Below, piece by piece: positions 1-64,000 of a stretch of DNA of 64,000 nt. How positions within the stretch are numbered: the stretch's first letter is position 1; each line of letters opens with the position of its first letter. Source of the DNA: Prorocentrum cordatum (Eukaryota; Sar; Dinophyceae; Prorocentrales; Prorocentraceae). The stretch covers positions 171,501 through 235,500 of the forward strand of contig CAUYUJ010014596.1 of the NCBI GenBank assembly GCA_963575745.1, written 5' to 3'. A program made the translations under genes and the position numbers. The notes beneath the pieces were generated by a model, which saw only the letters and a list, made by a program, of their open reading frames with translations, was not told the origin of the DNA and made no database searches.

Positions 1-102
1 CTGCTTCGATCGCCCTGGGAAGACAGAGGATCGGCATGGGGGTGCGGCCGACGACTGCCTACCTCGTCGTCGCACCAGGGAGGAGGTCAAGGACCGCGGC
101 CA

Positions 103-1113
103 GTGGAGAACGGACCCGAGCCTCTCCCGCCACACCAAGAGGGCTCGAGTGCTGCAGCAGATTGCCACTTTAGACCAGATCCTGATCGGCCGTGGGCACG
201 GGGTGGACTCGCTGATGGACGATCTCATGCTGCAGACCACCACCACGGGCGTCTTCTCTCTGCGACGGCCGCTTGCCGCGACGCCGACACCGCCAGCGGT
301 CAGGCATCCGCCTTCGCAAGTGACAGCGCGGTGGGCCTCCGCCTGACACGGATTTGGCGGGCAGCCAGACGCGCGGCGACGCGGTCCAGGTACCTGCCCG
401 CCTTGGTGATTGGCGGCGACGGCGGCGCGGCTCGCGCGCTGCAGCGCCTCGGCTTCGGCGTGCTGCACTTGAGCGTGAGACGCCAGGCCACTGATGACAT
501 CACAGATCCTTTAGTGGTGAAGCGTGTGCTAGGCTGGATCCGTGCAGGCTGCATTTCGTGCGTGTGGGTGGAGCCCGACACGACTACTTGGCTTCCTCAG
601 AAGCCCGCTGTCCGTAGCATAGCTCGTCCCAACGGCCTGCCGATTTTGTCTAGTGCCCAGCTTCGATCAAATCACATTGCGAATCTATTTTGCAGTCAGT
701 ACGTGCGCTTCCTGTCACTATGTAGCAGCAATAAAGTTCCTGCCGCGCTGTGTCATCCAGATGCGTCTTTTATCTGGGATGTCCCAGCCTGCGCCGCTCT
801 CGTTAGCCAGTGTTCGTCTGCTGCTACTTTTGATGCGTGTATGTTTGCTGGCCGTGTAAAGAGAAGATTTCGATTGGTGAGCTGGCATGTTAAGGACATG
901 AATTCTCTTTCTGCTATCTGTTCGCCTGCCGACTCGGTATGTTGTCGATCTGGGAAACGACATCTTGGCGAGCTCGGCATCCCATCTCTAGATCGTCAGG
1001 TCCGCAGCAAAGCGCTGCGGCCCCCCGTCAATGTTCTAAGATGTGCCTGCGACAGGATGGCTCTCAGTGTTGATTCGCTTCGCTACGTCGCTCAGCAGAT
1101 CAAAGCTATGTGA
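103..1113 (+). pseudogene. Remnant of a retroelement-associated methyltransferase-like domain
   Basis: An open frame of 336 codons. The first ~100 residues look non-coding in composition. From about residue 125 the pattern W-I-R-A-G, V-E-P-D-T-T-T-W, a run of Asn/Cys-spaced residues, S-F-I-W-D, D-A-C-M-F and R-S-G-K-R-H-L follows an order I associate with a Cys-containing domain found beside reverse transcriptases in dinoflagellate retroelements, where the first segment normally reads like a methyltransferase G-x-P-C motif. Here the expected P-C is replaced by P-D. No reverse transcriptase is present nearby, so this is probably an isolated fragment. The assignment rests on pattern memory only. 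A chance open frame in GC-rich DNA is the alternative. Confidence 0.35.
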
Positions 1114-1162
1114 AAATTCAGTCAATGCGGCTTTCAGCCAGTGTGATGGGCTAGCCTAAGTA

Positions 1163-1443
1163 CCTGGTGCATGGCGCCAGCATGCTTCCGCCGCCCTCGC
1201 CTGTTGCCGTGTCCTTTGCACAAAAAGGGACCCCCTGGCCTCGAGAGTTGCCCGCATATTGCTGCCCGCGGCTTTTTGTGGCTCTCTTTCGGGCCGCACT
1301 ACCATTCTCAAGCTTCTCCCGCCCACCCTTTGTCCCGCTCTAGAATGCCTTTCCTGGTGCATGGCGCCGGCATGCTTCCGCCGTCCTCGCCTGTTGCCGT
1401 GTCCTTTGCACAAAAAGGGACCCCCTGGCCTCGAGAGTTGCCC
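1163..1443. repeat. 91-bp direct duplication, period 190 bp
   Basis: Positions 1163-1253 and 1353-1443 are near identical, differing at about two bases. Each begins CCTGGTGCATGGCGCC and ends TCGAGAGTTGCCC. The 99 bp between them (1254-1352) are unrelated to the unit. The high identity implies a recent duplication or two insertions of a short element. Confidence 0.9.
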
Positions 1444-1599
1444 ACAATATTATTATCACCCGAAGGGTGGTCGTATAGGTATCCGGCTGCTTGCGGCAAA
1501 TGCACCCCACCGTGCCAACGAACCACTATTTGTGGCAACCCTTAGAGATCCACGCGGAAGACCGTCACGTGTGACACCCCTCCTATGTTTTTTTCAGGA

Positions 1600-2040
1600 G
1601 CTCTCCAGGGGCTGTCTTGAGATACTAAGGGATACTCTTGCGGGTCACATGGGGCCCTCTTGGGGCGTTTTGAGCAATATTGGGCCGTCTTGAGGCCTCA
1701 TTGTGCTATCTTGTGGCATTCTTGGGCCGTCCAGTGGCCCTCTTGGGATTCTTATGGGCTTCCTTTCTGGGCCATCGGAGACCGTACGTGGACCAGTCTT
1801 CGACCGAAGATCGCGGAAAGCGAGTCGTAGAACGCGACAAACGATATCCAAAGGGTATCCCAAAGAGAGTTTTGGGGGTGCGTCGTGGGGCATGTTGGAG
1901 GCCTCTTGGGACCCCTTGGGCACGACTTTAGGTTTTTGGGGGCCCTTTTTAGGGCAATTGGGTCATATTGGCGGCCTTGGTGGCCTTCCTGGGCCGTCTT
2001 GGAAGCCTCGGAGTACCTTGGAGAGCCCCCAAGGGACGTC
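1600..2040. repeat. GGCCNTCTTGGG low-complexity repeat block
   Basis: Degenerate units of about 15-18 bp around GGCCCTCTTGGG / GGGCCGTCTTGG are repeated without exact phase. Long open frames on both strands here (Gly/Leu/Trp-rich on one, Pro/Arg-rich on the other) are by-products. The same repeat class occurs at 3840-4193, 15240-15330, 38511-38760, 41880-42260 (opposite strand), 46431-46784, 57940-58160 and 59390-59640. Confidence 0.85.
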
Positions 2041-2054
2041 TCCCAGGAAGCCTC

Positions 2055-2056
<2 letters not shown>

Positions 2057-2097
<41 letters not shown>

Positions 2098-2120
2098 AGA
2101 GAGAAAGAGAGAGAGAGAGA
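2057..2120. repeat. (GA)n microsatellite
   Basis: About 64 bp of GA dinucleotides with a few A-rich interruptions, followed by an A/C-rich stretch to about 2160. The next 300 bp (2300-2450) are purine-rich on the + strand. I see no gene between 2130 and 2640. Confidence 0.95.
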
Positions 2121-2659
2121 ACAAACAACAAACAAACAAGACATCGAACACACATACACAGATCTTGTGCACGCGAGTGCGCGTGCGGAGAGGGGGAGGG
2201 ACCCTTCGAAGACGTACAGAAACCATGCCAGACAGCACTGGGCATACACCCCCTCACTGTGCCAGATGGAACGGGTTGCTGCTTTGACGTGCGCCACTTC
2301 ACACGGAGAACGGGTCAGGGCGGTGCAGGAGGAGGGGGGAGACCCGGAAGAGGAGGGGGGGAGATCAGAAAAGGGAGGACGAGGAGGAGGAAGAACATTG
2401 AGAAGGAGGCCCAGGAGGAGGAAGAGGAGGATCAAGAGACCCCCCGCAGGTGTTTCCCAGTCCAGCGATGGGAACCCTCGCCTGCGAGGCAGGCGTAGGG
2501 TTCCCGGTACGTGGGACTGGGGGCCGCCTGGGGGGGTTCCACCGAACGTGGGGGAGGTTAGCGCCTTCCGTGGCGGTGGCTTTCCCAGGAGAAACCGTCC
2601 TCCCCCATAATTAGAACCCCCCCCTCTGCTGAGAGTCGCGGGGGGCGGTACACACACCT

Positions 2660-3480
2660 GTATTGTGCCGGCCTGCTTGTGACATCGTTTGGCTAACCCT
2701 GTTGGCGGGTGCGGCCGACCTATCGCCAGGTTAGTTGCGTGGGTTGCCTCTGAAGCTCGCGAGCAAGAAGGTTGGCTGGGCGCGGCGAAGGCAGGGGCGA
2801 AAGGATGTGACAAAGTGGTGAGCGGGCGCATCTGTGGCTGCACTTTCCAAGGCCACGGTTGGCCGCACTGGAAGGGTAGCACGGGGGTTGCACTGGCGGT
2901 CGACAGGCTGGGAAGGTAGAGAGGCCCTGTTTCTGCGCACACAGTGGGGAAGACGCAGCGTGTTTTGTAGCTGTGGAGCGATCGCGTGGGACATGGATGG
3001 CACAGAGCATGGGCGAGATGTAGGGGTGAGGTGGGGAATGGTGCCGGTTCTGCTGTTGCTGGTTCGCGGTGGCGCGGCCGCGGCCACCCTGCCTTCGCCA
3101 GGGTAGCGGGCGGTGAGCTGCTCCTTCGCCCCCCCCCCCCCGTGATCTTGCCCACGCCACCACTCCCCATGAGCGGCGTGGGCTGCAGCCATAGGGGCGG
3201 TAGCGTGAGACAGAGCTCAGAGGATTGGCGAGACGTGGGATGGAGGGGGGAAAGCTGGCTGTTCTGCTGGCTGCTGGTTGGCGGTGGCGCGGCCGTTGCC
3301 ACCCAGAGCATTCGCCAGGGTGGCCAGCGGTAACTGAGTCCTTCGTCCCCCCACCCCGTGAGCGCGTGATATATCCCACCCGTCCGCCCGCGACAAGAGT
3401 GGGCAGGTGAAAGTTAGCGGGGCGAGGTGGGGGAGCGGGGGCTGCGACCTCTCGTGAGGATCTCGCGGCACGTTGGTCGA
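2660..3480. repeat. Imperfect tandem repeat of about 215 bp
   Basis: Related blocks contain a sequence like GGCGGTGGCGCGGCCGTTGCC followed by GCCAGGGTNGC, a C-run and CCCGTGA. The clearest pair is near 3070-3180 and 3285-3400, with a more diverged unit near 2700-2900. On the minus strand the units give repeated peptides rich in Pro, Arg and Gln (for example RATANQQ). These look like translated repeats rather than a real protein. Confidence 0.6.
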
Positions 3481-3839
3481 ACAGCATACGTGGGTGAGAA
3501 AGCCACGGCGGTTTTGAATCCCTGCGTCATAGCATAGCGTATTGTAGGTGGGCTGTCCCTAAGTGCTGTGCTGCATGAGTCGGCTGGGAGGCTCGTGGAG
3601 ATGTGGCGTGCCGCCGCCATGGAGTAGTGAGGTGGTGGAAGCGGAGAGTAGGTATTCAGTGTGGGCCAGGTGTTGTTGCTGCTGGGCACGTAGGTCGAAG
3701 TGCCCAGTGAGTGCGGCTGCTTGGAAAAAAGGTAGTACCGGGGTATGGCTGTGGGGAAGAGCAGCTGGCCGCTGGTGGTATCTGCTGTCGATCGGAGCAA
3801 ATGTATTTAATCGCTTCGCTCATTCCGCCCGCCCGTGTT

Positions 3840-4193
3840 GTGCCCTCGCTGGCGTTTGGGTTTTTGGTAGCCTTTTGGGGTCCTCGTTGGGGGGTTCTTG
3901 GGGTCCTCTTGGGTTTCTGTTGGAGCCATTTTGGGCCGATTTCTTGAAACTCCTTTGGGAGCATTTGGGAGCATCTTGGGGCTTCTGGGACCCGCTTGGG
4001 AGCTTCTTTGGGGCCTCGTGAGGGCCTTTTGGGGGCTTCCTGGGGTTTCAAAGGGGCCTCTTGGCGCCTCCTGGGGGCTTCTTGGGGCCGATGGCTCGAA
4101 ATGTTGTTTCGTGTTCCCCCTCTGGGGCTTCTCTTAAAGCGTTTTTTGGGCCCTCTTGGGCCGTCTTGGAGGCCTTTTTGAGCCGTCTTGGAA
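3840..4193. repeat. GGCCNTCTTGGG repeat forming the left flank of Copia copy 1
   Basis: Tandem degenerate TTGGGGCC / CTCTTGGG units run directly up to the CCCTC target duplication. The matching right flank after the 3' LTR (38511 onward) is the same repeat class, so the retrotransposon landed inside such an array. The stretch 3490-3840 upstream holds nothing I can identify. Confidence 0.8.
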
Positions 4194-4198
4194 CCCTC

Positions 4199-4460
4199 AC
4201 TCTAAAGCGAGCTGAAAGACATAAAGAGCGGAAACGAGCGTGTGCCCGCGGCCGCGTCGGCTCAAGCGGCCGGCCGCCCAAATATGATTGTGCTTCATCG
4301 TGAGGGACACGATTGCGATCGAGACCCAAAGGATCTTCCTATTGCTTAAGATGGCACATCCTCTCCTATTGGGACTATCGTTACTACGGTACAACAGAGC
4401 TGGAGCTTGGCTTCGCCTAAGGCGAAGCTGCTGGCTGGGCCCCCCAGCCCCCTTCAAATT
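4199..4460 (+). repeat. 5' LTR of Copia copy 1
   Basis: 262 bp, starting ACTCTAAAGC and ending CTTCAAATT. It aligns end to end without gaps to 38244-38505 and 46785-47046, which are also exactly 262 bp. The 5-bp CCCTC immediately upstream is repeated after the other LTR. Landmarks shared by all three are a GC-rich core ending GGCTCAAG (4259-4266) and a perfect 8-bp-stem hairpin GCTTCGCC-TAA-GGCGAAGC (4410-4428). The ends are not the usual TG...CA. Confidence 0.95.
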
Positions 4461-4472
4461 TGGTAGCGGAGC
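4461..4472 (+). promoter_or_regulatory. Primer binding site
   Basis: TGGTAGCGGAGC lies directly after the 5' LTR and is repeated after the LTR of copy 2 (47047-47058) but not after the 3' LTR of copy 1. It begins with TGG, complementary to a tRNA CCA end. Its first seven bases plus GAG match the complement of a eukaryotic initiator-Met tRNA 3' end (TGGTAGCAGAG). The initiator tRNA of this organism is not in the window, so the primer identity is inferred. Confidence 0.8.
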
Positions 4473-4722
4473 TGGCCTATAGTGGTCAGCTCTTGCTCTA
4501 CTCACCATCCACGGCACTATCTGGTGGACTACGTACATGGTGGAACATCAGGGTGCAGTGGGTTTGCGCGGAGGAATGTATATAACTACGCATTAGCGCA
4601 AGGACACTTGCAGCGCCACCTCTGCTCAAGCGGAGGTCTGTTACTTACGTCCTACATCCCTGCGCTTCTACACTCCTGAAGTCCACCCACCTACTCCAAT
4701 TTGAAAATTCTTCGGATATATA

Positions 4723-5323
4723 ATGCATGAAAACATGCGATGCGACGCAGTGCCGCCCCCATCCCCACGCAGACTTACGATTACACAACGGAGGCACATC
4801 CGACCACGACCTACGATGTCACTGGATTGGTGTAGCTATATTTGGGTTCGCATGGGTCGCCATCGGGCGTGCGGTTTGACATATGCGTGGCGGAGACGAC
4901 ACAAGAACGACCGGCCCTCACTGGGATCCAGCCGGTCACGTACCTTTTCGCGAATTCGCCCGCGAAGTACATTTTTGGATCAACGTGACCACAGGCGCCA
5001 TGACGCCCTCCCAGCAGGCTGCAGCCCTGCAGCGAGGTTTGAGAGGTCTCGCACGCACCATAGCCATGAGAGTTCCCCCAGCAGTTATCGACTTTGGCGT
5101 GGACATAGGTGGTCGCCATACCGACGGCGTCACCTACATCATGTTTCTCGTAAGCACGAAGTTCGAGAATTTAGAAGAGGAGCGCCAACTGATCTCTGGT
5201 ACGGCTCTCATTGGCTTCCGAGTCCATGCAGGAGAACGCATCGACCATACGTTAGCACGTGTTGAGATAGCCCGTTATGAAGCTGAAACGACCGGCTTCG
5301 ATATCCCCAAGTTCACATTTTAA
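4723..5323 (+). pseudogene. Gag, N-terminal capsid-like part (copy 1)
   Basis: Probable start M-H-E-N-M-R-C-D at 4723, conserved with 47318 in copy 2. The frame then shifts, and the main readable part is 4883-5323 (146 codons), ending TAA. It contains F-R-E-F-A-R-E-V, M-T-P-S-Q-Q-A-A-A-L-Q-R-G-L and the segment from GGRHTDGVTY to ARYEAE, 60-70% identical by eye to copy 2. The fold is inferred to be the retrotransposon capsid, which packages element RNA. A stop occurs at the equivalent place in both copies. Confidence 0.75.
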
Positions 5324-5325
5324 CA

Positions 5326-5874
5326 ATGATTTTATCCAGAGTTCTTGGAGTGGGGACGTCGCGCGCACAACAAGTCCTGCAGCCTCTGAACCACCACATG
5401 CCGAGGGGCCAAGCACAATTTGACGCTCTACCCGAACGTATGAGATCATATGCTCACATTGCTGAGAGAACCCCTGGTAATAATGGTGGGATTTTCAGTC
5501 ACGGCCACCGAACCGAGACCTTTCACGTGGAGGTTAACGCAGGGCAACTTGCTAACAGCGTCTCGAATGATGATCCACAGCCAACTGAGACCACTACACT
5601 GCTGGCACAGAATGGCGGAGCGGCCTTGGGGTCGCAAGACTCCTGGGCCAGGGTTCCGGGGCCGCCCGACGCGGCATCCCCCGCGCAAGCCATGGCCTTA
5701 ATGGGCTCAGCGGGGCAACCTTCCGAATCCGGCTTCGACTCCGGTACTGATGCCCGTGCGTTTTCGGGCGATGAAGCCACGGCCATCGACTACCCGGATA
5801 CGCTTACATACTTCACGGAAGACCAACAGGCGCAATGGTTATTCTTTAAACACCAAAAGCGTAAGCGCAGATGA
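5326..5874 (+). pseudogene. Gag, C-terminal region (copy 1)
   Basis: 182 codons. It contains MRSYAHIAERTPGN and FSHGHRTETFH, shared with 47958-48566. Two copies of the hairpin motif are read here as AGQ(L/P) (5539-5552 and 5710-5723). It ends in a basic tail K-R-K-R-R, plausible for RNA binding. It lies just downstream of the first Gag segment in another frame, so the original Gag was probably one longer protein now broken or joined by frameshifting. Confidence 0.65.
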
Positions 5875-6002
5875 CTGCGATTCATGAAGAAACCAGTCCG
5901 TAAGGTACGGCGTATCGCACGACGAGCACTCAGAGGAACAGGCAAGGGTCGAAGTAAGGGTAATGGTAAGCGTCGGCGATTGCACGGTCGAGCCATACTA
6001 GC

Positions 6003-6646
6003 ATGCCTAGCTCCCCTTGCTGGGCCACAGCACGAAGAAATGTTTTAGGTGCAGGCAGAAGCCGCAGCCAAACACCCGGAACAAAAGGTAAAGGACGTCG
6101 GGGAAACCCAAAGGATGCCAATGGTAAGACTATGGAGTGCGACATATGCCACAGCACGCAGCACTTCTGCCGCGAATGCCCTCAATTCGATGGGAGAGGC
6201 CGGGGTCCGTCAATACATCTGGCTCAAAACCGACTCCGACATGCAATATGTAGACTGGGGGTCTCTTTTAGCTGACCCTGCCGATAGGTTAAGCTGCAGT
6301 TGTCAGCTTCATGGTTGCCAGATATCTTAGCGCCAGTGTGACCCGCGAGAATTGCGCCGACGAGCTGCTCGAGGAGGTTTTCACTGGCCACAACGACATC
6401 GATCTGGCAGAATGGCTGGGTATACCCATCGCGGGGCAACCTGCGGATATTGAATTTGTCGAGAACTTCCACGCGCCCGCCGAAGGAGATGCCGACGCGG
6501 CGAGGGCGCCCGCGGATTCAGAAGCTACCGCTCCTGCGACAGACGGGGAAATACAGTTGATGCTGCATCTTCGGGTGATTGGAAATCCGACAAATATGGA
6601 ATTGAGTGACGATGATCCTTCTGCGGGGGAATCCGCGAGACGTTAG
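6003..6646 (+). pseudogene. CCHC zinc knuckle and adjacent acidic region (copy 1)
   Basis: The knuckle is at 6138-6179: C-D-I-C-H-S-T-Q-H-F-C-R-E-C, the exact CX2CX4HX4C nucleocapsid pattern. It follows a Gly/Lys/Arg-rich stretch. A frameshift near 6275-6311 separates it from the next readable part (6311-6646), an acidic Ala/Asp/Glu-rich segment with GQPADIEF encoded by the hairpin motif at 6431-6444. Both parts are fused in one frame in copy 2 (48637-50211). The role is nucleic-acid binding by the Gag/Pol precursor. Confidence 0.8.
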
Positions 6647-7201
6647 TGACCTACCTGGGCGTATTAGGTGAGCTTGGCCATGCTAATGGATTTCAATGCA
6701 CCTTCGTTGCTTCAGATCGCCCCATGGGCCGCCAGAAGCGATCGACGAGCCACCAGGTCTGGGGGAAAAAGTATCGCGCCGACGACGAGGACGAATCGTG
6801 GGAAGATACCGATCGCATGGCACGTCGCGGTCGGATCCCAGTCGCTCACCTGATCGCGCGCGCGCCCGCTCCAGCGGCGCTCGCTCCAGCGGTCTCCAGC
6901 GCCCTCATCCTCCTGATGCGGGGGCTCCAAAGGCCCCCCATGGCAGGCCACTAGACCTGTCGCCCCCCCGAGGAGGGGCCGCCTGCGGGGGCGCCCGTTT
7001 CGAGAAGATCAACCGCAATAAGAATATCCAGAGGGCGGAATACAGCGCCTCGCTGGTTGCGCGGAAGCTGGGTTGGCTCGTCAGCGCGCGCCCCCAGATA
7101 AGATGCAATGCTTGTTGGATCAGGGTTGAACTGAGCATCGGATCCGCCGCTGGCATTGTCCTCGCAATATCAATCGAGGCGAGGGCGGCAAGATCATTCG
7201 C

Positions 7202-8032
7202 TTGACAAGGACCGGACCTGTTAAAACACAACAGGTTGTCAAGCGCGTTGTCAGGAGAGCTCTCATCGAGGAACGGAAGCTTTGCATAGGTGTTTGTTGC
7301 TCATGGCCCCATTATGCCGACCGCGTGCTTGGCTGCCCCATGGGGCGCCCATCAAGAAGCCCGAACTTCAAAAGGACACCGTGGGTCTGGTCTCATTGCG
7401 ATGGTCGGGGTTATTGCGCCGATCCTGATGCAGCGCCATATGAGGAGCAGTTGGCGGCAAATGACTGCGACTGCGCCGCAGCTGAGGAAATGCCCCGATC
7501 TCTCCTTATATGGAAACACGTGTCACCTGGCCATCCTTTGATGCAGTTGCAGTTCAATCGCGATTGGCGCGCAGGGGAACCTGCAACTCCCAAATCGGAA
7601 GAGGGCGATAAACAAGAATCTGGTGAAGACGCAGCTGGCGCGATGGCCGGAGAGGTGGGCCCCGCGGAAGCGGCCTCTGCAGGGTGCGCTTCGGGCGATT
7701 CCATTATCGCGGACGTTGCGTGCAAAACGGACGCCCCTATCGATCCTGAGTACGCCGTCAAAGCAGAGATGGATCTTTCTGCTGGCGGACGGATTGCCTA
7801 CCGCGCTGAAGGCGCAGGCTGGATAAAGACCAGCATAGAACAAAGGCTTAGCTCTACCAAGTACCTCTTGGCCAGGATGCAAAATATCATTACCACTATC
7901 GATAATCTGGCCCTCAACGCCGAGCGGTGTCGACCTAAACCCCGGCCGGGATCCCGTGCGACATGGGCCATGGGCGCCGGCAGGGGCCGCGGCCGAGGCA
8001 GCTCCCAAGCCGAAGACAGATCCGCCTATTGA
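7202..8032 (+). pseudogene. Linker region of the Copia polyprotein (copy 1)
   Basis: 276 codons matching 49850-50480 of copy 2. Shared landmarks are a Cys pair (GVCCSWP), RRPSRSPNF-like and W-S-H-C-D-G-R-G segments, and later acidic (A)DPIDPEYAV and AGGRIAYR. The Cys/His content suggests a small metal-binding unit, but spacing differs between copies. The stretch between 6650 and 7200 is an Arg/Ser-rich, frameshifted equivalent of the SR-rich linker of copy 2. Function is unknown. Confidence 0.55.
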
Positions 8033-8442
8033 TTTTTCTCCATCTTCAGATTCGTCGAGTCCGTCGCTTGGCCCTGATCAGCTCAGACCACCGCCCAATC
8101 GGAAGAAGAGGCAGAGCCCAGCTGATCCTAACTCCTGGAGACAGTAAGCAGCAACGACCTGCCGGGCAACCTGCTGATAGACGTCGATCCAGAGGACCTG
8201 CGGCGGCTGCCGCAGCAGCTGCGTTTCAAGGCGCCATCGCTCCTACTCCAATGGGCCCTGTGCCACGTCGCGGCCCTGCACCGGGTCGGGCGCGCTGGAC
8301 TGGCCGGGCGCCGACGCTGAAAGGATCAACAAGGGGTGCTTCTTCAACGAGACGTGGCATTGAGAAGAAGCCAATGGCAACCTCATCGAAGGCATCGGGA
8401 ACGGCCCCCAAAGATAAGACAGTCGAGTCCTACAACTGCTAG
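7963..8442 (+). pseudogene. Arg/Pro-rich linker leading to the Tpt1-like domain, cut by the transposon
   Basis: This frame carries AGQPADR, AAAAFQG and SSTRR, shared with 50735-50950 of copy 2. It stops at the transposon boundary: VESYNC in this copy corresponds to AEPCNTKDN in copy 2, and the coding sequence resumes on the far side of the 16.4-kb insertion at 24867. It is a linker with no recognisable domain. Confidence 0.6.
8429..8436. repeat. Target-site duplication CCTACAAC, left copy
   Basis: CCTACAAC at 8429-8436 is repeated exactly at 24859-24866. Copy 2 of the retroelement has a single equivalent, CCCTGCAAC, at this position. Joining the two flanks restores an ungapped alignment with copy 2 over about 40 bp. 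Confidence 0.92.
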
Positions 8443-8470
8443 ATTGCCCCCTGGGGCCTTCGTCCAGCCC
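8437..8470 (+). repeat. Left terminal inverted repeat of the 16.4-kb transposon
   Basis: Nine of the first ten bases match the right terminus (24825-24858, reverse complement), with scattered further matches to about position 34. The following 500 bp (8470-9010) hold no gene I can support. They contain one AT-richer stretch and short open frames only. Confidence 0.85.
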
Positions 8471-9009
8471 TGCTGCAATGAACCACCCCATCGCAGCCCG
8501 CTGCAGCAAACCAAACATGGACCGAACCTGAGGCAGGTATCTTACATTTCTGTGCGTAATCAAACCATTTGCCTGCTCTCATTCGCAGCTCCACAGCGTT
8601 TCGCACGCGGGCGTCATATACGCTTTCGCGCGCATCGTTTTCGGCACCAAAAACTAACAGTGCCCGCCCTGTAGATCTTCTATTTCTATATAAATATTCA
8701 TTCGCCCCCCTTGCCTCCATTTCCTATACCTCGACTTGCGAATGGTTCGCCCCTTCTCTGAAATCCACCCTCGGGGCCGGCGGTTGCAGAGAATGCCGAT
8801 CTCTGTGATTGACGATACAGAAGAGAAGGAGGAGCGGGAGTCCGGGATGATAAACGAGAAGTGTAGGAGGGACTAGAGGAGGAGCGCGGGCAATATGAGG
8901 ATAATAGCCAAGAGAGGTCACCGCGGGGACACGATTCATTTATGATTACAGCGTTTTCCCGGGGAACGCGGTGGGTAGTGGGTTGACGCTCGTTCACTCA
9001 TTCAGCCAA

Positions 9010-9445
9010 CACCTTGATTGTTGAGCAACCCCTTTCCGTTCGAAATCATCCGAGTGAGGGTGCCGAACGGTCATTCATTGTCCCTGAGTGCGTGGCTGGA
9101 GTGGGGATCCACGGCGAGGATTCGTGTTCTTGTTGTTGTTTTGGTTTGGTTTGGTTTGTTGCGTCGTCCTCATCCAAAACCGGTCGCGACCCGCCCGCAA
9201 CCCGCGCCGCGACCCACCCGCGACCCACCCGCGACCCACCCCGCGACCCACCCGCGACCCACCCGCGACCCACCCGCGACCCACCCCGCGACCCACACAC
9301 GACTCGCGACCCACCCGCGACCCACCCGCGACCTACCCGCGACCCACACCCCGACCCACCCGCGACCCGCCCGCGACCCACCCGCGACCCACCACCCTGC
9401 GCCCGCCCCATCACTCTTATCCGCAATTGCGGGGTGCTGCCTTCT
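9010..9445 (+). repeat. Inverted repeat arm with (CCCACCCGCGA)n minisatellite, left copy
   Basis: The arm has a head (GTGGGGATCCACGGCGAGG near 9103-9121), a TTTGG-rich stretch, an 11-bp minisatellite CCCACCCGCGA from about 9180 to 9400, and a tail with the perfect palindrome CCGCAATTGCGG (about 9420-9432). The whole arrangement is present in reverse complement at 20205-20620. Open frames through the minisatellite give Thr/Arg/Pro/His repeats and are artefacts. Confidence 0.9.
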
Positions 9446-9544
9446 TGTTCCTCCTCGTCCTCTTTATCATCCTTGTCCTCTTGTTATAGCCGTTTTGGCT
9501 TAGCCGCATCATGGCTACAAACGTTCGCTCTGCATAGACTACAT

Positions 9545-11344
9545 ATCCAGATGATGTGGCGCGCATTCGATTGGTTGTCGATGCCTTTGATATTATTGTG
9601 CGCTTATGGTGATGGAGCGATTCGGCTGCCGCCCGAGATGCAGAGATCAAGCAGCCACACAAACAAAAACACACGCCGGCAACTGCCCAATCCGCCGTGG
9701 CATCGCGACCGGGTTGCTGCAGTGGGCGAGAGTCTTCCGGAGGTGAAGGAGGTTGGGGAGTTTTCTATCGCTGCTAAGTTGGAGCCTGGGCGTCGATGCA
9801 CTCGCGTTTTGACTGATTGGAACCAGGAAGAGCAGTTATTGTGGGAACATCTCGCACACCCTGCCGATGCATACTCATCATGGAAAATTGCATCGGCCTA
9901 CAACTTGGTTGAACCTATCAGCTTGGGAGGCGCCTGCAGGTCCAAAGCTGGATTCGCAATTCGGTCTTTCGACAGCCACCCAGTCAATTTCGAAGCTCCT
10001 GATGATGTGCCGGCGTTCAAAGGTTGGAACAGAAAGAGGCCTTCGCCTGTTATGCAGCGAGCTCAACTGCAACGCGAACTCAGGCTGGTTGATCGAGATT
10101 GGGAGTTATTTGTGAAAGCTCGCCCAATGATGTGGATTCCATCCGAGGTGCTTACATCGATCGGGCAAAAGTCGTGGCAACACGTGATGTGCACATTACA
10201 TTTCGATGCCAAGCATGCCAGGATTGGTGAATCAAACAAGCTGTTCAAACAACACATGGCATGGCCGCCAGACTATTGGGTGAAGCGCATCCGCGACCAG
10301 AAAAGCATTCGACGATTTCTCACCATGTGGCCTGTAGACTTGGAGCCACGCCACGCTGCAATAATCGCGCGGAGGTTGAGATCACGGGCATCTTCCATAT
10401 TGGATTCGTCTGGCGAGGACGTAGCTGAGACACGCACGGTGTTAGAAGACGCAGTGCTTCGTTTGCATGTGTTTGCACATCGTGGCGATGGCAACGCGCC
10501 CATGGGTCCAGCGCAAGACAACTCACGCAAAATTAGCCATCGCCAACAGGGTGATGAAGACATTCAGCGCCGCACGCCTCCTCCGAAACAGAAGCGATTT
10601 GAAGTTGACTTTGGCGAGGGGATTGGAACCCGCATATCCTGGTTGGACTCCAGCGGGGCTTGAGGCCACCTTGGGAAAGATGAAGGTCGACAACGCTGGC
10701 ACTATCTCCAGGTCACAACTTCTCGTGGACGCGTGCTTCATTTCGCACTGGCAACACGTCTGGTCAATCAGTGACGGGCCCATTTACATGTGGGCGGACA
10801 GCTCGCCGCAATTTGGAGCAGATTGGTCTCTGTCTACTGTCATGGCCATCAAGGGCTCCGACCTTCTTGTTGTCGCAGACGCAGTCCGCGTCTTGTGCTT
10901 TCTTTCTGTCACCGTCGGCCGTGCAGATCCTGAGCGCCGCGCGCAGATCATAGACGAGGATTTCGTCCGAACCCTCGACGAGGTCTCCGCGGTGGCCCGC
11001 CCCCGGCGCAAGGATGGGCAGACTCTGGCATCTAAGATTATCATTCATAGGCAGATCCCAGTGGCGCTCGGTTCCGGCTGTACTTCAGTGGAGCACAAGT
11101 TGAAAGCTTCAGTTCAGAGGTTTTCGTCGAGGCCCCATCGAAGAAGAAATGCGCGCGCATCTTCGAGCGCGTCCGCGGATGTCGCGTCGACATGGGGACC
11201 GAGATGAGCATGGCCGACGCGAGGGGGCCGACCATCGAGGATTTCATGCCCCCATGGTTGCAGCAGGCTGTATCCATGGAAGAATCAGACGACGAGGATT
11301 TCATTGACGAAGGCTGCGGTGGTTACATAATGCATTCTATGGCT
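9545..11344 (+). CDS. Transposase-like gene, N-terminal and catalytic part (frameshifted or spliced)
   Basis: Three consecutive frames are readable: to 10663 (ending SSGA), 10650-11205, and about 11110-11344. The second contains YMWADSSPQFGADW; the third contains DMGTE and a Trp-rich EDFMPPWLQQ segment. I read D-S-S-P and D-x-G-T-E as the first two acidic positions of an RNase H-like DDE transposase, an arrangement I associate with a large dinoflagellate-specific family. This is inference from pattern; no homology search was possible. The N-terminal part (residues from LTDWNQEEQ to AHRGDG) matches no domain I know. Frame changes may be introns or decay. Confidence 0.5.
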
Positions 11345-11358
11345 ACCCGTGTATAGGC

Positions 11359-12222
11359 ATGAGTGCAGTGCCGCATAGCATAATGGGTCAAGCCTTCCAA
11401 GTTGCCCCAGCAATGCGAGCTCGTGGTACTGTACTCGGCCTGATACGGTTAGCTTTGGAACGCGCTGCGTTCATTCAAGGCGCACGTGGCTACATTCCCC
11501 CTTGGGCGTTGCTTAGCGCGGGGGCCGTCCACATCACAAACAACATGGCGAAGGATGTAAACAATAATATGCGAGGATGGGACTCGTGGTTTGACGGCTT
11601 TGGGTGCGTTTGCTATTTACTTCGCAAAGGTGATCTTCGTCAACGTTTGGTTGGACGCCTGGTCTTGGGTGCGCCGTTTGAGCGCGCAAAGGGCCTTTTC
11701 AAATTACAGTGTCCGTTTTATGCTACGTGGAGATGGGGTACCATTGGTGTTTGCGGTGAACATATGCTTGAAATCCAAAACAGCTTGGGCGCAGTATGGG
11801 ACCGCAGCAAGTTCATGCAAGGTGAAAGTGGCAACGTGGAAGGCAATTCAAATACGGTTGACAAAGAAGATCACAAGATGTTGAACTTGTCGGTGCTAAC
11901 TCGTTCGGTCAAGAGCAGATCTTGGTGGGCATGCGCATGCATGATCCATGTTGTACAAGGGTTCATCGGCAAACTATTATCTTGGGCTGAAGGTTGCTTG
12001 TGCCACGACTGGCTAAAGCCTGTGGATTGCAAGAAGCGCGGGAAGGATCTGGAGCTCACAGAAGGCGCATCTCTGCTGCTAGCGGAAAGGGCCCGCAACG
12101 GTCGGAAAGATGGCGATTGCGACGGCTGCACCTTCACATGCCCGATGCACGGCAAGCGCGCCCCGGAGCTCGCGAGAGGTTGCTTTGCCAAATTGGTTGA
12201 GCAGGTTGCCGTTTTCCTATAG
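11359..12222 (+). CDS. Transposase-like gene, middle block
   Basis: 287 codons without a stop, beginning near MSAVPHSIMGQAF. Landmarks are GAVHITNNMAKDVNNNM (an H-x3-N-N motif), DLRQRLVGR, a Trp-rich YATWRWGTIG, and a C-terminal Cys/His cluster DGDCDGCTFTCPMHGKRAPE followed by LARG. The H-N-N motif, W-R-W-G segment and Cys cluster occur in this order in proteins I associate with the same dinoflagellate transposase family. A polypyrimidine stretch follows immediately and looks intronic. Alternatively this is an unrelated host-derived gene. Confidence 0.5.
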   Translation: MSAVPHSIMGQAFQVAPAMRARGTVLGLIRLALERAAFIQGARGYIPPWALLSAGAVHITNNMAKDVNNNMRGWDSWFDGFGCVCYLLRKGDLRQRLVGRLVLGAPFERAKGLFKLQCPFYATWRWGTIGVCGEHMLEIQNSLGAVWDRSKFMQGESGNVEGNSNTVDKEDHKMLNLSVLTRSVKSRSWWACACMIHVVQGFIGKLLSWAEGCLCHDWLKPVDCKKRGKDLELTEGASLLLAERARNGRKDGDCDGCTFTCPMHGKRAPELARGCFAKLVEQVAVFL

Positions 12223-12425
12223 GCCCTTCCTTCCCTACGTCCTCTGTCCTCTCTCCCTTCTTCCCCCCTCACCTTCGCCCCCCCCCCCCCCCCCTCTTTC
12301 GAACTTCCGGCCTCCTCCTTCCTCCCTCCTCCCTCGTCCTGCTCCTGCTCCTCTTACTCTTCCTCATGCCTCCCCCTCATCCTGCCTCCCCCTCCCCCCC
12401 CCCCCTCCATGTTTCAAAATCGATC
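12223..12425 (+). other. Polypyrimidine tract, probable intron
   Basis: About 200 bp almost purely C and T on the + strand, with two C-runs. It lies between two good coding blocks and ends before the frame reopens near 12430. The same architecture recurs at 14820-15200, 16565-17145, 18896-19135 and 19725-19990, always pyrimidine-rich on the coding strand. Confidence 0.55.
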
Positions 12426-13112
12426 TCCAGGTGCGCCGAGAATCCAGCGTGGATCTTCTGGCTGAGATCGGCGGCGCCGAGAATGTATCAGATGTGCTGG
12501 CGGACTTCGAGCATGCAAAGCAGCGCGCAATGCAAACATCTCACGTCAAACTTGTGGAGGTTGGCAGCGTTGGCTGACTGGGGCGACGAGCGAGCTCGGG
12601 ACACAGCGAGTGATATACTGAAGACGTTTGACGCCCAACCAAAGGACCGTTGTCTTCACTATCGCACCACATGGCGCTGGCTGTCCCCGGGGAGTTCGCT
12701 TCGAGAGGCAATGGATCAGTGGATTGGTGGAGAGGTTCCGGAGAACTTGCCGGCCTTACGTCGAGCAGTCGACGAATTATGGTTCTTGCTTACTGCTGAA
12801 CGGGTTCAAGAAGCAGACCGCAGTATTGCAAAGCGTAGCGGGGGGTACCGCAATGTATCTGGTCCTTATCTTAGCACGCTCTTGCGAGCACCAGAGTTCG
12901 AGCTTCTGTTCGAGTGCCCTGACAAGTATACGGAGTTCCTTAGTTGCTCCACGCCAGACGTGAAGCAGTTGGCGACCAGCTTGGGATTGCAGCGCCACCC
13001 CTTGTGGCTGGAAGAATATGCGAAGAGCAGGTCGGCAAGGGGGCTATCGGGCGTGCTAGGTTCTATTTTGTACTCGATGGACCCCACGCTTAATTCACTA
13101 CAGTGCGGCTAG
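12366..13112 (+). CDS. Transposase-like gene, C-terminal block
   Basis: The supported part is about 12430-13112 in two adjacent frames. It contains W-G-D-E-R-A-R-D, PKDRCLHYRTTWRWLSPGSS, a Leu/Glu/Arg-rich helix ending ERVQEADRSIAKRSGGYRN and VSGPYLSTLLR. The block shows good codon structure and an H-Y-R-T-T-W core. I place it in the same gene as the two preceding blocks from strand, spacing and the pyrimidine-rich intron between them. Function beyond transposase is not excluded. Confidence 0.45.
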   Translation: MPPPHPASPSPPPLHVSKSISRCAENPAWIFWLRSAAPRMYQMCWRTSSMQSSAQCKHLTSNLWRLAALADWGDERARDTASDILKTFDAQPKDRCLHYRTTWRWLSPGSSLREAMDQWIGGEVPENLPALRRAVDELWFLLTAERVQEADRSIAKRSGGYRNVSGPYLSTLLRAPEFELLFECPDKYTEFLSCSTPDVKQLATSLGLQRHPLWLEEYAKSRSARGLSGVLGSILYSMDPTLNSLQCG

Positions 13113-13783
13113 CAGAAAGAAAACGGGAATCGTTGGTCAGCAAGCAAGAGGCTGCCGCCAGGAAGTGGAAGCAGCAGTTCGTTCATAAGAAAAGTTTCAG
13201 CCTTGACAACGTCAGACAGGCTTCCCTTGCCATCCACATGCAGACCGTCTTGGTTCCTGGTCGGCTGTATTCCATGCCTACGGGCATGCTTTCGGGCATA
13301 TCGTTGAGCGCAGCCACGTCCGATCAGCCTCGGCAAGCCGATCAGCAGATGGGAGACGTGGGGCCCGACGTGGAAGGGGGGGGTGCAATCGTCAGTGCGG
13401 AACACAGCCACGAGTCCATACGGGACCGCGTGTTTTTTTGCTGTGGCGGCGACGAACCCCAGCCGAGCGAAACATGTACCATTGCCGCCGGCAAGTGGCC
13501 GACAGTTGCACCGGCACCACATGTGCATCGCACTTCGGGAGGCCTACAGCGATGTGAATGGCGACGTACAGGTCGACTTGCAGCCCAAGCAGCAGAGGCT
13601 CGGAGGCAACTGTGTAGTTGCAGGCAACGCCATCTCGATGGATCCGAGAGGGCTTCTCCGAGAATTTCGACTCTGGTCTCGTGCTCGATCCCCAGAGTAC
13701 TCGATTCAAGGCCGACGGTCATGAATATTGCGGCAACTAGCAAAGCCACGCGGACCCGACTTGCGCTGCTTGCAAATGAATAA
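13103..13783 (+). CDS. Transposase-like gene, basic C-terminal extension
   Basis: Starts with the Lys/Arg-rich coiled segment RLAERKRESLVSKQEAAARK and continues with AIHMQTVLVPGR. From about 13430 the better frame is 13383-13724, containing FFAVAATNPSRAKHVPLPP, HHMCIALREAYSD and DVQVDLQPKQQ. The shift between the two frames means either an intron or an indel. No catalytic motif is visible. It is contiguous with the upstream block. Confidence 0.45.
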   Translation: MRLAERKRESLVSKQEAAARKWKQQFVHKKSFSLDNVRQASLAIHMQTVLVPGRLYSMPTGMLSGISLSAATSDQPRQADQQMGDVGPDVEGGGAIVSAEHSHESIRDRVFFCCGGDEPQPSETCTIAAGKWPTVAPAPHVHRTSGGLQRCEWRRTGRLAAQAAEARRQLCSCRQRHLDGSERASPRISTLVSCSIPRVLDSRPTVMNIAATSKATRTRLALLANE

Positions 13784-14077
13784 TATCTTAAACATTGATT
13801 TGGCGTCGCTCGGCTAAGGCGGGCAGGTCGGCGCCCAGCGCGTAGCTTTGCTTGGTCGGATGCAATATCATTGACGTATGTAGGTGTGTCTTGCATGGGC
13901 CTGCATGCAACGTTGTCGGCCATGTGCTCTGCTAAAGCTTTCCCGAGAACAGAGAATCAGTTCGTTGTGCCGCATCATGACACCGTTCACCTCGCACGCC
14001 TGCAGCAATTAGAGCATGAAGGATGAGTTTCCCAAGTTCAGGGGCCGAGTGCAGCTACAGCGTGGAAGTTTACGTCA

Positions 14078-14932
14078 TTGGGTGCGCAGCGGCTCTGCCT
14101 GCAACACAAATTGATACGCTCGACGCCAGCGCTTGCAGTCCGTTCCGATGTGGCGCTGAAGGATCAGACTACTTGGGAGTTGCTGCTCGCATTGGAAGCT
14201 AAGGGGTGGGTCTTGCACAAGACTCCATCAACTGCTGAAGCTCAGAAAGCGATCGCGCCCTACATCAGCAAGGATATCCCCAGGTATTGGTATTATGGTG
14301 GTGTTGATTTGTCGTCGGCCCGGGCATGCGTGGCCGCATTGGTCTATGCAGACGAGCAGATCGAGAACGGCAGGAGTTGCATTAATTCCAGAAGGCGGCC
14401 TATTACAAGAAGATCCTGGAGGGCAAAAGCAAGGGTTCTGGAGTTGAGGCCGTCGAGGATGCCCACCCGGAAATGTCATTGGAAGCCGACGCCGAGGATG
14501 CGGATGAGTCTGCTCCGATTGAAGGGGGCGGCGGCTTGCTGTCTTTGGAGGATGATCCAGCGATGGGCGCGGATGAGGGCGGCGCGGACCAAGATGAAAT
14601 ATTTGCAGACGATGCGTTGGGGCCCCCGGCATACAATGACGCTGAGGAGGAGGTGGAGGAGGACGACGAGGAAAAGGGCGACAAGGAGATCAACGGCGCC
14701 AATGAAGAGGGCGATGAGAAGGAAGAGGATGAGGAGGAGGAGGAGGGGGAGGAGAAGGGGGGCGACGACAAGGGTGATGGCGGAGATGGAGGTCGCATGG
14801 GAGTCAGAACCCTCATCCTTGCCCCCCCCTTTCTCATCTTTCTCCCGAGCTCGCTCTTCTTGGTTGACCCCCGCGCGTTCGGCGGCGAGCAGTTGCGTGG
14901 GCGTCTTAAAATTGAATAGAGTTGGTATCCAT
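14078..14932 (+). CDS. Coding block with acidic Glu/Asp-rich tail
   Basis: The first part (14078-14400) reads LLLALEAKGWVLHKTPSTAE and YISKDIPRYWYYGGVDLSS. After a frame change at about 14470 the sequence MSLEADAEDADESAPIEGG leads into roughly 60 residues dominated by Glu and Asp. The G-W...I-P-R-Y-W-Y-Y pattern plus an acidic tail is consistent with the end of the large transposase-like protein. The stretch 13784-14077 has no supported coding. Confidence 0.4.
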
Positions 14933-15200
14933 TGTTTGCGGCCGCGAGGGCCACGGTTTGAGCCAGCAGATTCGCCCGCGCATTTCACGTCTTATTCCTC
15001 TTCCTCCTCCCCCCCCCCCCTCCTTCCCACATCCCCCGCATGTTCTTCCCCCCCCCCCCCCCCCCTGCACGCGCGCGCCCCTCCGAAATCCCGAAATCAT
15101 CCTCTCTTCCCTCGTCTCTCCTCCTTGATTCCTCCTCCGCCCTCCTCCCCACCTCTCGCCCCGGGCCGTCTGCCCCCTACGCCTGCATTCCGATGCCGAG
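14820..15200 (+). other. Polypyrimidine tract, probable intron
   Basis: C/T-rich on the + strand with C-runs of 10-18 near 15010 and 15050, following the acidic block. From 15240 to 15540 the sequence changes to the opposite strand of the GGCCTCTTGGG repeat class (CCAAGAGGCCCC), interrupted by a 51-base C-run at 15439-15489. Confidence 0.5.
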
Positions 15201-15438
15201 TGGCGCCGCACTATATGCAACAGCGTGCCCTGCGGCGGACTTGCTTCCCAAGAGGCCCCACGAGGCCCCCGCGAGGGTTCAAGGGGGCCCCAGAGAGACC
15301 CCTTAACCATGCCGCAAGTGGCGCCCAAGATGGTTCCCGGATGGCCCCAAAGCAAGTTGCACTGCACAGGTTTTGTCGCGGCCCCGCGGGGGGCGCCCCA
15401 GGATCATCAAGAGGGCCCAAGAGGCGCCAGAGAGCCCG

Positions 15439-15490
<52 letters not shown>

Positions 15491-15711
15491 CACGAGGACC
15501 CCAAGATGGCTCTTGCGACGGCTCCGAGACTTCCCAGGGACGGTACCAAAGCAAGCTACATGGCGTGGTTCAATGTGCGTGTTTTCGATATCATTATTGC
15601 AGGTACTCGGGGGTGCTCAGGGGATCTCATGGTTGACCTCGTTGTTTGTGATTGTATAAGCTCACATGGGAGATATACTACAACTAGGAACTCGTAGTCT
15701 GGGAGCACAGC

Positions 15712-16495
15712 GTGCAGCATGCTCCACAGTCGCATACCCCACGGCCTACGGTAGTCTCTGAGTTTCGGAACATGAATCGCCCAGGTGGTGGAGGTGATCA
15801 AGGTGGCGGCGGCGACGCTCCCAGGACTCCTGAAGGCGGGCGCGGCGGCGACGCCCCCAGTCTCGGAACCGATGGCGGCGCCGCGGCTCCCGATCCAGAG
15901 CCGCCGCCGGAGGGGCCGCCGAGTGCTCCGCAGCCACCAAGCGTGGCACCAGGTCTCGTGAGTCGAAGCGCCCATCCAGATGCGATTTCCAATTGGGCTG
16001 GGACCAAGTCCAGAATAACGCGCAGCCAGACAAAGGGGCGCCCACGAGGTCGATGGCAAGCGGTTTGCCCATATCACAAAAAGAACGAGGTTACAGCGCG
16101 TGCTCGTCAGTTCGGCGTCAGGCCTTGGAGTTGACAAGGATAGAGCCCGATGTCAGGCGAAGTACTGGTGCTTGAATGCGATAGCTTTCACGCGCAAGCG
16201 GGACCATGCGGCGTCCCCACTCCCTGGCCATCTTCTACCAGAGGGGGCCATTGACGAGCAAGCCGGGCCCCTCCCGCCAGCACCAGATCGGAGCGAGCTC
16301 TTAGATGACGACGAGTTGGACGCGCTTGAACACCTAGAGGCCCCAGCTGCACCAGCGCATATTCCAGCAGTTGCTGCGCCTCACGGCGCAGACGAGGATG
16401 GAGAATCCCGTGGGGGGGGGCCGCGACCCAGTAGCTCGAGTAGCTCGAGTAGCTCGAGTAGCTCGAGTTCGAATGCCAGCGATAGCAGCGATTGA
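15712..16495 (+). CDS. Conserved Cys/His block with poly-Ser C-terminus, unknown function
   Basis: Two frames join near 16100. The first is Gly/Pro-rich, then reads SRITRSQTKGRPRGRWQAVC with P-Y-H-K-K following. The second reads DKDRARCQAKYWCLNAIAFT and RKRDHAA, then an acidic segment and a run of about 15 Ser ending NASDSSD and a stop. The C-P-Y-H-K-K...C-Q-A-K-Y-W-C layout could be a small zinc-binding unit followed by a helix. I do not recognise the family. It lies between the transposase-like and methyltransferase-like genes on the same strand. Confidence 0.45.
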
Positions 16496-16564
16496 AGCAT
16501 TTCGCATCAAGGACTTCGGGCATCCAGCCCAGCTAGCCCTTTGGAGCTGTGGTAGGCCAGTCCG

Positions 16565-17145
16565 GTGAATACCCCTCTCCTGGCCGCTCCTCCTGCTCCT
16601 CCATCTCTCATATTCCTCATCCTGCTCCTTCCCCCTCCTCCTCCTCGTCCCCCCCTCCTCCTCCTCCTCCTCCTCCTCCTCCTTCTCCTCCTGCTGCTGC
16701 TGCTGCTCCCCCTCCTCCTCCCCCCCCTCCTCCTCCTCCTCCTCTCGGGCAGCGCCGACGACAGTGGGCCCCCCCATTACCTATCGGCCAGTGCCCTCGA
16801 AACGTCGCCGAAACGTCCTGCTTCGCATCCGTGGCGACTCGGGCGCCCCTCGATGTCCCAAAGAAGACTTGGGCCCCCCTCGATCTCCCTTTCCCTTCTC
16901 CCTCTTCCCTCTTGTCCTCTCCCTCTTCTCTCATCCCTCCTCTCCCCCCTCCTCCCTCTCCCCACCTCGCTCTCCTTCTCCTTTCGCTCCCCGCCTCCTC
17001 GCCTCCTAGCCTCCTCCTCCTCCTCCTGCCCCCCCCCCCCTCCCCCTCCCCCTCCTCATCACCTTTTCCTCCTCCTCCTCCTCCTCCTCCTCCTCCTCCT
17101 CCTTTCCTCTTCCTCCTCCTTTTCCTCCCCCCCCTTAGGCGCTGC
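16565..17145 (+). other. Long polypyrimidine tract
   Basis: About 580 bp dominated by CTC and CCT triplets on the + strand, with CTG repeats near 16690. Open frames here give Pro/Leu/Ser homopolymers and are not genes. It is either a very long intron or a spacer between genes. Confidence 0.8.
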
Positions 17146-17324
17146 GAGTGCCCGGGCCCGCCCTGCCCCTCCCCCATCCCAACTGCAGCCGCAGAGCGTG
17201 GGTTCTAGGGCAGTTCAGCTCAGAATTGCGAGGTGCGATGCAATTTCTAGCGAAACCCAGGAACACAATATCGAAACAACAACAAACGCACAGCAACGCA
17301 ACACATGCGACATACAAGTGGATT

Positions 17325-17440
17325 TGGGGCGGTACGGAACGGCGCGGAATGGCGCGGAATGGCACGGAAAAACATGGGCCACAACGGTGCGGAATGGTAC
17401 GGAATGGTGCGGAATGGTACGGAATGGTACGGTGTAGGGG
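17325..17440. repeat. 10-11-bp minisatellite GGAATGGTACG
   Basis: About ten degenerate copies of GGAATGG(T/C)(A/G)C(G). The translated products (Asn/Gly/Trp/Val repeats) are artefacts. The flanks 17150-17325 and 17440-17640 hold nothing I can identify. Confidence 0.85.
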
Positions 17441-17644
17441 TTGTGGTGTTTGGTTGCGTGGTCAGTTCAGGGTTGGGCAGGGTTTGCATTAGTTTTTATG
17501 CACAGAGCAGGGAACCAGTTTAATTCACGTAGTTTTCATGAAAACAAAGCAAAGCAGCATCGGATTTGCGTGGTTTCGATTCGGCGCTGCCTCTCGATGC
17601 TCTGATGTCTCCAGAAACATCGTTCCAGGCAGGTTTGACCTCCG

Positions 17645-18900
17645 TTGAGGCCGCGCAGGGCTCAAGCTCTGCGAGGATCAGGCTGTGGTCTCGTCGCGAT
17701 GCTGTCTTGGCGCAGTTTTGAGCTCGATGAGGGGCCTGAAATGTCTGCCAGGCCGGCTGCCCTGACGACTCCAGCATTAACGATGACAGGCAGAGAACGG
17801 CCCGGCGCATCACCTTGGCGCCTCGACAGGGCTGGCCCCGCCACGGCAAGTGAAGCGTTGATGTGGGCCCCGGCTTTCGTGAACACACCCCAAACTAATG
17901 GGGCCCAAATCATCGACCCGGCGTGCGCCAGCGGCTTCCTCCTCGAGAACTTTGCCAAGGCTTTGTCGGGCGGCATCGACTTGTCGACAGACTACAGTGG
18001 CATGGGCGGGCCAGAGCTTGCAGCCCCCATGATCGTGCGTGCGATGGAGCCCAAGTGCGGCGTCACATTCCCAAATGTTGAGTGCTCGCGAGCCGGCGAC
18101 GTGGCAGAGCATTGTCGCACCGTACTTGCAGGGCACTCTGAGCAACTCGCGCCAGAATGCATCTTCTCTGATACCTTGGACCGCTGCCCGCCTTGGAAAC
18201 TTAGAAAGTTGAGGAGCATGATGAACATGGGGAAGACCAGGGTGCGGGGCAAACTCGCTGCCGCCAAGAGTTGCGACACTGGCGTCAAGAAGATCGAGAT
18301 CATCAAAAAAGCGGTGGTCTCATTCATGCGAAGGGCAGCTCGCATGATGATGGAGAAGAAGGATGAGGTCGCGGGCGCGGAGACGCCGTGCTCTGCGCGG
18401 TGCTACAAGCACAGGAAGTTCTGCCAGGTCGTCGGAGCTACAGCGTCGAACGCGCGGTCAGTATCTCGGGGCATGATCGCAGGCATCATCTGATATGATT
18501 GGAGTGTCCGGGGAGCCCAGGAGGGCTGGCTGGGCGATTCCGCCATGGCCTTCCTCGAGTCCATCAGGGAGGTTATCGAGAGCGACTTCGATTGGCTCAT
18601 TCTGGAATGCACGCGGCACTTCGATGATGAACGCGGCCTGGAGCCCCTAAGTGGTCATTACTACGTGGTGGTGCTATTGATATCCCTGCTGTTGTTCGGC
18701 ACCCCCAGCTCGCGCCAGAGGAAGTACATGCTATTGATCCGCCGTGGCAGGCGGGAGTGGCTACCCGAGGTGCGCGCCATGGGGCGCCAGGAGGCGTTCG
18801 AGGCGCTCCTTGCCAGGGAGGTGGCCATGTACGGTGACGAGATGATGCGGGCCCCAGCGAGCGCCCTCTCGGCGCACATGGAGGGGCGGTGTGAATCGCC
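17645..18900 (+). pseudogene. C5-cytosine-methyltransferase-like gene, exon 1 (in-frame TGA)
   Basis: One frame runs through both sides of a single TGA at 18491-18493. Motif I is D-L-S-T-D-Y-S-G-M-G-G-P-E-L-A (about 17968-18010). Motif II/III-like parts follow, with V-E-C-S-R-A and a F-S-D-T-L-D-R segment. The motif IV position reads V-V-G-A-T-A-S-N-A-R-S...G, where the catalytic Pro-Cys is missing. Motif VI is L-I-L-E-C-T, and motif VIII is G-T-P-S-S-R-Q-R-K-Y (about 18698-18727). C5-methyltransferases transfer a methyl group from S-adenosylmethionine to cytosine. Without the Cys and with the stop this copy is unlikely to be active. Exon end near 18890 is a guess. Confidence 0.72.
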
Positions 18901-19089
18901 CATATTATTGCTCTTGCTCCCTCCTGCTCACCCTCGTCTTCTCTCTCTCCTCATCCCCTTGCGATCTGCTGCCCCCCTCCTCCCCCTGACCCCTGTCCCC
19001 CCTCCTCCTCCACCTTCTCGTCCTCCTCCTCCTCCTCCTCCTCCTCCTCCTCCTCATCCCCAGCATCTTCTTACTGCTAATGATCCTCT

Positions 19090-19124
<35 letters not shown>

Positions 19125-19135
19125 TGACTCGATGC
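18896..19135 (+). other. Pyrimidine-rich intron within the methyltransferase-like gene
   Basis: About 240 bp of C/T-rich sequence, including a 31-base C-run (19092-19122), lies between the motif VIII exon and the motif IX/X exon. It ends in CCCGCGCAG, a plausible 3' splice site. The donor is probably one of the GT dinucleotides near 18888, but dinoflagellate donors are variable. Confidence 0.6.
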
Positions 19136-19617
19136 TTCCACCGCCCGCGCAGGGCCCCGCGGCAGCGCAGCGAGGCCTCCCGCCGAGAACACTGGGTGGT
19201 AAGGAGTTCACAGTTTGGCAAGTACTTCCGCCAGCACTGCGACGCCATGTCGCCGGCGCTATGCAGCGTTACCACATCGACCGCCATGGCGTGGAGTCGG
19301 AGTCGAGCCGTGCCATCATCACTGCCGACCAGCGGCCGAATTTCACGTCCCTCATGACCGTGGTCCTAGCAGTGTCGCGCAAGACCGTGCTGCGGTCGAT
19401 CTCAAAGAAGCGGCCGCTCTTGCCTCATGAACTTATCGAGGTGCAGGGTTACGACGTGTTTGGCAGCGACAGCGTCGTGCCCCCTGGGCTCGCCATGCTT
19501 CCCGAAGGGGAGGTGAATTCTTTGGGCTGGAATGGCGCGCACGCAGCAGCAATCGGAGGTGCGTTCATTTTCCTGTTCGCTTGCACGAGGCTTGTCCATT
19601 CGCGCGAGGCTGCGTAG
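19132..19617 (+). pseudogene. C5-cytosine-methyltransferase-like gene, exon 2 (motifs IX and X)
   Basis: The frame runs to TAG at about 19615. It contains RPLLPHELIEVQGYDVFG (19414-19466), which fits motif IX (R-x-L-x3-E-x3-x-Q-G), and SLGWNGAHAAAIGG (about 19519-19560), which fits motif X (G-N-A/G-x...). The upstream TKEF-like and RRHVAGAMQRYHID segments would be the variable target-recognition part. Together with exon 1 this gives all conserved motifs in the usual order, supporting a C5-methyltransferase fold. Confidence 0.7.
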
Positions 19618-19724
19618 CAGAGGTTGCGCAAGCACATGGCATAGGTTTCAGGTTTCCAACTTGCCGGGCAGGGGGTAAGTGGTCGCCATAGTTGCTTAGC
19701 AAGAACATGCGGTCCGGCGGTGAA

Positions 19725-19784
19725 ATTCTCATCGTCCTCATCCACCTCTACCCCCACCTCTCTCTCCTACTCCCGCCTCCCCCC

Positions 19785-19815
<31 letters not shown>

Positions 19816-19990
19816 CCATCCCCTCTCCCTGACTCCCTCCTCCTCGTGCCTCATGCTCCCCCTCCTCCTCCACCAGCCCCTCCTCGTCCAACTCCACCTC
19901 CTCCCTCCCCCTCCTCCTCCTCCTCATCCCCCCCTCCTCCCCCCCCCCCCCCCCTCCTGCCTCCTGCACCGCTGCGCCTCCTCCCAGGGA
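19725..19990 (+). other. Polypyrimidine tract
   Basis: Pyrimidine-rich on the + strand with a 16-base C-run near 19938-19953, between the methyltransferase-like gene and the right inverted-repeat arm. Nothing else is visible between 19620 and 20200. Confidence 0.8.
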
Positions 19991-20204
19991 AGGCCAGGCC
20001 AAGTGTCGAGAGCCTGATGTTGTGCTAAGTGCGCGTTGGCGCCCTCAATGCCACAGAATGGTTCGCCTCGTTCCCATCGTCACTCCTCCCCCGGGGCCCC
20101 AGGGGCCCCTCCTCGCGGCCCTTCTGCGGGGCCAGAATTTCGCGGCCCCCTAGCCCCCACCCGGTCAAACATAGGAGCATCGAAAGACAACTTATCGACA
20201 ACTT

Positions 20205-20620
20205 GTCAACTTACGCAGCACCCCGCAATTGCGGATAAGAGTGAGGGGGCGGCCGCGGGGTGTGTCGCGGGTGTGTCACGGGCGTGTCGCGGGTGGGTCG
20301 CGGGCGGGTCTCGCGGGGTGGGTCGCGGGTGGGTCGCGGGCGGGTCGTGGGTGGGGTCGCGCGGTGGGTCGCGGGCGGGTCGCGGGCGGGTCGCGGGTGG
20401 GTCGCGGGCGGGCCTGGGCGGGGGCGACGCAACAAAAAAACAAAACAAAACAGGCTAACAATTACAAGAACCCTCGCCGTGGATCCCCACTTCAGCCACG
20501 CACCCAGGGGCAGTGAATGACCGTTCGGCCCCCTTCGCTCTGATGATCATCTCCGTACGTCGTTCACGCCGTAGCAATCGAGCAACTGAGCAGTCGTGAT
20601 TCGTGGTTCGCAAACCACTC
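20205..20620 (-). repeat. Inverted repeat arm with 11-bp minisatellite, right copy
   Basis: The reverse complement of 9010-9445 in the same internal order: GCAGCACCCCGCAATTGCGG (20217-20236), a GGTCGCGGGTG minisatellite (about 20265-20415), CAAAA-rich spacer, CCTCGCCGTGGATCCCCAC (20472-20490), and CATTCA-containing head. The two arms face each other across 10.8 kb. Confidence 0.9.
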
Positions 20621-20776
20621 GTTCGCCCGATCTTGCTGCTACCTGGCCTTTGATCCCAGCCCCTCGCCACGCCAGCGGCGCCGCCTCCGTTCGACGAGGG
20701 CGCCGAGGAATATCAGGACTTGGTGTTTAACGCAACGGATGGCTAGGGCGCCGCCGCCGAGCCCGACGCCGACGCC

Positions 20777-21334
20777 GTGGCACAGGCAATTGGCGACGAC
20801 AAGGCCAACGCCAATGGCAAGGGCAAGAAGGGGCGCGGCCGGGGCCGCGGCCGCGGCAGGGGCGGCGGCACAGGAGGCGGCCGCGGCCGCGGCCGCGGCG
20901 GCCGCCGTGCAGCTGCAGTTGCTGGACAGAGCGGCGCCTCCCACGGGGCGGCCGACGGCGGCGGCGAGGCGGCGGCGCCGGTGGCAGAGGATGAGCCGAC
21001 ATACAAGTGCACAGAGTGCGCGAAGTGGAAGCCTGAGAGCTGCTTCTACGCGGGCCAGTGCAAGTGCCCCGAGTGCAACAACGACAGGCGCAAGTGGGGG
21101 CGCTACGTTGCCCAGGAAGACGCCGTCAACTACTGCGGGGAGATGGAGAGGGAGAACAAGGAGATGGCTGCAGCGACCTACAAGGCTTGGAAGGAACACC
21201 GCGGATGCGCTACGAAGGTCAGGAACAAACATAAGTTTTCCATTCGCGAGTGCGCCAAGTCCTGGGAGGCCAAGAAAGGGGCTCGCAAGACCGAGCGGGG
21301 TGAGATGATGTGGGAAGGCGCAGCAATCCACTAA
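20777..21334 (+). CDS. RGG-rich zinc-ribbon protein, unknown function
   Basis: 185 codons, ATG at or just before 20777, ending TAA at 21332. Residues 14-50 are Gly/Arg-rich (R-G-R-G-R-G-R-G), typical of RNA-binding RGG tails. Residues 76-103 read Y-K-C-T-E-C-A-K-W...C-F-Y-A-G-Q-C-K-C-P-E-C, a likely zinc site with Cys pairs C-x2-C and C-x-C-x2-C. The rest is a charged helical region with many Lys/Glu and W-K-E-H. Clear coding structure and no frameshift make it one of the best-preserved genes of the transposon. It could bind nucleic acid as an accessory transposition protein or be a captured host gene. Confidence 0.6.
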   Translation: MAQAIGDDKANANGKGKKGRGRGRGRGRGGGTGGGRGRGRGGRRAAAVAGQSGASHGAADGGGEAAAPVAEDEPTYKCTECAKWKPESCFYAGQCKCPECNNDRRKWGRYVAQEDAVNYCGEMERENKEMAAATYKAWKEHRGCATKVRNKHKFSIRECAKSWEAKKGARKTERGEMMWEGAAIH

Positions 21335-22055
21335 GGGAGCTGAGGGGGGCTCGCTGAGCACGGGCTCAGCGCAGCCGTCGGCGTGCGCGGCTGATGCGGC
21401 GGTCGCGGAGTGAGCGCAGGGCAGCGACCAGGGCCAGGCTAGCTCGGACATCTCGTACTAGTCTGGCTTGTCGGCCCTGGGCTCCAACTGCTCGCGGCCG
21501 CGGCGCCATGCAACAGGCCGCAGGTGGCCTGCGGTCGTTGGGTTTGGGTTTGGGGTGGCCTGCGAGAAGACAGGCCGACAGATCTGTGCGAGTAGCAGAT
21601 TCTGCAACAACAACAACAACAGCAACGACATCATCATCAGCAGCAGCAGCAGCAGTGGCATCATCATCACTCCCACTCCCTCCCTCCCACTCCCTCCCTC
21701 CATCCCTCCCTCTCCCCCCTCCCACCCCCTTCCCCTTCCCGCCCGCCATCCCCCCATGCACCACCTCACTCCCCCTCCCTCCCTCCCCGCCGGAGCGGCC
21801 AGTGCCTCCGGAAACCGAGCTTGGGTTGAGCTTGGGCTTGAGCGAGCCTGGGGCTGAGCCTAGGAGAAGAATGGTGAGTAGTATGGGGGGGGGCAGTGGG
21901 GGGGCAGAGCAGGGAGGAGGGAGTGGGAAGGAGGAGGGAGTGGTACGAGGGGATCGTCCTGTTCCTGCCCCCCCTCCTCCGCCCGGACCGTCCGACGCTT
22001 CCTTTCGCTCGAGATATGAAGGATTGTTGCCGCCTCCCTTCGACGCTCGCGATCG

Positions 22056-22236
22056 TTGCCCGGCAGGCGCCCCTGCGGAGTGGGTCCGAGGGCGCGCCGC
22101 GTGGAACTAAAGCTAGAGGGGGAGGAGGATGACGAGGAGGAGGAGGAGGATGACGAGGAGGAGGAGGAGGACAAGTTCGACGAAGCCGCGGCGCTGGAGG
22201 AAATCGAGAAGGAGGAAGCAGAGGATGACAATGATG

Positions 22237-22268
<32 letters not shown>

Positions 22269-22352
22269 GGCAGTGATAAGTTCAAACACGATCCAGTAAC
22301 CGACGCAGACACAGACGCTGCCCCCTCCCCTCTAGCTTCGGAATTCCGATAG
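22056..22352 (+). CDS. Acidic Glu/Asp-rich coding fragment
   Basis: About 98 codons. After a short basic start the protein is dominated by Glu then Asp (encoded by GAG and GAT runs), ending near A-S-E-F-R. Low complexity makes it uncertain. It may be the acidic tail exon of the RGG/zinc-ribbon gene, since a pyrimidine-rich intron-like stretch (about 21660-21790) lies between them. The region 21340-22050 has no supported gene apart from this possibility. Confidence 0.3.
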
Positions 22353-22489
22353 CACAAACGGAAGAGGAGAGAGGATGATAGGAAGCTGGCGGAGGAGAGG
22401 GTTGATCGGATTGGGCTATGGTAGCGAACTGCTCTCAGGCGTCTTCATACTTTAGACAGGTGTTTCTCAACATTCCGTGTCGGTTCGTG

Positions 22490-23060
22490 TGCACTTCAGC
22501 TCCGTAGCTGGCCTGGGGCTCGCATCAATGCTAACGCACATCATTGCTCGTAAAATATTTACAGTGCGAATAATTGTTTATTGACAGCTTTGCTTGCATA
22601 CCGATTTGTGACGTCTCGATACCGTAGGCGAATGTGCCTTATGACTTTTGTTTCGAGTGTGCGTTCCAGCTCCGTAGCCGACCTACAGCTCGAATAAAGT
22701 AGAGAAAACAAAAGTAGAGAAAATTAATATCATTTCTCAAAACTGGGGTTGGCGGTAAACCGTCAACCTTGGTTACCGCCGGAAGCTCGTATAGCTTCCT
22801 CACGATGTGCATGAGCAACATGCGAGTGCAGCAATCTCGCAATCCGCGCGCGCGAGGGCGGTTTCATAGAAGTCTATGTTACAACCCCTTGCTTGTCCAC
22901 ACTCGAGCTCGTCTCGATGCTGCAGACTAGCGCTCGTGATCATTCCCATTCGGACTGTCTGCTTTCCTTCCAGCTCCGTAGCTTGCCTACATCTCGAATT
23001 AAGTAGAGTAAACCAACACCGCCGATCTAAAATTTGAAGAGCGCAGATAGTTTGTAAGTC
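22490..23060. repeat. Three diverged repeats with a spliced-leader-like core
   Basis: Cores at 22501-22525, 22671-22696 and 22975-23000 begin CAGCTCCGTAGC and continue (C/G)CCTACA(G/T)CTCGAAT. The second and third are followed by AAGTAGAG(A/T)AAAC. Spacings are about 170 and 304 bp. A hairpin with 8-bp stem GGCGGTAA / TTACCGCC lies at 22751-22780, with a weaker related sequence near 23070. TCCGTAGCC resembles the 5' part of the dinoflagellate spliced leader, but the 3' half differs. Confidence 0.6.
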
Positions 23061-23109
23061 GCAGCTCTGGTAGTAAACCGATCTCAACCGTCTGAATGCT
23101 TTCAACTAG

Positions 23110-23425
23110 GGAGTAGGGGGGAAGAGGATGAGGAGTTCCCTCCCCTCCTCCGTCATCGTATCCGTCCTCCCCCCTTCCCTCCGCTTCTTCCTTCGTCCAC
23201 TCCCTCGTCCTTCTTCTCTCCTCCATTATCCCGCTGGCCTCCTCCCTCCTCGCCCCCCCTGCCTCCACTCCCCCTCCTCGTCCTCGTCCTCGCCCTTTTC
23301 CTCCTCCTGCTCCTCCCCCTCCACCTCCTCCCCGTTCCCCCCTTCCCTCCTCATCCTTTTCCTCCATCATTCCTCAATCCCCCTTTTCATTTCGCCCTCA
23401 TCCTCCTCTCTTCTCCTTTATTCGT
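23110..23425. other. Pyrimidine-rich stretch
   Basis: C/T-rich on the + strand, with TCCTC and CCCTC repeats. No gene is supported. It separates the spliced-leader-like repeats from the satellites at the right end of the transposon. Confidence 0.7.
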
Positions 23426-23574
23426 AAGGGCTTCGCCCCCTGCCGCCGGCCCCCTCTCTCGGAGAATGGGCCATGGAAGAGCTAAGTCATAAGGTCTTGG
23501 CGCTGTCGTGAAGCAGTATCGAAACTTCATGCGAAGCCGATTCGCAATCAGCAAAACCAACAGATCACAAGAGG

Positions 23575-23695
23575 GGTTACCACACCTGGCGATTGGTAAG
23601 ACGTGTATGGTTTACGGGCTTGGTTACCACACCTTGCGATTAAAGGGCCGAGGGAGTTCTCGCAGTTTGGGTTACCACGCCTTGCGATGGATGTG
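23575..23695. repeat. 47-48-bp triplicate GGTTACCACACCTTGCGAT
   Basis: Copies start at 23575, 23622 and 23670: GGTTACCACACCTGGCGATT, GGTTACCACACCTTGCGATT and GGTTACCACGCCTTGCGATG. They run directly into the 73-bp satellite. Confidence 0.9.
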
Positions 23696-24390
23696 CGTGA
23701 AGGGTGGCACCGAATTTCAGAAATGTGGCAAATCCCCTGTGTTTTTGGACCCTGACCCCGCGGATCTGCGTGAGGGGTGGCACCGAATTTCAGAAATGTG
23801 GCAAATCCCATGTGTTTTTGGACCCTGACCCCGCGGATCTGCGTGAGGGGTGGCACCGAATTTCAGAAATGTGGCAAATCCCATGTGTTTTTGGACCCTG
23901 ACCCCGCGGATCTGCGTGAGGGGTGGCACCGAATTTCAGAAATGTGGCAAATCCCATGTGTTTTTGGACCCTGACCCCGCGGATCTGCGTGAGGGGTGGC
24001 ACCGAATTTCAGAAATGTGGCAAATCCCATGTGTTTTTGGACCCTGACCCCGCGGATCTGCGTGAGGGGTGGCACCGAATTTCAGAAATGTGGCAAATCC
24101 CATGTGTTTTTGGACCCTGACCCCGCGGATCTGCGTGAGGGGTGGCACCGAATTTCAGAAATGTGGCAAATCCCCTGTGTTTTTGGACCCTGACCCCGCG
24201 GATCTGCGTGAAGGGTGGCACCGAATTTCAGAAATGTGGCAAATCCCCTGTGTTTTTGGACCCTGACCCCGCGGATCTGCGTGAAGGGTGGCACCGAATT
24301 TCAGAAATGTAGCAAATCCCCTGTGTTTTTGAAATGTACAAATCCTGTGTTTTTGGACCCTGACCCCGCGGATCTGCGTGAGGGGTGTCG
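23692..24390. repeat. 73-bp satellite, about nine copies
   Basis: The landmark CCCCGCGGATCTGCG recurs at 23756, 23829, 23902, 23975, 24048, 24121, 24194 and 24267 (exact 73-bp spacing) and again at 24364. Units differ by only one or two bases, so the array is young. The last unit has a 24-bp internal partial duplication (GTGTTTTTGAAATGTACAAATC). Identical 65- and 70-residue open frames in every unit are artefacts. Confidence 0.97.
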
Positions 24391-24638
24391 ATTTCGAGCC
24401 CCCCCCAGCAATTCAGACAACGCGCCCAGGGGGTGCTAAAAAGCCGGTTTGGGCCTCCCCCCCCTCGCGCGGTCAATCAACGAATTACAGTAACCAGCAG
24501 TAAGCAGATTTGTAACACTGGAAACTACAACCTACGACTGGTACAGGAAACTGCGAATCACGGGCCTACAGCCTGGTGGCCCCACAAGGGGGCCGGCGGA
24601 TGTTTCTTCTCCGCCCTCTGTTCCAAACGACTAATGTG

Positions 24639-24825
24639 AACTTCTGCTACAGTACAACACAGACGCACCGAAGCGATGCCATTTACCTACAATACGATAT
24701 TAATGTGTCATTTACCTCACTAGTGTGAGATTTACCTACAGTACGACCCACAACACAACACTAATGTGTCATTCGCCTATAATACAACCCGATTGTAGTG
24801 TTCACCTACAATACAACATAAGTGG
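24639..24825. repeat. Subterminal repeats at the right end of the transposon
   Basis: Five or six degenerate copies of the form CATTTACCTACAATACGA, often preceded by CTAATGTGT, occur between 24639 and 24820 within 190 bp of the right terminus. Clustered subterminal repeats are typical transposase-binding sites in hAT and related elements. The left end does not show an obvious equivalent. Confidence 0.7.
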
Positions 24826-24858
24826 GGCCCCACCAAGCCTCCAACGGACAATCTAACA
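24825..24858 (-). repeat. Right terminal inverted repeat of the 16.4-kb transposon
   Basis: Ends GGACAATCTAACA immediately before the CCTACAAC duplicate at 24859-24866. Read inward it gives TGTTAGATTGTCCG, matching the left terminus. Confidence 0.85.
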
Positions 24859-24866
24859 CCTACAAC

Positions 24867-25839
24867 ATCAAGGAGAAGAAGCGCCGGGAGCACCCCACCA
24901 GGGACTCCTCGGACGCCTAGGGGAACCGCTGGCGCTGCCGCATTGTCGGCAGGCGCTCCTGCACCTGCGGCATCGGCGACAGCCCAGAGGTCAGCGGGGC
25001 AACCTGCTCAGAGCTCTGCAGGGCAACCTGCTCAGAGCTCCCCAGGGCAACCTGCTGTTACTTTGGAGATGCCAGTCGAATGCCGAGAGTACTGGGGCAG
25101 GCTACGCACGTCCAACCGCATGAAGATCAACCCCGCATATCATCCTCAATTTGACGACGGGTCTGATCGATGCATCGCGGTGAAGTGCGATCTCGAGGAC
25201 ACCGCCGCCCTCGCTGACAGGGGCGCCCATGCGCGCCAGATGGTGCGTCACATTTTGCGTAAACGCCCGGCGCCCGCATGGGATTTGGAGAAGGGCGACT
25301 TGATTGGGCCCCCCAACGCAGAAAGTCTCAGAAGGCCAAAGTTGAGCTCTGAGGAGCAGCGCCGCTGTTCAGGGTGGCTTACGACTGCTCTCCGTCACAA
25401 GCCCTTTCATACAGGCCATGTTTGTGATCGGTTCCTGCGAGGAGTGCCATCCTTCAATGAATTCGATGGGTGGGTTGAGCTCTCAGAGCTGCCCAACCAC
25501 TGGCCACCTGAAGGACGCGGGCATTCTCATCGCAAGCGCCCGAAGACTGCGCGCCAGAAGTTCAAGAACCACCATTGGGCATGCCAGGCAATAGCTGTGT
25601 TGAACCTGATTGGCATGGTCGACCATACCGGAATGCAGGAAAACAGGCTGCAGCTCAAGAAGTGCCAGTACTCCTCCGAGTCGCGCGTGACGTTTCTCAT
25701 CCGTCCAAGCAACGGACGCAGCAACTCTGGGATAAAGTGCCTTGAACCGTTGTATATACATTTCAGATTCAACTTGTTCAGGTGCACCTCGTTATGTGAT
25801 TCGTGGTGCTCAGTGGGTAAACATCCCCCGTCTGACTGA
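24867..25839 (+). pseudogene. Tpt1/KptA-like RNA 2'-phosphotransferase domain, N-terminal part (copy 1)
   Basis: The frame 24943-25839 opens with Ala/Gly/Pro repeats, including three AGQPA or PGQPA units from hairpin motifs. It then reads WGRLRTSNRMKINPAY, WLTTALRHKPFHTG (A-L-R-H-K-P at 25387-25404), DGWVELSEL and N-R-L-Q-L. Arg-His in L-R-H-K-P and the downstream G-W-V-x-L-x-E-L are the signature of Tpt1/KptA, which removes the 2'-phosphate from spliced tRNA using NAD+. After 25690 the frame changes, and another frame gives Y-V-I-R-G-A-Q, resembling the I-R-A-x-Q-G-H-S motif. It is embedded in the Copia polyprotein downstream of Gag. Confidence 0.75.
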
Positions 25840-25847
25840 GCAGTGAT

Positions 25848-26216
25848 TTGTCATGCCGCGCCGACGACGCCATCAAGAAGAGAGGCAGACAGTTTGCGCA
25901 TGGTTGCCCATATCGTCCAGGCGACAATAGAATCCAGTCCGGCCTGCGCGTTGACTCCGAGGTGTTGGCCATGGTAAGTTTGCCGGTCTGGCGCTTAGCA
26001 AATGATATCATGATGTCAGCAGGCCGCCACGGCAAAATTCCTCCGACCCATATCGCCCAGCTTATGGGGATTCTGCCCAGCGCATGTTGCGTGTTCAACC
26101 ATGTGGGACACGTATGTATCAATCCCTTGTATCTGTGGGATAACAATCAGCCGTATCTAGGTGGTAACATTCTATTGGAAGGATCTACGAATATCGGAAT
26201 GATGCATCACATTTGA
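25848..26216 (+). pseudogene. Tpt1/KptA-like domain, C-terminal part (copy 1)
   Basis: Contains A-I-K-K-R-G, then CPYRPGDNRIQSGLRVDSEV (S-G-L-R near 25938-25949) and NDIMMSAGRHGKIPPTHI. Plant and yeast Tpt1 proteins have a matching S-G-x-R-x-D-x-x-V...N-x-V-I-L-T-x-G...P end, where the Arg is one of the four catalytic residues (Arg-His-Arg-Arg). Copy 2 has the same order at 51820-52020. The NAD+-binding fold is therefore present in both copies, though broken by frameshifts here. Confidence 0.75.
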
Positions 26217-26380
26217 AATATTGGTTTATCCCAAAGACCCCTTACAATTTGAAGTGTCCCGAACTGGCGCCCATCCAGGAAGTCGAGTTCTCAACAGTAC
26301 TCATGATACAGGACATGTAGCAAGCGGGGGCACCTGCAGGGGGACCTGATGGATCTTGGAAACAGGCCCGAAGTGCGGAC

Positions 26381-27180
26381 GTGAAAGGTAATATTTCAAA
26401 TGGCATCACTCCCGCCGACGCGCTATGCGCCAACGATCCGTGGTGTGCTCAGGTGCAGCAGCTGCCAGCGCCTGCAGGGCAACTTGCGTCGTTTGCACTT
26501 ATGAGCAGAGCCGCAACCCCATGTGGCACTCCACAGAGTGCTGGGCGCACCAATAACCCACAGGCAAGATGCTGTACAGAGGACAGAGTTTAGTTGGTCA
26601 GCAAGAGCGGATGCATCGGCAGATGTGTGAAGCCGTTCAGAGCATGCGCGGGGGCGGCATCGACCGCCCTGACGCCGGCTGGGCGCCGCCATGGGAGTAT
26701 GTTCCGGATCCAAATCCATCGCCGGACAACCCCATTCGGTTTGGATGCGTGCCAGCATTGTTTAGTCATCCGACATGCGATCCGACAGCTGCAGAACGCC
26801 TTCAGCAGCACCAATGGGCTTCCCACTGTATCCTGCCCATCCCGCTCAGGTAAGTGGCAATCCTCGAGCGGGGGCGCAGCCGGGAAACCCGTATGTACGA
26901 GCGACGGCCGACGACTTCTACCAGTCTCAGTTGACGCGCGGCTCGGATTACACGTCAGGCGTGCCAGGCCAGATCTCTCATTGTGGATATTTGGCCGCTC
27001 CTATGGACTCAGATGTGCAGCAGCAGGCCCCAGGCCTAGTAGCGGCGTCATCCATGGGGGAGCTGCGCCCAGAGATCCCGGCCATCCATGAAGCGCAGCA
27101 GGCTAACATGGCGACGCAATCGGCCCGCCAGCGTCGCAACCAGGAGCGTCAGGCCAACAGAGCGCTGAGCCGCGCGGGGC
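26381..27180 (+). pseudogene. Gln/Pro-rich linker of the Copia polyprotein (copy 1)
   Basis: Segments shared with 52245-53200 are LYANDPW, MSRAATP, WEYVPDPNPSPDN, the S-Q-L-T-R-G-S repeat and APMDSDVQQQAPGL. The frames are broken several times. The region is rich in Gln, Pro and Ala with AGQ/AGAP units, suggesting a disordered linker between the Tpt1-like domain and the RING finger. Confidence 0.5.
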
Positions 27181-27640
27181 AACCTGCTACTTCCAATGCA
27201 GCAGGGGCACCTGCAATCAACCCGGCAGCGTTTGCAGCAATGCAGCTACCGATGGTTCCACCGATTCATCATGAAGCGGGCGAAACCACTCTGGAGCGCC
27301 AGGGGCGTATCAGGCCATCGGCAACACCGCCGCTCATCAGCGACGGTGACGCAACCAGTGTACCATATGCCAGGACCATTTCATGCATCGCGACAAAGTC
27401 TGTAGGCTTTCAGTGTGGTTATATATTCCACGCACAGTGCTGGGGCCGAGTTGCACATGCTCATGTGGATAGACAGTTGGCTGGTAACATGGAAGGCACC
27501 GCAACTGAGGCGCCCTGCGCCATTTGCAGGGGCGTTGGCCTAATCACGGCTAAGTCTCACTTCGCCCTCGCTGGTGATCAGGATGCACTAGGTCGCAATG
27601 GAGATATACTCCCAGGGGCCAACGGTTTCAGTGACCTTCT
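27181..27640 (+). pseudogene. RING-H2 finger domain (copy 1, frameshifted)
   Basis: The first half, in one frame near 27352-27415, reads Q-C-T-I-C-Q-D-H-F-M-H. The second half, in the 26775-27857 frame, reads Q-C-G-Y-I-F-H-A-Q-C-W-G-R-V, then E-A-P-C-A-I-C-R-G. Combined with copy 2 (Q-C-G-H-R-F-H-A-Q-C) this gives C-x2-C...C-x-H-x2-H-x2-C...C-x2-C, the RING-H2 pattern of E3 ubiquitin ligases. The first zinc-binding His of the central pair is Tyr in this copy. It could target host factors or act structurally in the polyprotein. Confidence 0.75.
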
Positions 27641-27678
27641 TGAAGAGCTCAACCGCGCCACGGCGATGACGATGAACA

Positions 27679-28195
27679 ATGCGGCGGCCCCTGCAACGAC
27701 GCCAGCGGGGCAACCTGGACCTGCATCACCAGCCAACGCGGGGCAATCGACGGAGGCCGCCGCTTGCTGTGGATGCGCCCATGCCATTGATAGCGGAGGC
27801 CGCCAAGAATGCAGGGGCAACTGCTGCAGCCGCACCTCCCGCGGCGCCGGTCAATGACATGTGGTTGAGGCGCGTGGGGAGGGCCACCGATAGGAGCGCT
27901 CAGTGGCTTCAGTCCCCACATGCCTACATGCCATGCGGGCGAGACATTCGCCCACGCACTCAGCGTAGGACAGAGGGCCCAGTGAGCGTGCGCAGCGGCA
28001 CCAGTGCGATATCCGAACGCGATGCGCTGCATGTTGTGTTAATGGTAAACACAGATGGTCAGACGGGCATGTGCGCTGACGATGATGCGTTTCTGAACCT
28101 GCCTACTACATCTGCATCGCGCCCACGTGCATATGACGAGTATACTACGGCCTGGATCTTTGAAAATTTATCCAATGGAAGGACCCCGCATGATA
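27679..28195 (+). pseudogene. Conserved region between RING finger and protease (copy 1)
   Basis: Reads N-D-M-W-L-R-R-V-G-R-A-T-D-R-S, YMPCGRDIRPRTQRR, GTSAISERDALHVVLM and T-A-W-I-F-E-N, each matching 53880-54235. This copy lacks the 14 bp that carry one hairpin motif in copy 2 (53809-53824), and the frame changes at that point. No domain is recognised. It ends where the satellite insertion begins. Confidence 0.55.
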
Positions 28196-28509
28196 ATCCG
28201 TTTAGCTTGCGCTTCCCCTTGCCCTCTACGCCCTGACGGGCGCTCTCCTCTCGCCTGCCGTTCTGCCCTCACCTACTCCCCCTCCTTCTATTTATCCCCC
28301 CCCCCTCCTCCTCCTCCTCTTCCTTTTCCACTTGCTACTCATCGTCGCCCCCTCCCCGCCTCTTCCCCGCCCTCGTCCTTCCAATGCCTCTTCTCCGCGC
28401 GCCCCCCATATCTCCTTGGTCGGGGCGCGCGAATCGATTTTCCTCGGCGCCGCCCCCGCCGCGGTCCGAGCGGGGCCCGCGTGGGGGGGGGGGGGGGGGG
28501 GGGGGGGCG

Positions 28510-29825
28510 CTCGAGATTTCTTTGAAATTCACTCGCAGACGAGGCCCCCGCTTGATGCCTCCTCCAAATTCAGGCCTGAGGACCCCAAACGTGACGATAG
28601 TTACAGCATGCCGATGACCCGCTCGGATTACCTACCTGAGATGCGGCGCGGGGCCCATGGGGAGGGCCCCCGCGCTTGAGACTTCATCGCGATTGACTCG
28701 CAGACGAGGCCCCCGCTTGATACCTCCTCCAAATTCAACAGCCTGGGGGGCCCAAAAGTGACGACAGTTACAGGTTGCCGATGACCCGTTCGGATTACCC
28801 ACCTGAAATGCAAGACCTCCAGGGGAAGGGGTTCCCGCCGGAGACTTCCTCACAATTCATGGGCGAGGCTCCCGCCTTATATTTCCTCCAGGCCGAAGGG
28901 CTCCAAAAGTGACGACAGCTAGAGGTTGCCGATGACCCGCCTGGATTGCCAACATGAAGTGCGGGGCCGATAGGGAGGGCGCTCTCGCTGGAGACATCCT
29001 GAAAATTCACTCACGGACGAGGCTCTCGCTGGATACTTCCACCATATTCAAGTCTGGGAACCCGAGAAGTGACGAGAGTTCAAGGTTGCCGATGACCCGC
29101 TCGGATTGCCAACGCGAAGTGCGGGGCCCATGGGGGGGGGGGGGGGCCTGAGACCTCCTCGCAGGTCACTCGCCGACGAGGTTCCCAGTTGATATGTCTT
29201 CCACATTCAGGCCTGAGGAGCCAAAAAGTGACGACAGGTGTAGGTTGCCAATGACCCGCTCGGATTACCAACGCGAAGTGAGGGACTCATTGGGGGGGGG
29301 GGGGGGCTCCCGCCTGAGACTTCCTCAGAGTTCACTTACAAACGAGGCTCGATTGATACCTCCTCCAGATTCAGGCCTGAGGAGCCCAAAAGTGACGACG
29401 GATGCAGGTTAGGTTGCCGATGACCCGCTCGGATTACCAACATGAAGTGAGGGACTCATAGGGAGGGTGCCCCCGCCTGAGACTTCCCCACTTTATTCAC
29501 ACACGAGGCTCCCACTTCATATTTTTCCCAAACTCAGGCCTGACAGCCCCAAACGTGACGACGCTTACAGGTTGTCGATGACCCGCTCGGATTACCAACG
29601 TGAAGCGCGGGATCCATAGGGGGGGGGGGGGGGCGCTTGAGACTTCCTGACAATTCACTCACAGACGAGGCGCCCGATTGATAATTCCTCCAAATTCATT
29701 CCTGAGAACCCCAAGCGCGACGACAGATACAGGTTGCCGATGACCCGCTTGGATTGCCGACGTGAAGTGCAAGACCCCCAGGGAGGGTGCTCCCGCCTGA
29801 GACTTTTTCACAATTCATTCACAGA
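28510..29825. repeat. About 160-bp satellite, eight copies
   Basis: The landmark GATGACCCGCTCGGATT recurs near 28612, 28778, 28930, 29091, 29250, 29418, 29576 and 29738 (spacings 152-168 bp). Each unit also has GAGACTTCCTC, TCACTCACAGACGAGGC and GTGACGACAG. Several units contain short G-runs of variable length. Units are more diverged than those of the 73-bp satellite. Confidence 0.93.
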
Positions 29826-30150
29826 AGAATGGGTGATGGCGAAGTGATGAGTCAGTGATGATGATGATGAGTGAGTGAGTGATGATGGTAATGGTGATTG
29901 AGTCAGTGACTGAGTGATCGAGTGAAGACGATGGCGATGCGGATGATGATGACTGGTGATGAGTGATCGCGCGATGATGATGGTGAGCGGTGGTGGTGAT
30001 GATGATGATGACGATGTGATGAGTGAGCGTGTAGTGGTGATGATGATGGTGATCGTGCGGTGCTGTTGATGATGAGTGGCCGTGCGATGCTGATGGTGAT
30101 GGCGAGGCTGGTGAGTGGCTGGCGACGGTGATGATGGTGATGTTGAGGAG
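29826..30150. repeat. GATGATGAGTGA-rich simple repeat
   Basis: About 325 bp composed mainly of GAT, GAG and TGA triplets. Minus-strand frames give His/Ser repeats that are artefacts. Confidence 0.9.
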
Positions 30151-30246
30151 GAGGAAGCAAGGAGGAGGAGGAGAAGAGAGGGAAGAGGAGGAGGAGTGAT
30201 CCTGCGCGGAGGGTGCGCAGAGAAAACAGGAACCCCATTTAGGATG

Positions 30247-31000
30247 GGGAAGAACCCCATTACGGAAGAAGGGGCCCGTGGATGTATGAACGTTTTTACA
30301 TCTCTGTCACGAAACGACTGGGTGTTGGAGCAGAGGCGCCGCAGGGGCATGCACCGTGCGACACCGTCTGAAATGCCAGGACTACGTGGAGAACGCCATG
30401 AATTGGTCTTGGCAGCAACCAGTGGAATCATGGCGAATGGTATGCTGACAATTCTTCTGGACATGGCAGCAACATTAACATAATTGGTTTAAAGACGGCA
30501 CAGACTTCCGAACCAGTATCTCGCTCCCGCGGACACGCCATCAAGAGGCTGAACCGGACGAAGAGGCTCAACGTGTCCGGAGTAGGACATGGCGCCTCCA
30601 TGTGTGATGAACCCCTGCACTGCAAGATTGCGTGCACAGAAAAGGGAGATCCGGCGGGGGCACCTTCTGCGTCGAGACTTATACCTACTCAGCAAACGTG
30701 GATGAGGGTTTTCAGGGGAGAACCTCCTTGCTATTCTGGGTCTGTGGAGTATGTCCAACATGGGGACTATTCTGATCCTGGAGCAGGGGCACGAGAAGAT
30801 GATCATCCCTGGCTCTGATATGTGCAAGCTTCCACTTGGACGACGTGCCAGGGTGCTCGACTTGATAAAGACTCCTTCTGGACATTTGGCGCCCATGGTT
30901 GACGAGTACGGGGCCGCGACTGAGGATAGAGGGTTGATGTCGTTTACTATTGCGGCCAATCCTCAATGCGCGGATGATCCGTTGCTCGTCAAAGATGCAA
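30247..31000 (+). pseudogene. Aspartic protease region (copy 1, active-site Asp lost)
   Basis: The frame to 30483 reads NVFTSLSRNDWVLEQRR and ELVLAATSGIMANGML. In copy 2 the same place is A-A-D-S-G-T (54386-54400), the retropepsin D-S/T-G active site, so here Asp is Thr (30418-30426). The segments V-S-G-V-G-H-G-A, S-M-S-N-M-G-T-I-L and S-G-H-L-A-P-M-V follow in shifted frames (30573-30960), fitting the distal half of a Copia protease. A working protease would process the polyprotein. This copy could not. Confidence 0.65.
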
Positions 31001-31584
31001 ATGATCCAGAGCCACCTGCTGTGAGTGATGCCCGGGCATATATGATGTCACAGGATGCCGGGGGCATCAGCTCGTCCATCAACGAGGATACGCTCGCTTT
31101 CACGATCCAGTCTTTGGTGAACAACACCTTGGAGACCTGGCATCGCAGGAATGCGTCCTTCGGGACCAACCCTACATCGGCCGACAAGGCTTTCGCCTTG
31201 CGCAACTTGCAGTTGAAGGTCTATCAGGGCATCTACGAGGAGGGCACAAAGTGGACGCCCGATGCAATGGCAGGGGCACCTGCGGAAGGGGATAATGCCG
31301 CGGAGAAGTTCGATATCTTTACTTCGAGCAGCTGCTCTGCAGCGCAGCATGACGCAGGCATTTGGACACCCCCATCGCCAAATGAGCGACGGGGGCAGGC
31401 GCGCGCCGCGGCCGCCCGCGCCGGCCCAGACAGGCCGAACGCTCAGGTGCTGTCATCAAGTGTGGGGAAACCTGCACTATTTTCCCGGGCGCCGGCTGTG
31501 CGCGCCAGGGGCAGCGGCGAGCCCGGCCGCGCGGCTACCGCGGACAGCCGTGGACCTGGCTGCGTGGCCGCTGCAGAAAAATAA
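30751..31584 (+). pseudogene. Protease C-terminal part and following helical region (copy 1)
   Basis: 277 codons. The first ~60 residues complete the protease-like segment. Then come MSFTIAANPQC, SQDAGGISSSINEDTLAFTI, LVNNTLETWHRRN and FALRNLQLKVYQGIYEEGTK, all shared with 54900-55260 of copy 2. This part is predicted to be helical and its function is unknown. The hairpin motif at 31270-31283 gives AGAPA. The last ~60 residues are compositionally biased. Confidence 0.55.
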
Positions 31585-31585
31585 G

Positions 31586-32190
31586 CGCTTCTCGCATCAT
31601 TTCCACTCGCGTGCATTTGTTATTGAGGATATACGGGCAGCTTGCGCTGAACTCCGGGCCCGCGGTCACATGTGTCACCGTGTTACACATGCAGAGGTCG
31701 TGACCTCCACTGGTGCGTAATATTTGGGTGCTTCGCTCCCAGTTGACTACCAACTGTTAGGGGTGGCAACACCTGCTGATTGGCATGTGAGATTGCCCGG
31801 CAAGCGGGCAGGGCCACGCTATCAACGCATCCAAAACTTGATGACCAAGGCTCGGGCTCTACGCGTGACTATTGTGCTTGTGGGGCCGCCAGGATATTTC
31901 TGGAAACGAGGTCCTATACGAGACGCCATTGAAGATCTTGACTTGCAGGTCGCGCGTGTGCGATTCTGCCGCTTTGGCCTCAGATGCGACCGATCTCATG
32001 CGTTGCCTAGCGGGTCACATCTGCAACCTGCACGCGCACCCCGACTAACTTGCGGCGGCGCGCGTGCAAACCAGCAGGGGGGCCAGCGTAACTTGCTGAG
32101 CATGTCCTGGACTGGCGCGGACAAGGGGCTCGGAAGGCCGAATGGCGTAACAAGACGCTGGCTATCATGACCGCGAGACTGATTGATCAT
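31586..32190 (+). pseudogene. Unassigned conserved region with Cys cluster (copy 1)
   Basis: Readable parts are HSRAFVIEDIRAACAELRA, then (31724-32170) VATPADWHVRLPGKRAGPRY, ALRVTIVLVGPPGYFWKRGP and VARVRFCRFGLRCDRSHALP. Copy 2 matches at 55590-56080 with R-F-C-H-F-G-H-K-Y-D. The (G-P-P)...W...C-x-F-G...P-S-G order is one I associate with the region upstream of the methyltransferase-like domain in dinoflagellate retroelements. No activity can be assigned. Confidence 0.5.
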
Positions 32191-32569
32191 ATGGACTTAC
32201 AACGTACACGAGACACAGGGAAATCGCGCAAACGTTGTGCACCATAGCATCCACACCCGAGCGGATAAAGGAGTTCGAACTTATGTTCATATTCCGAAGA
32301 ATGGCCCTGGGTGGGGCCACGTCGTAAGACGGGCAACGGTGAACCTGGGCGACGTCGCGATCATACAAGACATCAAGATCCAGGGCCAGCCTATCGGGTA
32401 CAACTACAATGCGCCGTTGCCGAACGGTGTAACCAACATGCGTATTCGATTTCACTGGGAGCAGCCTGAACCTGCTCTCCTCGGACGCGGGAGCTCACGT
32501 CCACGCCCAAGGCGAGTTGCGATCGTCGATGACGATCGCCCCCCCCCCCCCCGCCCCCCCTTCGATTGA
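32183..32569 (+). pseudogene. Short conserved segment (copy 1)
   Basis: 128 codons. The segments GVRTYVHIPKNGPGWGHVVR, VNLGDVAIIQDIKIQGQPIG and NYNAPLPNGVTNMRIRF match 56270-56530. Strong conservation at the amino-acid level suggests real coding. No known domain. Confidence 0.5.
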
Positions 32570-32825
32570 GCGCGGCCGCGTGCCCCCCTCTATCCCCGAA
32601 CTCCCGAGGCCCAGTTCACCTGATATTGAACCGCAGACAGCATCTCCGACCGATGACCGAATCCAAAAAAATAGAGAAGCATATAGCCGACAAAGAAGCG
32701 GGCATCACACCACGCAGGATACCCAAGATAGCCGAAGAAGGCAACGACGAATGCGGAGATGACCTGGAAGGACTCCGACGCGGCGCGCACTACACCGACG
32801 CTCTCCTTGACTCCGACACGGGAAA

Positions 32826-33600
32826 GTGATGGCGAAGAGGAAGTGTACATTGCATTATTTGCGGGGTTATTTGCTGAATCCTAGGCAGATGTATTCTGCA
32901 GAATCCCCACCTTGTGATATCGACGTCACAAAAATGGTGCATGCTGGAATTGCGCGGAGGAAGTGGAGGCATCTCACAGCTAGCATTCAGCCGAGGTTTG
33001 TCCTCAGGGGGAAACCTCGACCAACGTTCCTCTGTTGACCTTCGAACCCAGGATGTTCAGGATGCAGTGATGCATTATCTAGACGTTTGCTTCGTCAAAG
33101 TTGTCAGGTTACAACCTGACTGCATAACGACCGGACTACCTTCCCATTTCAATGCGCAGGCCAACTGCGATATTTAGCATGAACATCACACAGAGAATCT
33201 GCCGCATATCAAGTTATGTTGCAAGGTGAATATACGTCATAACGGTTGTCGACGGTTCTGTGCACGAGAGCAACCAGTGGGTACCTGGGTGGACCAGATG
33301 CCACCATGGACTACATTGGCCCAAAGCAGGGGCACCTGCAAGGTGAATATGGGCCAATGTCCTACTGGCCCACGCGATTCCCATGGGGTACTGCTACGAA
33401 AGTCGACCGACATCATGGCCAACCACCGCCTTCTACCTACCCTGTTCGAACGAAGACGATGTGTTGGCCATCATCAACATGCGTCGGCATGTAACAGAGA
33501 ACTGTCCACGGCTGCACATTGCACTCGAAACATGCAGTCGCTCTTTGTCGATGCTGTTCAGATCGCGCGCGATCTCTTCCATGTAAACCGTGACCCCTTC
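32826..33600 (+). pseudogene. Methyltransferase-like domain of the Copia polyprotein (copy 1)
   Basis: In two frames (to 33177 and from 33226): MLELRGGSGGISQLAFSRGL (motif I-like, L-E-L-x-G-G-x-G-G), V-K-V-V-R-L-Q-P-D-C (position of the P-C motif), A-R-E-Q-P-V-G-T-W (E-Q-P, motif VI-like) and GHHQHASACN. Copy 2 reads the same with L-E-L-C-G-G-T-G-G and L-Q-P-S-C. The order fits a class I S-adenosylmethionine fold related to C5-methyltransferases. It lies between protease and integrase. A stop at 33176 interrupts this copy. Confidence 0.6.
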
Positions 33601-34335
33601 CATGGTCACCCTTACTCGTCCACCGTTTTTGTTACCAGCGTGAGGGGATGTGACTTGGACGATCCGAGTCTCCCTCGGCAGCCCGATGGCTCGATCGCGA
33701 GACCACCCTCGGGAGGGCTCGGGTGTCCCGTATGGGCGGATCATGTGAACGTGCGTTCTCCCGCACATGACAGAAATCCTATGTGTTGCAGGTGGTGCGA
33801 TAGGGGCGACTACCACTGGGAATGTCCGAGCTGCAAGAAGAACTACGGCAATAACAAGCCCGGACACGTATTAGCACATGGCTAATGTAAGTTTGCCAGA
33901 CCTTGGAAGCTGCCCGACAATCATGGATAGGCACCGCCGGTCCCTGCCGAACCGGCAGCAGGACCTGCACCACCGGCTCCTGCTGAACCAGCAGCACCAC
34001 CACCCGGGGCGCCAGCCGCATCACCACTTACGTGGCTAAGAGCACCAAGAACCGGCTCTAGGGCTGGACCTACAGCGGGCGCAAGCAGTCACGATATTAC
34101 CGTAGGCAGACATGCTGCTGAACCTGTTGCAGGGCAACCTGCCTCGAGTGGAGCTGGTATTTTGGATGGCCATCTCCGACTGCCACAGGTTAGAGTCAGA
34201 CGTGGCCGACGGCAAGGTGGAGAAGCACCTCCTCCGCCACTGGCGGGTGACCCTGCTGCGCGACCGCGACTTCCAGACTGGCCACGGTTCGACGTACAAG
34301 CCAGTCTACAAATTTAACGAAGCCTTGACCCAAGC
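33600..34335 (+). pseudogene. Cys/His zinc motif and Pro/Ala linker before integrase (copy 1)
   Basis: Reads RGCDLDDPSLPRQPDGS, Y-H-W-E-C-P-S-C-K-K-N-Y-G-N-N-K-P-G-H, then a Pro/Ala-rich linker of about 60 residues ending AGQPASSGAG (hairpin motif 34129-34142). Copy 2 has the same at 60830-61380 with C-P-I-C-K-K-N-Y. It is a possible zinc-binding spacer preceding integrase. Confidence 0.55.
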
Positions 34336-35579
34336 GTGGTAACGCGCGAGTTGCGGAAGCTACTATTGCGCTGGTTTCACGCGAAAGAGCTTAGGATGAT
34401 GTTCATCTCAACTAAGATTGGTCTGGACAACGTCAGATTCAACTTGCTTAAAGGTGTCTGCAACACATGTCGGGAGTTCAGAGCTTGGGACAAGCCTGGC
34501 ATGCGGTCATGCCCTCCACTGCACTGCTTGTTAAATTGGATGGAGGAGTGGAATGTGACTTGATGTCATACAAACAAGAACACAACATCTTTCACATCAT
34601 CGATCGTTGTATTCGATATGCTACTGGAATTGAGGTACCAGACAAGACGATGGCCAGCATCCTGGGTGCATATCTTCAGTGCTGGATGCAGTTTGGACCT
34701 GCAAATGTAGTCTACTCCGACGGAGAGGGTGCCCTTAACAACGACGCTGCGAAAGCAGTCCTCAGGGCAAAAGGCATTGAACTTAGGATGCGTGCGCGTG
34801 GACAGCGCGTGACGACGATCGAAGCCAGAAATGGCACATTACGCCATCTACTTCGCGTTATTATGGAAGCTGCACTCAACCGGTTGGATATATCTCGTGT
34901 GTTCACACGGCTAATGCACGAGGCCTTGTTCGCCGCCAGCGCGTTCACCTTCTACGACGAGGTGTATCCGTGCAGCGCTCTGTTTGGACAGCAACCAGCA
35001 ATGCTTCCTGACTTGCCTGTCCTGGACCACGAGCATCCGACGGGATCGTCGGGACATTCTCGTGCACAGGCGATGCGCAAGGTATGCATTGAAGCAATCA
35101 CACAGGCCACAGCAGTAGCTAAGACCAATCGTGCCTTACGTACTAAGACAACAGTCACTGGTCAGCATTATTACGATGAAGGAGACTTGGTCGATTACCA
35201 TCGCCCCACGACCACGAAGGACGACTGGGGGGCCTGGAATGGCCCATTCCCAGTTGTAAAGAACGGCCCCGAAAAGGGTCAAGTCATCATCCGAGTGGGC
35301 AATCGAGATGTTCAAGTACAATGCGGCGATGCACGACATTCACTCTATATTGAAGCACTGATAGCCCGAGAAATTGGTTCCGACAACACTGCGCTACGGA
35401 CAGCGTTGAAGTTCGTGGCCAGCTTGCCAGCCGGGAGACCTGCTACGGCCTCTGGCTATGTGCCGACCAAGAACGGGGCGCTTCAGATGACGAGTGCAAG
35501 CCGTCCATCTCCTAAGGTACACCTAGCTAAACATTACCTTATCAGGAATTTCTTCCGCATTGAGTTTCTGTCAGGCTAG
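34336..35579 (+). CDS. Integrase (copy 1, largely intact)
   Basis: The pre-integrase part (34336-34563) reads LRKLLLRWFHAKELR and CNTCREFRAWDKPG. The core (34467-35579, 370 codons) has the D,D-34-E triad: Asp at 34557-34559 (V-E-C-D-L), Asp at 34719-34721 (Y-S-D-G-E-G) and Glu at 34821-34823 (T-I-E-A-R-N-G). It also has Y-D-E-V-Y-P-C-S-A-L-F-G and a C-terminal SH3-like region G-D-L-V-D-Y-H-R. Integrase joins cDNA ends to target DNA, making the 5-bp staggered cut seen as CCCTC. All catalytic residues are present. The two frames overlap by a shift near 34470. Confidence 0.88.
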
Positions 35580-35725
35580 CTCAGAGTATTCAGAAGCTAC
35601 CTCCGGCCACTTGTGCTGACAGCTGCGCATTGTTTCACTGCGACAGCGATGTGAATCCATGAATTCATTATTATGAAGCAGAAGGCACTGCACTGAATAT
35701 ACACGATATAACTGGATCAGCACAT

Positions 35726-36685
35726 ATGAGAATCATCCAGTGCCTAGAGTCTACCAAACCTCAAGCAGGTTTTGATCAAGGCATGACAGGATTTGAGGAA
35801 TTTGCGGATGCACCGACGCCAGGTGAAATCGCAAGAGAAGCCTCAGAAGCCGAACCACCACATGATGATGGACGGCTTTTTACGATCTACGAGGAATCGG
35901 AGACTGATCTCGAGTCACATGTCATGGAAGTGCGGCATGCAGAACTACAAGACGAAAGGGAACTGCTGGAGGCAACTCCACCAGAAGACTTTTTCACAAT
36001 ACCCACACAGATGGTTCCATATCAAAGTGTGCTGATCACTTCAGCTGATGATCAGCGGGGGCACCTGCCTAAGTGGGGGCGCACACGCGACTCCGACACC
36101 GAGGAAACGTATTACGTCCCAATGTGTTCCATGGTGAAAGACTACAGCTACGGACTGGACTCAGACGAAAATGGACAATACGTAGAGCATTGCTTCGCGG
36201 CTGAAATGGCAAAGTTTGTCCTGTCCGATCAGCAACGCGTGATTCTAGATGCCGACCGTGTGACCACTATGCGACTATATGTTACCACCGTTGCAAAGCG
36301 AGCTGTGGTCGTCAAGGAAGACGACTTCCTCGCGAAAGCTGACATCCAGGCGAGTCCCGAGAAAGCATCGAAGGCCGTCTACACTGAAAGCAAGACATGG
36401 CTTGACAATATGTGTTTCAAACTGCATGACATAGCTAAAGCGTCAACCATCATGACTCCGAGGTGCGTGCACAAATGGGAGTTCGTGAAGAACGAGAAGG
36501 GCGAGATGGAACGCACCATCCGATTACGCCTGGTACTCCGAGGCTTCATGGACCTTGAAGCCTTCGACGTAGAAACCTTTTTCCGGGAAGAGCGCGGCTG
36601 TCAAGCCAGAGACTATTCGCTATCACGGCAGCGTGCAAGAAGCAATGGGTCATTGTTTCCCTCGACATCAACATGGCCTTCATGA
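35726..36685 (+). pseudogene. Region between integrase and reverse transcriptase, RT N-terminus (copy 1)
   Basis: 319 codons. The first half is acidic (YEESETDLESHVMEVRHAEL). The second reads KASKAVYTESKTWLDN, W-E-F-V-K-N-E-K-G and R-L-R-L-V-L-R-G-F, the last being the finger region of Copia reverse transcriptase. About 27 bp at 36052-36079, containing a hairpin motif, are absent from copy 2 (63250), where the frame also differs. The frame shifts into the RT core near 36620. Confidence 0.7.
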
Positions 36686-37045
36686 AGGGGTTGACCTACC
36701 AGGAACTTGCTGAGGCTATTGGTGAAAAGGACCGTGTGGTGCGTTTTATTTTGCCGCCTGGATCGGCCACTGTGCTTCGGGCTCTCCCAGGATTCGAACT
36801 CTACGACAATTCGAAGCATTGCTCGCAGCGCTTGAAACCAGGCGCGGGCACCGAGGACGCACCGCGAGCTTTCTCGCTGATGCTCAGAAGGACCACCCGA
36901 GGTTTTGGCATCAGACCCGCGTCCTACGACGAGGAATTCGAGACGAGCAACAACCTGCTTACGGCCAAACATGTTCCTGATATCAATGTGGCCGGCACTG
37001 AGGACACCGTTGACAAGCGCGTCAAGTGCGTGGAAGACATCTTTG
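36625..37045 (+). pseudogene. Reverse transcriptase core (copy 1)
   Basis: Contains V-S-L-D-I-N-M-A-F-M-K-G-L-T (Asp of motif A at 36664-36666), LPPGSATVLRALPGFELYD, D-A-P-R-A-F-S-L-M-L and H-V-P-D-I-N-V-A-G. The last should be (Y/H)-V-D-D, so the first Asp of the catalytic pair has become Pro (36976-36978). This reverse transcriptase copies element RNA into cDNA; the substitution should inactivate it. A palindromic microsatellite follows directly. Confidence 0.82.
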
Positions 37046-37127
37046 GGTACATGAATACATACAAGCATGCATATACATATGTACGTATGGATGCATGCAT
37101 GTACGTATGTAGGTATGTGTACGTTCA
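37046..37127. repeat. Palindromic TACATGCATGTA microsatellite in the RT region
   Basis: About 80 bp of ACATAC / GCATGCAT / GTACGTATG repeats, largely self-complementary, interrupts the sequence between F-G-Y-M-N and F-T-K-R-T-C. Without it the frame would continue in the pattern of Copia reverse transcriptases. Confidence 0.85.
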
Positions 37128-38065
37128 CCAAGCGCACATGCGCCAATTGTGCTGTGATATATACCAAGGGCGACGACGGCAATGCTACTTTGGGCCAAGA
37201 CGAACATATTAAGCAGGTCCGTCTTATACAACACCCTGGGCTTACTGGCGCCGACGCTGACGCTCAGGCATCCAAGATGGCTGCAGACGTGTTCGGCAGC
37301 CTCAGGGGTGCGCTGGCGCATGCATTAATCACCCAGGTGTGGTTGGTGGTGTACGTGGTACCTCCACAGCGTGTCCAAGAACCGATCAACATCCAAGTGC
37401 GACGACTGAACGCGATCACCAGGAAGCTGCAGGCCTGCCCCCAGAAGATCGCCTACCAGGCGATGACCCCTACGGGCGAGGTTTACCTGCACAGCGACTC
37501 AGGATACCGACGCCTGAGCGGAGACGCCGATGACGACGTGAAAGGCCTATGGCATTCGCATGGCAAACTTGCCACGGCGTGGAAACACGTCATCCGGCAA
37601 ACCTGCCGCCCACTCGATCGATGCGCACTGCAAGTTTCACCGCTTGCAGGTCCGCTCGAGTTATTCAGCAGAGACACTAGTAGCAGCCCATAATTTGGAG
37701 GACTGTGACTCTGCACGAGCTCCACGAAGGGCCGCTCACGCCCAGTCAGTTGGAAGACATACTTGAGTTCGGTTGCCTGCGCATCAAGGTCACTTTGACC
37801 ATAGGTGCTGCGTCTGGTTGCAAGTCCTTGGTAAGCAAAGACTTGAAGAAGCCGACTGAGTGTACCCTTGTAGGACACATCAGTTGGATACGACAGATGA
37901 TGGAGCGTGGGATCGTGCGCAGTACCTAGTGGCGCGACACCCGCGACATGACTGCGGACGGGCACGCCAAGGGGAGCATAGACAAATATATGCTCCTACA
38001 GGTCATGGGAGGTATACGGGCCTTCAAACATTGCCTAAATAGTCATATTCCATATCGGGCCGGCC
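37110..38065 (+). pseudogene. RT connection and RNase H (copy 1)
   Basis: Reads IKQVRLIQHPGLTGADADAQ, LITQVWLVVYVVPPQR, Y-L-H-S-D-S-G-Y-R-R-L-S-G-D (Asp of RNase H), then in other frames R-S-S-Y-S-A-E-T-L (Glu at 37671-37673), TPSQLEDI and W-R-D-T-R-D-M-T-A-D-G near 37930-37965. The last corresponds to the N-x-A-D-x-L-T-K end of Copia RNase H. RNase H removes the RNA template during cDNA synthesis. The region ends about 180 bp before the 3' LTR. 38070-38243 is non-coding and has no good polypurine tract. Confidence 0.8.
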
Positions 38066-38243
38066 AGACATCTGGTTATGTAGCCGCCCGAGGAGTACCT
38101 TTAAGTACAGAGTCGTACAGGCAAGGCAACTTGCGAGCGGGTCCACCTTCCTCCTGGCCCGCCCCTTTTCTGTCCTTTTGTATATTAGCTGCTGCGCCTG
38201 CTGTATAAGGGCGGCGGGCTCACGCTTCGTCTCCCCCCCCCCG

Positions 38244-38505
38244 ACTTTAAAGCGAGCTGTGGGACATAAGGAGTGGAAGCGAGCGTGTGCCCGCGGCCGC
38301 GTCGGCTCAAGCGGCCGGCCGCCCAAATATGACTGCGCCTCATCGCGAGGCACACAATCGCTATCGAGACCAAAAGGACCTTCCTATTGTTTAAGATGGC
38401 ACATCCTCTCCTACTGGGACTATCGTTACTACGGTACAACAGAGCTGGAGTTCGGCTTCGCCTAAGGCGAAGCTGCTGGCTGGGCCTCCCAGCCCCCTTC
38501 AAACT
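38244..38505 (+). repeat. 3' LTR of Copia copy 1
   Basis: 262 bp, ACTTTAAAGC to TTCAAACT, followed by the CCCTC target duplicate (38506-38510) and GGCCGTCTTGG repeats. It differs from the 5' LTR at roughly 9% of positions by eye. It carries the same SL-like GGCTCAAG and GCTTCGCC hairpin (38455-38473). Confidence 0.95.
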
Positions 38506-38510
38506 CCCTC

Positions 38511-38760
38511 TTGGGCCGTCTTGGGGCCCTGTCGGAGGCCTCTTAGGGCGATGTTGGCGGCCTCTTGGGCCGTCTTGGGGCGTCGGGATGCCGAAAAGGT
38601 GGAGGCGCCAATATCTCCCCAATTCCTACGGACAAACAGCGAATTTTGCTTATTGGGGCCGTTTTGGGAGTCTCTTGGGGCTCCTTGGCTACGCCTTGAG
38701 GGCCCCCAGGGCCTCTCGGGGGGCTCTTGGAGGCCTCCTAGGGCGGGAGGGGGGGTAGTC
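38511..38760. repeat. GGCCTCTTGGG repeat, right flank of Copia copy 1
   Basis: The same degenerate repeat as at 3840-4193. It continues to about 38755. The next 290 bp (38760-39050) contain a stretch GCGATCTTCGTGAGGGGTGTCGA (38780-38802) resembling the end of the 73-bp satellite unit, and no gene. Confidence 0.8.
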
Positions 38761-39049
38761 GATTGCGGCTCCCCCCTCGGAGGCCGCGATCTTCGTGAGG
38801 GGTGTCGAAAAATGGCCCTCCCCTGGAGTGCTCTGGTGGCTCCTCCCGGGACCTCGCCGGGGTACTTTTCGTCCGGGGACCCCCAGGGGCCGCCCCGCGC
38901 GCGCGAACTAGAAATATTGTGAGCCAGTTACCGGAGATCTTAGCACGCCTCTGGCCCTCTGGGCCGGCATTCAAAAATGCGTGAGGTAGGTGACGCACCT
39001 ATGGACCGTCGTTCGGCCAGTCTCATCTTGAGGCGTGTGCCTCAGTGGC

Positions 39050-40470
39050 TCTCCTGATTTACCAGGGTGGTCGGGTGGTCGAGCTGGTAGACGTGTGCGA
39101 AGGGTGGCCATAGTTCCCATGGTGACTCTCCGCTTGGGCTGGCAGTGTCGCGTGTCAGCTGCTGAGGTGGCGTCAGGTTAGGACCAGTGTTCATGGTCTT
39201 GGCGGCGTCTATGGCCTGCTTGGTCGCGAAGTCCAGGTCATCGTCCCCGACGTAGGCCACTGTCGTCGGCGATCAGCGGTGGGTGCCGTTTGTCCTCGAT
39301 GTCGTTGCCCGTTAGTCCTTGCTGATGGTGTCGGCGGTGTGGCCGTTCCTGCGACGCTGAAGCGGACGGGGCTGAACCTGGGTGCGTGGGCTATGTGAGG
39401 CTGTGGTTCTGTGTCACTGTGGTTGGTTCTCCGTGCGTTTAGTGGTTGTCCGTCGCATCTCCATGATCTGGGGGTTCCCCATTGACGTCCCCGCCGTGGG
39501 TCGCAGGCCGCCCAGTTGCCAGGTCAGGCGGCTCCCTGGGCCTCGATCAGCTCGTTGATCTTGTCGATGGCCTTGCTGGCGACGCTTCTCTGGAAGAACG
39601 AGATCCCGAATGGAGCCGGCTCTGACGTACGGTTGTAGAGCATTACTTGCTTGATATACATGAGGAGAGGTCGCGCCGTTGTTTAGCGGTTGTTGCTGGC
39701 GCCAGTGGGTTGGTGTAGTCGTCAGCGACGGGGTAGGCGACCATCGCGGCAAGTTGGTGGTTTATGAAGTGAGCGAGGACGGTCGTATTGCTGGGAGTGC
39801 TTCGTGGCGCACTAACTAGCCGAAGGAGGTCGGGGGCCCGGACCTAGGTCATCAGGAAGTCGCATTCGCATCTCATTAAGTTGTTGGGGTTTGTGTTCCG
39901 GTTGTAGGTAGTTTCAGGGTCGTCGCTGTCTGCGACGGCCTCTGAGAACAGCCTGTGGACGTGGATATTGAACAGGTGGGCGCTCTTTCGTCGTGGATGT
40001 TGCTGATGTTGATGGTAAAGCGCGCGATAGCATCTTGTTGGTGGTCTGCGCTGGAGGACCCTGGGATCCTGATCTCATGCCGATGTGGTTCCTCGATTGG
40101 CGTGGTGGGCTGCTCGTACACTGTACCCATGTGTGGTAGGGTAGGTGCTTTGATGGCAGGTTTGACGGGAAGTGGCTTGTAGGGCGATTGCATGGGTGGT
40201 ATGTTGTTGCTGCTCTGTCTGTGTCTTTGGCCCGTCGTGTGCGAGTGGTGCTTTCTTTGTGGAGGATGTTTGCATGGGACTTCCTGGTAACGTAGTGTGT
40301 TCGATCTGGACCTGCCTCCCTCGAGCCGCAGGTTCCTGTACTCCGATAGCCCGTGGGGCCCTGCCTTGGTTGCAGCCGGGTGTGGCACGGTGTCGCTTTG
40401 GAGGGGCGGTGCTTGGATACGATTTTTATTTCCCAAACAGCTTGCTGAACGGGGTGCTGTTGTGGTAGAA
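39050..40470 (-). pseudogene. Decayed minus-strand coding region, downstream part, unknown family
   Basis: Two blocks look coding. The first (about 40436-39876) contains PLPVKPAIKAPTLPHMGTVY, EPHRHEIRIPGSSSADHQQD and ARFTINISNIHDERA. The second (about 39680-39530) contains ARPLLMYIKQVMLYN, PFGISFFQRSVASKAIDKIN and E-L-I-E-A-Q. Composition is protein-like, with Pro/Gln-rich linkers. It is probably the 3' part of the coding region at 42655-46300, separated from it by the 64-bp satellite. I do not recognise the family. Confidence 0.4.
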
Positions 40471-40523
40471 GCTAACTCCGGCCGAGGGAATTCAAAGCAG
40501 AGACGTCCTCAAACAAATTTGGT

Positions 40524-41872
40524 GGTCTGGGGCGTTTCGCCTGAGACATCCTCGCAACTCTCGTTTCTGAGTTGTCCGGGATTGGGCGTTTCGCCTGAGA
40601 CATCCTCAAAACTCTGAGCTCTGAGATGCTGCGCGAGAGGTGGTCTGGCCCGTATCGCCTGAGACATCCTCCAAACTCTGAGCTCCCAGATGCTGCGCGA
40701 GAGGTGGTCCGGACCATAACGCCTGAGACATCCTCCAAATTCTGAGCTCCCAGATGCAGCGCGAGAGGTGGACCAGCCCGTATCGTCTGAGACATCCTCG
40801 AAACTCTGAGCTCTGAGATGCCGTGCGCGAGGTGGTCCGGCGCGTTTCGCCTGAGACATCTTCGCAACTCTGAGTTTTGAGATGCCGCGCAAGATGTGGT
40901 CCTGCCCGTTTCGCCTGAGACATCCTCGAAACTCTGGGCTCCGAGATGCCGCGCAAGAGGTGGTCTGGCCCGTTTCGCATGAGACATCCTCCAAACTCTG
41001 AGCCTTGATATGCCGTGCGCGAGGTGGTCCAGCTCGTTTTGCCTGAGACATCCTCGCAACTCTGCACTCTGAGATGCCGTGCGCGAGGTGGTCCGGCGCC
41101 TTTCGCCTGAGACATTCTCGCAATTCTAAGTTTTGAGATGCCGCGCAAGAGGTGGTCCTGCCCGTTTCGCCTGAGACATTCTCGAAATCTAGGTTCCGAG
41201 ATGCCGCGCAAGAGGTGGTCTGGCCCGTTTCGCTTGAGACATCCTCCAAACTCTGAGCCCTGATATGCCGTGCGCGAGGTGGTCCGGCCCGTTTTTGCCT
41301 GAGACATCCTCGCAACTTTGCCCTCTTTGATGCCGCGCGAGAGGTATTCCGGCCCGTTTCGCTTGAGACATCCTCCAAACTCTGAGCCCCGAGATGCCGC
41401 GCAAGAGGTGGTCCGGCCCGTTTCACTTGAGACATTCTCGCACTTTTGCATTCCGAGATGCCGCGCGAGAGGTGGTCCAGCCCGTTTCGTCTGAGACGTC
41501 CTCGAAACTCTGAGTTCTGAGATGCCGTGCGCGAGGTGGTCCGGCTTGTTTCGCATGAGATATCCTCCAAACTCTGAGCTCTGAGCTGCCGCGCAAGAGG
41601 TGGTCCAGCCCATTTCACCTGAGACATCTTCGCAACTCTGACCTCGGAGATGCCGCGCGCGACGTGGTCCAGCCCGTTTCGCCTGAGACATCCTCGAAAC
41701 TCTGAGCTCTGAGATGCCGTGCGCGAGGTGGTCCGGCGCGTTTCGCCTGGGACATCCTCGCAAGTTTGAGCTTTGATATGCCGTGCGCAAGGTGGTCCAG
41801 TCCGTTTCGCACAAGACATTTTCGCAACTCTGAGCTCCCAGATGCCGCGCAAGAGGTGGTCCAGCCTGGGGG
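40524..41872. repeat. 64-bp satellite, 21 copies
   Basis: Unit: CGCCTGAGACATCCTCGAAA, CTCTGAGCTCTGAGATGCCG, then CGCGAGGTGGTCCGGCCCGTTT. Most units are exactly 64 bp (one 63, one 65, the first shorter). A four-unit higher-order pattern is visible: units 6-9 and 10-13 pair one to one by shared variants. Partial units recur at 42260-42370. Two minus-strand frames of about 450 codons run through the array because the unit lacks stops. They are not genes. Confidence 0.96.
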
Positions 41873-42260
41873 CCCAGAAGACCACATGTTACATATCCCC
41901 CCTGGGACCCTGGGAGCCCCAGGAAGCCCCAGAGAGCGTCAGGAGGCCGCAGGACGCCCAAGACAGGTCCCAGGTGTCCCCAGGAGATTCCCAGGAGGCT
42001 CCCAGGAGGCCCCAGGAGGCCCCCTATCAGAACGTTTCAAGTCAATACACATCCGGTGTCGATTCGTTGATTTTTCCTGCTCTTGTGGCCTCCCCCATTT
42101 TGGGGGACCCAGACGGCCACATGTTACATACGCCCCCCTGGGAGCCCCAAGAGGCTTCAGGAAGCCTCAGGTGTGGTCCAGGAGGCCACAGGAGGCCCAG
42201 GAGGAAGCCCCAGGAGGTCCCCAGGAGGCCCCAAGAAGCCCCAGGAGGCCCCCGCAACTC
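41873..42260. repeat. CCCAGGAGGCCCC repeat block
   Basis: The opposite strand of the GGCCTCTTGGG class, with two longer sub-repeats: CCACATGTTACAT(A/A) followed by C-rich CCTGGGA occurs near 41882 and 42118, 236 bp apart. No gene is present. Confidence 0.8.
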
Positions 42261-42654
42261 GGAGCTCTTGAGACGCCGCGCTCGAGGTAGTCCGGCCCGT
42301 TTCGCTTGAGACTTCCTCGCAGCACGTTTCGCCCGAGATATCCTCGCAACTCTGGGCTCCGAGATGCCGTTCGGGATGAAGAGGAGGTGGAGGAGGAGGA
42401 GGAGGAGGAGAATGAGGACGAGATGGAAGGGAGAAGGAGGGAGTACGACACCCTCTAGCGTGAGCTTCCTGATAGGCATGCGTCACACAGGTTTTAGTGT
42501 AAACATTTCATGTGCAAACACCATGTTATCATGTTCTAACATGCCATGTCAGGCCGCACGGGACGGGCACGCAATCGACCTTGGAAAGCGCAGTGGGTTT
42601 AAAAACCCTGTTTGGGGATACTGCACTCCGTCTATAATTGGTGGTGCTGTGTAG

Positions 42655-45560
42655 CTAGCTCGACCAGTCCTTGGGTGCAGTCTTGGCTATGGTGTCGAAC
42701 TGTACCGTTGGTGGAGATGCTGCCGTTGCCTCCGTACCTTGGTCGATGCCCTGGGATTGGTGGCGTAACCCACTGTGGTCATCGGCGAGCGGGTTGTCCA
42801 GGTTCGTGGAGCTACTAGCCGAAGTCGCGGTCTGCGTCTGCTGGTCGTTGGGCTGGTAGGTTGCGGCTGCACGTGGCGGTGCTGTCTGGATCTCCGTGAT
42901 GACCCTCGCTATCCCCTCGGGGCTGATGATGGCGGCGGCTTGGTTGCGGATCGTGTAGTTGATGAGGCGAGCGCGAGGCTCGCTGGCCTGAAGGTAGGCG
43001 AGCATCTGGTCGTTGATCACGCGCTGTATCACCGTCTTGATTGTGTCCAGGGCGCTATTGTACTCGTGGTCGGTGTTGTAGCTGAGGATGCTGTCATCGA
43101 GGACGGATATGTCCACATAGACAGTTTTTGCTTGCGGGCATGACGATTTTGCCCTAGGCGTGGGAGGTGGCGGCCGCTGGTTTCTTTCCACCATTGGCGG
43201 GTGTATCACCATGTTGTTTTTGCCGTCGTAGAACCATTCGTCGTTATCAGCAGGGACTGCTCTCTTTCATCCGGGTCGCAGCAGGAAGTTGCCATGGCCA
43301 TCCCATTCATATTTACAGGTCTCGAGGTTGTAGTAGTACACCTGGGCGTTCCATGTAGTTGGGTTCGCTGTTGGGTAGACGACCCATGGCCCCGGCGTTG
43401 GCAGCTTGTGCTGATGGTCGAGCGGCAAGCCGGGTGGGGGGGTGCTTGCCTTAGTGCCTTTGCGAGCGCGTGCTCGGTCCACGTCTGGTAGTTCGGCGGG
43501 TAAACTGGTGGCGGCAGGCAGTTCGGTAGCCGTGGGTCGCTTTGGGGCTGGCGGTGGTGGGTCGGGTTGACGGTCAGAACTCGGTTCGTGGTTTCGGGGA
43601 TGTTGTAGTGATCGCTAGGGGCCGTGATCGTTCCCTCCGCGCCAGCTGCGCGTGGTGCACGTGGGGGATTGTGTCGCTCTTGGGCGTCCGCTGGGCGAAC
43701 CCTGATAACTCCAGCATCGCCTCGTAGTCGTCGTTGAGACTGTTGTTGAAAATGTTCCTCATCTTGGCGAGCATCTCGTCACCCTCCTCGCGGATGTTGT
43801 TCCTGATGTGGGAGACGAGGTTGTGGATGTCTTGCGCCGCGGTATTCATGCAGCCGACGACGAGGATGGTTGTCGGCTCCTTCCAGTTGGCCGGCTCTGG
43901 AGGGGGCGGTCGCACGACGGTAATGGCGTCGTATGGTGGCAGCATGATGATCGTTGTGTGTTGGCTTTCGATGTCTTCCTCGTATGTAACGTCTGTTGGT
44001 GGGTACCAGGTCGTGCCAGCTATTTGTGACCACTGAGGGTCACCCTTGGTCGAGGGTCCCACTTGGCATTTGTATCGTATCTCGATCGTTGCAGTAGTTG
44101 ATGGCGACCCTGTACTCCGCCTTGTAATTCTGCGGGTAGCGGAGCTCCTCGTCGCACACTTCGACCAGAGGCACGAGGCCACCGTTGGGGTCTGCGTCGG
44201 CTGCGTGGAGGCCTGCCCGAGTCTGAAGTCAGAGGTGGAAGTTCTTCTGTTTGAAGGCGAGGTTGTCGCTGTGAGGGTGTGTCGCCCCTGCCCCTTGGGT
44301 AGTCAGGGTATCTGTGAGGCAGAGGAGGAGCGACAGTGCTCCGCTCGGCCTCTGCAGGTTGCTGTTCGCGTGCGTCGCGTGCAGGAGGGAAGGAGGCGAC
44401 GTGGGACTTCGAGTGGATCCCCGCCCGTTCTGCTTCGTGTAGGTCTGCACGACTGTACTCCTGGGCGGTGAGGACCTCGTGGACTTGCTCGAGGTTGCTC
44501 ACTTCGGCGCCGTCAGGTCCCATCTGTGGTGCGACGAGGCTGGTCATGCCGCCCTTGGCAAGCTCCGTTGCCCGTGGCCACGGTAGTGCAGCGGTTGGCG
44601 CACGTCGTTTCGTGCCGCGTGCGTTTCCCTCCTGGCGCGTTTTGGTCCACGCGGCGGTTCGGTAGTGGGGTGTGTAAGTTGGGCTTGATGAGTAGTGACC
44701 GTTCATGTCCTCGATATTGTGTATCATGCCGATCCTGTGTTCAAGAAGTTTTGGAACGCGTCGGTGGCACTCTCTGCGGCGTCCCTCTTCCACGTGGTTG
44801 GTCGAGCCCAGGTGCGCGATCGTGTAGTGTTGGTTGTAGAGCGTCAGCATCCATCCTTTTGGCGTGATGGTGGGCTTCAGTGCTGCGTAGATGCACTCCA
44901 TGCTGAGGGTGGCTGACGCGATGCCTGGTTGTGATTTGTCGGGTGCTCGTGCAGCAGGCTGGGCGAAGCTGGGTCTAGCCGGCTGTCCGTGGGAGGGGTC
45001 TAGTCGAGTAGTTTCCCTTCTCGGATGTGTTGCCCGTATGGGACTCTCGGTTGGTCTTGCTGCTGGAACTCGGGAGCCGCGCTTAGTGCGATGTTTGCCC
45101 GTCCATGTTGCACGAGTTGAAATGCTCGGTCGGCGTTCTGTGCGGCGTAGTCCTTGGTGCCCTCGGTGATCCTGATCTCTGCGTGGTTGGAGAGCGTGAT
45201 CTTCGGGGCCATGTTGAAGATGCTGTAGGGGATCGTAGCAATACATGGGTCTATGCCGTCGGCAAACATTCTGCCCCACTATTGTAGGTCGACATGCGGC
45301 CCATTGTCGGCTGCTCCATGGCTTGGTCGAATAGGGTGGCGCAAGCGCTGGGTGCCGTAGGGTCGTTGCCGAATCCTTGAGCCAGGAGCCTGCGGTTCGT
45401 GGGTTCAGGGAGTGTGGGATCGGGTGGACTGTAAAATGCGATAGTGTGTTCTTCTGCGAAGTCATTGCCTTCCGGAGTCATGGTTAGTTGGAGGGGCAGC
45501 CATCTCTCCGAGGTCAGGCGCACAATAACCATTGGTAGACGTAGCTCCAGTTGTAGCTCC
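42655..45560 (-). pseudogene. Decayed minus-strand coding region with WW-like segment, unknown family
   Basis: Readable from right to left: 45532-45251 (SERWLPLQLTMTPEGNDFAE), 45269-45000 (PKITLSNHAEIRITEGTKDY), about 44920-44300 (SMECIYAALKPTITPKGWML), 44182-43574 (ITVVRPPPPEPANWKEPTTI), 43482-43267 and 43212-42655 (KTVYVDISVLDDSILSYNTD). In 43482-43267 the segment G-P-W-V-V-Y...W-N-A-Q-V-Y-Y-Y-N-L-E-T-C-K-Y-E-W-D resembles a WW domain. Successive frames change about six times, so it is either decayed or split by short introns. Helical, Pro-rich and Gln-rich parts alternate. It could be a structural protein of another mobile element. Confidence 0.45.
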
Positions 45561-46365
45561 TGTCAGGGGACATGCCCCGAGCGTTGTGGGCCGTACAGGT
45601 GGCTGTCAGTCCCAGTCCGCCACTCAATGGCTTGCCGAAGTTGAGGTCGCAACACAGCGGAGGTCGAAGTCGATCTTGTTGTCAAGGTTCCCCGTCTAGA
45701 ATTGTAATACCTGCCGTCCCACGCAATGCGTTTTCTGTTGGTGCCCTGTCCTGACGAATCGGCGGTGATCCTTCAGGTCAGGCATACGACAACCTTTGGC
45801 AGAGGTAGCTCAAGTGGCCGTCGAGGTAGCGCCTTTTAAAGGATATGCCCCGAGCAAGATAGGCCATACAAATCACTGTGGCTCAAATTCAGGGGATGTT
45901 GCGTGTTGTCGAGGTTGCCGGTGCGTCATACAGTCGCTGCTCCTCAGGAAGTTGTAGCATGGGTCCAGGGGCGTTCAGAAGGCGGTGTAGGTGTCCTCAA
46001 TCTCCCAATGGTCGGTCGAGAGCCTTATTTCCCATCGTTTTCTCATTGTTTCGGATAAGGTTGCTGCCAGTATCCTGTTGAGTTCGGTGAGGTATGTCTT
46101 GGCAGCAGCGCTGCGTCACGTCCCCTCCCCGTTGCGTCCCAGGAGTGGTGGATGGGCGCCGTGTCTGTGGTTGCATCTACATCGGCTGGATTTGGATAGT
46201 ATGCGTGCTGGCAGTCCTGGAATTCCAGTTGCAAGTCGGCTTGAAAGCTTCCGTGATATCTGCTCCATCATGCTTTGCTCAAGTGAGATGATTCGTACCG
46301 CAGGTCGTAGAAGTAGGTGCTGTATTGCGAAGGACTTACGGCCGGTGCCGCCGACCCTGAATGGC
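45560..46365. other. Region with a diverged direct duplication, no firm gene
   Basis: A segment around 45545-45610 (GGGACATGCCCCGAGCGTTGTGGGCC) is repeated in diverged form around 45835-45870 (GGATATGCCCCGAGCAAGATAGGCC), about 265 bp apart. A short minus-strand frame (46234-46043) may be an N-terminal fragment of the gene to the left. Nothing else is supported. Confidence 0.4.
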
Positions 46366-46401
<36 letters not shown>

Positions 46402-46784
46402 GACGACGACGAGCGCTCTGAGGGGCTTCTTGGGGATAGTTTGGGTGCCTCTTGGGAGGCTCTTGGGGGCCGCTTGGGAGCCTCGTGGAGGCCTCTTGGG
46501 GCTTCTTGGGGGCCTCTTGGGGGCCTCTTGAGGTCTCTTGGGGGGTCTCTTAGGGGCCTTTGGGGGCCTCCTGAGAGCTTCTCAGGCAGAGGGCTCGAAA
46601 TGACCGTCCGGGTCCCCCGTCTGGGCTCCCTCTTGGAGCCGTCTTGGGGGCTTCTTCGGCTGTCTTAAAAGCCTCTTGGGCGGTCTTGGGGCCCTTTTAG
46701 GTCGTTTCGAGGCCCTCTGGGAGGCTTCTTGGGCCATCTTGGAACGGTTTTGGGGGCCTCTTGGCCTGTCTTGGAGCGTCGGGA
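46366..46784. repeat. (GAC)n and GGCCTCTTGGG repeats, left flank of Copia copy 2
   Basis: A CGA/GAC trinucleotide run (about 46366-46412) is followed by 15-16-bp units GGGGGCCTCTTG up to the LTR. It is the third LTR junction in this window that falls in this repeat class. Confidence 0.85.
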
Positions 46785-47046
46785 ATTCTAAAGCGAACTG
46801 AGGGACGTAAGGAGTGGAAGCGAGCGTGCGCCCGCGGCCGCGTTGGCTCAAGCGGCCGGCCGCCCAGATTTGGCTGTGCCTCACCGCGAGGCACACAATC
46901 GCTATCGAGACCAAAAGGATCTTCTTGTTGCTTGAGATGGCATCACCTCTCCTACTGAGACTATCGTTGCTACGATACAGCAGAGGTGGAGCTTGGCTTC
47001 GCCTGAGGCGAAGCTGTTGGCTGGGCCTTCCAGCCCCCCTCAAACT
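46785..47046 (+). repeat. 5' LTR of Copia copy 2
   Basis: 262 bp, ATTCTAAAGC to CTCAAACT. It has the spliced-leader-like TTGGCTCAAG (46843-46852) and the GCTTCGCC hairpin (46996-47014, loop TGA). The primer binding site TGGTAGCGGAGC follows at 47047-47058. Confidence 0.95.
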
Positions 47047-47317
47047 TGGTAGCGGAGCTGGCCTATGGTGGTCAGCTCTTGCTCTACTCCTCACCATCCA
47101 CGGCACTATCTGGTGGACTACGGATATGGTTGAACATCAGGGTGCAGTGGGATTGCGCGGACGGGTGTATATAACTACGCAGTACCAGTACCGCAAGGAA
47201 GCTTGCAGCGATACCTCTGTTCAAGCGAAGGTCTCTGACTCACCTTCTACATCCCTGCGCTTTTTCACTCCTGAACTCCACCCACCTACTCCAATTTTAA
47301 ATTTCTTCGAAGACATA

Positions 47318-48566
47318 ATGCATGGAAACATGCGATGCGATATACTGCCGCCTCCGACCCCACGCACACTTACGACGACAAAACAAAAGTCCCCACCGAC
47401 TGCATCCGACTACGACCTACGAGGCCATTGGATTGGGGTTGCTGTATTTGGGCTCATATTGGTCGCTCTTGGGTGCGTGGTGGGACCGGAGACGACGCAA
47501 GAACGACGGGCCCCCATTGGGATCCTGCCGGCCAAGTACTATTTCGCGAGTTCGTCCGCGAAGTACATGCCTGGATCAATGTGACCACAGGCAACATGAC
47601 GCCTTCCCAGCAGGCCGCCGCACTTCAGCGCGGACTGGGAGGGCTCGCACGGACCATAGCCATGAGAGCCCCCCCAACAGTCATCAATTTAGGCGTCAAT
47701 TTAGGCGGTCGCCACACCCACGGCGTCACCTACACTATGTTCCTCTTAAGTGCGAAGGTCGAGAACCTAGACGAGGAACGCCAACTCAACTCTTGCACGG
47801 CTCACATTGGCTTTCGAGTCCATGTGGGAGAACGTATCGACCAGACGTTAGCACGTTTCGAAATAGCCCGCTACGAAGCTGAAGCTGCCGGCTCCAACAT
47901 CCCCAACTTCCAAGAAACTTCCAAATCTTATCAGTAATTATATGCAGAGCTCTTGGAGTGGGGTCGTCGCGTGCACAACAGTTCCTGCAGCTTCTGGCGC
48001 CGAGGAACCACGCGCAATTTGACGCCCTACTTGAACGCATGAGGTCATATGCTCACATAGCTGAGAGGACTCCTGGCAATATTGGTGGAATCTTTAGCCA
48101 CGGTCATCGAACCGAGACTTTTCACACAGAGGCCGACGCAGGGCAACCTGCTAACAATGTCTGGATCGACGGCGTACCGCCAACTGAGACCACTACACTG
48201 TTGGCTCAGAATGGCGGAACGGCTTCGGGGTCGCAAGGCCCTTGGGCCACATCTGGGGGGCCGCCCGACGCGGCTTCCCCTATGCAAGCCATGGCCCCAA
48301 TGGGCTCAGCGGGGCCAGCCGCCGAGTCCGACTTCGATTCTGGTACCGATGCGGATGCGTCTTCCGATGATGAAGCTACCGCCTTGGATAACTCTGATGC
48401 GCCTACATACCGTACGGAAGAGCAGCAAACTCAATGGTTATTTTTGGGCTACCAAAAACACAAAGGCAAGCGTCATTGGCGGAGGTTCATGGAGAAACCA
48501 GTCAGAAGGGTAAGACGTATGGTACGACGGACACTTAGGAAAAGGAAAGGCCCGAAGCAAAGGTAA
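47318..48566 (+). pseudogene. Gag (copy 2)
   Basis: Start M-H-G-N-M-R-C-D at 47318, conserved with copy 1. The main capsid-like frame is 47335-47937, with F-R-E-F-V-R-E-V-H-A-W, MTPSQQAAALQRGLGGLART, GGRHTHGVTYTMFLLSAKVE and ERIDQTLARFEIARYEAEAA. After a stop the C-terminal part continues in 47958-48566: LLERMRSYAHIAERTPGN, DAGQPANN (hairpin motif 48138-48151), an acidic stretch and a basic tail RRMVRRTLRKRKGPKQR. It forms the particle that packages element RNA. Confidence 0.75.
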
Positions 48567-48636
48567 GCGTCGGCGACTGCATGGTAGGGGCACACTAGCA
48601 GTCCTAGCGTCTCTCACTGGACCTCAGTATGAGGAA

Positions 48637-50211
48637 ATGTTTTTAGGTACTGGCGGAAACCGTAGGCATACATCAGGTAAGGGTAATGGACGACGAGGAA
48701 AACCAAAGGATGCCAATGGTAAAACCATGGAGTGCGACATATGTCACAGCACACACCATCTCCGACGCGAGTGCCCCCAAGGTGACGGAAGAGGCAGGCG
48801 TCCGTCAATGCATTTGGCTCAAACGGACTCCCACAGACAGCCTGTGGATTGGGGGTCGCTTCTAGCTGACCCTGCCGACGGTTCAGCCACAGTTGTTCAT
48901 TTCGTGGCTGCCAGGTATCTAAGTGCCAGCATGACCCGCGAGAATTTCGCCGACGAGCTGTTCGAGGAGGTGCTCGCTGGCCACAGCGACATCGACTTGG
49001 CCGCGCGGCTGGGTGCAGCCATCGCTGGGCAACCTGCAGATATTGAGTTTGTCGGGGACTTCCACATGCCCGTCGAAGGTGATTTCGGCATGGCTGGGGC
49101 ACCCGCGGACTCAGATTCTACCAGTCCTGCGACAGATGAGGAAGTACATGCAATGCTTTATCATCGGATGATTGGACACCCGGCAAACGCGGAATTAATC
49201 GATGATGATCCATTGCGGGGAAACCCGAGTGACGCTGGTGATCTATATGAGCGCATTCAATCTGAGCTTGGGCATAGCGAAGAATTTCAATTTACTTTTG
49301 TTGCGTCAGATCGGTCTGCCAGCAGCCCGAGACGATCGCCGAGCCGCCGACCTGCGATAAGGGAGAGATACCATGTCGATCCAAGTCTCTCCCCAATGGA
49401 CGAGGAGAACGAACAGGGAGACAATGGCCGCATGATGCGTCGCGGTCGAGCTCCCAGTCACTCACCGGACCGTGCGCGAGCCCGCTCTAGCGGCGCTCGT
49501 TCGAGTGGTGGTCAGCGCCCCCACCCCCCCGACGCGGGGGCCTCGGGTGGCCCGCCGCGGCAGGCGACAAGAGCGCAGACCCCCCCGAGGGGGGGCCGTC
49601 TGCGGGGAAACCCGCCTCAAGATGACCGGCGTCCAGGAGGAGAACATCCAGAAGGTGAAGTACAGCGTTTGAAAAGCTTCGCTGGGGCTGGATCGGCTCG
49701 TCCGCACATGCCCGCAGACCAGATGGAATACTGGCTGGGGATGGGTTGGAGCGAGCATCAGATCCGGCACTGGTATTCTCTTCGTCAGCGCAAACGAGAT
49801 GATGAAGGCAGTATCATTCGTTCAAAGGGACAGACCAAATCGCAGGAACAGATGGTCATGCGCGATCTCAAAAGGGCCATCATCGAGGATCGAAAGCTCT
49901 ACAGAGGCGTTTGTTGCACATGCCCCAGTTATGCTGATCACAGGCTCAGCTGCCCCATGAGACGCCCATCAAGAAGCCCGAATTTCGAAAGAACACCGCG
50001 GGTTTGGTCTCGTGGAGATGGTCGGGGTCACTGCGCTGGCCCCAACAATGCGCCATGTGATGAGCAGCTGACGGAAAGGGGTCACGACTCCGCCGCTCGT
50101 GAAGAGATAGCTCAGACAAAAGCCATTTGGCAGAACCTGATGCCAATTCACTATCTGGCGCAGTTCAATCGCGAGTGGCACGCGGGAAAACTTGCTGATC
50201 ATAAACCATAA
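48637..50211 (+). CDS. CCHC zinc knuckle, acidic region and Arg/Ser-rich linker (copy 2)
   Basis: 524 uninterrupted codons. CCHC knuckle C-D-I-C-H-S-T-H-H-L-R-R-E-C at 48733-48774. Then an acidic Ala/Asp-rich region with IAGQPADIEF (hairpin 49024-49037), an Arg/Ser-rich stretch (SHSPDRARARSSGARSSG), then DQMEYWLGMGWSEHQIRHWY and R-G-V-C-C-T-C-P-S-Y. The first part is nucleocapsid-like. The rest is a long linker shared with copy 1, where it is frameshifted. Being the longest intact frame of copy 2, it marks which sequence is nearer to the ancestor. Confidence 0.75.
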   Translation: MFLGTGGNRRHTSGKGNGRRGKPKDANGKTMECDICHSTHHLRRECPQGDGRGRRPSMHLAQTDSHRQPVDWGSLLADPADGSATVVHFVAARYLSASMTRENFADELFEEVLAGHSDIDLAARLGAAIAGQPADIEFVGDFHMPVEGDFGMAGAPADSDSTSPATDEEVHAMLYHRMIGHPANAELIDDDPLRGNPSDAGDLYERIQSELGHSEEFQFTFVASDRSASSPRRSPSRRPAIRERYHVDPSLSPMDEENEQGDNGRMMRRGRAPSHSPDRARARSSGARSSGGQRPHPPDAGASGGPPRQATRAQTPPRGGRLRGNPPQDDRRPGGEHPEGEVQRLKSFAGAGSARPHMPADQMEYWLGMGWSEHQIRHWYSLRQRKRDDEGSIIRSKGQTKSQEQMVMRDLKRAIIEDRKLYRGVCCTCPSYADHRLSCPMRRPSRSPNFERTPRVWSRGDGRGHCAGPNNAPCDEQLTERGHDSAAREEIAQTKAIWQNLMPIHYLAQFNREWHAGKLADHKP

Positions 50212-50253
50212 GAAGAAAGCCAACCAGAAGCTGGTGAAGATGGATATGATGAA

Positions 50254-51394
50254 GTGGCTGACGAGGTTGACCCGACGGGCGCTGCCCCTGACGACGGTGA
50301 GCCAGACGACTCGGGCATTACGGACGTTACGTGTGATGCGGATATTCCGATCGACCCCGATTACGTTGTCACAAGAGATATGGATCTATCTCTGGGGAGG
50401 CGGATTGCTTACCGTGATCAGTCTATTGGCTGGATAACGGCACGCGTAGTTGAAAGACGAAGCGGCGATAAGGATTGAGGATATGGCCCTCGGGAGGCCA
50501 GGCGGCATCGATCTGAATCCTGACCGAGGCCCTATACGTCGCTGCATGCGGCATGCACCTGGGGCGCCGGCAGGGGCAACGGCAAGGGCAACTCCCAAGC
50601 CGAAGCCAGGGGCGATCGATCTTCCCTCGCCTTCTGATTTATCAAGCCAATCTCTCGGCCCTGGCCATCTTAAGCTCAAGAAGAAGAAGCGGGGGAGCCC
50701 AGATGATCCCAATCCCGGGGACAGCAGGCGATATGCGGGGCAACCTGCTGATCGACAACGATCCAGAGGACCAGCAGTGGCCGCCGCAGCAGTTAGATTT
50801 CACGGCACCAGTGCGCCTACTCCAAAGGAGTTTCTGCCACGTCGCGTCCCTGCACCAGGTCGGGTGCGCAGGGCAGGATGGGTGCCTGCGCTGGAAGGAA
50901 GGACAAGGGATGCCTCCTCCACGCAACGCACTGGGAACCTCCTTGCTACCACACCAAAGGTGCCAAGAGCAGTGCCCAGCGATGAGGCAGCCGAGCCCTG
51001 CAACACCAAGGATAATAAGCACCAGGACTTCGAGATCAGTACCCCGCAAGGAACCCCAAGGGCGCCTGGAGGATCTGTTGGCGCTACCGCATCGGCAGCG
51101 AGCGCAGCAGCGCCCGCGGCGCCAAAGGCTGCCCCGCGTTTTGCGGGGCAACCTGCTCAGAGTTCTGCGGGGCAACCTGCTCGCAGTTCAGCGGGGCGAC
51201 CTGCCCCCGCGCTGGAGGTGCCACCGGGATGCAAAGCGTTCTGGGGCAGGATGCGCACTTCCAACCGCGCGAAGATCAATCCAGCGTATCGTCCGCGGAT
51301 TGACGATGGATCTGACCGATACATGGTGGTGCAGCACAAGGTCATGGACACTGCTGCCCTCGCGGATCAAGTGCACCTGCGCGCCAAACAGTAA
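50254..51394 (+). pseudogene. Linker to Tpt1-like domain (copy 2)
   Basis: A short acidic frame (50254-50478, DIPIDPDYVVTRDMDLSLG) is followed by 50450-51394, rich in Pro/Ala/Arg with YAGQPADRQRSRGPA and three tandem AGQPA-type units (hairpins 51143, 51167 and 51191 at 24-bp spacing). Then comes AFWGRMRTSNRAKINPAYRP, the conserved entry to the Tpt1-like domain. At about 50990-51010 it passes without interruption through the site where copy 1 carries the 16.4-kb transposon. Confidence 0.6.
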
Positions 51395-52205
51395 GCAACA
51401 TCCTGCGGAAACGCCCAGCGCTCACGTTTGACTCGGAAAGGGAATATTTCGACAGCATCTTCAGGTCAGAGTGTTCGCAGGCCGAAGTTCGAGTACGACG
51501 ATCAACGTCAGGTTTCTGAGTGGTTGACAATTGCCCTTCGTCACAAGCCATTTCATCATGGCCATTTGTCGGACAGATTCATGCGATAAGTAACGAAGTG
51601 CGATGAGCACGACGGGCGGGCAGAACTATCAGCTTCTCAACGCATGGCCTGCAGAAGGATACGAGAGATATCATTCTAAGCATTTGGACACGGCACGCCA
51701 CATGCTCAAGAACCAGCGCTGGGCGTACCAGGCAGATGCTGTATTGGATCTTCTTGGTATGATAGATGAGTCTGGCATGGACAAGAATAGGCTGCATACC
51801 AATAAGATGAAGTACTCCGACATGTTTGTACATGTCTGCCCATACCTTCCCGGTGACAACCGGATTCAGTCCGGCCTACGCGTCGATTCGGATGTCTTGA
51901 TCATGGTCAGCCTGAAGATCTTGGTTCGGGACAACATTCCGATCTGGCGCTCGCCGAATGACATCGTCATGACAGCAGGCCGGAATCGCAGGATTCCTCC
52001 TACCCACGTCGTCCAGTTGATCGGGATCTTGCCTAGCCATACTTGTCAGTATAATCGTCTGGGACAGGCACGGATATATGTTTATATTTGCGAGGCGATG
52101 ATCAGCCGTTCCCGAGTGTTAGATTTGATGATATGTTTGAGATCCGCAATGATGCATCCTCTTCGAAGATTTTTTCCCCCCCAGATACCCCCTACAATCT
52201 GAAGT
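51395..52205 (+). pseudogene. Tpt1/KptA-like RNA 2'-phosphotransferase domain (copy 2)
   Basis: WLTIALRHKPFHHGHLSDRF lies near 51520-51585. Then, in the frame 51603-52202, come AVLDLLGMIDESGMDKNRLH, CPYLPGDNRIQSGLRVDSDV (S-G-L-R about 51870-51881), IPIWRSPNDIVMTAGRNRR and I-P-P-T-H. The Arg-His pair, the N-R-L position and the S-G-L-R Arg of the Tpt1 Arg-His-Arg-Arg catalytic set are present. About 150 bp that in copy 1 encode V-I-R-G-A-Q and the following loop are missing, so the fold is incomplete here. The enzyme family uses NAD+ to remove RNA 2'-phosphates. Confidence 0.75.
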
Positions 52206-52244
52206 GCCCCGATCCGCCCCCGTTTCAGGGGGTCGTTCTCAATT

Positions 52245-53230
52245 GTGATCATGATGGGCACCTATCATGCGGGGACACCTGCAGGGGGATCTGATGGATC
52301 ATGGATACAGGCTCAGAGCGCCGATGTGACAGGTATTACGCCAAGTGGTATTACGCCCACCAGCACGTTGTACGCCAACGATCCGTGGCGTGCTCATGTT
52401 CAACAACTGCCAGTACCTGCAGGGCAACCTGCCTCATTCGCTCCTATGAGCAGAGCTACTACACCACTTGGTACTCCACAGAGTGCTGGGAGCAACAACA
52501 GCCTGCAGGCGAGGCTCCAAAGCATCCGGATGGATCCGCAGCTCCACCATGCTCTTCAGGCGACATCGCCATTTGCATCGCCACGTCCAAATGCGGGACA
52601 ACCTGCTATTCCTGACCAATACGCCACACAGAGAAGTTCAGCTGGTCAGCAAGAGTGGATGTATCGGCAGATGCGTGAGGCCGCTCAGAGCATGCGGAGG
52701 GGTGGTATTGACCTCCCTAGTGTCAACTGGACGCCGCCGTGGGAGTATGTTCCGGATCCAAATCCTTCACCGGACAATCCCAATCGGTTCGGCTATGTGC
52801 CAGCATTCTTCAGTCATCCGGATTGCGATCCAACGTCTGCTGATCGTCCAACAGCAGCGCCAATGGACCATCCACTCTTTCCTGACTATCATGCCCAGGT
52901 GAGTGGTACTCCTCGGGTGGGAACACAGCCCAAAATCCATCCGTTCGGGCGACGGCCGACGACTTGTACCAGTCGCAGTTGACACGCGGCTCAGGGCATG
53001 CATCAAGTGTGCCAGGACAGATACCTCACTATGGTTATCTGGCTCCCCCCATGGATCAAGATGTGCAGCAGCAGGCTCCAGGCCTAGTGCTGCCGCCGAC
53101 CATGGGAGAGCTGCGCCCGGAAATCCTGGCCATACACGAGGCGCAGCAAGCCAATTTGGCTACGCAGGCTACGCGCAAGCGCCGAAATCCGGATCGTCAG
53201 GCCCGCAGAATTGCTGAGCCGTGCGGAGCA
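52245..53230 (+). pseudogene. Gln/Pro-rich linker (copy 2)
   Basis: 246 codons (52245-52982) with HAGTPAGG, LYANDPWRAHVQQLPVPAGQ, MSRATTPLGTPQSAG, RQMREAAQSMRRGGIDLP and WEYVPDPNPSPDNPNRFGYV. It is continued from 52964 by S-Q-L-T-R-G-S-G, VQQQAPGLVLPP and GELRPEILAIHEAQQANLAT. Predicted disordered. At least five hairpin motifs lie in it. Confidence 0.55.
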
Positions 53231-53640
53231 ACGTGCTACTATCAATATAGCAGGGACACCTGCGAGCAGCTCAGCCATGGTTGCATCACTGCAGCTACCG
53301 ACAGTATCACCCATTCGGTTCGAGGCTGGGGAATCCACCCTGGAGCGTCAGTTGCGCATCAGGCCATCGGCAACACCGCCCATCATAAGTGACGGCGACT
53401 TCAGTAAGTGTGCCATATCCCTGGACTTGTTCATGAATCACGACATGGTCTAGCGCCTCCAGTGCGGCCACAGATTCCACGCACAATGCTGGAATCGAGT
53501 CGTACACGCCCATGTGGATAAACAGTTGGCTGGGGGCATGGAAGGTTCCGCAAGCGAGGCCCCCTGTGCTATATGCAGGGGTGTTGGCCGCATTACTGCC
53601 GAGTTCCACTACGCACTTGCTGGAGATCAAGAGTCACCCA
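53231..53640 (+). pseudogene. RING-H2 finger domain (copy 2, internal stop)
   Basis: Reads F-S-K-C-A-I-S-L-D-L-F-M-N-H-D-M-V-stop-R-L-Q-C-G-H-R-F-H-A-Q-C-W-N-R-V, then HAHVDKQLAGGMEG and E-A-P-C-A-I-C-R-G. The central H2 pair (C-G-H-x-F-H) is intact here while the second Cys is Ser, the converse of copy 1. The TAG lies at about 53451. The consensus of both copies is a complete C3H2C3 RING-H2, the fold of many E3 ubiquitin ligases. Confidence 0.75.
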
Positions 53641-54260
53641 ATCGTCATGAAGACATACTCCGAGGGGCGAACGAGCTCAGAGATCTCCGTGAAGAGCTCA
53701 GGCGCGTTACGGCCATGATGCCAGGCGCCGCGGCCGTCTCGACGACGACACCAGCGGGGCAACCTGCGTCGTCAGCCAACGTGGGGCTAGTGGCGGAGAC
53801 AACCGCACTCGCAGGGACACCTGCTATAGACGCGCTTACGCCTTTGGTGGCAGAGACCGGCAATAACGCAGGGACACTTGCTAGATCGGATCCACCTTCG
53901 GTATCAGTGAACGACACGTGGTTGAGGCGCATGGAAAGGGCCACCGACAGGAGCGCTCAACGGCTTCAGTCTTCGCGTTCATATATGCCATATGGGCGAG
54001 ATCTCCGCCCACGCAGTCACCGCAGGGCGGAGAGCCCTGTAAGCACGCGCAGCGGCAACAGTGGGATATCCGAACGCGACATGCCGCACACGGTACTTAT
54101 GATAAACATTGACGGTCAGATGGTCCCGCGCGCGGAAGAGGCCACGTTTCTGAACTTTCCCACAATTTCCACATCACAACCGTATATGCATGACGAATAT
54201 CATACAACCTGGGTATTTGAAGAGAACCTATTACAGAAGAAGAGGCTCGTGGGCATATGA
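53641..54260 (+). pseudogene. Conserved region between RING finger and protease (copy 2)
   Basis: Continues the frame 53514-54260: RRVTAMMPGAAAVSTTTPAG, ALAGTPAIDALTPLVAETGN, N-D-T-W-L-R-R-M-E-R-A-T-D-R-S and FLNFPTISTSQP. Three hairpin motifs occur (53754, 53811 and 53868). That at 53811 is absent from copy 1, where the frame consequently shifts. No domain recognised. Confidence 0.55.
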
Positions 54261-55300
54261 ATGTTTTCACATCTTTGTCCAGAAATGATTGGGTGTTGGA
54301 GCAGAGGCGCCGCAAAGGCTTGCATGGTACGACAGTATCTGAAGTTCCTGGAAAATCTGGTGAACGCCATGAGCTAGCCTTGGCAGCTGACAGTGGAACT
54401 GTGATCAATGGTATGTTGATTTTTCTTTTCAAATATTGGGAGCCATGTCGATACTAGTGGGTAGAAGGCGGCACAGACCTTTGAGCAGATATCACGTTCC
54501 TACGGACACGCGATTTAAAACAAGGCTGAACCCAACCAAGAAGCTCTACGTGTCAGGAGTGGGACATGGCGCCGCGATTTGCGACGACTCCCTGCATTGG
54601 AAGATTGCATGCAAGGAAAGGGGAGATCCCGCGGGGCAACCTGCTGTGCCGAGACCCGACACGTACTTAGCAAATGTGGCTGAGGGCTCTGGGATAATTT
54701 CTTTGCCGTCTTGGGCACGAGGAGCATGTCCAACATGAGGGCCATCCTGATCCCTGAGCAGGGGCACGAGAAGATTATCATCCCTGGCGTGTACATGTAC
54801 AAGGTTCTACTCGGAAAAGATGCCAGGGTACTCGACCTGATGAAGACGCCCTCCGGGCATCTGGTACTCAAAACTGACGAATGCAAGATGGTTGCTGAGG
54901 ATCAAGGGTCGATGTCGTTTACTATCACGGCCAACCCTCAGTGCGAAGAAGTTCCATTACTCGTCAAGGAAGTATCCGGCCCAGAGCCACTCGCAGAGAC
55001 ACCTGCTGTGCATGATGCCCACGCATGCGTGACGTCACGGGATACGAAGGGCATCCGTTTCTCTATATCAATGAGGAGACGTTCGCTTTCACGATCCAGA
55101 CTTTGGTGAATAACACCTTGAAGGCATGGCATCGTCGAAATATGTCCTCTGGGACTACCCCTACTTCGGCCGACAAAGACTTCGCCCTCCGCAACTTGCA
55201 GGCGAAGACAGATCAGGCCATTTACGAGGAGGGTGCGAAGTGGACGCCCCCCGATGCACAGGCAGGGGCACCTGCGGAAGTGAATGGAATGACGCTGCTG
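54257..55300 (+). pseudogene. Aspartic protease and following helical region (copy 2)
   Basis: NVFTSLSRNDWVLEQRRRKG precedes ELALAADSGTVINGM, whose D-S-G-T at 54389-54400 fits the retropepsin active site. Then V-S-G-V-G-H-G-A-A-I-C, a gap-filling frame change, S-M-S-N-M-R-A-I-L-I-P and S-G-H-L-V-L-K (54711-55109), and LVNNTLKAWHRRN with FALRNLQAKTDQAIYEEGAK (55025-55300). The catalytic Asp is kept, but the protein is split over three frames. Confidence 0.68.
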
Positions 55301-56256
55301 AGAAGTTTGATTTTGTTTCCTTCCAGCAGTGGTTCTGCAGCGCAGCACGGCACTGGCATTTGGACGCCCCATCGCCAAACGAGTGACGGGGGCAGGCGCA
55401 TGCCACGGCCACTCGCGCTTGCTCAGACAGGCCGAACACTCAGGTGCTGTCAGCAAGCGCGGGGAAACCTGCATTCTTTTCCCAGGCACCGGCTGTGCGT
55501 GCTAGGGACCGTGGCATGCCCGGTTGCGCGGCTGCCACGAACAGCAGTGGACCCGGTTGTGTGGCCGTTGCCGAAAGAGAAGGATTGTCGCATCATTATC
55601 ATTCTCGTGCATTAGTCATTGATGATATACGGACAGCTTGCGCTGAATTCCGAGCTTGTGGATACATGTGCGATCGTATTACACATGCGGAGGTAATGAC
55701 CTCCACTGGTGCGCAGTTTTTGGGCGCGCTACTCTCGGGCGAGTACCAACTGTTGTGGGTTGCAACGCCTGCTGGCTGATATGTGAGGCTGCCTGGCAAG
55801 AGGGCAGGGCCGCACTACCAGCGCATCCAAAATCTAATGTCCAAGGCTCGGGCTCTACGCATGACTATTGTACTTGTGGGGCCCCCAGAATATTTCTGGA
55901 AACGAGGTCCCATGCGAGATGCGACTGAAGATTTTAACTTACAAGTCATGCGCATGCGTTTCTGCCACTTCGGCCACAAGTACGACCGCACGAACGCGTT
56001 GCCCAGCGGGTCATATCTGCACGTGGCGACTACGTGCACGCGCATCCCCACCAATATATGGCGATGTGCATGCAATATAGCAGGGAGACCTGCATTACCT
56101 ACTGCGCATATTCTAGATTGGCATGGACAAGGTGCTCAGAAAGCCGAATGGCGGAACAAGACACTAGCGATCATGACCGCAAGGTTGATTGATCGAACGA
56201 ATGTACATCTGGATTTCCATAAATCACAAAGAATCACACGAGTGCTCTACATCTGA
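55300..56256 (+). pseudogene. Unassigned conserved region with Cys cluster (copy 2)
   Basis: Contains H-S-R-A-L-V-I-D-D-I-R-T-A-C-A-E-F, QFLGALLSGEYQLLWVATPA, MRLPGKRAGPHYQRIQNLMS, M-T-I-V-L-V-G-P-P-E-Y-F-W-K, M-R-F-C-H-F-G-H-K-Y-D-R and PSGSYLHVATTC. Amino-acid conservation with copy 1 is high. Similar G-P-P...W...C-x-F-G...P-S-G stretches precede the methyltransferase-like domain in related elements as I remember them. No activity assigned. Confidence 0.5.
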
Positions 56257-56269
56257 GAATTCAGATTCG

Positions 56270-56605
56270 CGTTGATAAAGGAGTCCGAACTTACGTTCAG
56301 TCTCCCAGAATGGCCCCGAGTGGGGCCATGTTGCGAGACGGGTAACGGTGAACCTGGACGACAACACGATGATCCAGGACATCAAGATCCAGGACCAGCC
56401 GACTGGGTACAACTACCACGCACCATTGCCCAATGGTCCAATGGTGTTACCAACATCCGTACTCGACTGTACTGGGAGCAGCCAGGACCGACTCTCTTGG
56501 GAGATGGCAGCTCACGACCACGCTCAAGGTGGGTGGCGGTCATCGATGACGATCGTCTCCCTCCCCCTTCGATCCTCTATTCCCGAATTTCCGACACTTA
56601 GCTAA
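56270..56605 (+). pseudogene. Short conserved segment (copy 2)
   Basis: Reads V-N-L-D-D-N-T-M-I-Q-D-I-K-I-Q-D-Q-P, G-Y-N-Y-H-A-P-L-P-N-G and G-V-T-N-I-R-T-R-L-Y-W-E-Q-P across two frames, matching 32270-32500. No known domain. Confidence 0.5.
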
Positions 56606-56839
56606 CCTGAGACTGAGCGCCAGGCAGCACTGCCAACATTTGCCAGACTTAAACACAAAGAAAGACAGAAAGCAGACACAGAAGCTGGCATCCCATCGCG
56701 GAAGACACCCAAACAATTCGAAGAAGGCAACGACGACTGTGGAGACGACCTTAAAGGACTCGGGTGTAGTACGTACTACACCGACGTACCTCTGGACTCC
56801 GACGCGGATGGCGACGATGGAGAGGGGGTTTTCATCGCC

Positions 56840-57590
56840 CTACTTGCGGGGCAACCTGCTGAATCTTACGCAGATGTATTCTCCATAATCCCCATCTTGT
56901 GCTACGGACGACACGATAGAGTAGACATGTTAGAACTATGTGGGGGAACTGGAGGCATCCCCCAGCTAGCATTCAGCCGAGGTCTGTCTTCAGGGGGAAA
57001 CCTCGGCAAGCGTACTTTTGTTGATCTTGGCAACAAGGAGGTCCAAGACGCAGTAATACATTATTTAGACGCTTGTTTCGTCAAGGTTGTCATGCTACAG
57101 CCCAGCTGCAGAACAACTGGCGTGCCTTCCTACTTCAGCGCAAAGGTTAACTACGACACATGTCATGAACATCATGAAGAAGATCTACCACGTACCAAGT
57201 TCTGTGGGAAAGTGGCTGTACGTAACAATTATCTTCGGCGATTCTACTTAAGGGAACAACCAGTTGGGACTTGGGTGGGTCAGATACCGCCATGGACTAC
57301 GTTGGCCAAAAGCAATGGCACTTGCAAGGTGAACGTGGATCAATGCACCACTGGCTTACGTGAGTCCCATGGGGTACTGATGCGAAGACCGACCGGGACC
57401 ATGACCAGCCATCGTCTACGACCCACCCTTGTTGAACGGAAGCGATGTAGTGGCCATCATCAACACGCGTCGGTATGCAATATGGAACTGTCCATGGCTG
57501 CACAATATACACCAAAGATGCAGTTGCGTTTTGTCGAATCTGTTCAGATCGCACACGACCTCGTTCAGGCAACTCGTGATCGTTTCCATG
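56840..57590 (+). pseudogene. Methyltransferase-like domain (copy 2), cut by insertion
   Basis: The frame has D-M-L-E-L-C-G-G-T-G-G-I-P-Q-L-A-F (56926-56976), KRTFVDLGNKEVQDAVIHYL, V-V-M-L-Q-P-S-C-R-T-T-G, KFCGKVAVRNNYLRRFYLRE followed by Q-P-V-G-T-W, D-Q-C-T-T-G-L, and GHHQHASVCN. Glycine-rich motif I, a P-S-C motif and an E-Q-P motif in this order suggest a class I methyltransferase fold with similarity to the cytosine-C5 type. Dinoflagellate retrotransposons with such enzymes have been reported (de Mendoza and colleagues, 2018); whether this is the same family needs a search. The frame runs into the 3.2-kb insertion. Confidence 0.65.
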
Positions 57591-57889
57591 TACGAGACCT
57601 ATGTTGTTTCACATCAGCAGTTTGGCCCCTGCTGACTTTTTTCAAAATAATATATTGGGATGAAACGCTGCCGCTTGATATATCGAGCACAGTTGATCAC
57701 AACGCAAACGCTCCTGCGATCCCCGCCAAAATGGCAAGAAATGGTAAGCTCAGATCCGCATGGCTACATTGCAACCGAACCGCTGGACCACCATCTCGAC
57801 CGAACTGGCGGAATTCGACCACGCGTGCGACAAAATACGTTCGACGAGGGATGCGCTGCTCAATACCCCGGCCACGGGCAGCGCTACGA

Positions 57890-58600
57890 GGGAAAGCGGG
57901 CCCTTCGATGTGTCACTTTCAGCGCCCGTGAAAGTGTCACCTCCCAGGGCCCACTTAAAGAGCACCAGAAAGGCTCCAAGAAGGCCCCGAGAAGGCCCCA
58001 GGGCGGCACCAAGAGGGCTCCCAGAGGGACCCAAGAGAGGCCCCAAGAAGGGCCCAAGAGGGCCCTCCGCGGTGCCACTTTCAACGCCCGTGAAAATGAC
58101 ACCTCCCAGGGCCCACTTAGGGCCTCAGAAAAGCTCTAAGAAGGCCCCGAAAGGGCCATAGAGAGCCGCCCTGGGTTCAACTCCGCGTGGCGGAGTTGGA
58201 AGCGATAACTTCAATACCCTACTGGAGGCCTCTTAGGGGCCCTAAGACGGCACTGAAGAACCCCATCGGGGCTTTTTCAAAGGCAGAGGAGGGCGCAAAA
58301 AGGGGCCTCAGTGAGCCCCTGGTCTAACTCCACCTGGCGGAATTGGAAGCGATATCGCCCGGCGCCTTCATGGAGCCGCTCGGAGCTTCCAAGACGGCTC
58401 CAGAAGGCCCCGGGAGGGCCCCAAGAGGATCGAACGACGATTCCTGGAAGTGCACCAGTGAGACCCTTGTTGACCTCCGCCTGGCGGAGTTGGAAGCGAC
58501 AATTTCCAGTGCCCTCTTGGGGCCTCTGGGGGGCCCCTCAGAAAGCTTTGGGGAGCACAGTGAAGGCCTTCGCAGGGCCGCGTGAGAGCCGTACCAGGGC
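57890..58600. repeat. Repeats with CTCCGCCTGGCGGAG hairpin inside the 3.2-kb insertion
   Basis: CACCTCCCAGGGCCCACTTA occurs near 57948 and 58104. CTCCGCSTGGCGGAGTTGGAAGCGA-type sequence occurs near 58181, 58328 and 58475, about 147 bp apart, each with the palindrome CTCCGC...GCGGAG. Between them are CCAAGAGGCCCC low-complexity units. Confidence 0.8.
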
Positions 58601-58729
58601 CGCATGTGTGCGCGGATGGGGGCGACGAGTGCTGACGCTGACGAATATGAGAATGATGAGGGCGATCAAGGCTGGCCCGAAACAAATCCTGGCGCCATTG
58701 CAGGCCGCCGATTATCGGCCACGCCGCCA

Positions 58730-58940
58730 GGACGACGCCAAGCAACAAAACGACACCAACCAACAAACCGACACCAACCAACAAACCAACAAATCGACAC
58801 TGGCCAACAAAAGGACACCAAGCAACAAAACGACACCAAGCAACAAAACGACACCAACCAACGAAACGACACCAACCAACAAAACGGCACGAATCAACAA
58901 AACGGCACTGACCAACCAAACGACAAATCACTTCACGACA
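58730..58940. repeat. 18-bp minisatellite AACGACACCAACCAACAA
   Basis: About twelve degenerate units with occasional 4-base insertions. The translated Thr/Asn/Lys or Asp/Thr/Asn/Gln repeats are artefacts. The region 58940-59390 contains no gene I can support. Confidence 0.9.
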
Positions 58941-59389
58941 CCAATGAACAACGCGAAATCCACCGACCGCCAACCAAGCATAAAATCAACCGACACAACG
59001 AAACCAACCCATAGAGCCAGACCAACCACTGGATTCGTGAGTCGGGGTAGTCATGGAAGTGAGCCGCTGCAGCCCGCGGAAGCCATTAACAGTGACCAGA
59101 GCACCGCAATGCAGCAACGTCCCCGGGCGGCGGCGGGAGTCTTGGATCTCCCGCGGGACTGGAGCGTAGCGAGTTCGTCCTGGGTCCGGTTTAGTGAAGT
59201 GAAGAATTTCGGGGTGCTTGCATGGCAAAAACCTTCACTTCACTAATCTGGGGCCCCTGGAGCCCCAGGGCGTTTCAGGTCCCCTCGCTGTCTGGGTAGT
59301 CCAGGGGGCGCAGTGGCGGCTTACCAGAGGCCCTGTTCCCTAGCCTCACTTGCTTTCACCCGTGGTGCTCGACGGCCGTCTCGGAGCTG

Positions 59390-59640
59390 TCTTGTGGCGG
59401 TCTGGGGCAATCCCGAAGCCTCTTGGAGCCGTCCCAAGGCCCCAAGGCGCCACCAATGGGGGCCCCAAGAGAGCTCCCAGAGGGCCCCGAAAGGCCTACA
59501 ACAGATTGCACGTTCGCGCGATTTTTTTGCACCACTTGGGGGGGTCCTTCTTGGGGCCCCGGGAAGGCCCCACGAACGCTCCCAGAGGGCCCCAAGAATG
59601 CTCCAAGAGGGCCCCAAGAGGACCCCCACAAGTGACAAAA
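59390..59640. repeat. CCAAGAGGGCCCC repeat block
   Basis: The reverse strand of the GGCCTCTTGGG class. No gene is present. Confidence 0.75.
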
Positions 59641-59722
59641 ACTATGTGCATGAGGGTGCAACTTACTCGGCGCCTCTTGGGGCGCTCTTGGAGCCGTGCT
59701 GGGCGCCGCTCGTGGACGACAT

Positions 59723-60170
59723 GGGCTGGGCGACGGCATGTGGACCCTGTCGCTTGGGCCATCGGGGGTGCTCCCCAATGGGGCCACGAAGCTTCTGAGC
59801 GTATGACGGAATGGGCTGGGCGGCGGCCTGTGGGCCCTGCCTGTGGGGCCGTCGGTGCAGCTCCCCGTGGGGCCACGAAGCGTGTGAAACGTATGCCGAA
59901 ATATGCTGGGCGGCGGCCTGGGAAACCTGCCGCTGGGACGTTTTTTTGGTGGAGCTGCCTATAGGGGCACGAAATGCTTGAGGGTGTCATCAATGTGGCC
60001 TGGGCGACGGCATGTGGACCTTGCCGCCGGGACCTCCGATGAGTTCCTCATGGGGGCACGAAGCGTCTGAGGGGCGTGCCGACATGGGCTGGGCGGCGCA
60101 CTAAGGACCCCGCCGATGGGGCCTTCGGTGGAGCACCTCACAAGGCCACGAGACTTGCGGGGGATGCGGC
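59723..60170. repeat. About 91-bp tandem repeat, five copies
   Basis: Units start with GGGCTGGGCGRCGGC near 59723, 59813, 59903, 59995 and 60085 and contain GGGGCCACGAAGC. They are diverged by indels. A GATGATG-rich stretch (60195-60310) follows, then 60320-60780 without a supported gene. Confidence 0.85.
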
Positions 60171-60821
60171 GAAGCAGAGACGCGGGGGAACAAGGGGGGT
60201 GTTTTGATGATGTTGATGAGGATGGTGGTGGTATTGATGATGGAGACGGCGAGAATGCTGAGGGTGCTGATGATGATGGTGATGGCGACGACGGCGATGG
60301 ACGATGACGACGGAGGCACGCGGAGAGCAGGGGCAGATGCGCGAAGAGGGAGGACGAGGGAGGGGGCCGGAAGGAATGACGCGGGGCGGTGTCTCTTCAA
60401 AACGAAGAACCAACACTGCAAAATGGTAGGAAATTTCTGGGCGACCCCCCCCCCGTGGCGCGGTCAATGTCCGCGACAGCATCGCTGGCACTACGAACGA
60501 AATGATCGAACTCTTCCTGTGACGTTACCCGCGGGGTGGATCAGCCAGGGATGGGGGTCGAACCCCCCCCAGCGCAAAGCAAATGTACAATCCTGAGAAA
60601 CCCCAGCCCACATCAACCGATCCGCAACAAGCACGCAAGCCTTTGACGACCCCAACGCACGTGACATCGCATAACGCGACGCGCCATCGAAAACGTTCGA
60701 CGCGCGGCCTCGGAATGACATCGGGCTTCATGGAACGTCGAATGGAAAACATGAAAAAACCGCCCTGTGGGCTCCGAGACCCAAAATTACCGATGTGAAG
60801 GATTTCGGCTCGTCGACCATG

Positions 60822-61560
60822 GCCACCGGTTTTCGCCCACCGCGTTGGCCACCAACGCGAGGGGATGCGATTTGGACGACCCGAGTCTTCCCCGACAACC
60901 TGATGGGTCGATTGGGAGACCACTATCGTGAGGGCTTGGCTGTCCTGCTTGCGCGGATGACGTTAACATGCATTCTCCCTCTCATGATAGAGATCCGAGA
61001 CACTGCAGATAGTACGATAAGGACGACTACCTTTGGGAGTGTCCGATTTGCAAGAAGAACTACGGGAATAACAAACCTGGGCATGTATAAACACCTGGCA
61101 AATTCAAATTTGCCAAGCCTTGGAAGGCGCCCGACAAGCATGGACAGATTCCGCCGGTTCCCTCCGAGCCGGCAGCAGGACCTGCACTGCCGGATTTTGC
61201 TGAAGTAGCAGCGCCACCACCCGAGGCGCCAGCAGCACCATCACTTACGCGACTGAGAGCACCGAGACCCGGCTCGAGAGCTGGACCCACCGCGGGCGCA
61301 AGCAGTCACGACATTACCGTTGGAAGATATGCTGCTGAGCCTGCTGCAGGGCGACCCGCCTCGAGCGGAGCTGGTAGTTAGGAAGGCCATCTCCGACTAC
61401 CACAGGTCAGAGTCAGACGTGGTCGACAACAAGGTGGAGAAGCACCTCCACCACCGCCAGCGGGGAACCCTGCTGCACGACCACGACTACCAGACTGGTC
61501 ACGGCTCGATGTACAAATCAGTTTACAAAACTTGCGAAACCTGGACCCCAGCGTGGTAAC
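60822..61560 (+). pseudogene. Cys/His zinc motif and Pro/Ala linker before integrase (copy 2)
   Basis: The polyprotein resumes in a different frame: RGCDLDDPSLPRQPDGSIG, then Y-L-W-E-C-P-I-C-K-K-N-Y-G-N-N-K-P-G-H, a Pro/Ala-rich stretch (APPPEAPAAPSL), and AAGRPASSGAG from a degenerate hairpin (61346-61359). Several stops interrupt it. Confidence 0.5.
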
Positions 61561-62540
61561 GCGCGAGTTGCGAAAGCTACACTTACGCTGGTTCCATGCG
61601 AAGGTGCCTAAGACGAGACTCATCTTAAGCAAAACACGTCTGGACAATGTCGGACTCAAACTCATCAAGGGCGTCTGCGACACATGCCGAGAATGTAGAG
61701 CTGGGACAAACCTGGACACGCTGTGATGCGCTCTACTGCATTACCCGGTTAATTCAATGGGGGAAGTGGAGCGCGATTTGATTTTCCATAAGTAAGAACA
61801 CACGATTTCACATTATCGATCGCTGTCTACGATATGCTACAGCGATTGAAATACCAGACAAAACTATGACCACTATCCTGGATGCATATCATCAGTGCTG
61901 GATGCAGTTTGGACCGGCCAGGGTATTTTCATCCGATGGAGAAGGTGCCCTTAACAACGACACTGCGAAAGCATTCCTCAAGGCATTGAACTTAGAATAC
62001 GTGCGCGTGGACAACACGCTACAACGGTCGATGCCAGAAATGGCATCCTACGTCATTTACTTCACGTCATGGAGGCTGAACTCAATAGGTTAGACATACC
62101 TCTTGTATTCACCAGACCACTGCACGAAGCAGTGTTCGCCGCCAACTTTTTTACCTTATATAACGAAGTGTCGCCATGCAACGCTCTATTTGGACGGCAA
62201 CCAGCAATGCCCCCTGACCTTCCTGTTCTGGACCACGAGCAGCCGACGGAAACATCAGATCATTCTCGTGAACAGACGATACGTAGGGCATGTATTGAAG
62301 CTGTCACACAGGCCACGGCAGTAGCTAAGCCCAATCGTGCCTTACGCACTAAGACGATAACTACCGGTCAGCACGATTATGACGAAGGAGACTTGGTCGA
62401 CTACCATCGCCCTACGACCACGAAGGATGATTGGGGGCTGGAACGGCCCGTTCCATGTCGTAAGGAATGATCCCAGAAAGGGGTCAGGTCATCATCCGAG
62501 TAGGCAATCGAGTTGTTCAAGTACCAAATGGCGATGAGAC
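61532..62540 (+). pseudogene. Integrase (copy 2, frameshifted, catalytic Glu changed)
   Basis: The pre-integrase part reads LRKLHLRWFHAKVPKTR and V-C-D-T-C-R-E-C-R-A. The core is split over 61866-62093 and 62069-62470: W-M-Q-F-G-P-A-R-V-F-S-S-D-G-E-G, then in another frame T-T-V-D-A-R-N-G, where copy 1 has T-T-I-E-A-R-N-G, so the catalytic Glu is Asp. LYNEVSPCNALFGRQPAMPP and YDEGDLVDYHRPTTTKDDW follow. It is inactive as it stands. Confidence 0.8.
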
Positions 62541-62911
62541 GTTCGCTATACATTGCAGGACTCATGGCCCGAGAGATTGGCTCCGACAGCGCTGCACTAC
62601 GCACAGTGTTAAAACTCGTAGCCAGCCTATCAGGGGGGAGACCTGCCCTGACATTTAGCTATGCGCCGACCAAGAAAGGCGCGCTTCAGGTGACGACTGC
62701 AAATCGTTTATCCCCTAAGATACACTTGGCCCTGCAATATATTATCAGAAACTCTCTTGTAGTTCCGGTCAGGTTAGCCAAGAGTATCCATAAGCTACCT
62801 CCGGTTACTTCTGCCGACAGCTGCGCTTTGGTCCATTACGACAACGACGTGAGTCCAGGATTCCACTACTACGAAGCAGAAGGTACTGCTCTCAAAATAT
62901 TTATGGTATAG
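62513..62911 (+). pseudogene. Integrase C-terminal region and linker (copy 2)
   Basis: Reads HCRTHGPRDWLRQR in one frame and LYIAGLMAREIGSDSAALRT, SGGRPALTFSYAPTKKGALQ in the other, matching 35330-35560. The degenerate hairpin near 62633-62646 gives GGRPA. Function is that of the integrase tail. 62912-63000 is a short gap with stops, as in copy 1 (35580-35725). Confidence 0.55.
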
Positions 62912-63000
62912 CTGGATCAGCACATTCTCGAATCGTCCAATGCCTGAAGTCCACTACACCTCAGGCAGGTTTCGATCAGGACATGTGAAAGTTCCGGGAC

Positions 63001-64000
63001 TTGGCTGATGCGCCAACACCGGAAGGAGCCACAAGAGAAGCTTCAGAAGCCGAACCAGCACATGATGACGGACGGCTCTCTACGATTTACGAGGACCCAG
63101 AAGCTGATCTTGAGTCGCATGGTATGGTGGTGTGGTACGCCGAATTGCAAGAGGAAAGAGATCTGTTGGGGGCAACTCCACCAGAATACCTCTTTACCAT
63201 ACCCACACAGCTGGTTCCTGATCAGAGCGTGCTGATCACTGTAGCTGATGATGCACTCACGACTCCGATGCCGAGGAGACGTACTACGCCCCCCTGTGCG
63301 CCATGGTCGAAGACGACAGCTACGGACCCGACTCAGACGAAAATGGTCGATACGTAGAACTGTGCTTTACGACAGAAGTGTCGAAGGTAGTCTTGTCCGA
63401 GCAGCAACGCATATTAGATGCCGGCCGGGTGACCACTATGCGAGTATACGTTACCGCCGCTGCAAAGCGAGCCGTGGTCGTCCAGGAAGACGACCTCCTC
63501 GCTAAAGCTGACATTCAGGCGAATCCCGAGAAAGTATCGAAGGCCCTCTTCACTGAGCTCAAGACACGGTTCGACAACAGATGCTTGAAGATTCAGGAGA
63601 TAGCCAACGCGTCGAACATCATTACTTCGAGGTACGTGTACACATAGCAATTCGTGAAGGACGAAAAGGGCGAGATGGAACGTACCATCCGACTACGCTT
63701 GTTACTCCGAGGCTTCATGGACCTTGAAGCTTTCGACGTAGAAGCAGTTTCGGGAACAGCAAGAAGGTCGAGCCAGAGGTTACTCGCCAGCACGGCAGCG
63801 CGCAATCAGCAGTGGATCATTGCGTCCCTCGACATCAACATGGCCTTCCTGAAGGGATTGACCTGTTCGGGAACTTGTTGAGGCTACTGGTGACAAGGAA
63901 CGTGTGGTGTGCTTTACTTTGCAGCCTGGATCGGCCATTGTGCTCCGTGCTCTTCCAGGGTTCGAGAACTACGACGAGTCAAAGCACTGCCTACAGCGCT
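63001..64000 (+). pseudogene. Reverse transcriptase N-terminal part (copy 2, runs off the window)
   Basis: 63001-63357 is the acidic leader (DDGRLSTIYEDPEADLESHG). After a frame change 63303-63647 has RAVVVQEDDLLAKADIQANP and KALFTELKTRFDNRCLKIQE. A TAG at 63646 interrupts. 63654-63881 has R-L-R-L-L-L-R-G-F and S-L-D-I-N-M-A-F-L-K-G (motif A Asp). It lacks the 27-bp hairpin-bearing segment that copy 1 has at 36052-36079. Catalytic motif C lies beyond the edge. Confidence 0.75.

What the first reader, a model, noticed from the sequence alone, without database searches (positions are those of the whole stretch)
24867..26216. A Tpt1/KptA-type RNA 2'-phosphotransferase domain inside a Copia polyprotein
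Both copies encode A-L-R-H-K-P, a G-W-V-E-L-S-E-L segment (copy 1), N-R-L, S-G-L-R and a terminal N-D-I-(V/M)-M-(T/S)-A-G...P-P in the order of Tpt1. Known: Tpt1 uses NAD+ to remove splice-junction 2'-phosphates and can ADP-ribosylate phosphorylated nucleic-acid ends. Inference: the element may use it to process primer tRNA or RNA ends, or to counter RNA repair or restriction. I know of no described Copia element with this domain between Gag and protease.
Basis: partly seen in the sequence, partly recalled or inferred. Interest (0 to 1): 0.88.

Follow-up and report, generated by a model that had tools for sequence, protein, structure and literature searches.

The report
RNA-repair enzyme inside a dinoflagellate retrotransposon
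A large family of mobile DNA elements in a marine dinoflagellate carries, inside its own long protein, a copy of an enzyme (Tpt1) that cells use to clean phosphates off spliced RNA, and selection has kept most of its active site in the better-preserved copies.

Summary
The window holds two decayed LTR/Copia elements. Element A (4199-38505) has 262-bp LTRs, 91.5% identical, and a CCCTC target duplication. Its Tpt1 domain (25345-26066) lies in three frames; copy B's (51491-52022) has an internal deletion. Of the window pieces only one of copy B matches PF01885 (E=3.5e-5, below cut-off).

The proof comes from relatives in the same 4.13-Gb dinoflagellate genome, almost surely Prorocentrum cordatum. 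PF01885 gives 143 matches of the element class; 20 of 20 read in context lie in one element family, some in open frames of about 2,941 codons with zinc knuckle, Tpt1 (E=5.8e-27) and RING; reverse transcriptase follows. Two young copies have 97-99% identical LTRs and 5-bp duplications. All 26 copies read keep the catalytic tetrad and HGT; Tpt1 dN/dS is 0.19. The predicted fold is Tpt1.

One surprise: an arginine present in 117/117 cellular rows is aspartate in 25/26 young copies.

Function is inferred: healing or ADP-ribosylating the element's RNA/cDNA ends.

The parts
4199..4460 (+). 5' LTR of element A (262 bp), preceded by target duplication CCCTC at 4194-4198
4461..4477 (+). primer-binding site TGGTAGCGGAGCTGGCC (complement of a tRNA 3' end ..CTCCGCTACCA)
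   Evidence: the tRNA identity (initiator Met-like) is recalled
5371..6230 (+). Gag with zinc-knuckle region of element A
   Evidence: tblastn of young-family Gag and CCHC pieces, 41-42% identity, E 2e-45 and 2e-11
8350..24858 (.). 16.5 kb of other DNA inside element A (its homology to B stops at 8349 and resumes at 24859); not part of the element
   Evidence: self-blastn
25345..25758 (+). Tpt1 domain of copy A, N-terminal RNA lobe, frame +1: LRH (Arg18, His19) and ENRL (Arg68; Lys66 is E)
   Evidence: tblastn with P0014
25760..25834 (+). Tpt1 domain of copy A, middle, frame +2 (HGT is RGA here)
25836..26066 (+). Tpt1 domain of copy A, NAD lobe, frame +3: GRQFAH (Arg121), SGLR (Arg139), ND..MSAG...IPPTH; 8-codon deletion
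27282..27545 (+). RING-like region of element A
   Evidence: tblastn with young-family RING piece, E 4e-9
30465..30918 (+). protease-like region of element A
   Evidence: tblastn E 4e-17 with the young-family piece that was named protease by eye
31610..32449 (+). accessory region of unknown family
   Evidence: tblastn E 2e-71
32941..33576 (+). methyltransferase-like region (LELCGG..; name by eye)
   Evidence: tblastn E 2e-65; the matching pieces of B and of L048 have no significant Pfam match
34297..35138 (+). integrase
   Evidence: tblastn E 1e-65; PF00665 E 5e-4, below cut-off
36413..37351 (+). Copia reverse transcriptase, in broken frames
   Evidence: tblastn E 2e-71; PF07727 E 0.022 on one piece, below cut-off
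37352..37998 (+). RNase H region, in broken frames (named by eye)
   Evidence: tblastn E 5e-69
38244..38505 (+). 3' LTR of element A, 91.5% identical to the 5' LTR, followed by CCCTC at 38506-38510
46785..47046 (+). 5' LTR of element B (start read by eye), followed by the same primer-binding site at 47047
47985..48828 (+). Gag with zinc-knuckle region of element B
   Evidence: tblastn E 9e-37 and 5e-16
51491..51631 (+). Tpt1 domain of copy B, first part, frame +2, with a stop inside (LRHKP)
51630..51815 (+). Tpt1 domain of copy B, second part, frame +3, to KNRL and a little beyond; then an internal deletion
   Evidence: boundary approximate
51825..52022 (+). Tpt1 domain of copy B, NAD lobe C-terminal part (SGLR...NDIVMTAG...IPPTH)
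   Evidence: PF01885 E 3.5e-5, PDB 7yw3 E 7.8e-6
53331..53720 (+). RING-like region of element B
   Evidence: tblastn E 3e-20; Pfam RING models only at E 0.04-1 on the open piece
54660..54878 (+). protease-like region of element B
   Evidence: tblastn E 4e-11
55606..56437 (+). accessory region of unknown family, element B
   Evidence: tblastn E 8e-73
56861..57553 (+). methyltransferase-like region, element B (name by eye)
   Evidence: tblastn E 2e-82; no Pfam match
61514..62344 (+). integrase of element B
   Evidence: tblastn E 4e-70
63579..63996 (+). reverse transcriptase of element B, cut by the window end
   Evidence: tblastn E 3e-39

Best explanation
What it is (shown): a Tpt1/KptA RNA 2'-phosphotransferase domain that is a regular part of the Gag-Pol polyprotein of a large (about 16 kb) lineage of LTR/Copia retrotransposons in a dinoflagellate. 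It sits between the Gag zinc knuckle and the RING and protease-like regions, in one open frame with them in intact copies, and purifying selection keeps its sequence and catalytic tetrad. The window holds two dead members of an older branch. How it most likely works (inferred): the domain is made with Gag, packed into the particle with the element RNA, and cut free by the protease. There it uses NAD+ to remove 2'-phosphates from the element RNA (left where host enzymes cut and rejoined it, or at healed ends), because a 2'-phosphate in the template or at a primer end would stop reverse transcription. Confidence: about 0.95 that it is such a domain, about 0.4 for this RNA-healing role; the number given is for both together.
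Against: No activity, expression or particle was tested. The host has RtcB-type RNA ligase (8 matches), which by general knowledge leaves no 2'-phosphate, and no Trl1-type CPD domain was found (but no control genome rang either, so absence is not shown; two further ligase families did not complete). The young lineage has Asp at the Arg139 position in 25 of 26 copies (Gly in one), where 117 of 117 cellular rows have Arg; in Runella Tpt1 alanine there cuts activity, makes it depend on high NAD+ and piles up the ADP-ribosylated intermediate (PMC6333775, section 14), so full phosphate removal may be poor. Some relatives have lost HGT: both EukProt young-type pieces that cover it read HGA, and of 8 old-type EukProt proteins 5 keep the His and 6 the Thr. 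The pieces of the element scanned show no ligase or phosphoesterase that Pfam recognises.
Confidence: 0.42

Rival explanations
1. ADP-ribose capping: the domain mainly does step 1 chemistry, putting ADP-ribose on phosphorylated ends of the element's RNA or cDNA, which shields ends from nucleases, ligases or end-sensing until integration.
For: Arg139-to-Asp is nearly fixed in the young lineage (25/26), a place where loss favours the ADP-ribosylated intermediate (PMC6333775, section 14). Solved KptA complexes with DNA and with 5'-p-ADPR-DNA exist (titles of 9ld6 and 9lda).
Against: The old branch keeps Arg there (9/10 copies; 8 of 9 proteins, P0014 being the exception in both). Tetrad Arg68, tied to step 2, is kept in 26/26. 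No substrate was tested.
Confidence: 0.22
2. Counter-defence: the domain undoes host attack on the element, by repairing element RNA or tRNA cut by host ribonucleases, as proposed for KptA in phages and for a few RNA-virus polyproteins.
For: KptA is embedded in polyproteins of a picorna-like virus and a nidovirus and a role in RNA processing is proposed there (PMC9503650, passages).
Against: No host ribonuclease defence of this kind is known to me in dinoflagellates (recalled, not searched); the pieces of the element scanned show no ligase that Pfam recognises.
Confidence: 0.2
3. The domain is kept for RNA binding (its La-like winged-helix lobe) as an extra Gag part, not for catalysis.
For: It follows the zinc-knuckle part of ORF1; the NAD-caging Arg139 is lost in the young lineage, and some old-type and EukProt young-type copies have lost HGT letters.
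Against: HGT and Arg121 of the NAD lobe are kept in 26/26 young copies read; a pure RNA binder would not need them.
Confidence: 0.08
4. Artefact or passenger: a host Tpt1 gene copied or inserted into single elements.
For: Stand-alone Tpt1 loci exist in the genome (L001-L007).
Against: 143 matches of the element class, 20 of 20 read in 10-kb context matching one element, one open frame with Gag and RING, same place in two diverged families, retro-type Tpt1 on one side of a branch (93/87, under the starred level) apart from all cellular rows (long branches).
Confidence: 0.01

Closest known systems
Cellular Tpt1/KptA/TRPT1 (PF01885; e.g. human and mouse TRPT1, 7yw3 and 7yw2)
   Same: Fold, two lobes, Arg-His-Arg-Arg tetrad, KxR, HGT, C-terminal SxNxVxLxxG
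   Different: Embedded in a Gag-Pol polyprotein; young type 27-35% identical to four stand-alone Tpt1 loci of the same genome; long loops and an extra in-frame hairpin-coding stretch before HGT; Arg139 is Asp in the young lineage
KptA domains in viral polyproteins (Beihai picorna-like virus, Botrylloides leachii nidovirus), in sawfly nucleopolyhedroviruses, Bodo saltans mimivirus and large phages (PMC9503650, passages read)
   Same: A KptA domain in a selfish element; in the two RNA viruses inside a polyprotein
   Different: None of these is a retroelement; the main text of that paper has no mention of retrotransposon or Copia
Ty1/Copia LTR retrotransposons
   Same: LTRs, 5-bp target duplication, tRNA primer site, Gag with CCHC, then protease-like region, integrase, RVT_2 reverse transcriptase, RNase H
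   Different: About 16 kb, with Tpt1, RING, a methyltransferase-like and another accessory region, and an array of GNRA hairpins in the sense strand
Dinoflagellate and charophyte retrotransposons with captured DNA methyltransferases (PMC5890265; start of abstract in a listing and two passages read)
   Same: Retroelements of dinoflagellates that took up a host enzyme
   Different: Another enzyme; that paper says Symbiodinium Copia elements lack the methyltransferase, and its main text has no mention of a phosphotransferase

Membership tests
Tpt1/KptA (PF01885) | Profile match over the curated cut-off | tested here: met
   95.3 bits in L010, 45.9 in P0014, cut-off 26. Window copy B alone 24.3, below; window copy A pieces none
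Tpt1/KptA (PF01885) | Arg-His-Arg-Arg catalytic tetrad | tested here: met
   26/26 young copies for all four; old copies 10/10, 10/10, 10/10, 8/10. P0014 itself has Ile at the fourth; window copy A keeps all four, copy B has lost the fourth with its deletion
Tpt1/KptA (PF01885) | HGT motif that holds the NAD+ ribose | tested here: met
   26/26 young; old copies: His 7/10, Thr 10/10; old EukProt proteins His 5/8, Thr 6/8; two EukProt young-type pieces HGA; window copy A RGA
Tpt1/KptA (PF01885) | NAD-phosphate-caging Arg139 (not in the essential tetrad, but Arg in 117/117 cellular rows) | tested here: not met
   Young: Asp 25/26, Gly 1. Old branch, to which the window belongs: Arg 9/10. Not a defining residue, so membership stands; activity may differ
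Tpt1/KptA (PF01885) | Winged-helix RNA lobe plus ART-type NAD lobe | tested here: met
Tpt1/KptA (PF01885) | NAD+-dependent removal of an internal 2'-phosphate | not testable with these tools
   needs an assay
LTR retrotransposon | Paired LTRs with target-site duplication | tested here: met
   window A 262/262 bp, 91.5%, CCCTC; L018/L029 99.0%, CAGCT; L017/L048 97.4%, TCCTG. The two young duplications were read by eye
Ty1/Copia | Integrase before a RVT_2-type reverse transcriptase, then RNase H | tested here: met
   RVT_2 E 6.9e-10 and 1.1e-7 over cut-off. Integrase: rve E 5e-4 below cut-off in window A, no rve hit in the L029 and L048 pieces, but colinear tblastn between them. RNase H by eye
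Ty1/Copia | Aspartic protease before the integrase | tested here: inconclusive
   protease-like segment by eye (DVG where DTG/DSG is usual), no Pfam match
Ty1/Copia | Particle formation and transposition | not testable with these tools
   97-99% identical LTRs and open frames only suggest recent movement

The most novel reading that the evidence does not exclude
The retrotransposon carries its own nucleic-acid ADP-ribosyltransferase: in the young lineage the Tpt1 fold has been re-tuned (Arg139 to Asp, nearly fixed) from phosphate removal to marking or capping the element's RNA or cDNA ends with ADP-ribose inside the particle, possibly together with the RING domain of the same polyprotein and with the array of GNRA hairpins that tiles its RNA as packaging or processing sites.
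Probability: 0.12. Interest if true: 0.93.

Novelty: new variant of a known kind. Interest (0 to 1): 0.8.

Why it matters
A tRNA-splicing and RNA-repair enzyme that has become a standing part of a Gag-Pol polyprotein, under selection and in a large family, says that 2'-phosphates or end chemistry matter to reverse transcription or particle biology in at least one retroelement lineage. It makes an open question testable: what NAD+-dependent RNA repair is for in selfish elements, and what Tpt1 does where it is not needed for tRNA splicing. It also gives two natural versions, with and without Arg139, for comparing step 1 and step 2 chemistry.

Tried and rejected
Tried and led nowhere: Pfam on the two copy A pieces; IMG/VR scan with the Tpt1 alignment, 29 pattern matches and no relative; paper searches for Tpt1/KptA with retrotransposon, retroelement, LTR/polyprotein, dinoflagellate (3, 0, 0 and 1 paper, none about a retroelement-borne Tpt1 as far as titles and abstract starts show); GNRA tetraloop with retrotransposon and packaging signal (none); tRNA-ligase CPD domain in the genome (none, but controls silent). 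tRNA genes for the primer site, RNA_lig_T4_1 and PF09414 did not complete.

Considered and rejected: chance motif match (profile, fold and copy survey); inserted host gene (same place in two families, one open frame); half-tRNA primer that needs 3' healing (the site pairs with a tRNA 3' end and its CCA); green-algal source (of the EukProt 'Pyramimonas_sp' proteins P0014 is 100% identical to this genome, and the genome has DVNP, so that label looks like contamination or a wrong name; the others were not checked one by one); AGxPA as a peptide signal (the same hairpin lies mostly in another frame in the young family).

Limits: the copies read are 26 of 143, chosen by hand from a list of the best-scoring; genome searches score only the best candidates (150 of 2,877 and 137 of 4,868), so copy numbers are lower bounds and conservation is biased towards good copies. 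In one search I used 14 of the 26, and copies under 90% coverage fell out (12 or 13 left in three regions); one stop lies in region 701-1000. The old-branch dN/dS (0.39, 10 copies, L038 being P0014 itself) mixes selection and decay. Of 12 young-family pieces laid on the window 9 matched; Tpt1 and the two pieces after it did not. The third protein search listed 120 of 820 hits and could see only proteins of about 150-470 residues, so long annotated polyproteins of other dinoflagellates were invisible: presence in other species is untested.

Full report
CHECK OF THE OBSERVATION. The listed motifs are present. Copy B's open piece 51603-52199 hits PF01885 at E=3.5e-5 (24.3 bits, cut-off 26) and PDB 7yw3 (human TRPT1) at 7.8e-6. 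Copy A's two pieces give no PF01885 hit, nor does copy B's piece 51428-51586, but an uninterrupted relative, P0014, hits PF01885 at 8.8e-12 and aligns to copy A over its whole length in three frames. Both window domains are dead: A has two frame changes, an 8-codon deletion, HGT changed to RGA and the lysine of KxR changed; B has a stop, a frame change and a deletion of the middle.

THE ELEMENTS IN THE WINDOW. Self-comparison and LTR analysis show element A from 4199 to 38505: LTRs 4199-4460 and 38244-38505 (22 mismatches in 260 aligned, 91.5%), 5-bp duplication CCCTC on both sides. Its halves are parted by 16.5 kb of other DNA (8350-24858) and a 2-kb block (28165-30248). Element B starts with its LTR at 46785 and runs out of the window. 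Of 12 pieces of a young relative, 9 match the window, in one order: Gag, zinc knuckle, RING, protease-like, an accessory region, a methyltransferase-like region, integrase, reverse transcriptase, RNase H, at 32-67% identity (RNase H in A only, B being cut). The Tpt1 piece and the two pieces after it gave no tblastn match at 1e-4; the Tpt1 domains of both families nevertheless lie in the same place, between zinc knuckle and RING.

RELATIVES IN THE SAME GENOME. The window lies in a 4.13-Gb assembly. It has DVNP, a dinoflagellate nuclear protein (28 matches; 0 of 14 control genomes). A Tpt1 labelled Prorocentrum cordatum (P0023) sits on a contig of 47,384 bases, the length of the contig of L004, and P. 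cordatum's genome is given as about 4.15 Gb (PMC10449503, start of abstract in a search listing), so the host is almost surely that species (inference). PF01885 gives 150 scored matches of 2,877 candidates: seven strong ones (L001-L007; the host's own Tpt1 genes or pseudogenes, inferred) and 143 weaker ones at 71-92 bits, of which by my count 6 have a stop inside the match; several lie in open frames of 2,926-2,943 codons. I read 20 of the 143 in about 10 kb of context, and these match one element family along ORF1 (470 of 475 site-by-copy comparisons around the hairpins found). A search with P0014 finds the older branch: 137 scored of 4,868 candidates, many of them with stops.

ANATOMY OF INTACT COPIES. 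In L010 one frame of 2,941 codons (its start codon not determined; the frame begins in the LTR) holds a zinc knuckle (E 0.002, below cut-off), PF01885 (E 5.8e-27) and RING (E 1.5e-8, over cut-off), with a protease-like segment by eye, DVG where DTG or DSG is usual and no Pfam match. In L048, downstream of L017, a 1,733-codon frame carries RVT_2 (E 1.1e-7) and, by eye, integrase D-D-E and RNase H motifs; Pfam's rve did not hit there. L018 and L029 form an element of about 16 kb with 99.0% identical LTRs and duplication CAGCT; L017 and L048 have 97.4% and TCCTG. After the 5' LTR all nine places looked at (window A, B, L018 and six more) carry TGGTAGCGGAGCTGGCC, the complement of a tRNA 3' end; that it is the initiator-Met tRNA is recalled, not shown.

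IS THE ENZYME KEPT? In 26 of the 143 young copies, chosen by hand, the equivalents of Arg18, His19, Lys66, Arg68, His101, Gly102, Thr103 and Arg121 are present in 26 of 26, though 2 of them have a stop inside the domain. The numbering and the essential tetrad are from PMC6333775 (sections 8, 9, 14 and passages read). dN/dS is 0.16-0.35 by dS bin over 325 pairs. Region by region in up to 14 copies, Tpt1 has 0.19, the zinc-knuckle region 0.27, RING 0.06, the protease-like region 0.18, the whole range 0.06-0.37; since the neighbours were not chosen by a Tpt1 score, the value for Tpt1 is not just ascertainment. Ten old-branch copies, seven of them with stops, keep Arg18, His19 and Arg68 in 10 of 10, Arg121 in 8 of 10, Lys66 in 6, His101 in 7. 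Two EukProt young-type pieces read HGA instead of HGT.

WHAT IS ODD. The position of Arg139, which cages the NAD+ phosphates, is Arg in 117 of 117 cellular rows (the best-scoring hits of one search, rich in vertebrates and plants) and in 9 of 10 old-branch copies, but Asp in 25 of 26 young copies and Gly in one. In Runella Tpt1 alanine there leaves a weak, NAD+-hungry enzyme that piles up the ADP-ribosylated intermediate (PMC6333775, section 14). So the young lineage may favour step 1.

MECHANISM. Shown: a catalytically plausible Tpt1 in the Gag-Pol frame under selection. Inferred: it is packed with the RNA and freed by the protease. Inferred: it removes 2'-phosphates from element RNA so that reverse transcriptase can pass. 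The main rival is ADP-ribose capping of RNA or cDNA ends. The host has RtcB, which by general knowledge leaves no 2'-phosphate; a Trl1-type ligase was not found, but that search proved nothing.

WHAT IS KNOWN. KptA in selfish polyproteins is on record for two positive-strand RNA viruses; [quoted passage not shown]). Captured enzymes in dinoflagellate retroelements are known for DNA methyltransferases (PMC5890265; start of abstract and two passages). My paper searches listed no paper on a retroelement with Tpt1; the library lacks most subscription journals.

A SECOND FINDING ON THE WAY. The sense strand of these elements is tiled with 5-bp hairpins closed by GNRA loops (mostly GCNNG-GNRA-CNNGC). 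L010's ORF1 has 25, against 1.64 on average and 6 at most in 300 synonymous shuffles, and none antisense. Over 19 other copies stems diverge 0.013 per base against 0.065 in flanks; in the counted cells 14 changes are two-sided and keep the pair, 15 one-sided keep it as G-U, 16 break it (cells, not events, several shared by descent). In the window, strict forms (G-C at both ends of the stem, G-U allowed inside) count 25 sense and 0 antisense in the elements and 0 in 34 kb of other window sequence; counting perfect stems of any letters gives 11 sense and 1 antisense in the elements and 0 and 1 in the two other stretches tried. Controls: a different Copia nearby 0 and 0 in 3.7 kb, stand-alone Tpt1 loci 1 and 1 in 24.5 kb, DVNP loci 0 and 1 in 9.7 kb; ten old-branch loci, set in sense by hand, 8 sense and 3 antisense in 38 kb, so the old branch shows it more weakly. 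Window copies read the hairpin as AGxPA by eye, while in the young ORF1 20 of 25 lie in another frame, so the selected thing is more likely RNA than peptide. Dispersed packaging-signal hairpins of RNA viruses (PMC6281560, search listing only) are the nearest known idea.

Noticed in passing
L010 ORF1 and L018/L029, L017/L048; window 4199-8349, 24859-38505, 46785-64000: Dozens of sense-strand 5-bp hairpins with GNRA tetraloops (mostly GCNNG-GNRA-CNNGC) tile the Tpt1-bearing elements; 25 in L010 ORF1 against 1.64 expected in synonymous shuffles, none antisense, stems conserved and partly compensated between copies; none in a different Copia nearby, chance level in stand-alone Tpt1 and DVNP loci.
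   Followed up: yes
window 5539-61346, 34 sites; e.g. 25018-25031: In the window family the hairpin reads GCAGGGCAACCTGC and gives AGQPA-type linkers (34 hits with up to 2 mismatches against 0.97 expected, 33 on the + strand); one such stretch (AGRPA) lies inside the Tpt1 domain of the young family, just before HGT.
   Followed up: partly
L010, L012, L014, L016, L017, L019, L020, L022, L024, L027, end of ORF1: ORF1 ends at the same TGA (context TCTTCATCT TGA AGATGG) in these 10 of 14 copies looked at (L018 also at a TGA; L009, L013, L015 end elsewhere). In L010, L012, L014, L018, L019, L020 and L022 an open frame of 275 or more codons starts right after it and runs to the locus end; in L017 a further stop follows. 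Possible stop-codon readthrough to pol.
   Followed up: partly
EukProt proteins P0001-P0020, P0022, P0027, P0046: The retro-type proteins found were all labelled Pyramimonas_sp in EukProt, a green alga, but P0014 is 100% identical to G000:C5558 of this dinoflagellate genome; the label looks like contamination or a mix-up. The others were not checked one by one.
   Followed up: partly
window 31610-32449 / 55606-56437 and 32941-33576 / 56861-57553; L010 ORF2 start; L048:465-1244: Two further conserved accessory regions in the polyprotein, one with an LELCGG(T/E)GG motif like a methyltransferase, without a Pfam match over cut-off (best DUF5956, E 4e-4, below cut-off).
   Followed up: partly
L001-L007: The genome has several stand-alone Tpt1 genes or pseudogenes, one paralog type (L005, L006) present with the same printed translation on two contigs.
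   Followed up: partly
window 9045-9353 and 20256-20547; 23543-24418; 40525-41976; 28481-29783: Inverted repeats inside the 16.5-kb insertion in element A, and tandem arrays of 73 bp, 64 bp and about 160 bp.
   Followed up: no
L029:438-3728 (- strand): A different Copia element (RVT_2 E 4.9e-11) lies directly downstream of the L018/L029 element, without GNRA hairpins in the 3.7 kb held.
   Followed up: no
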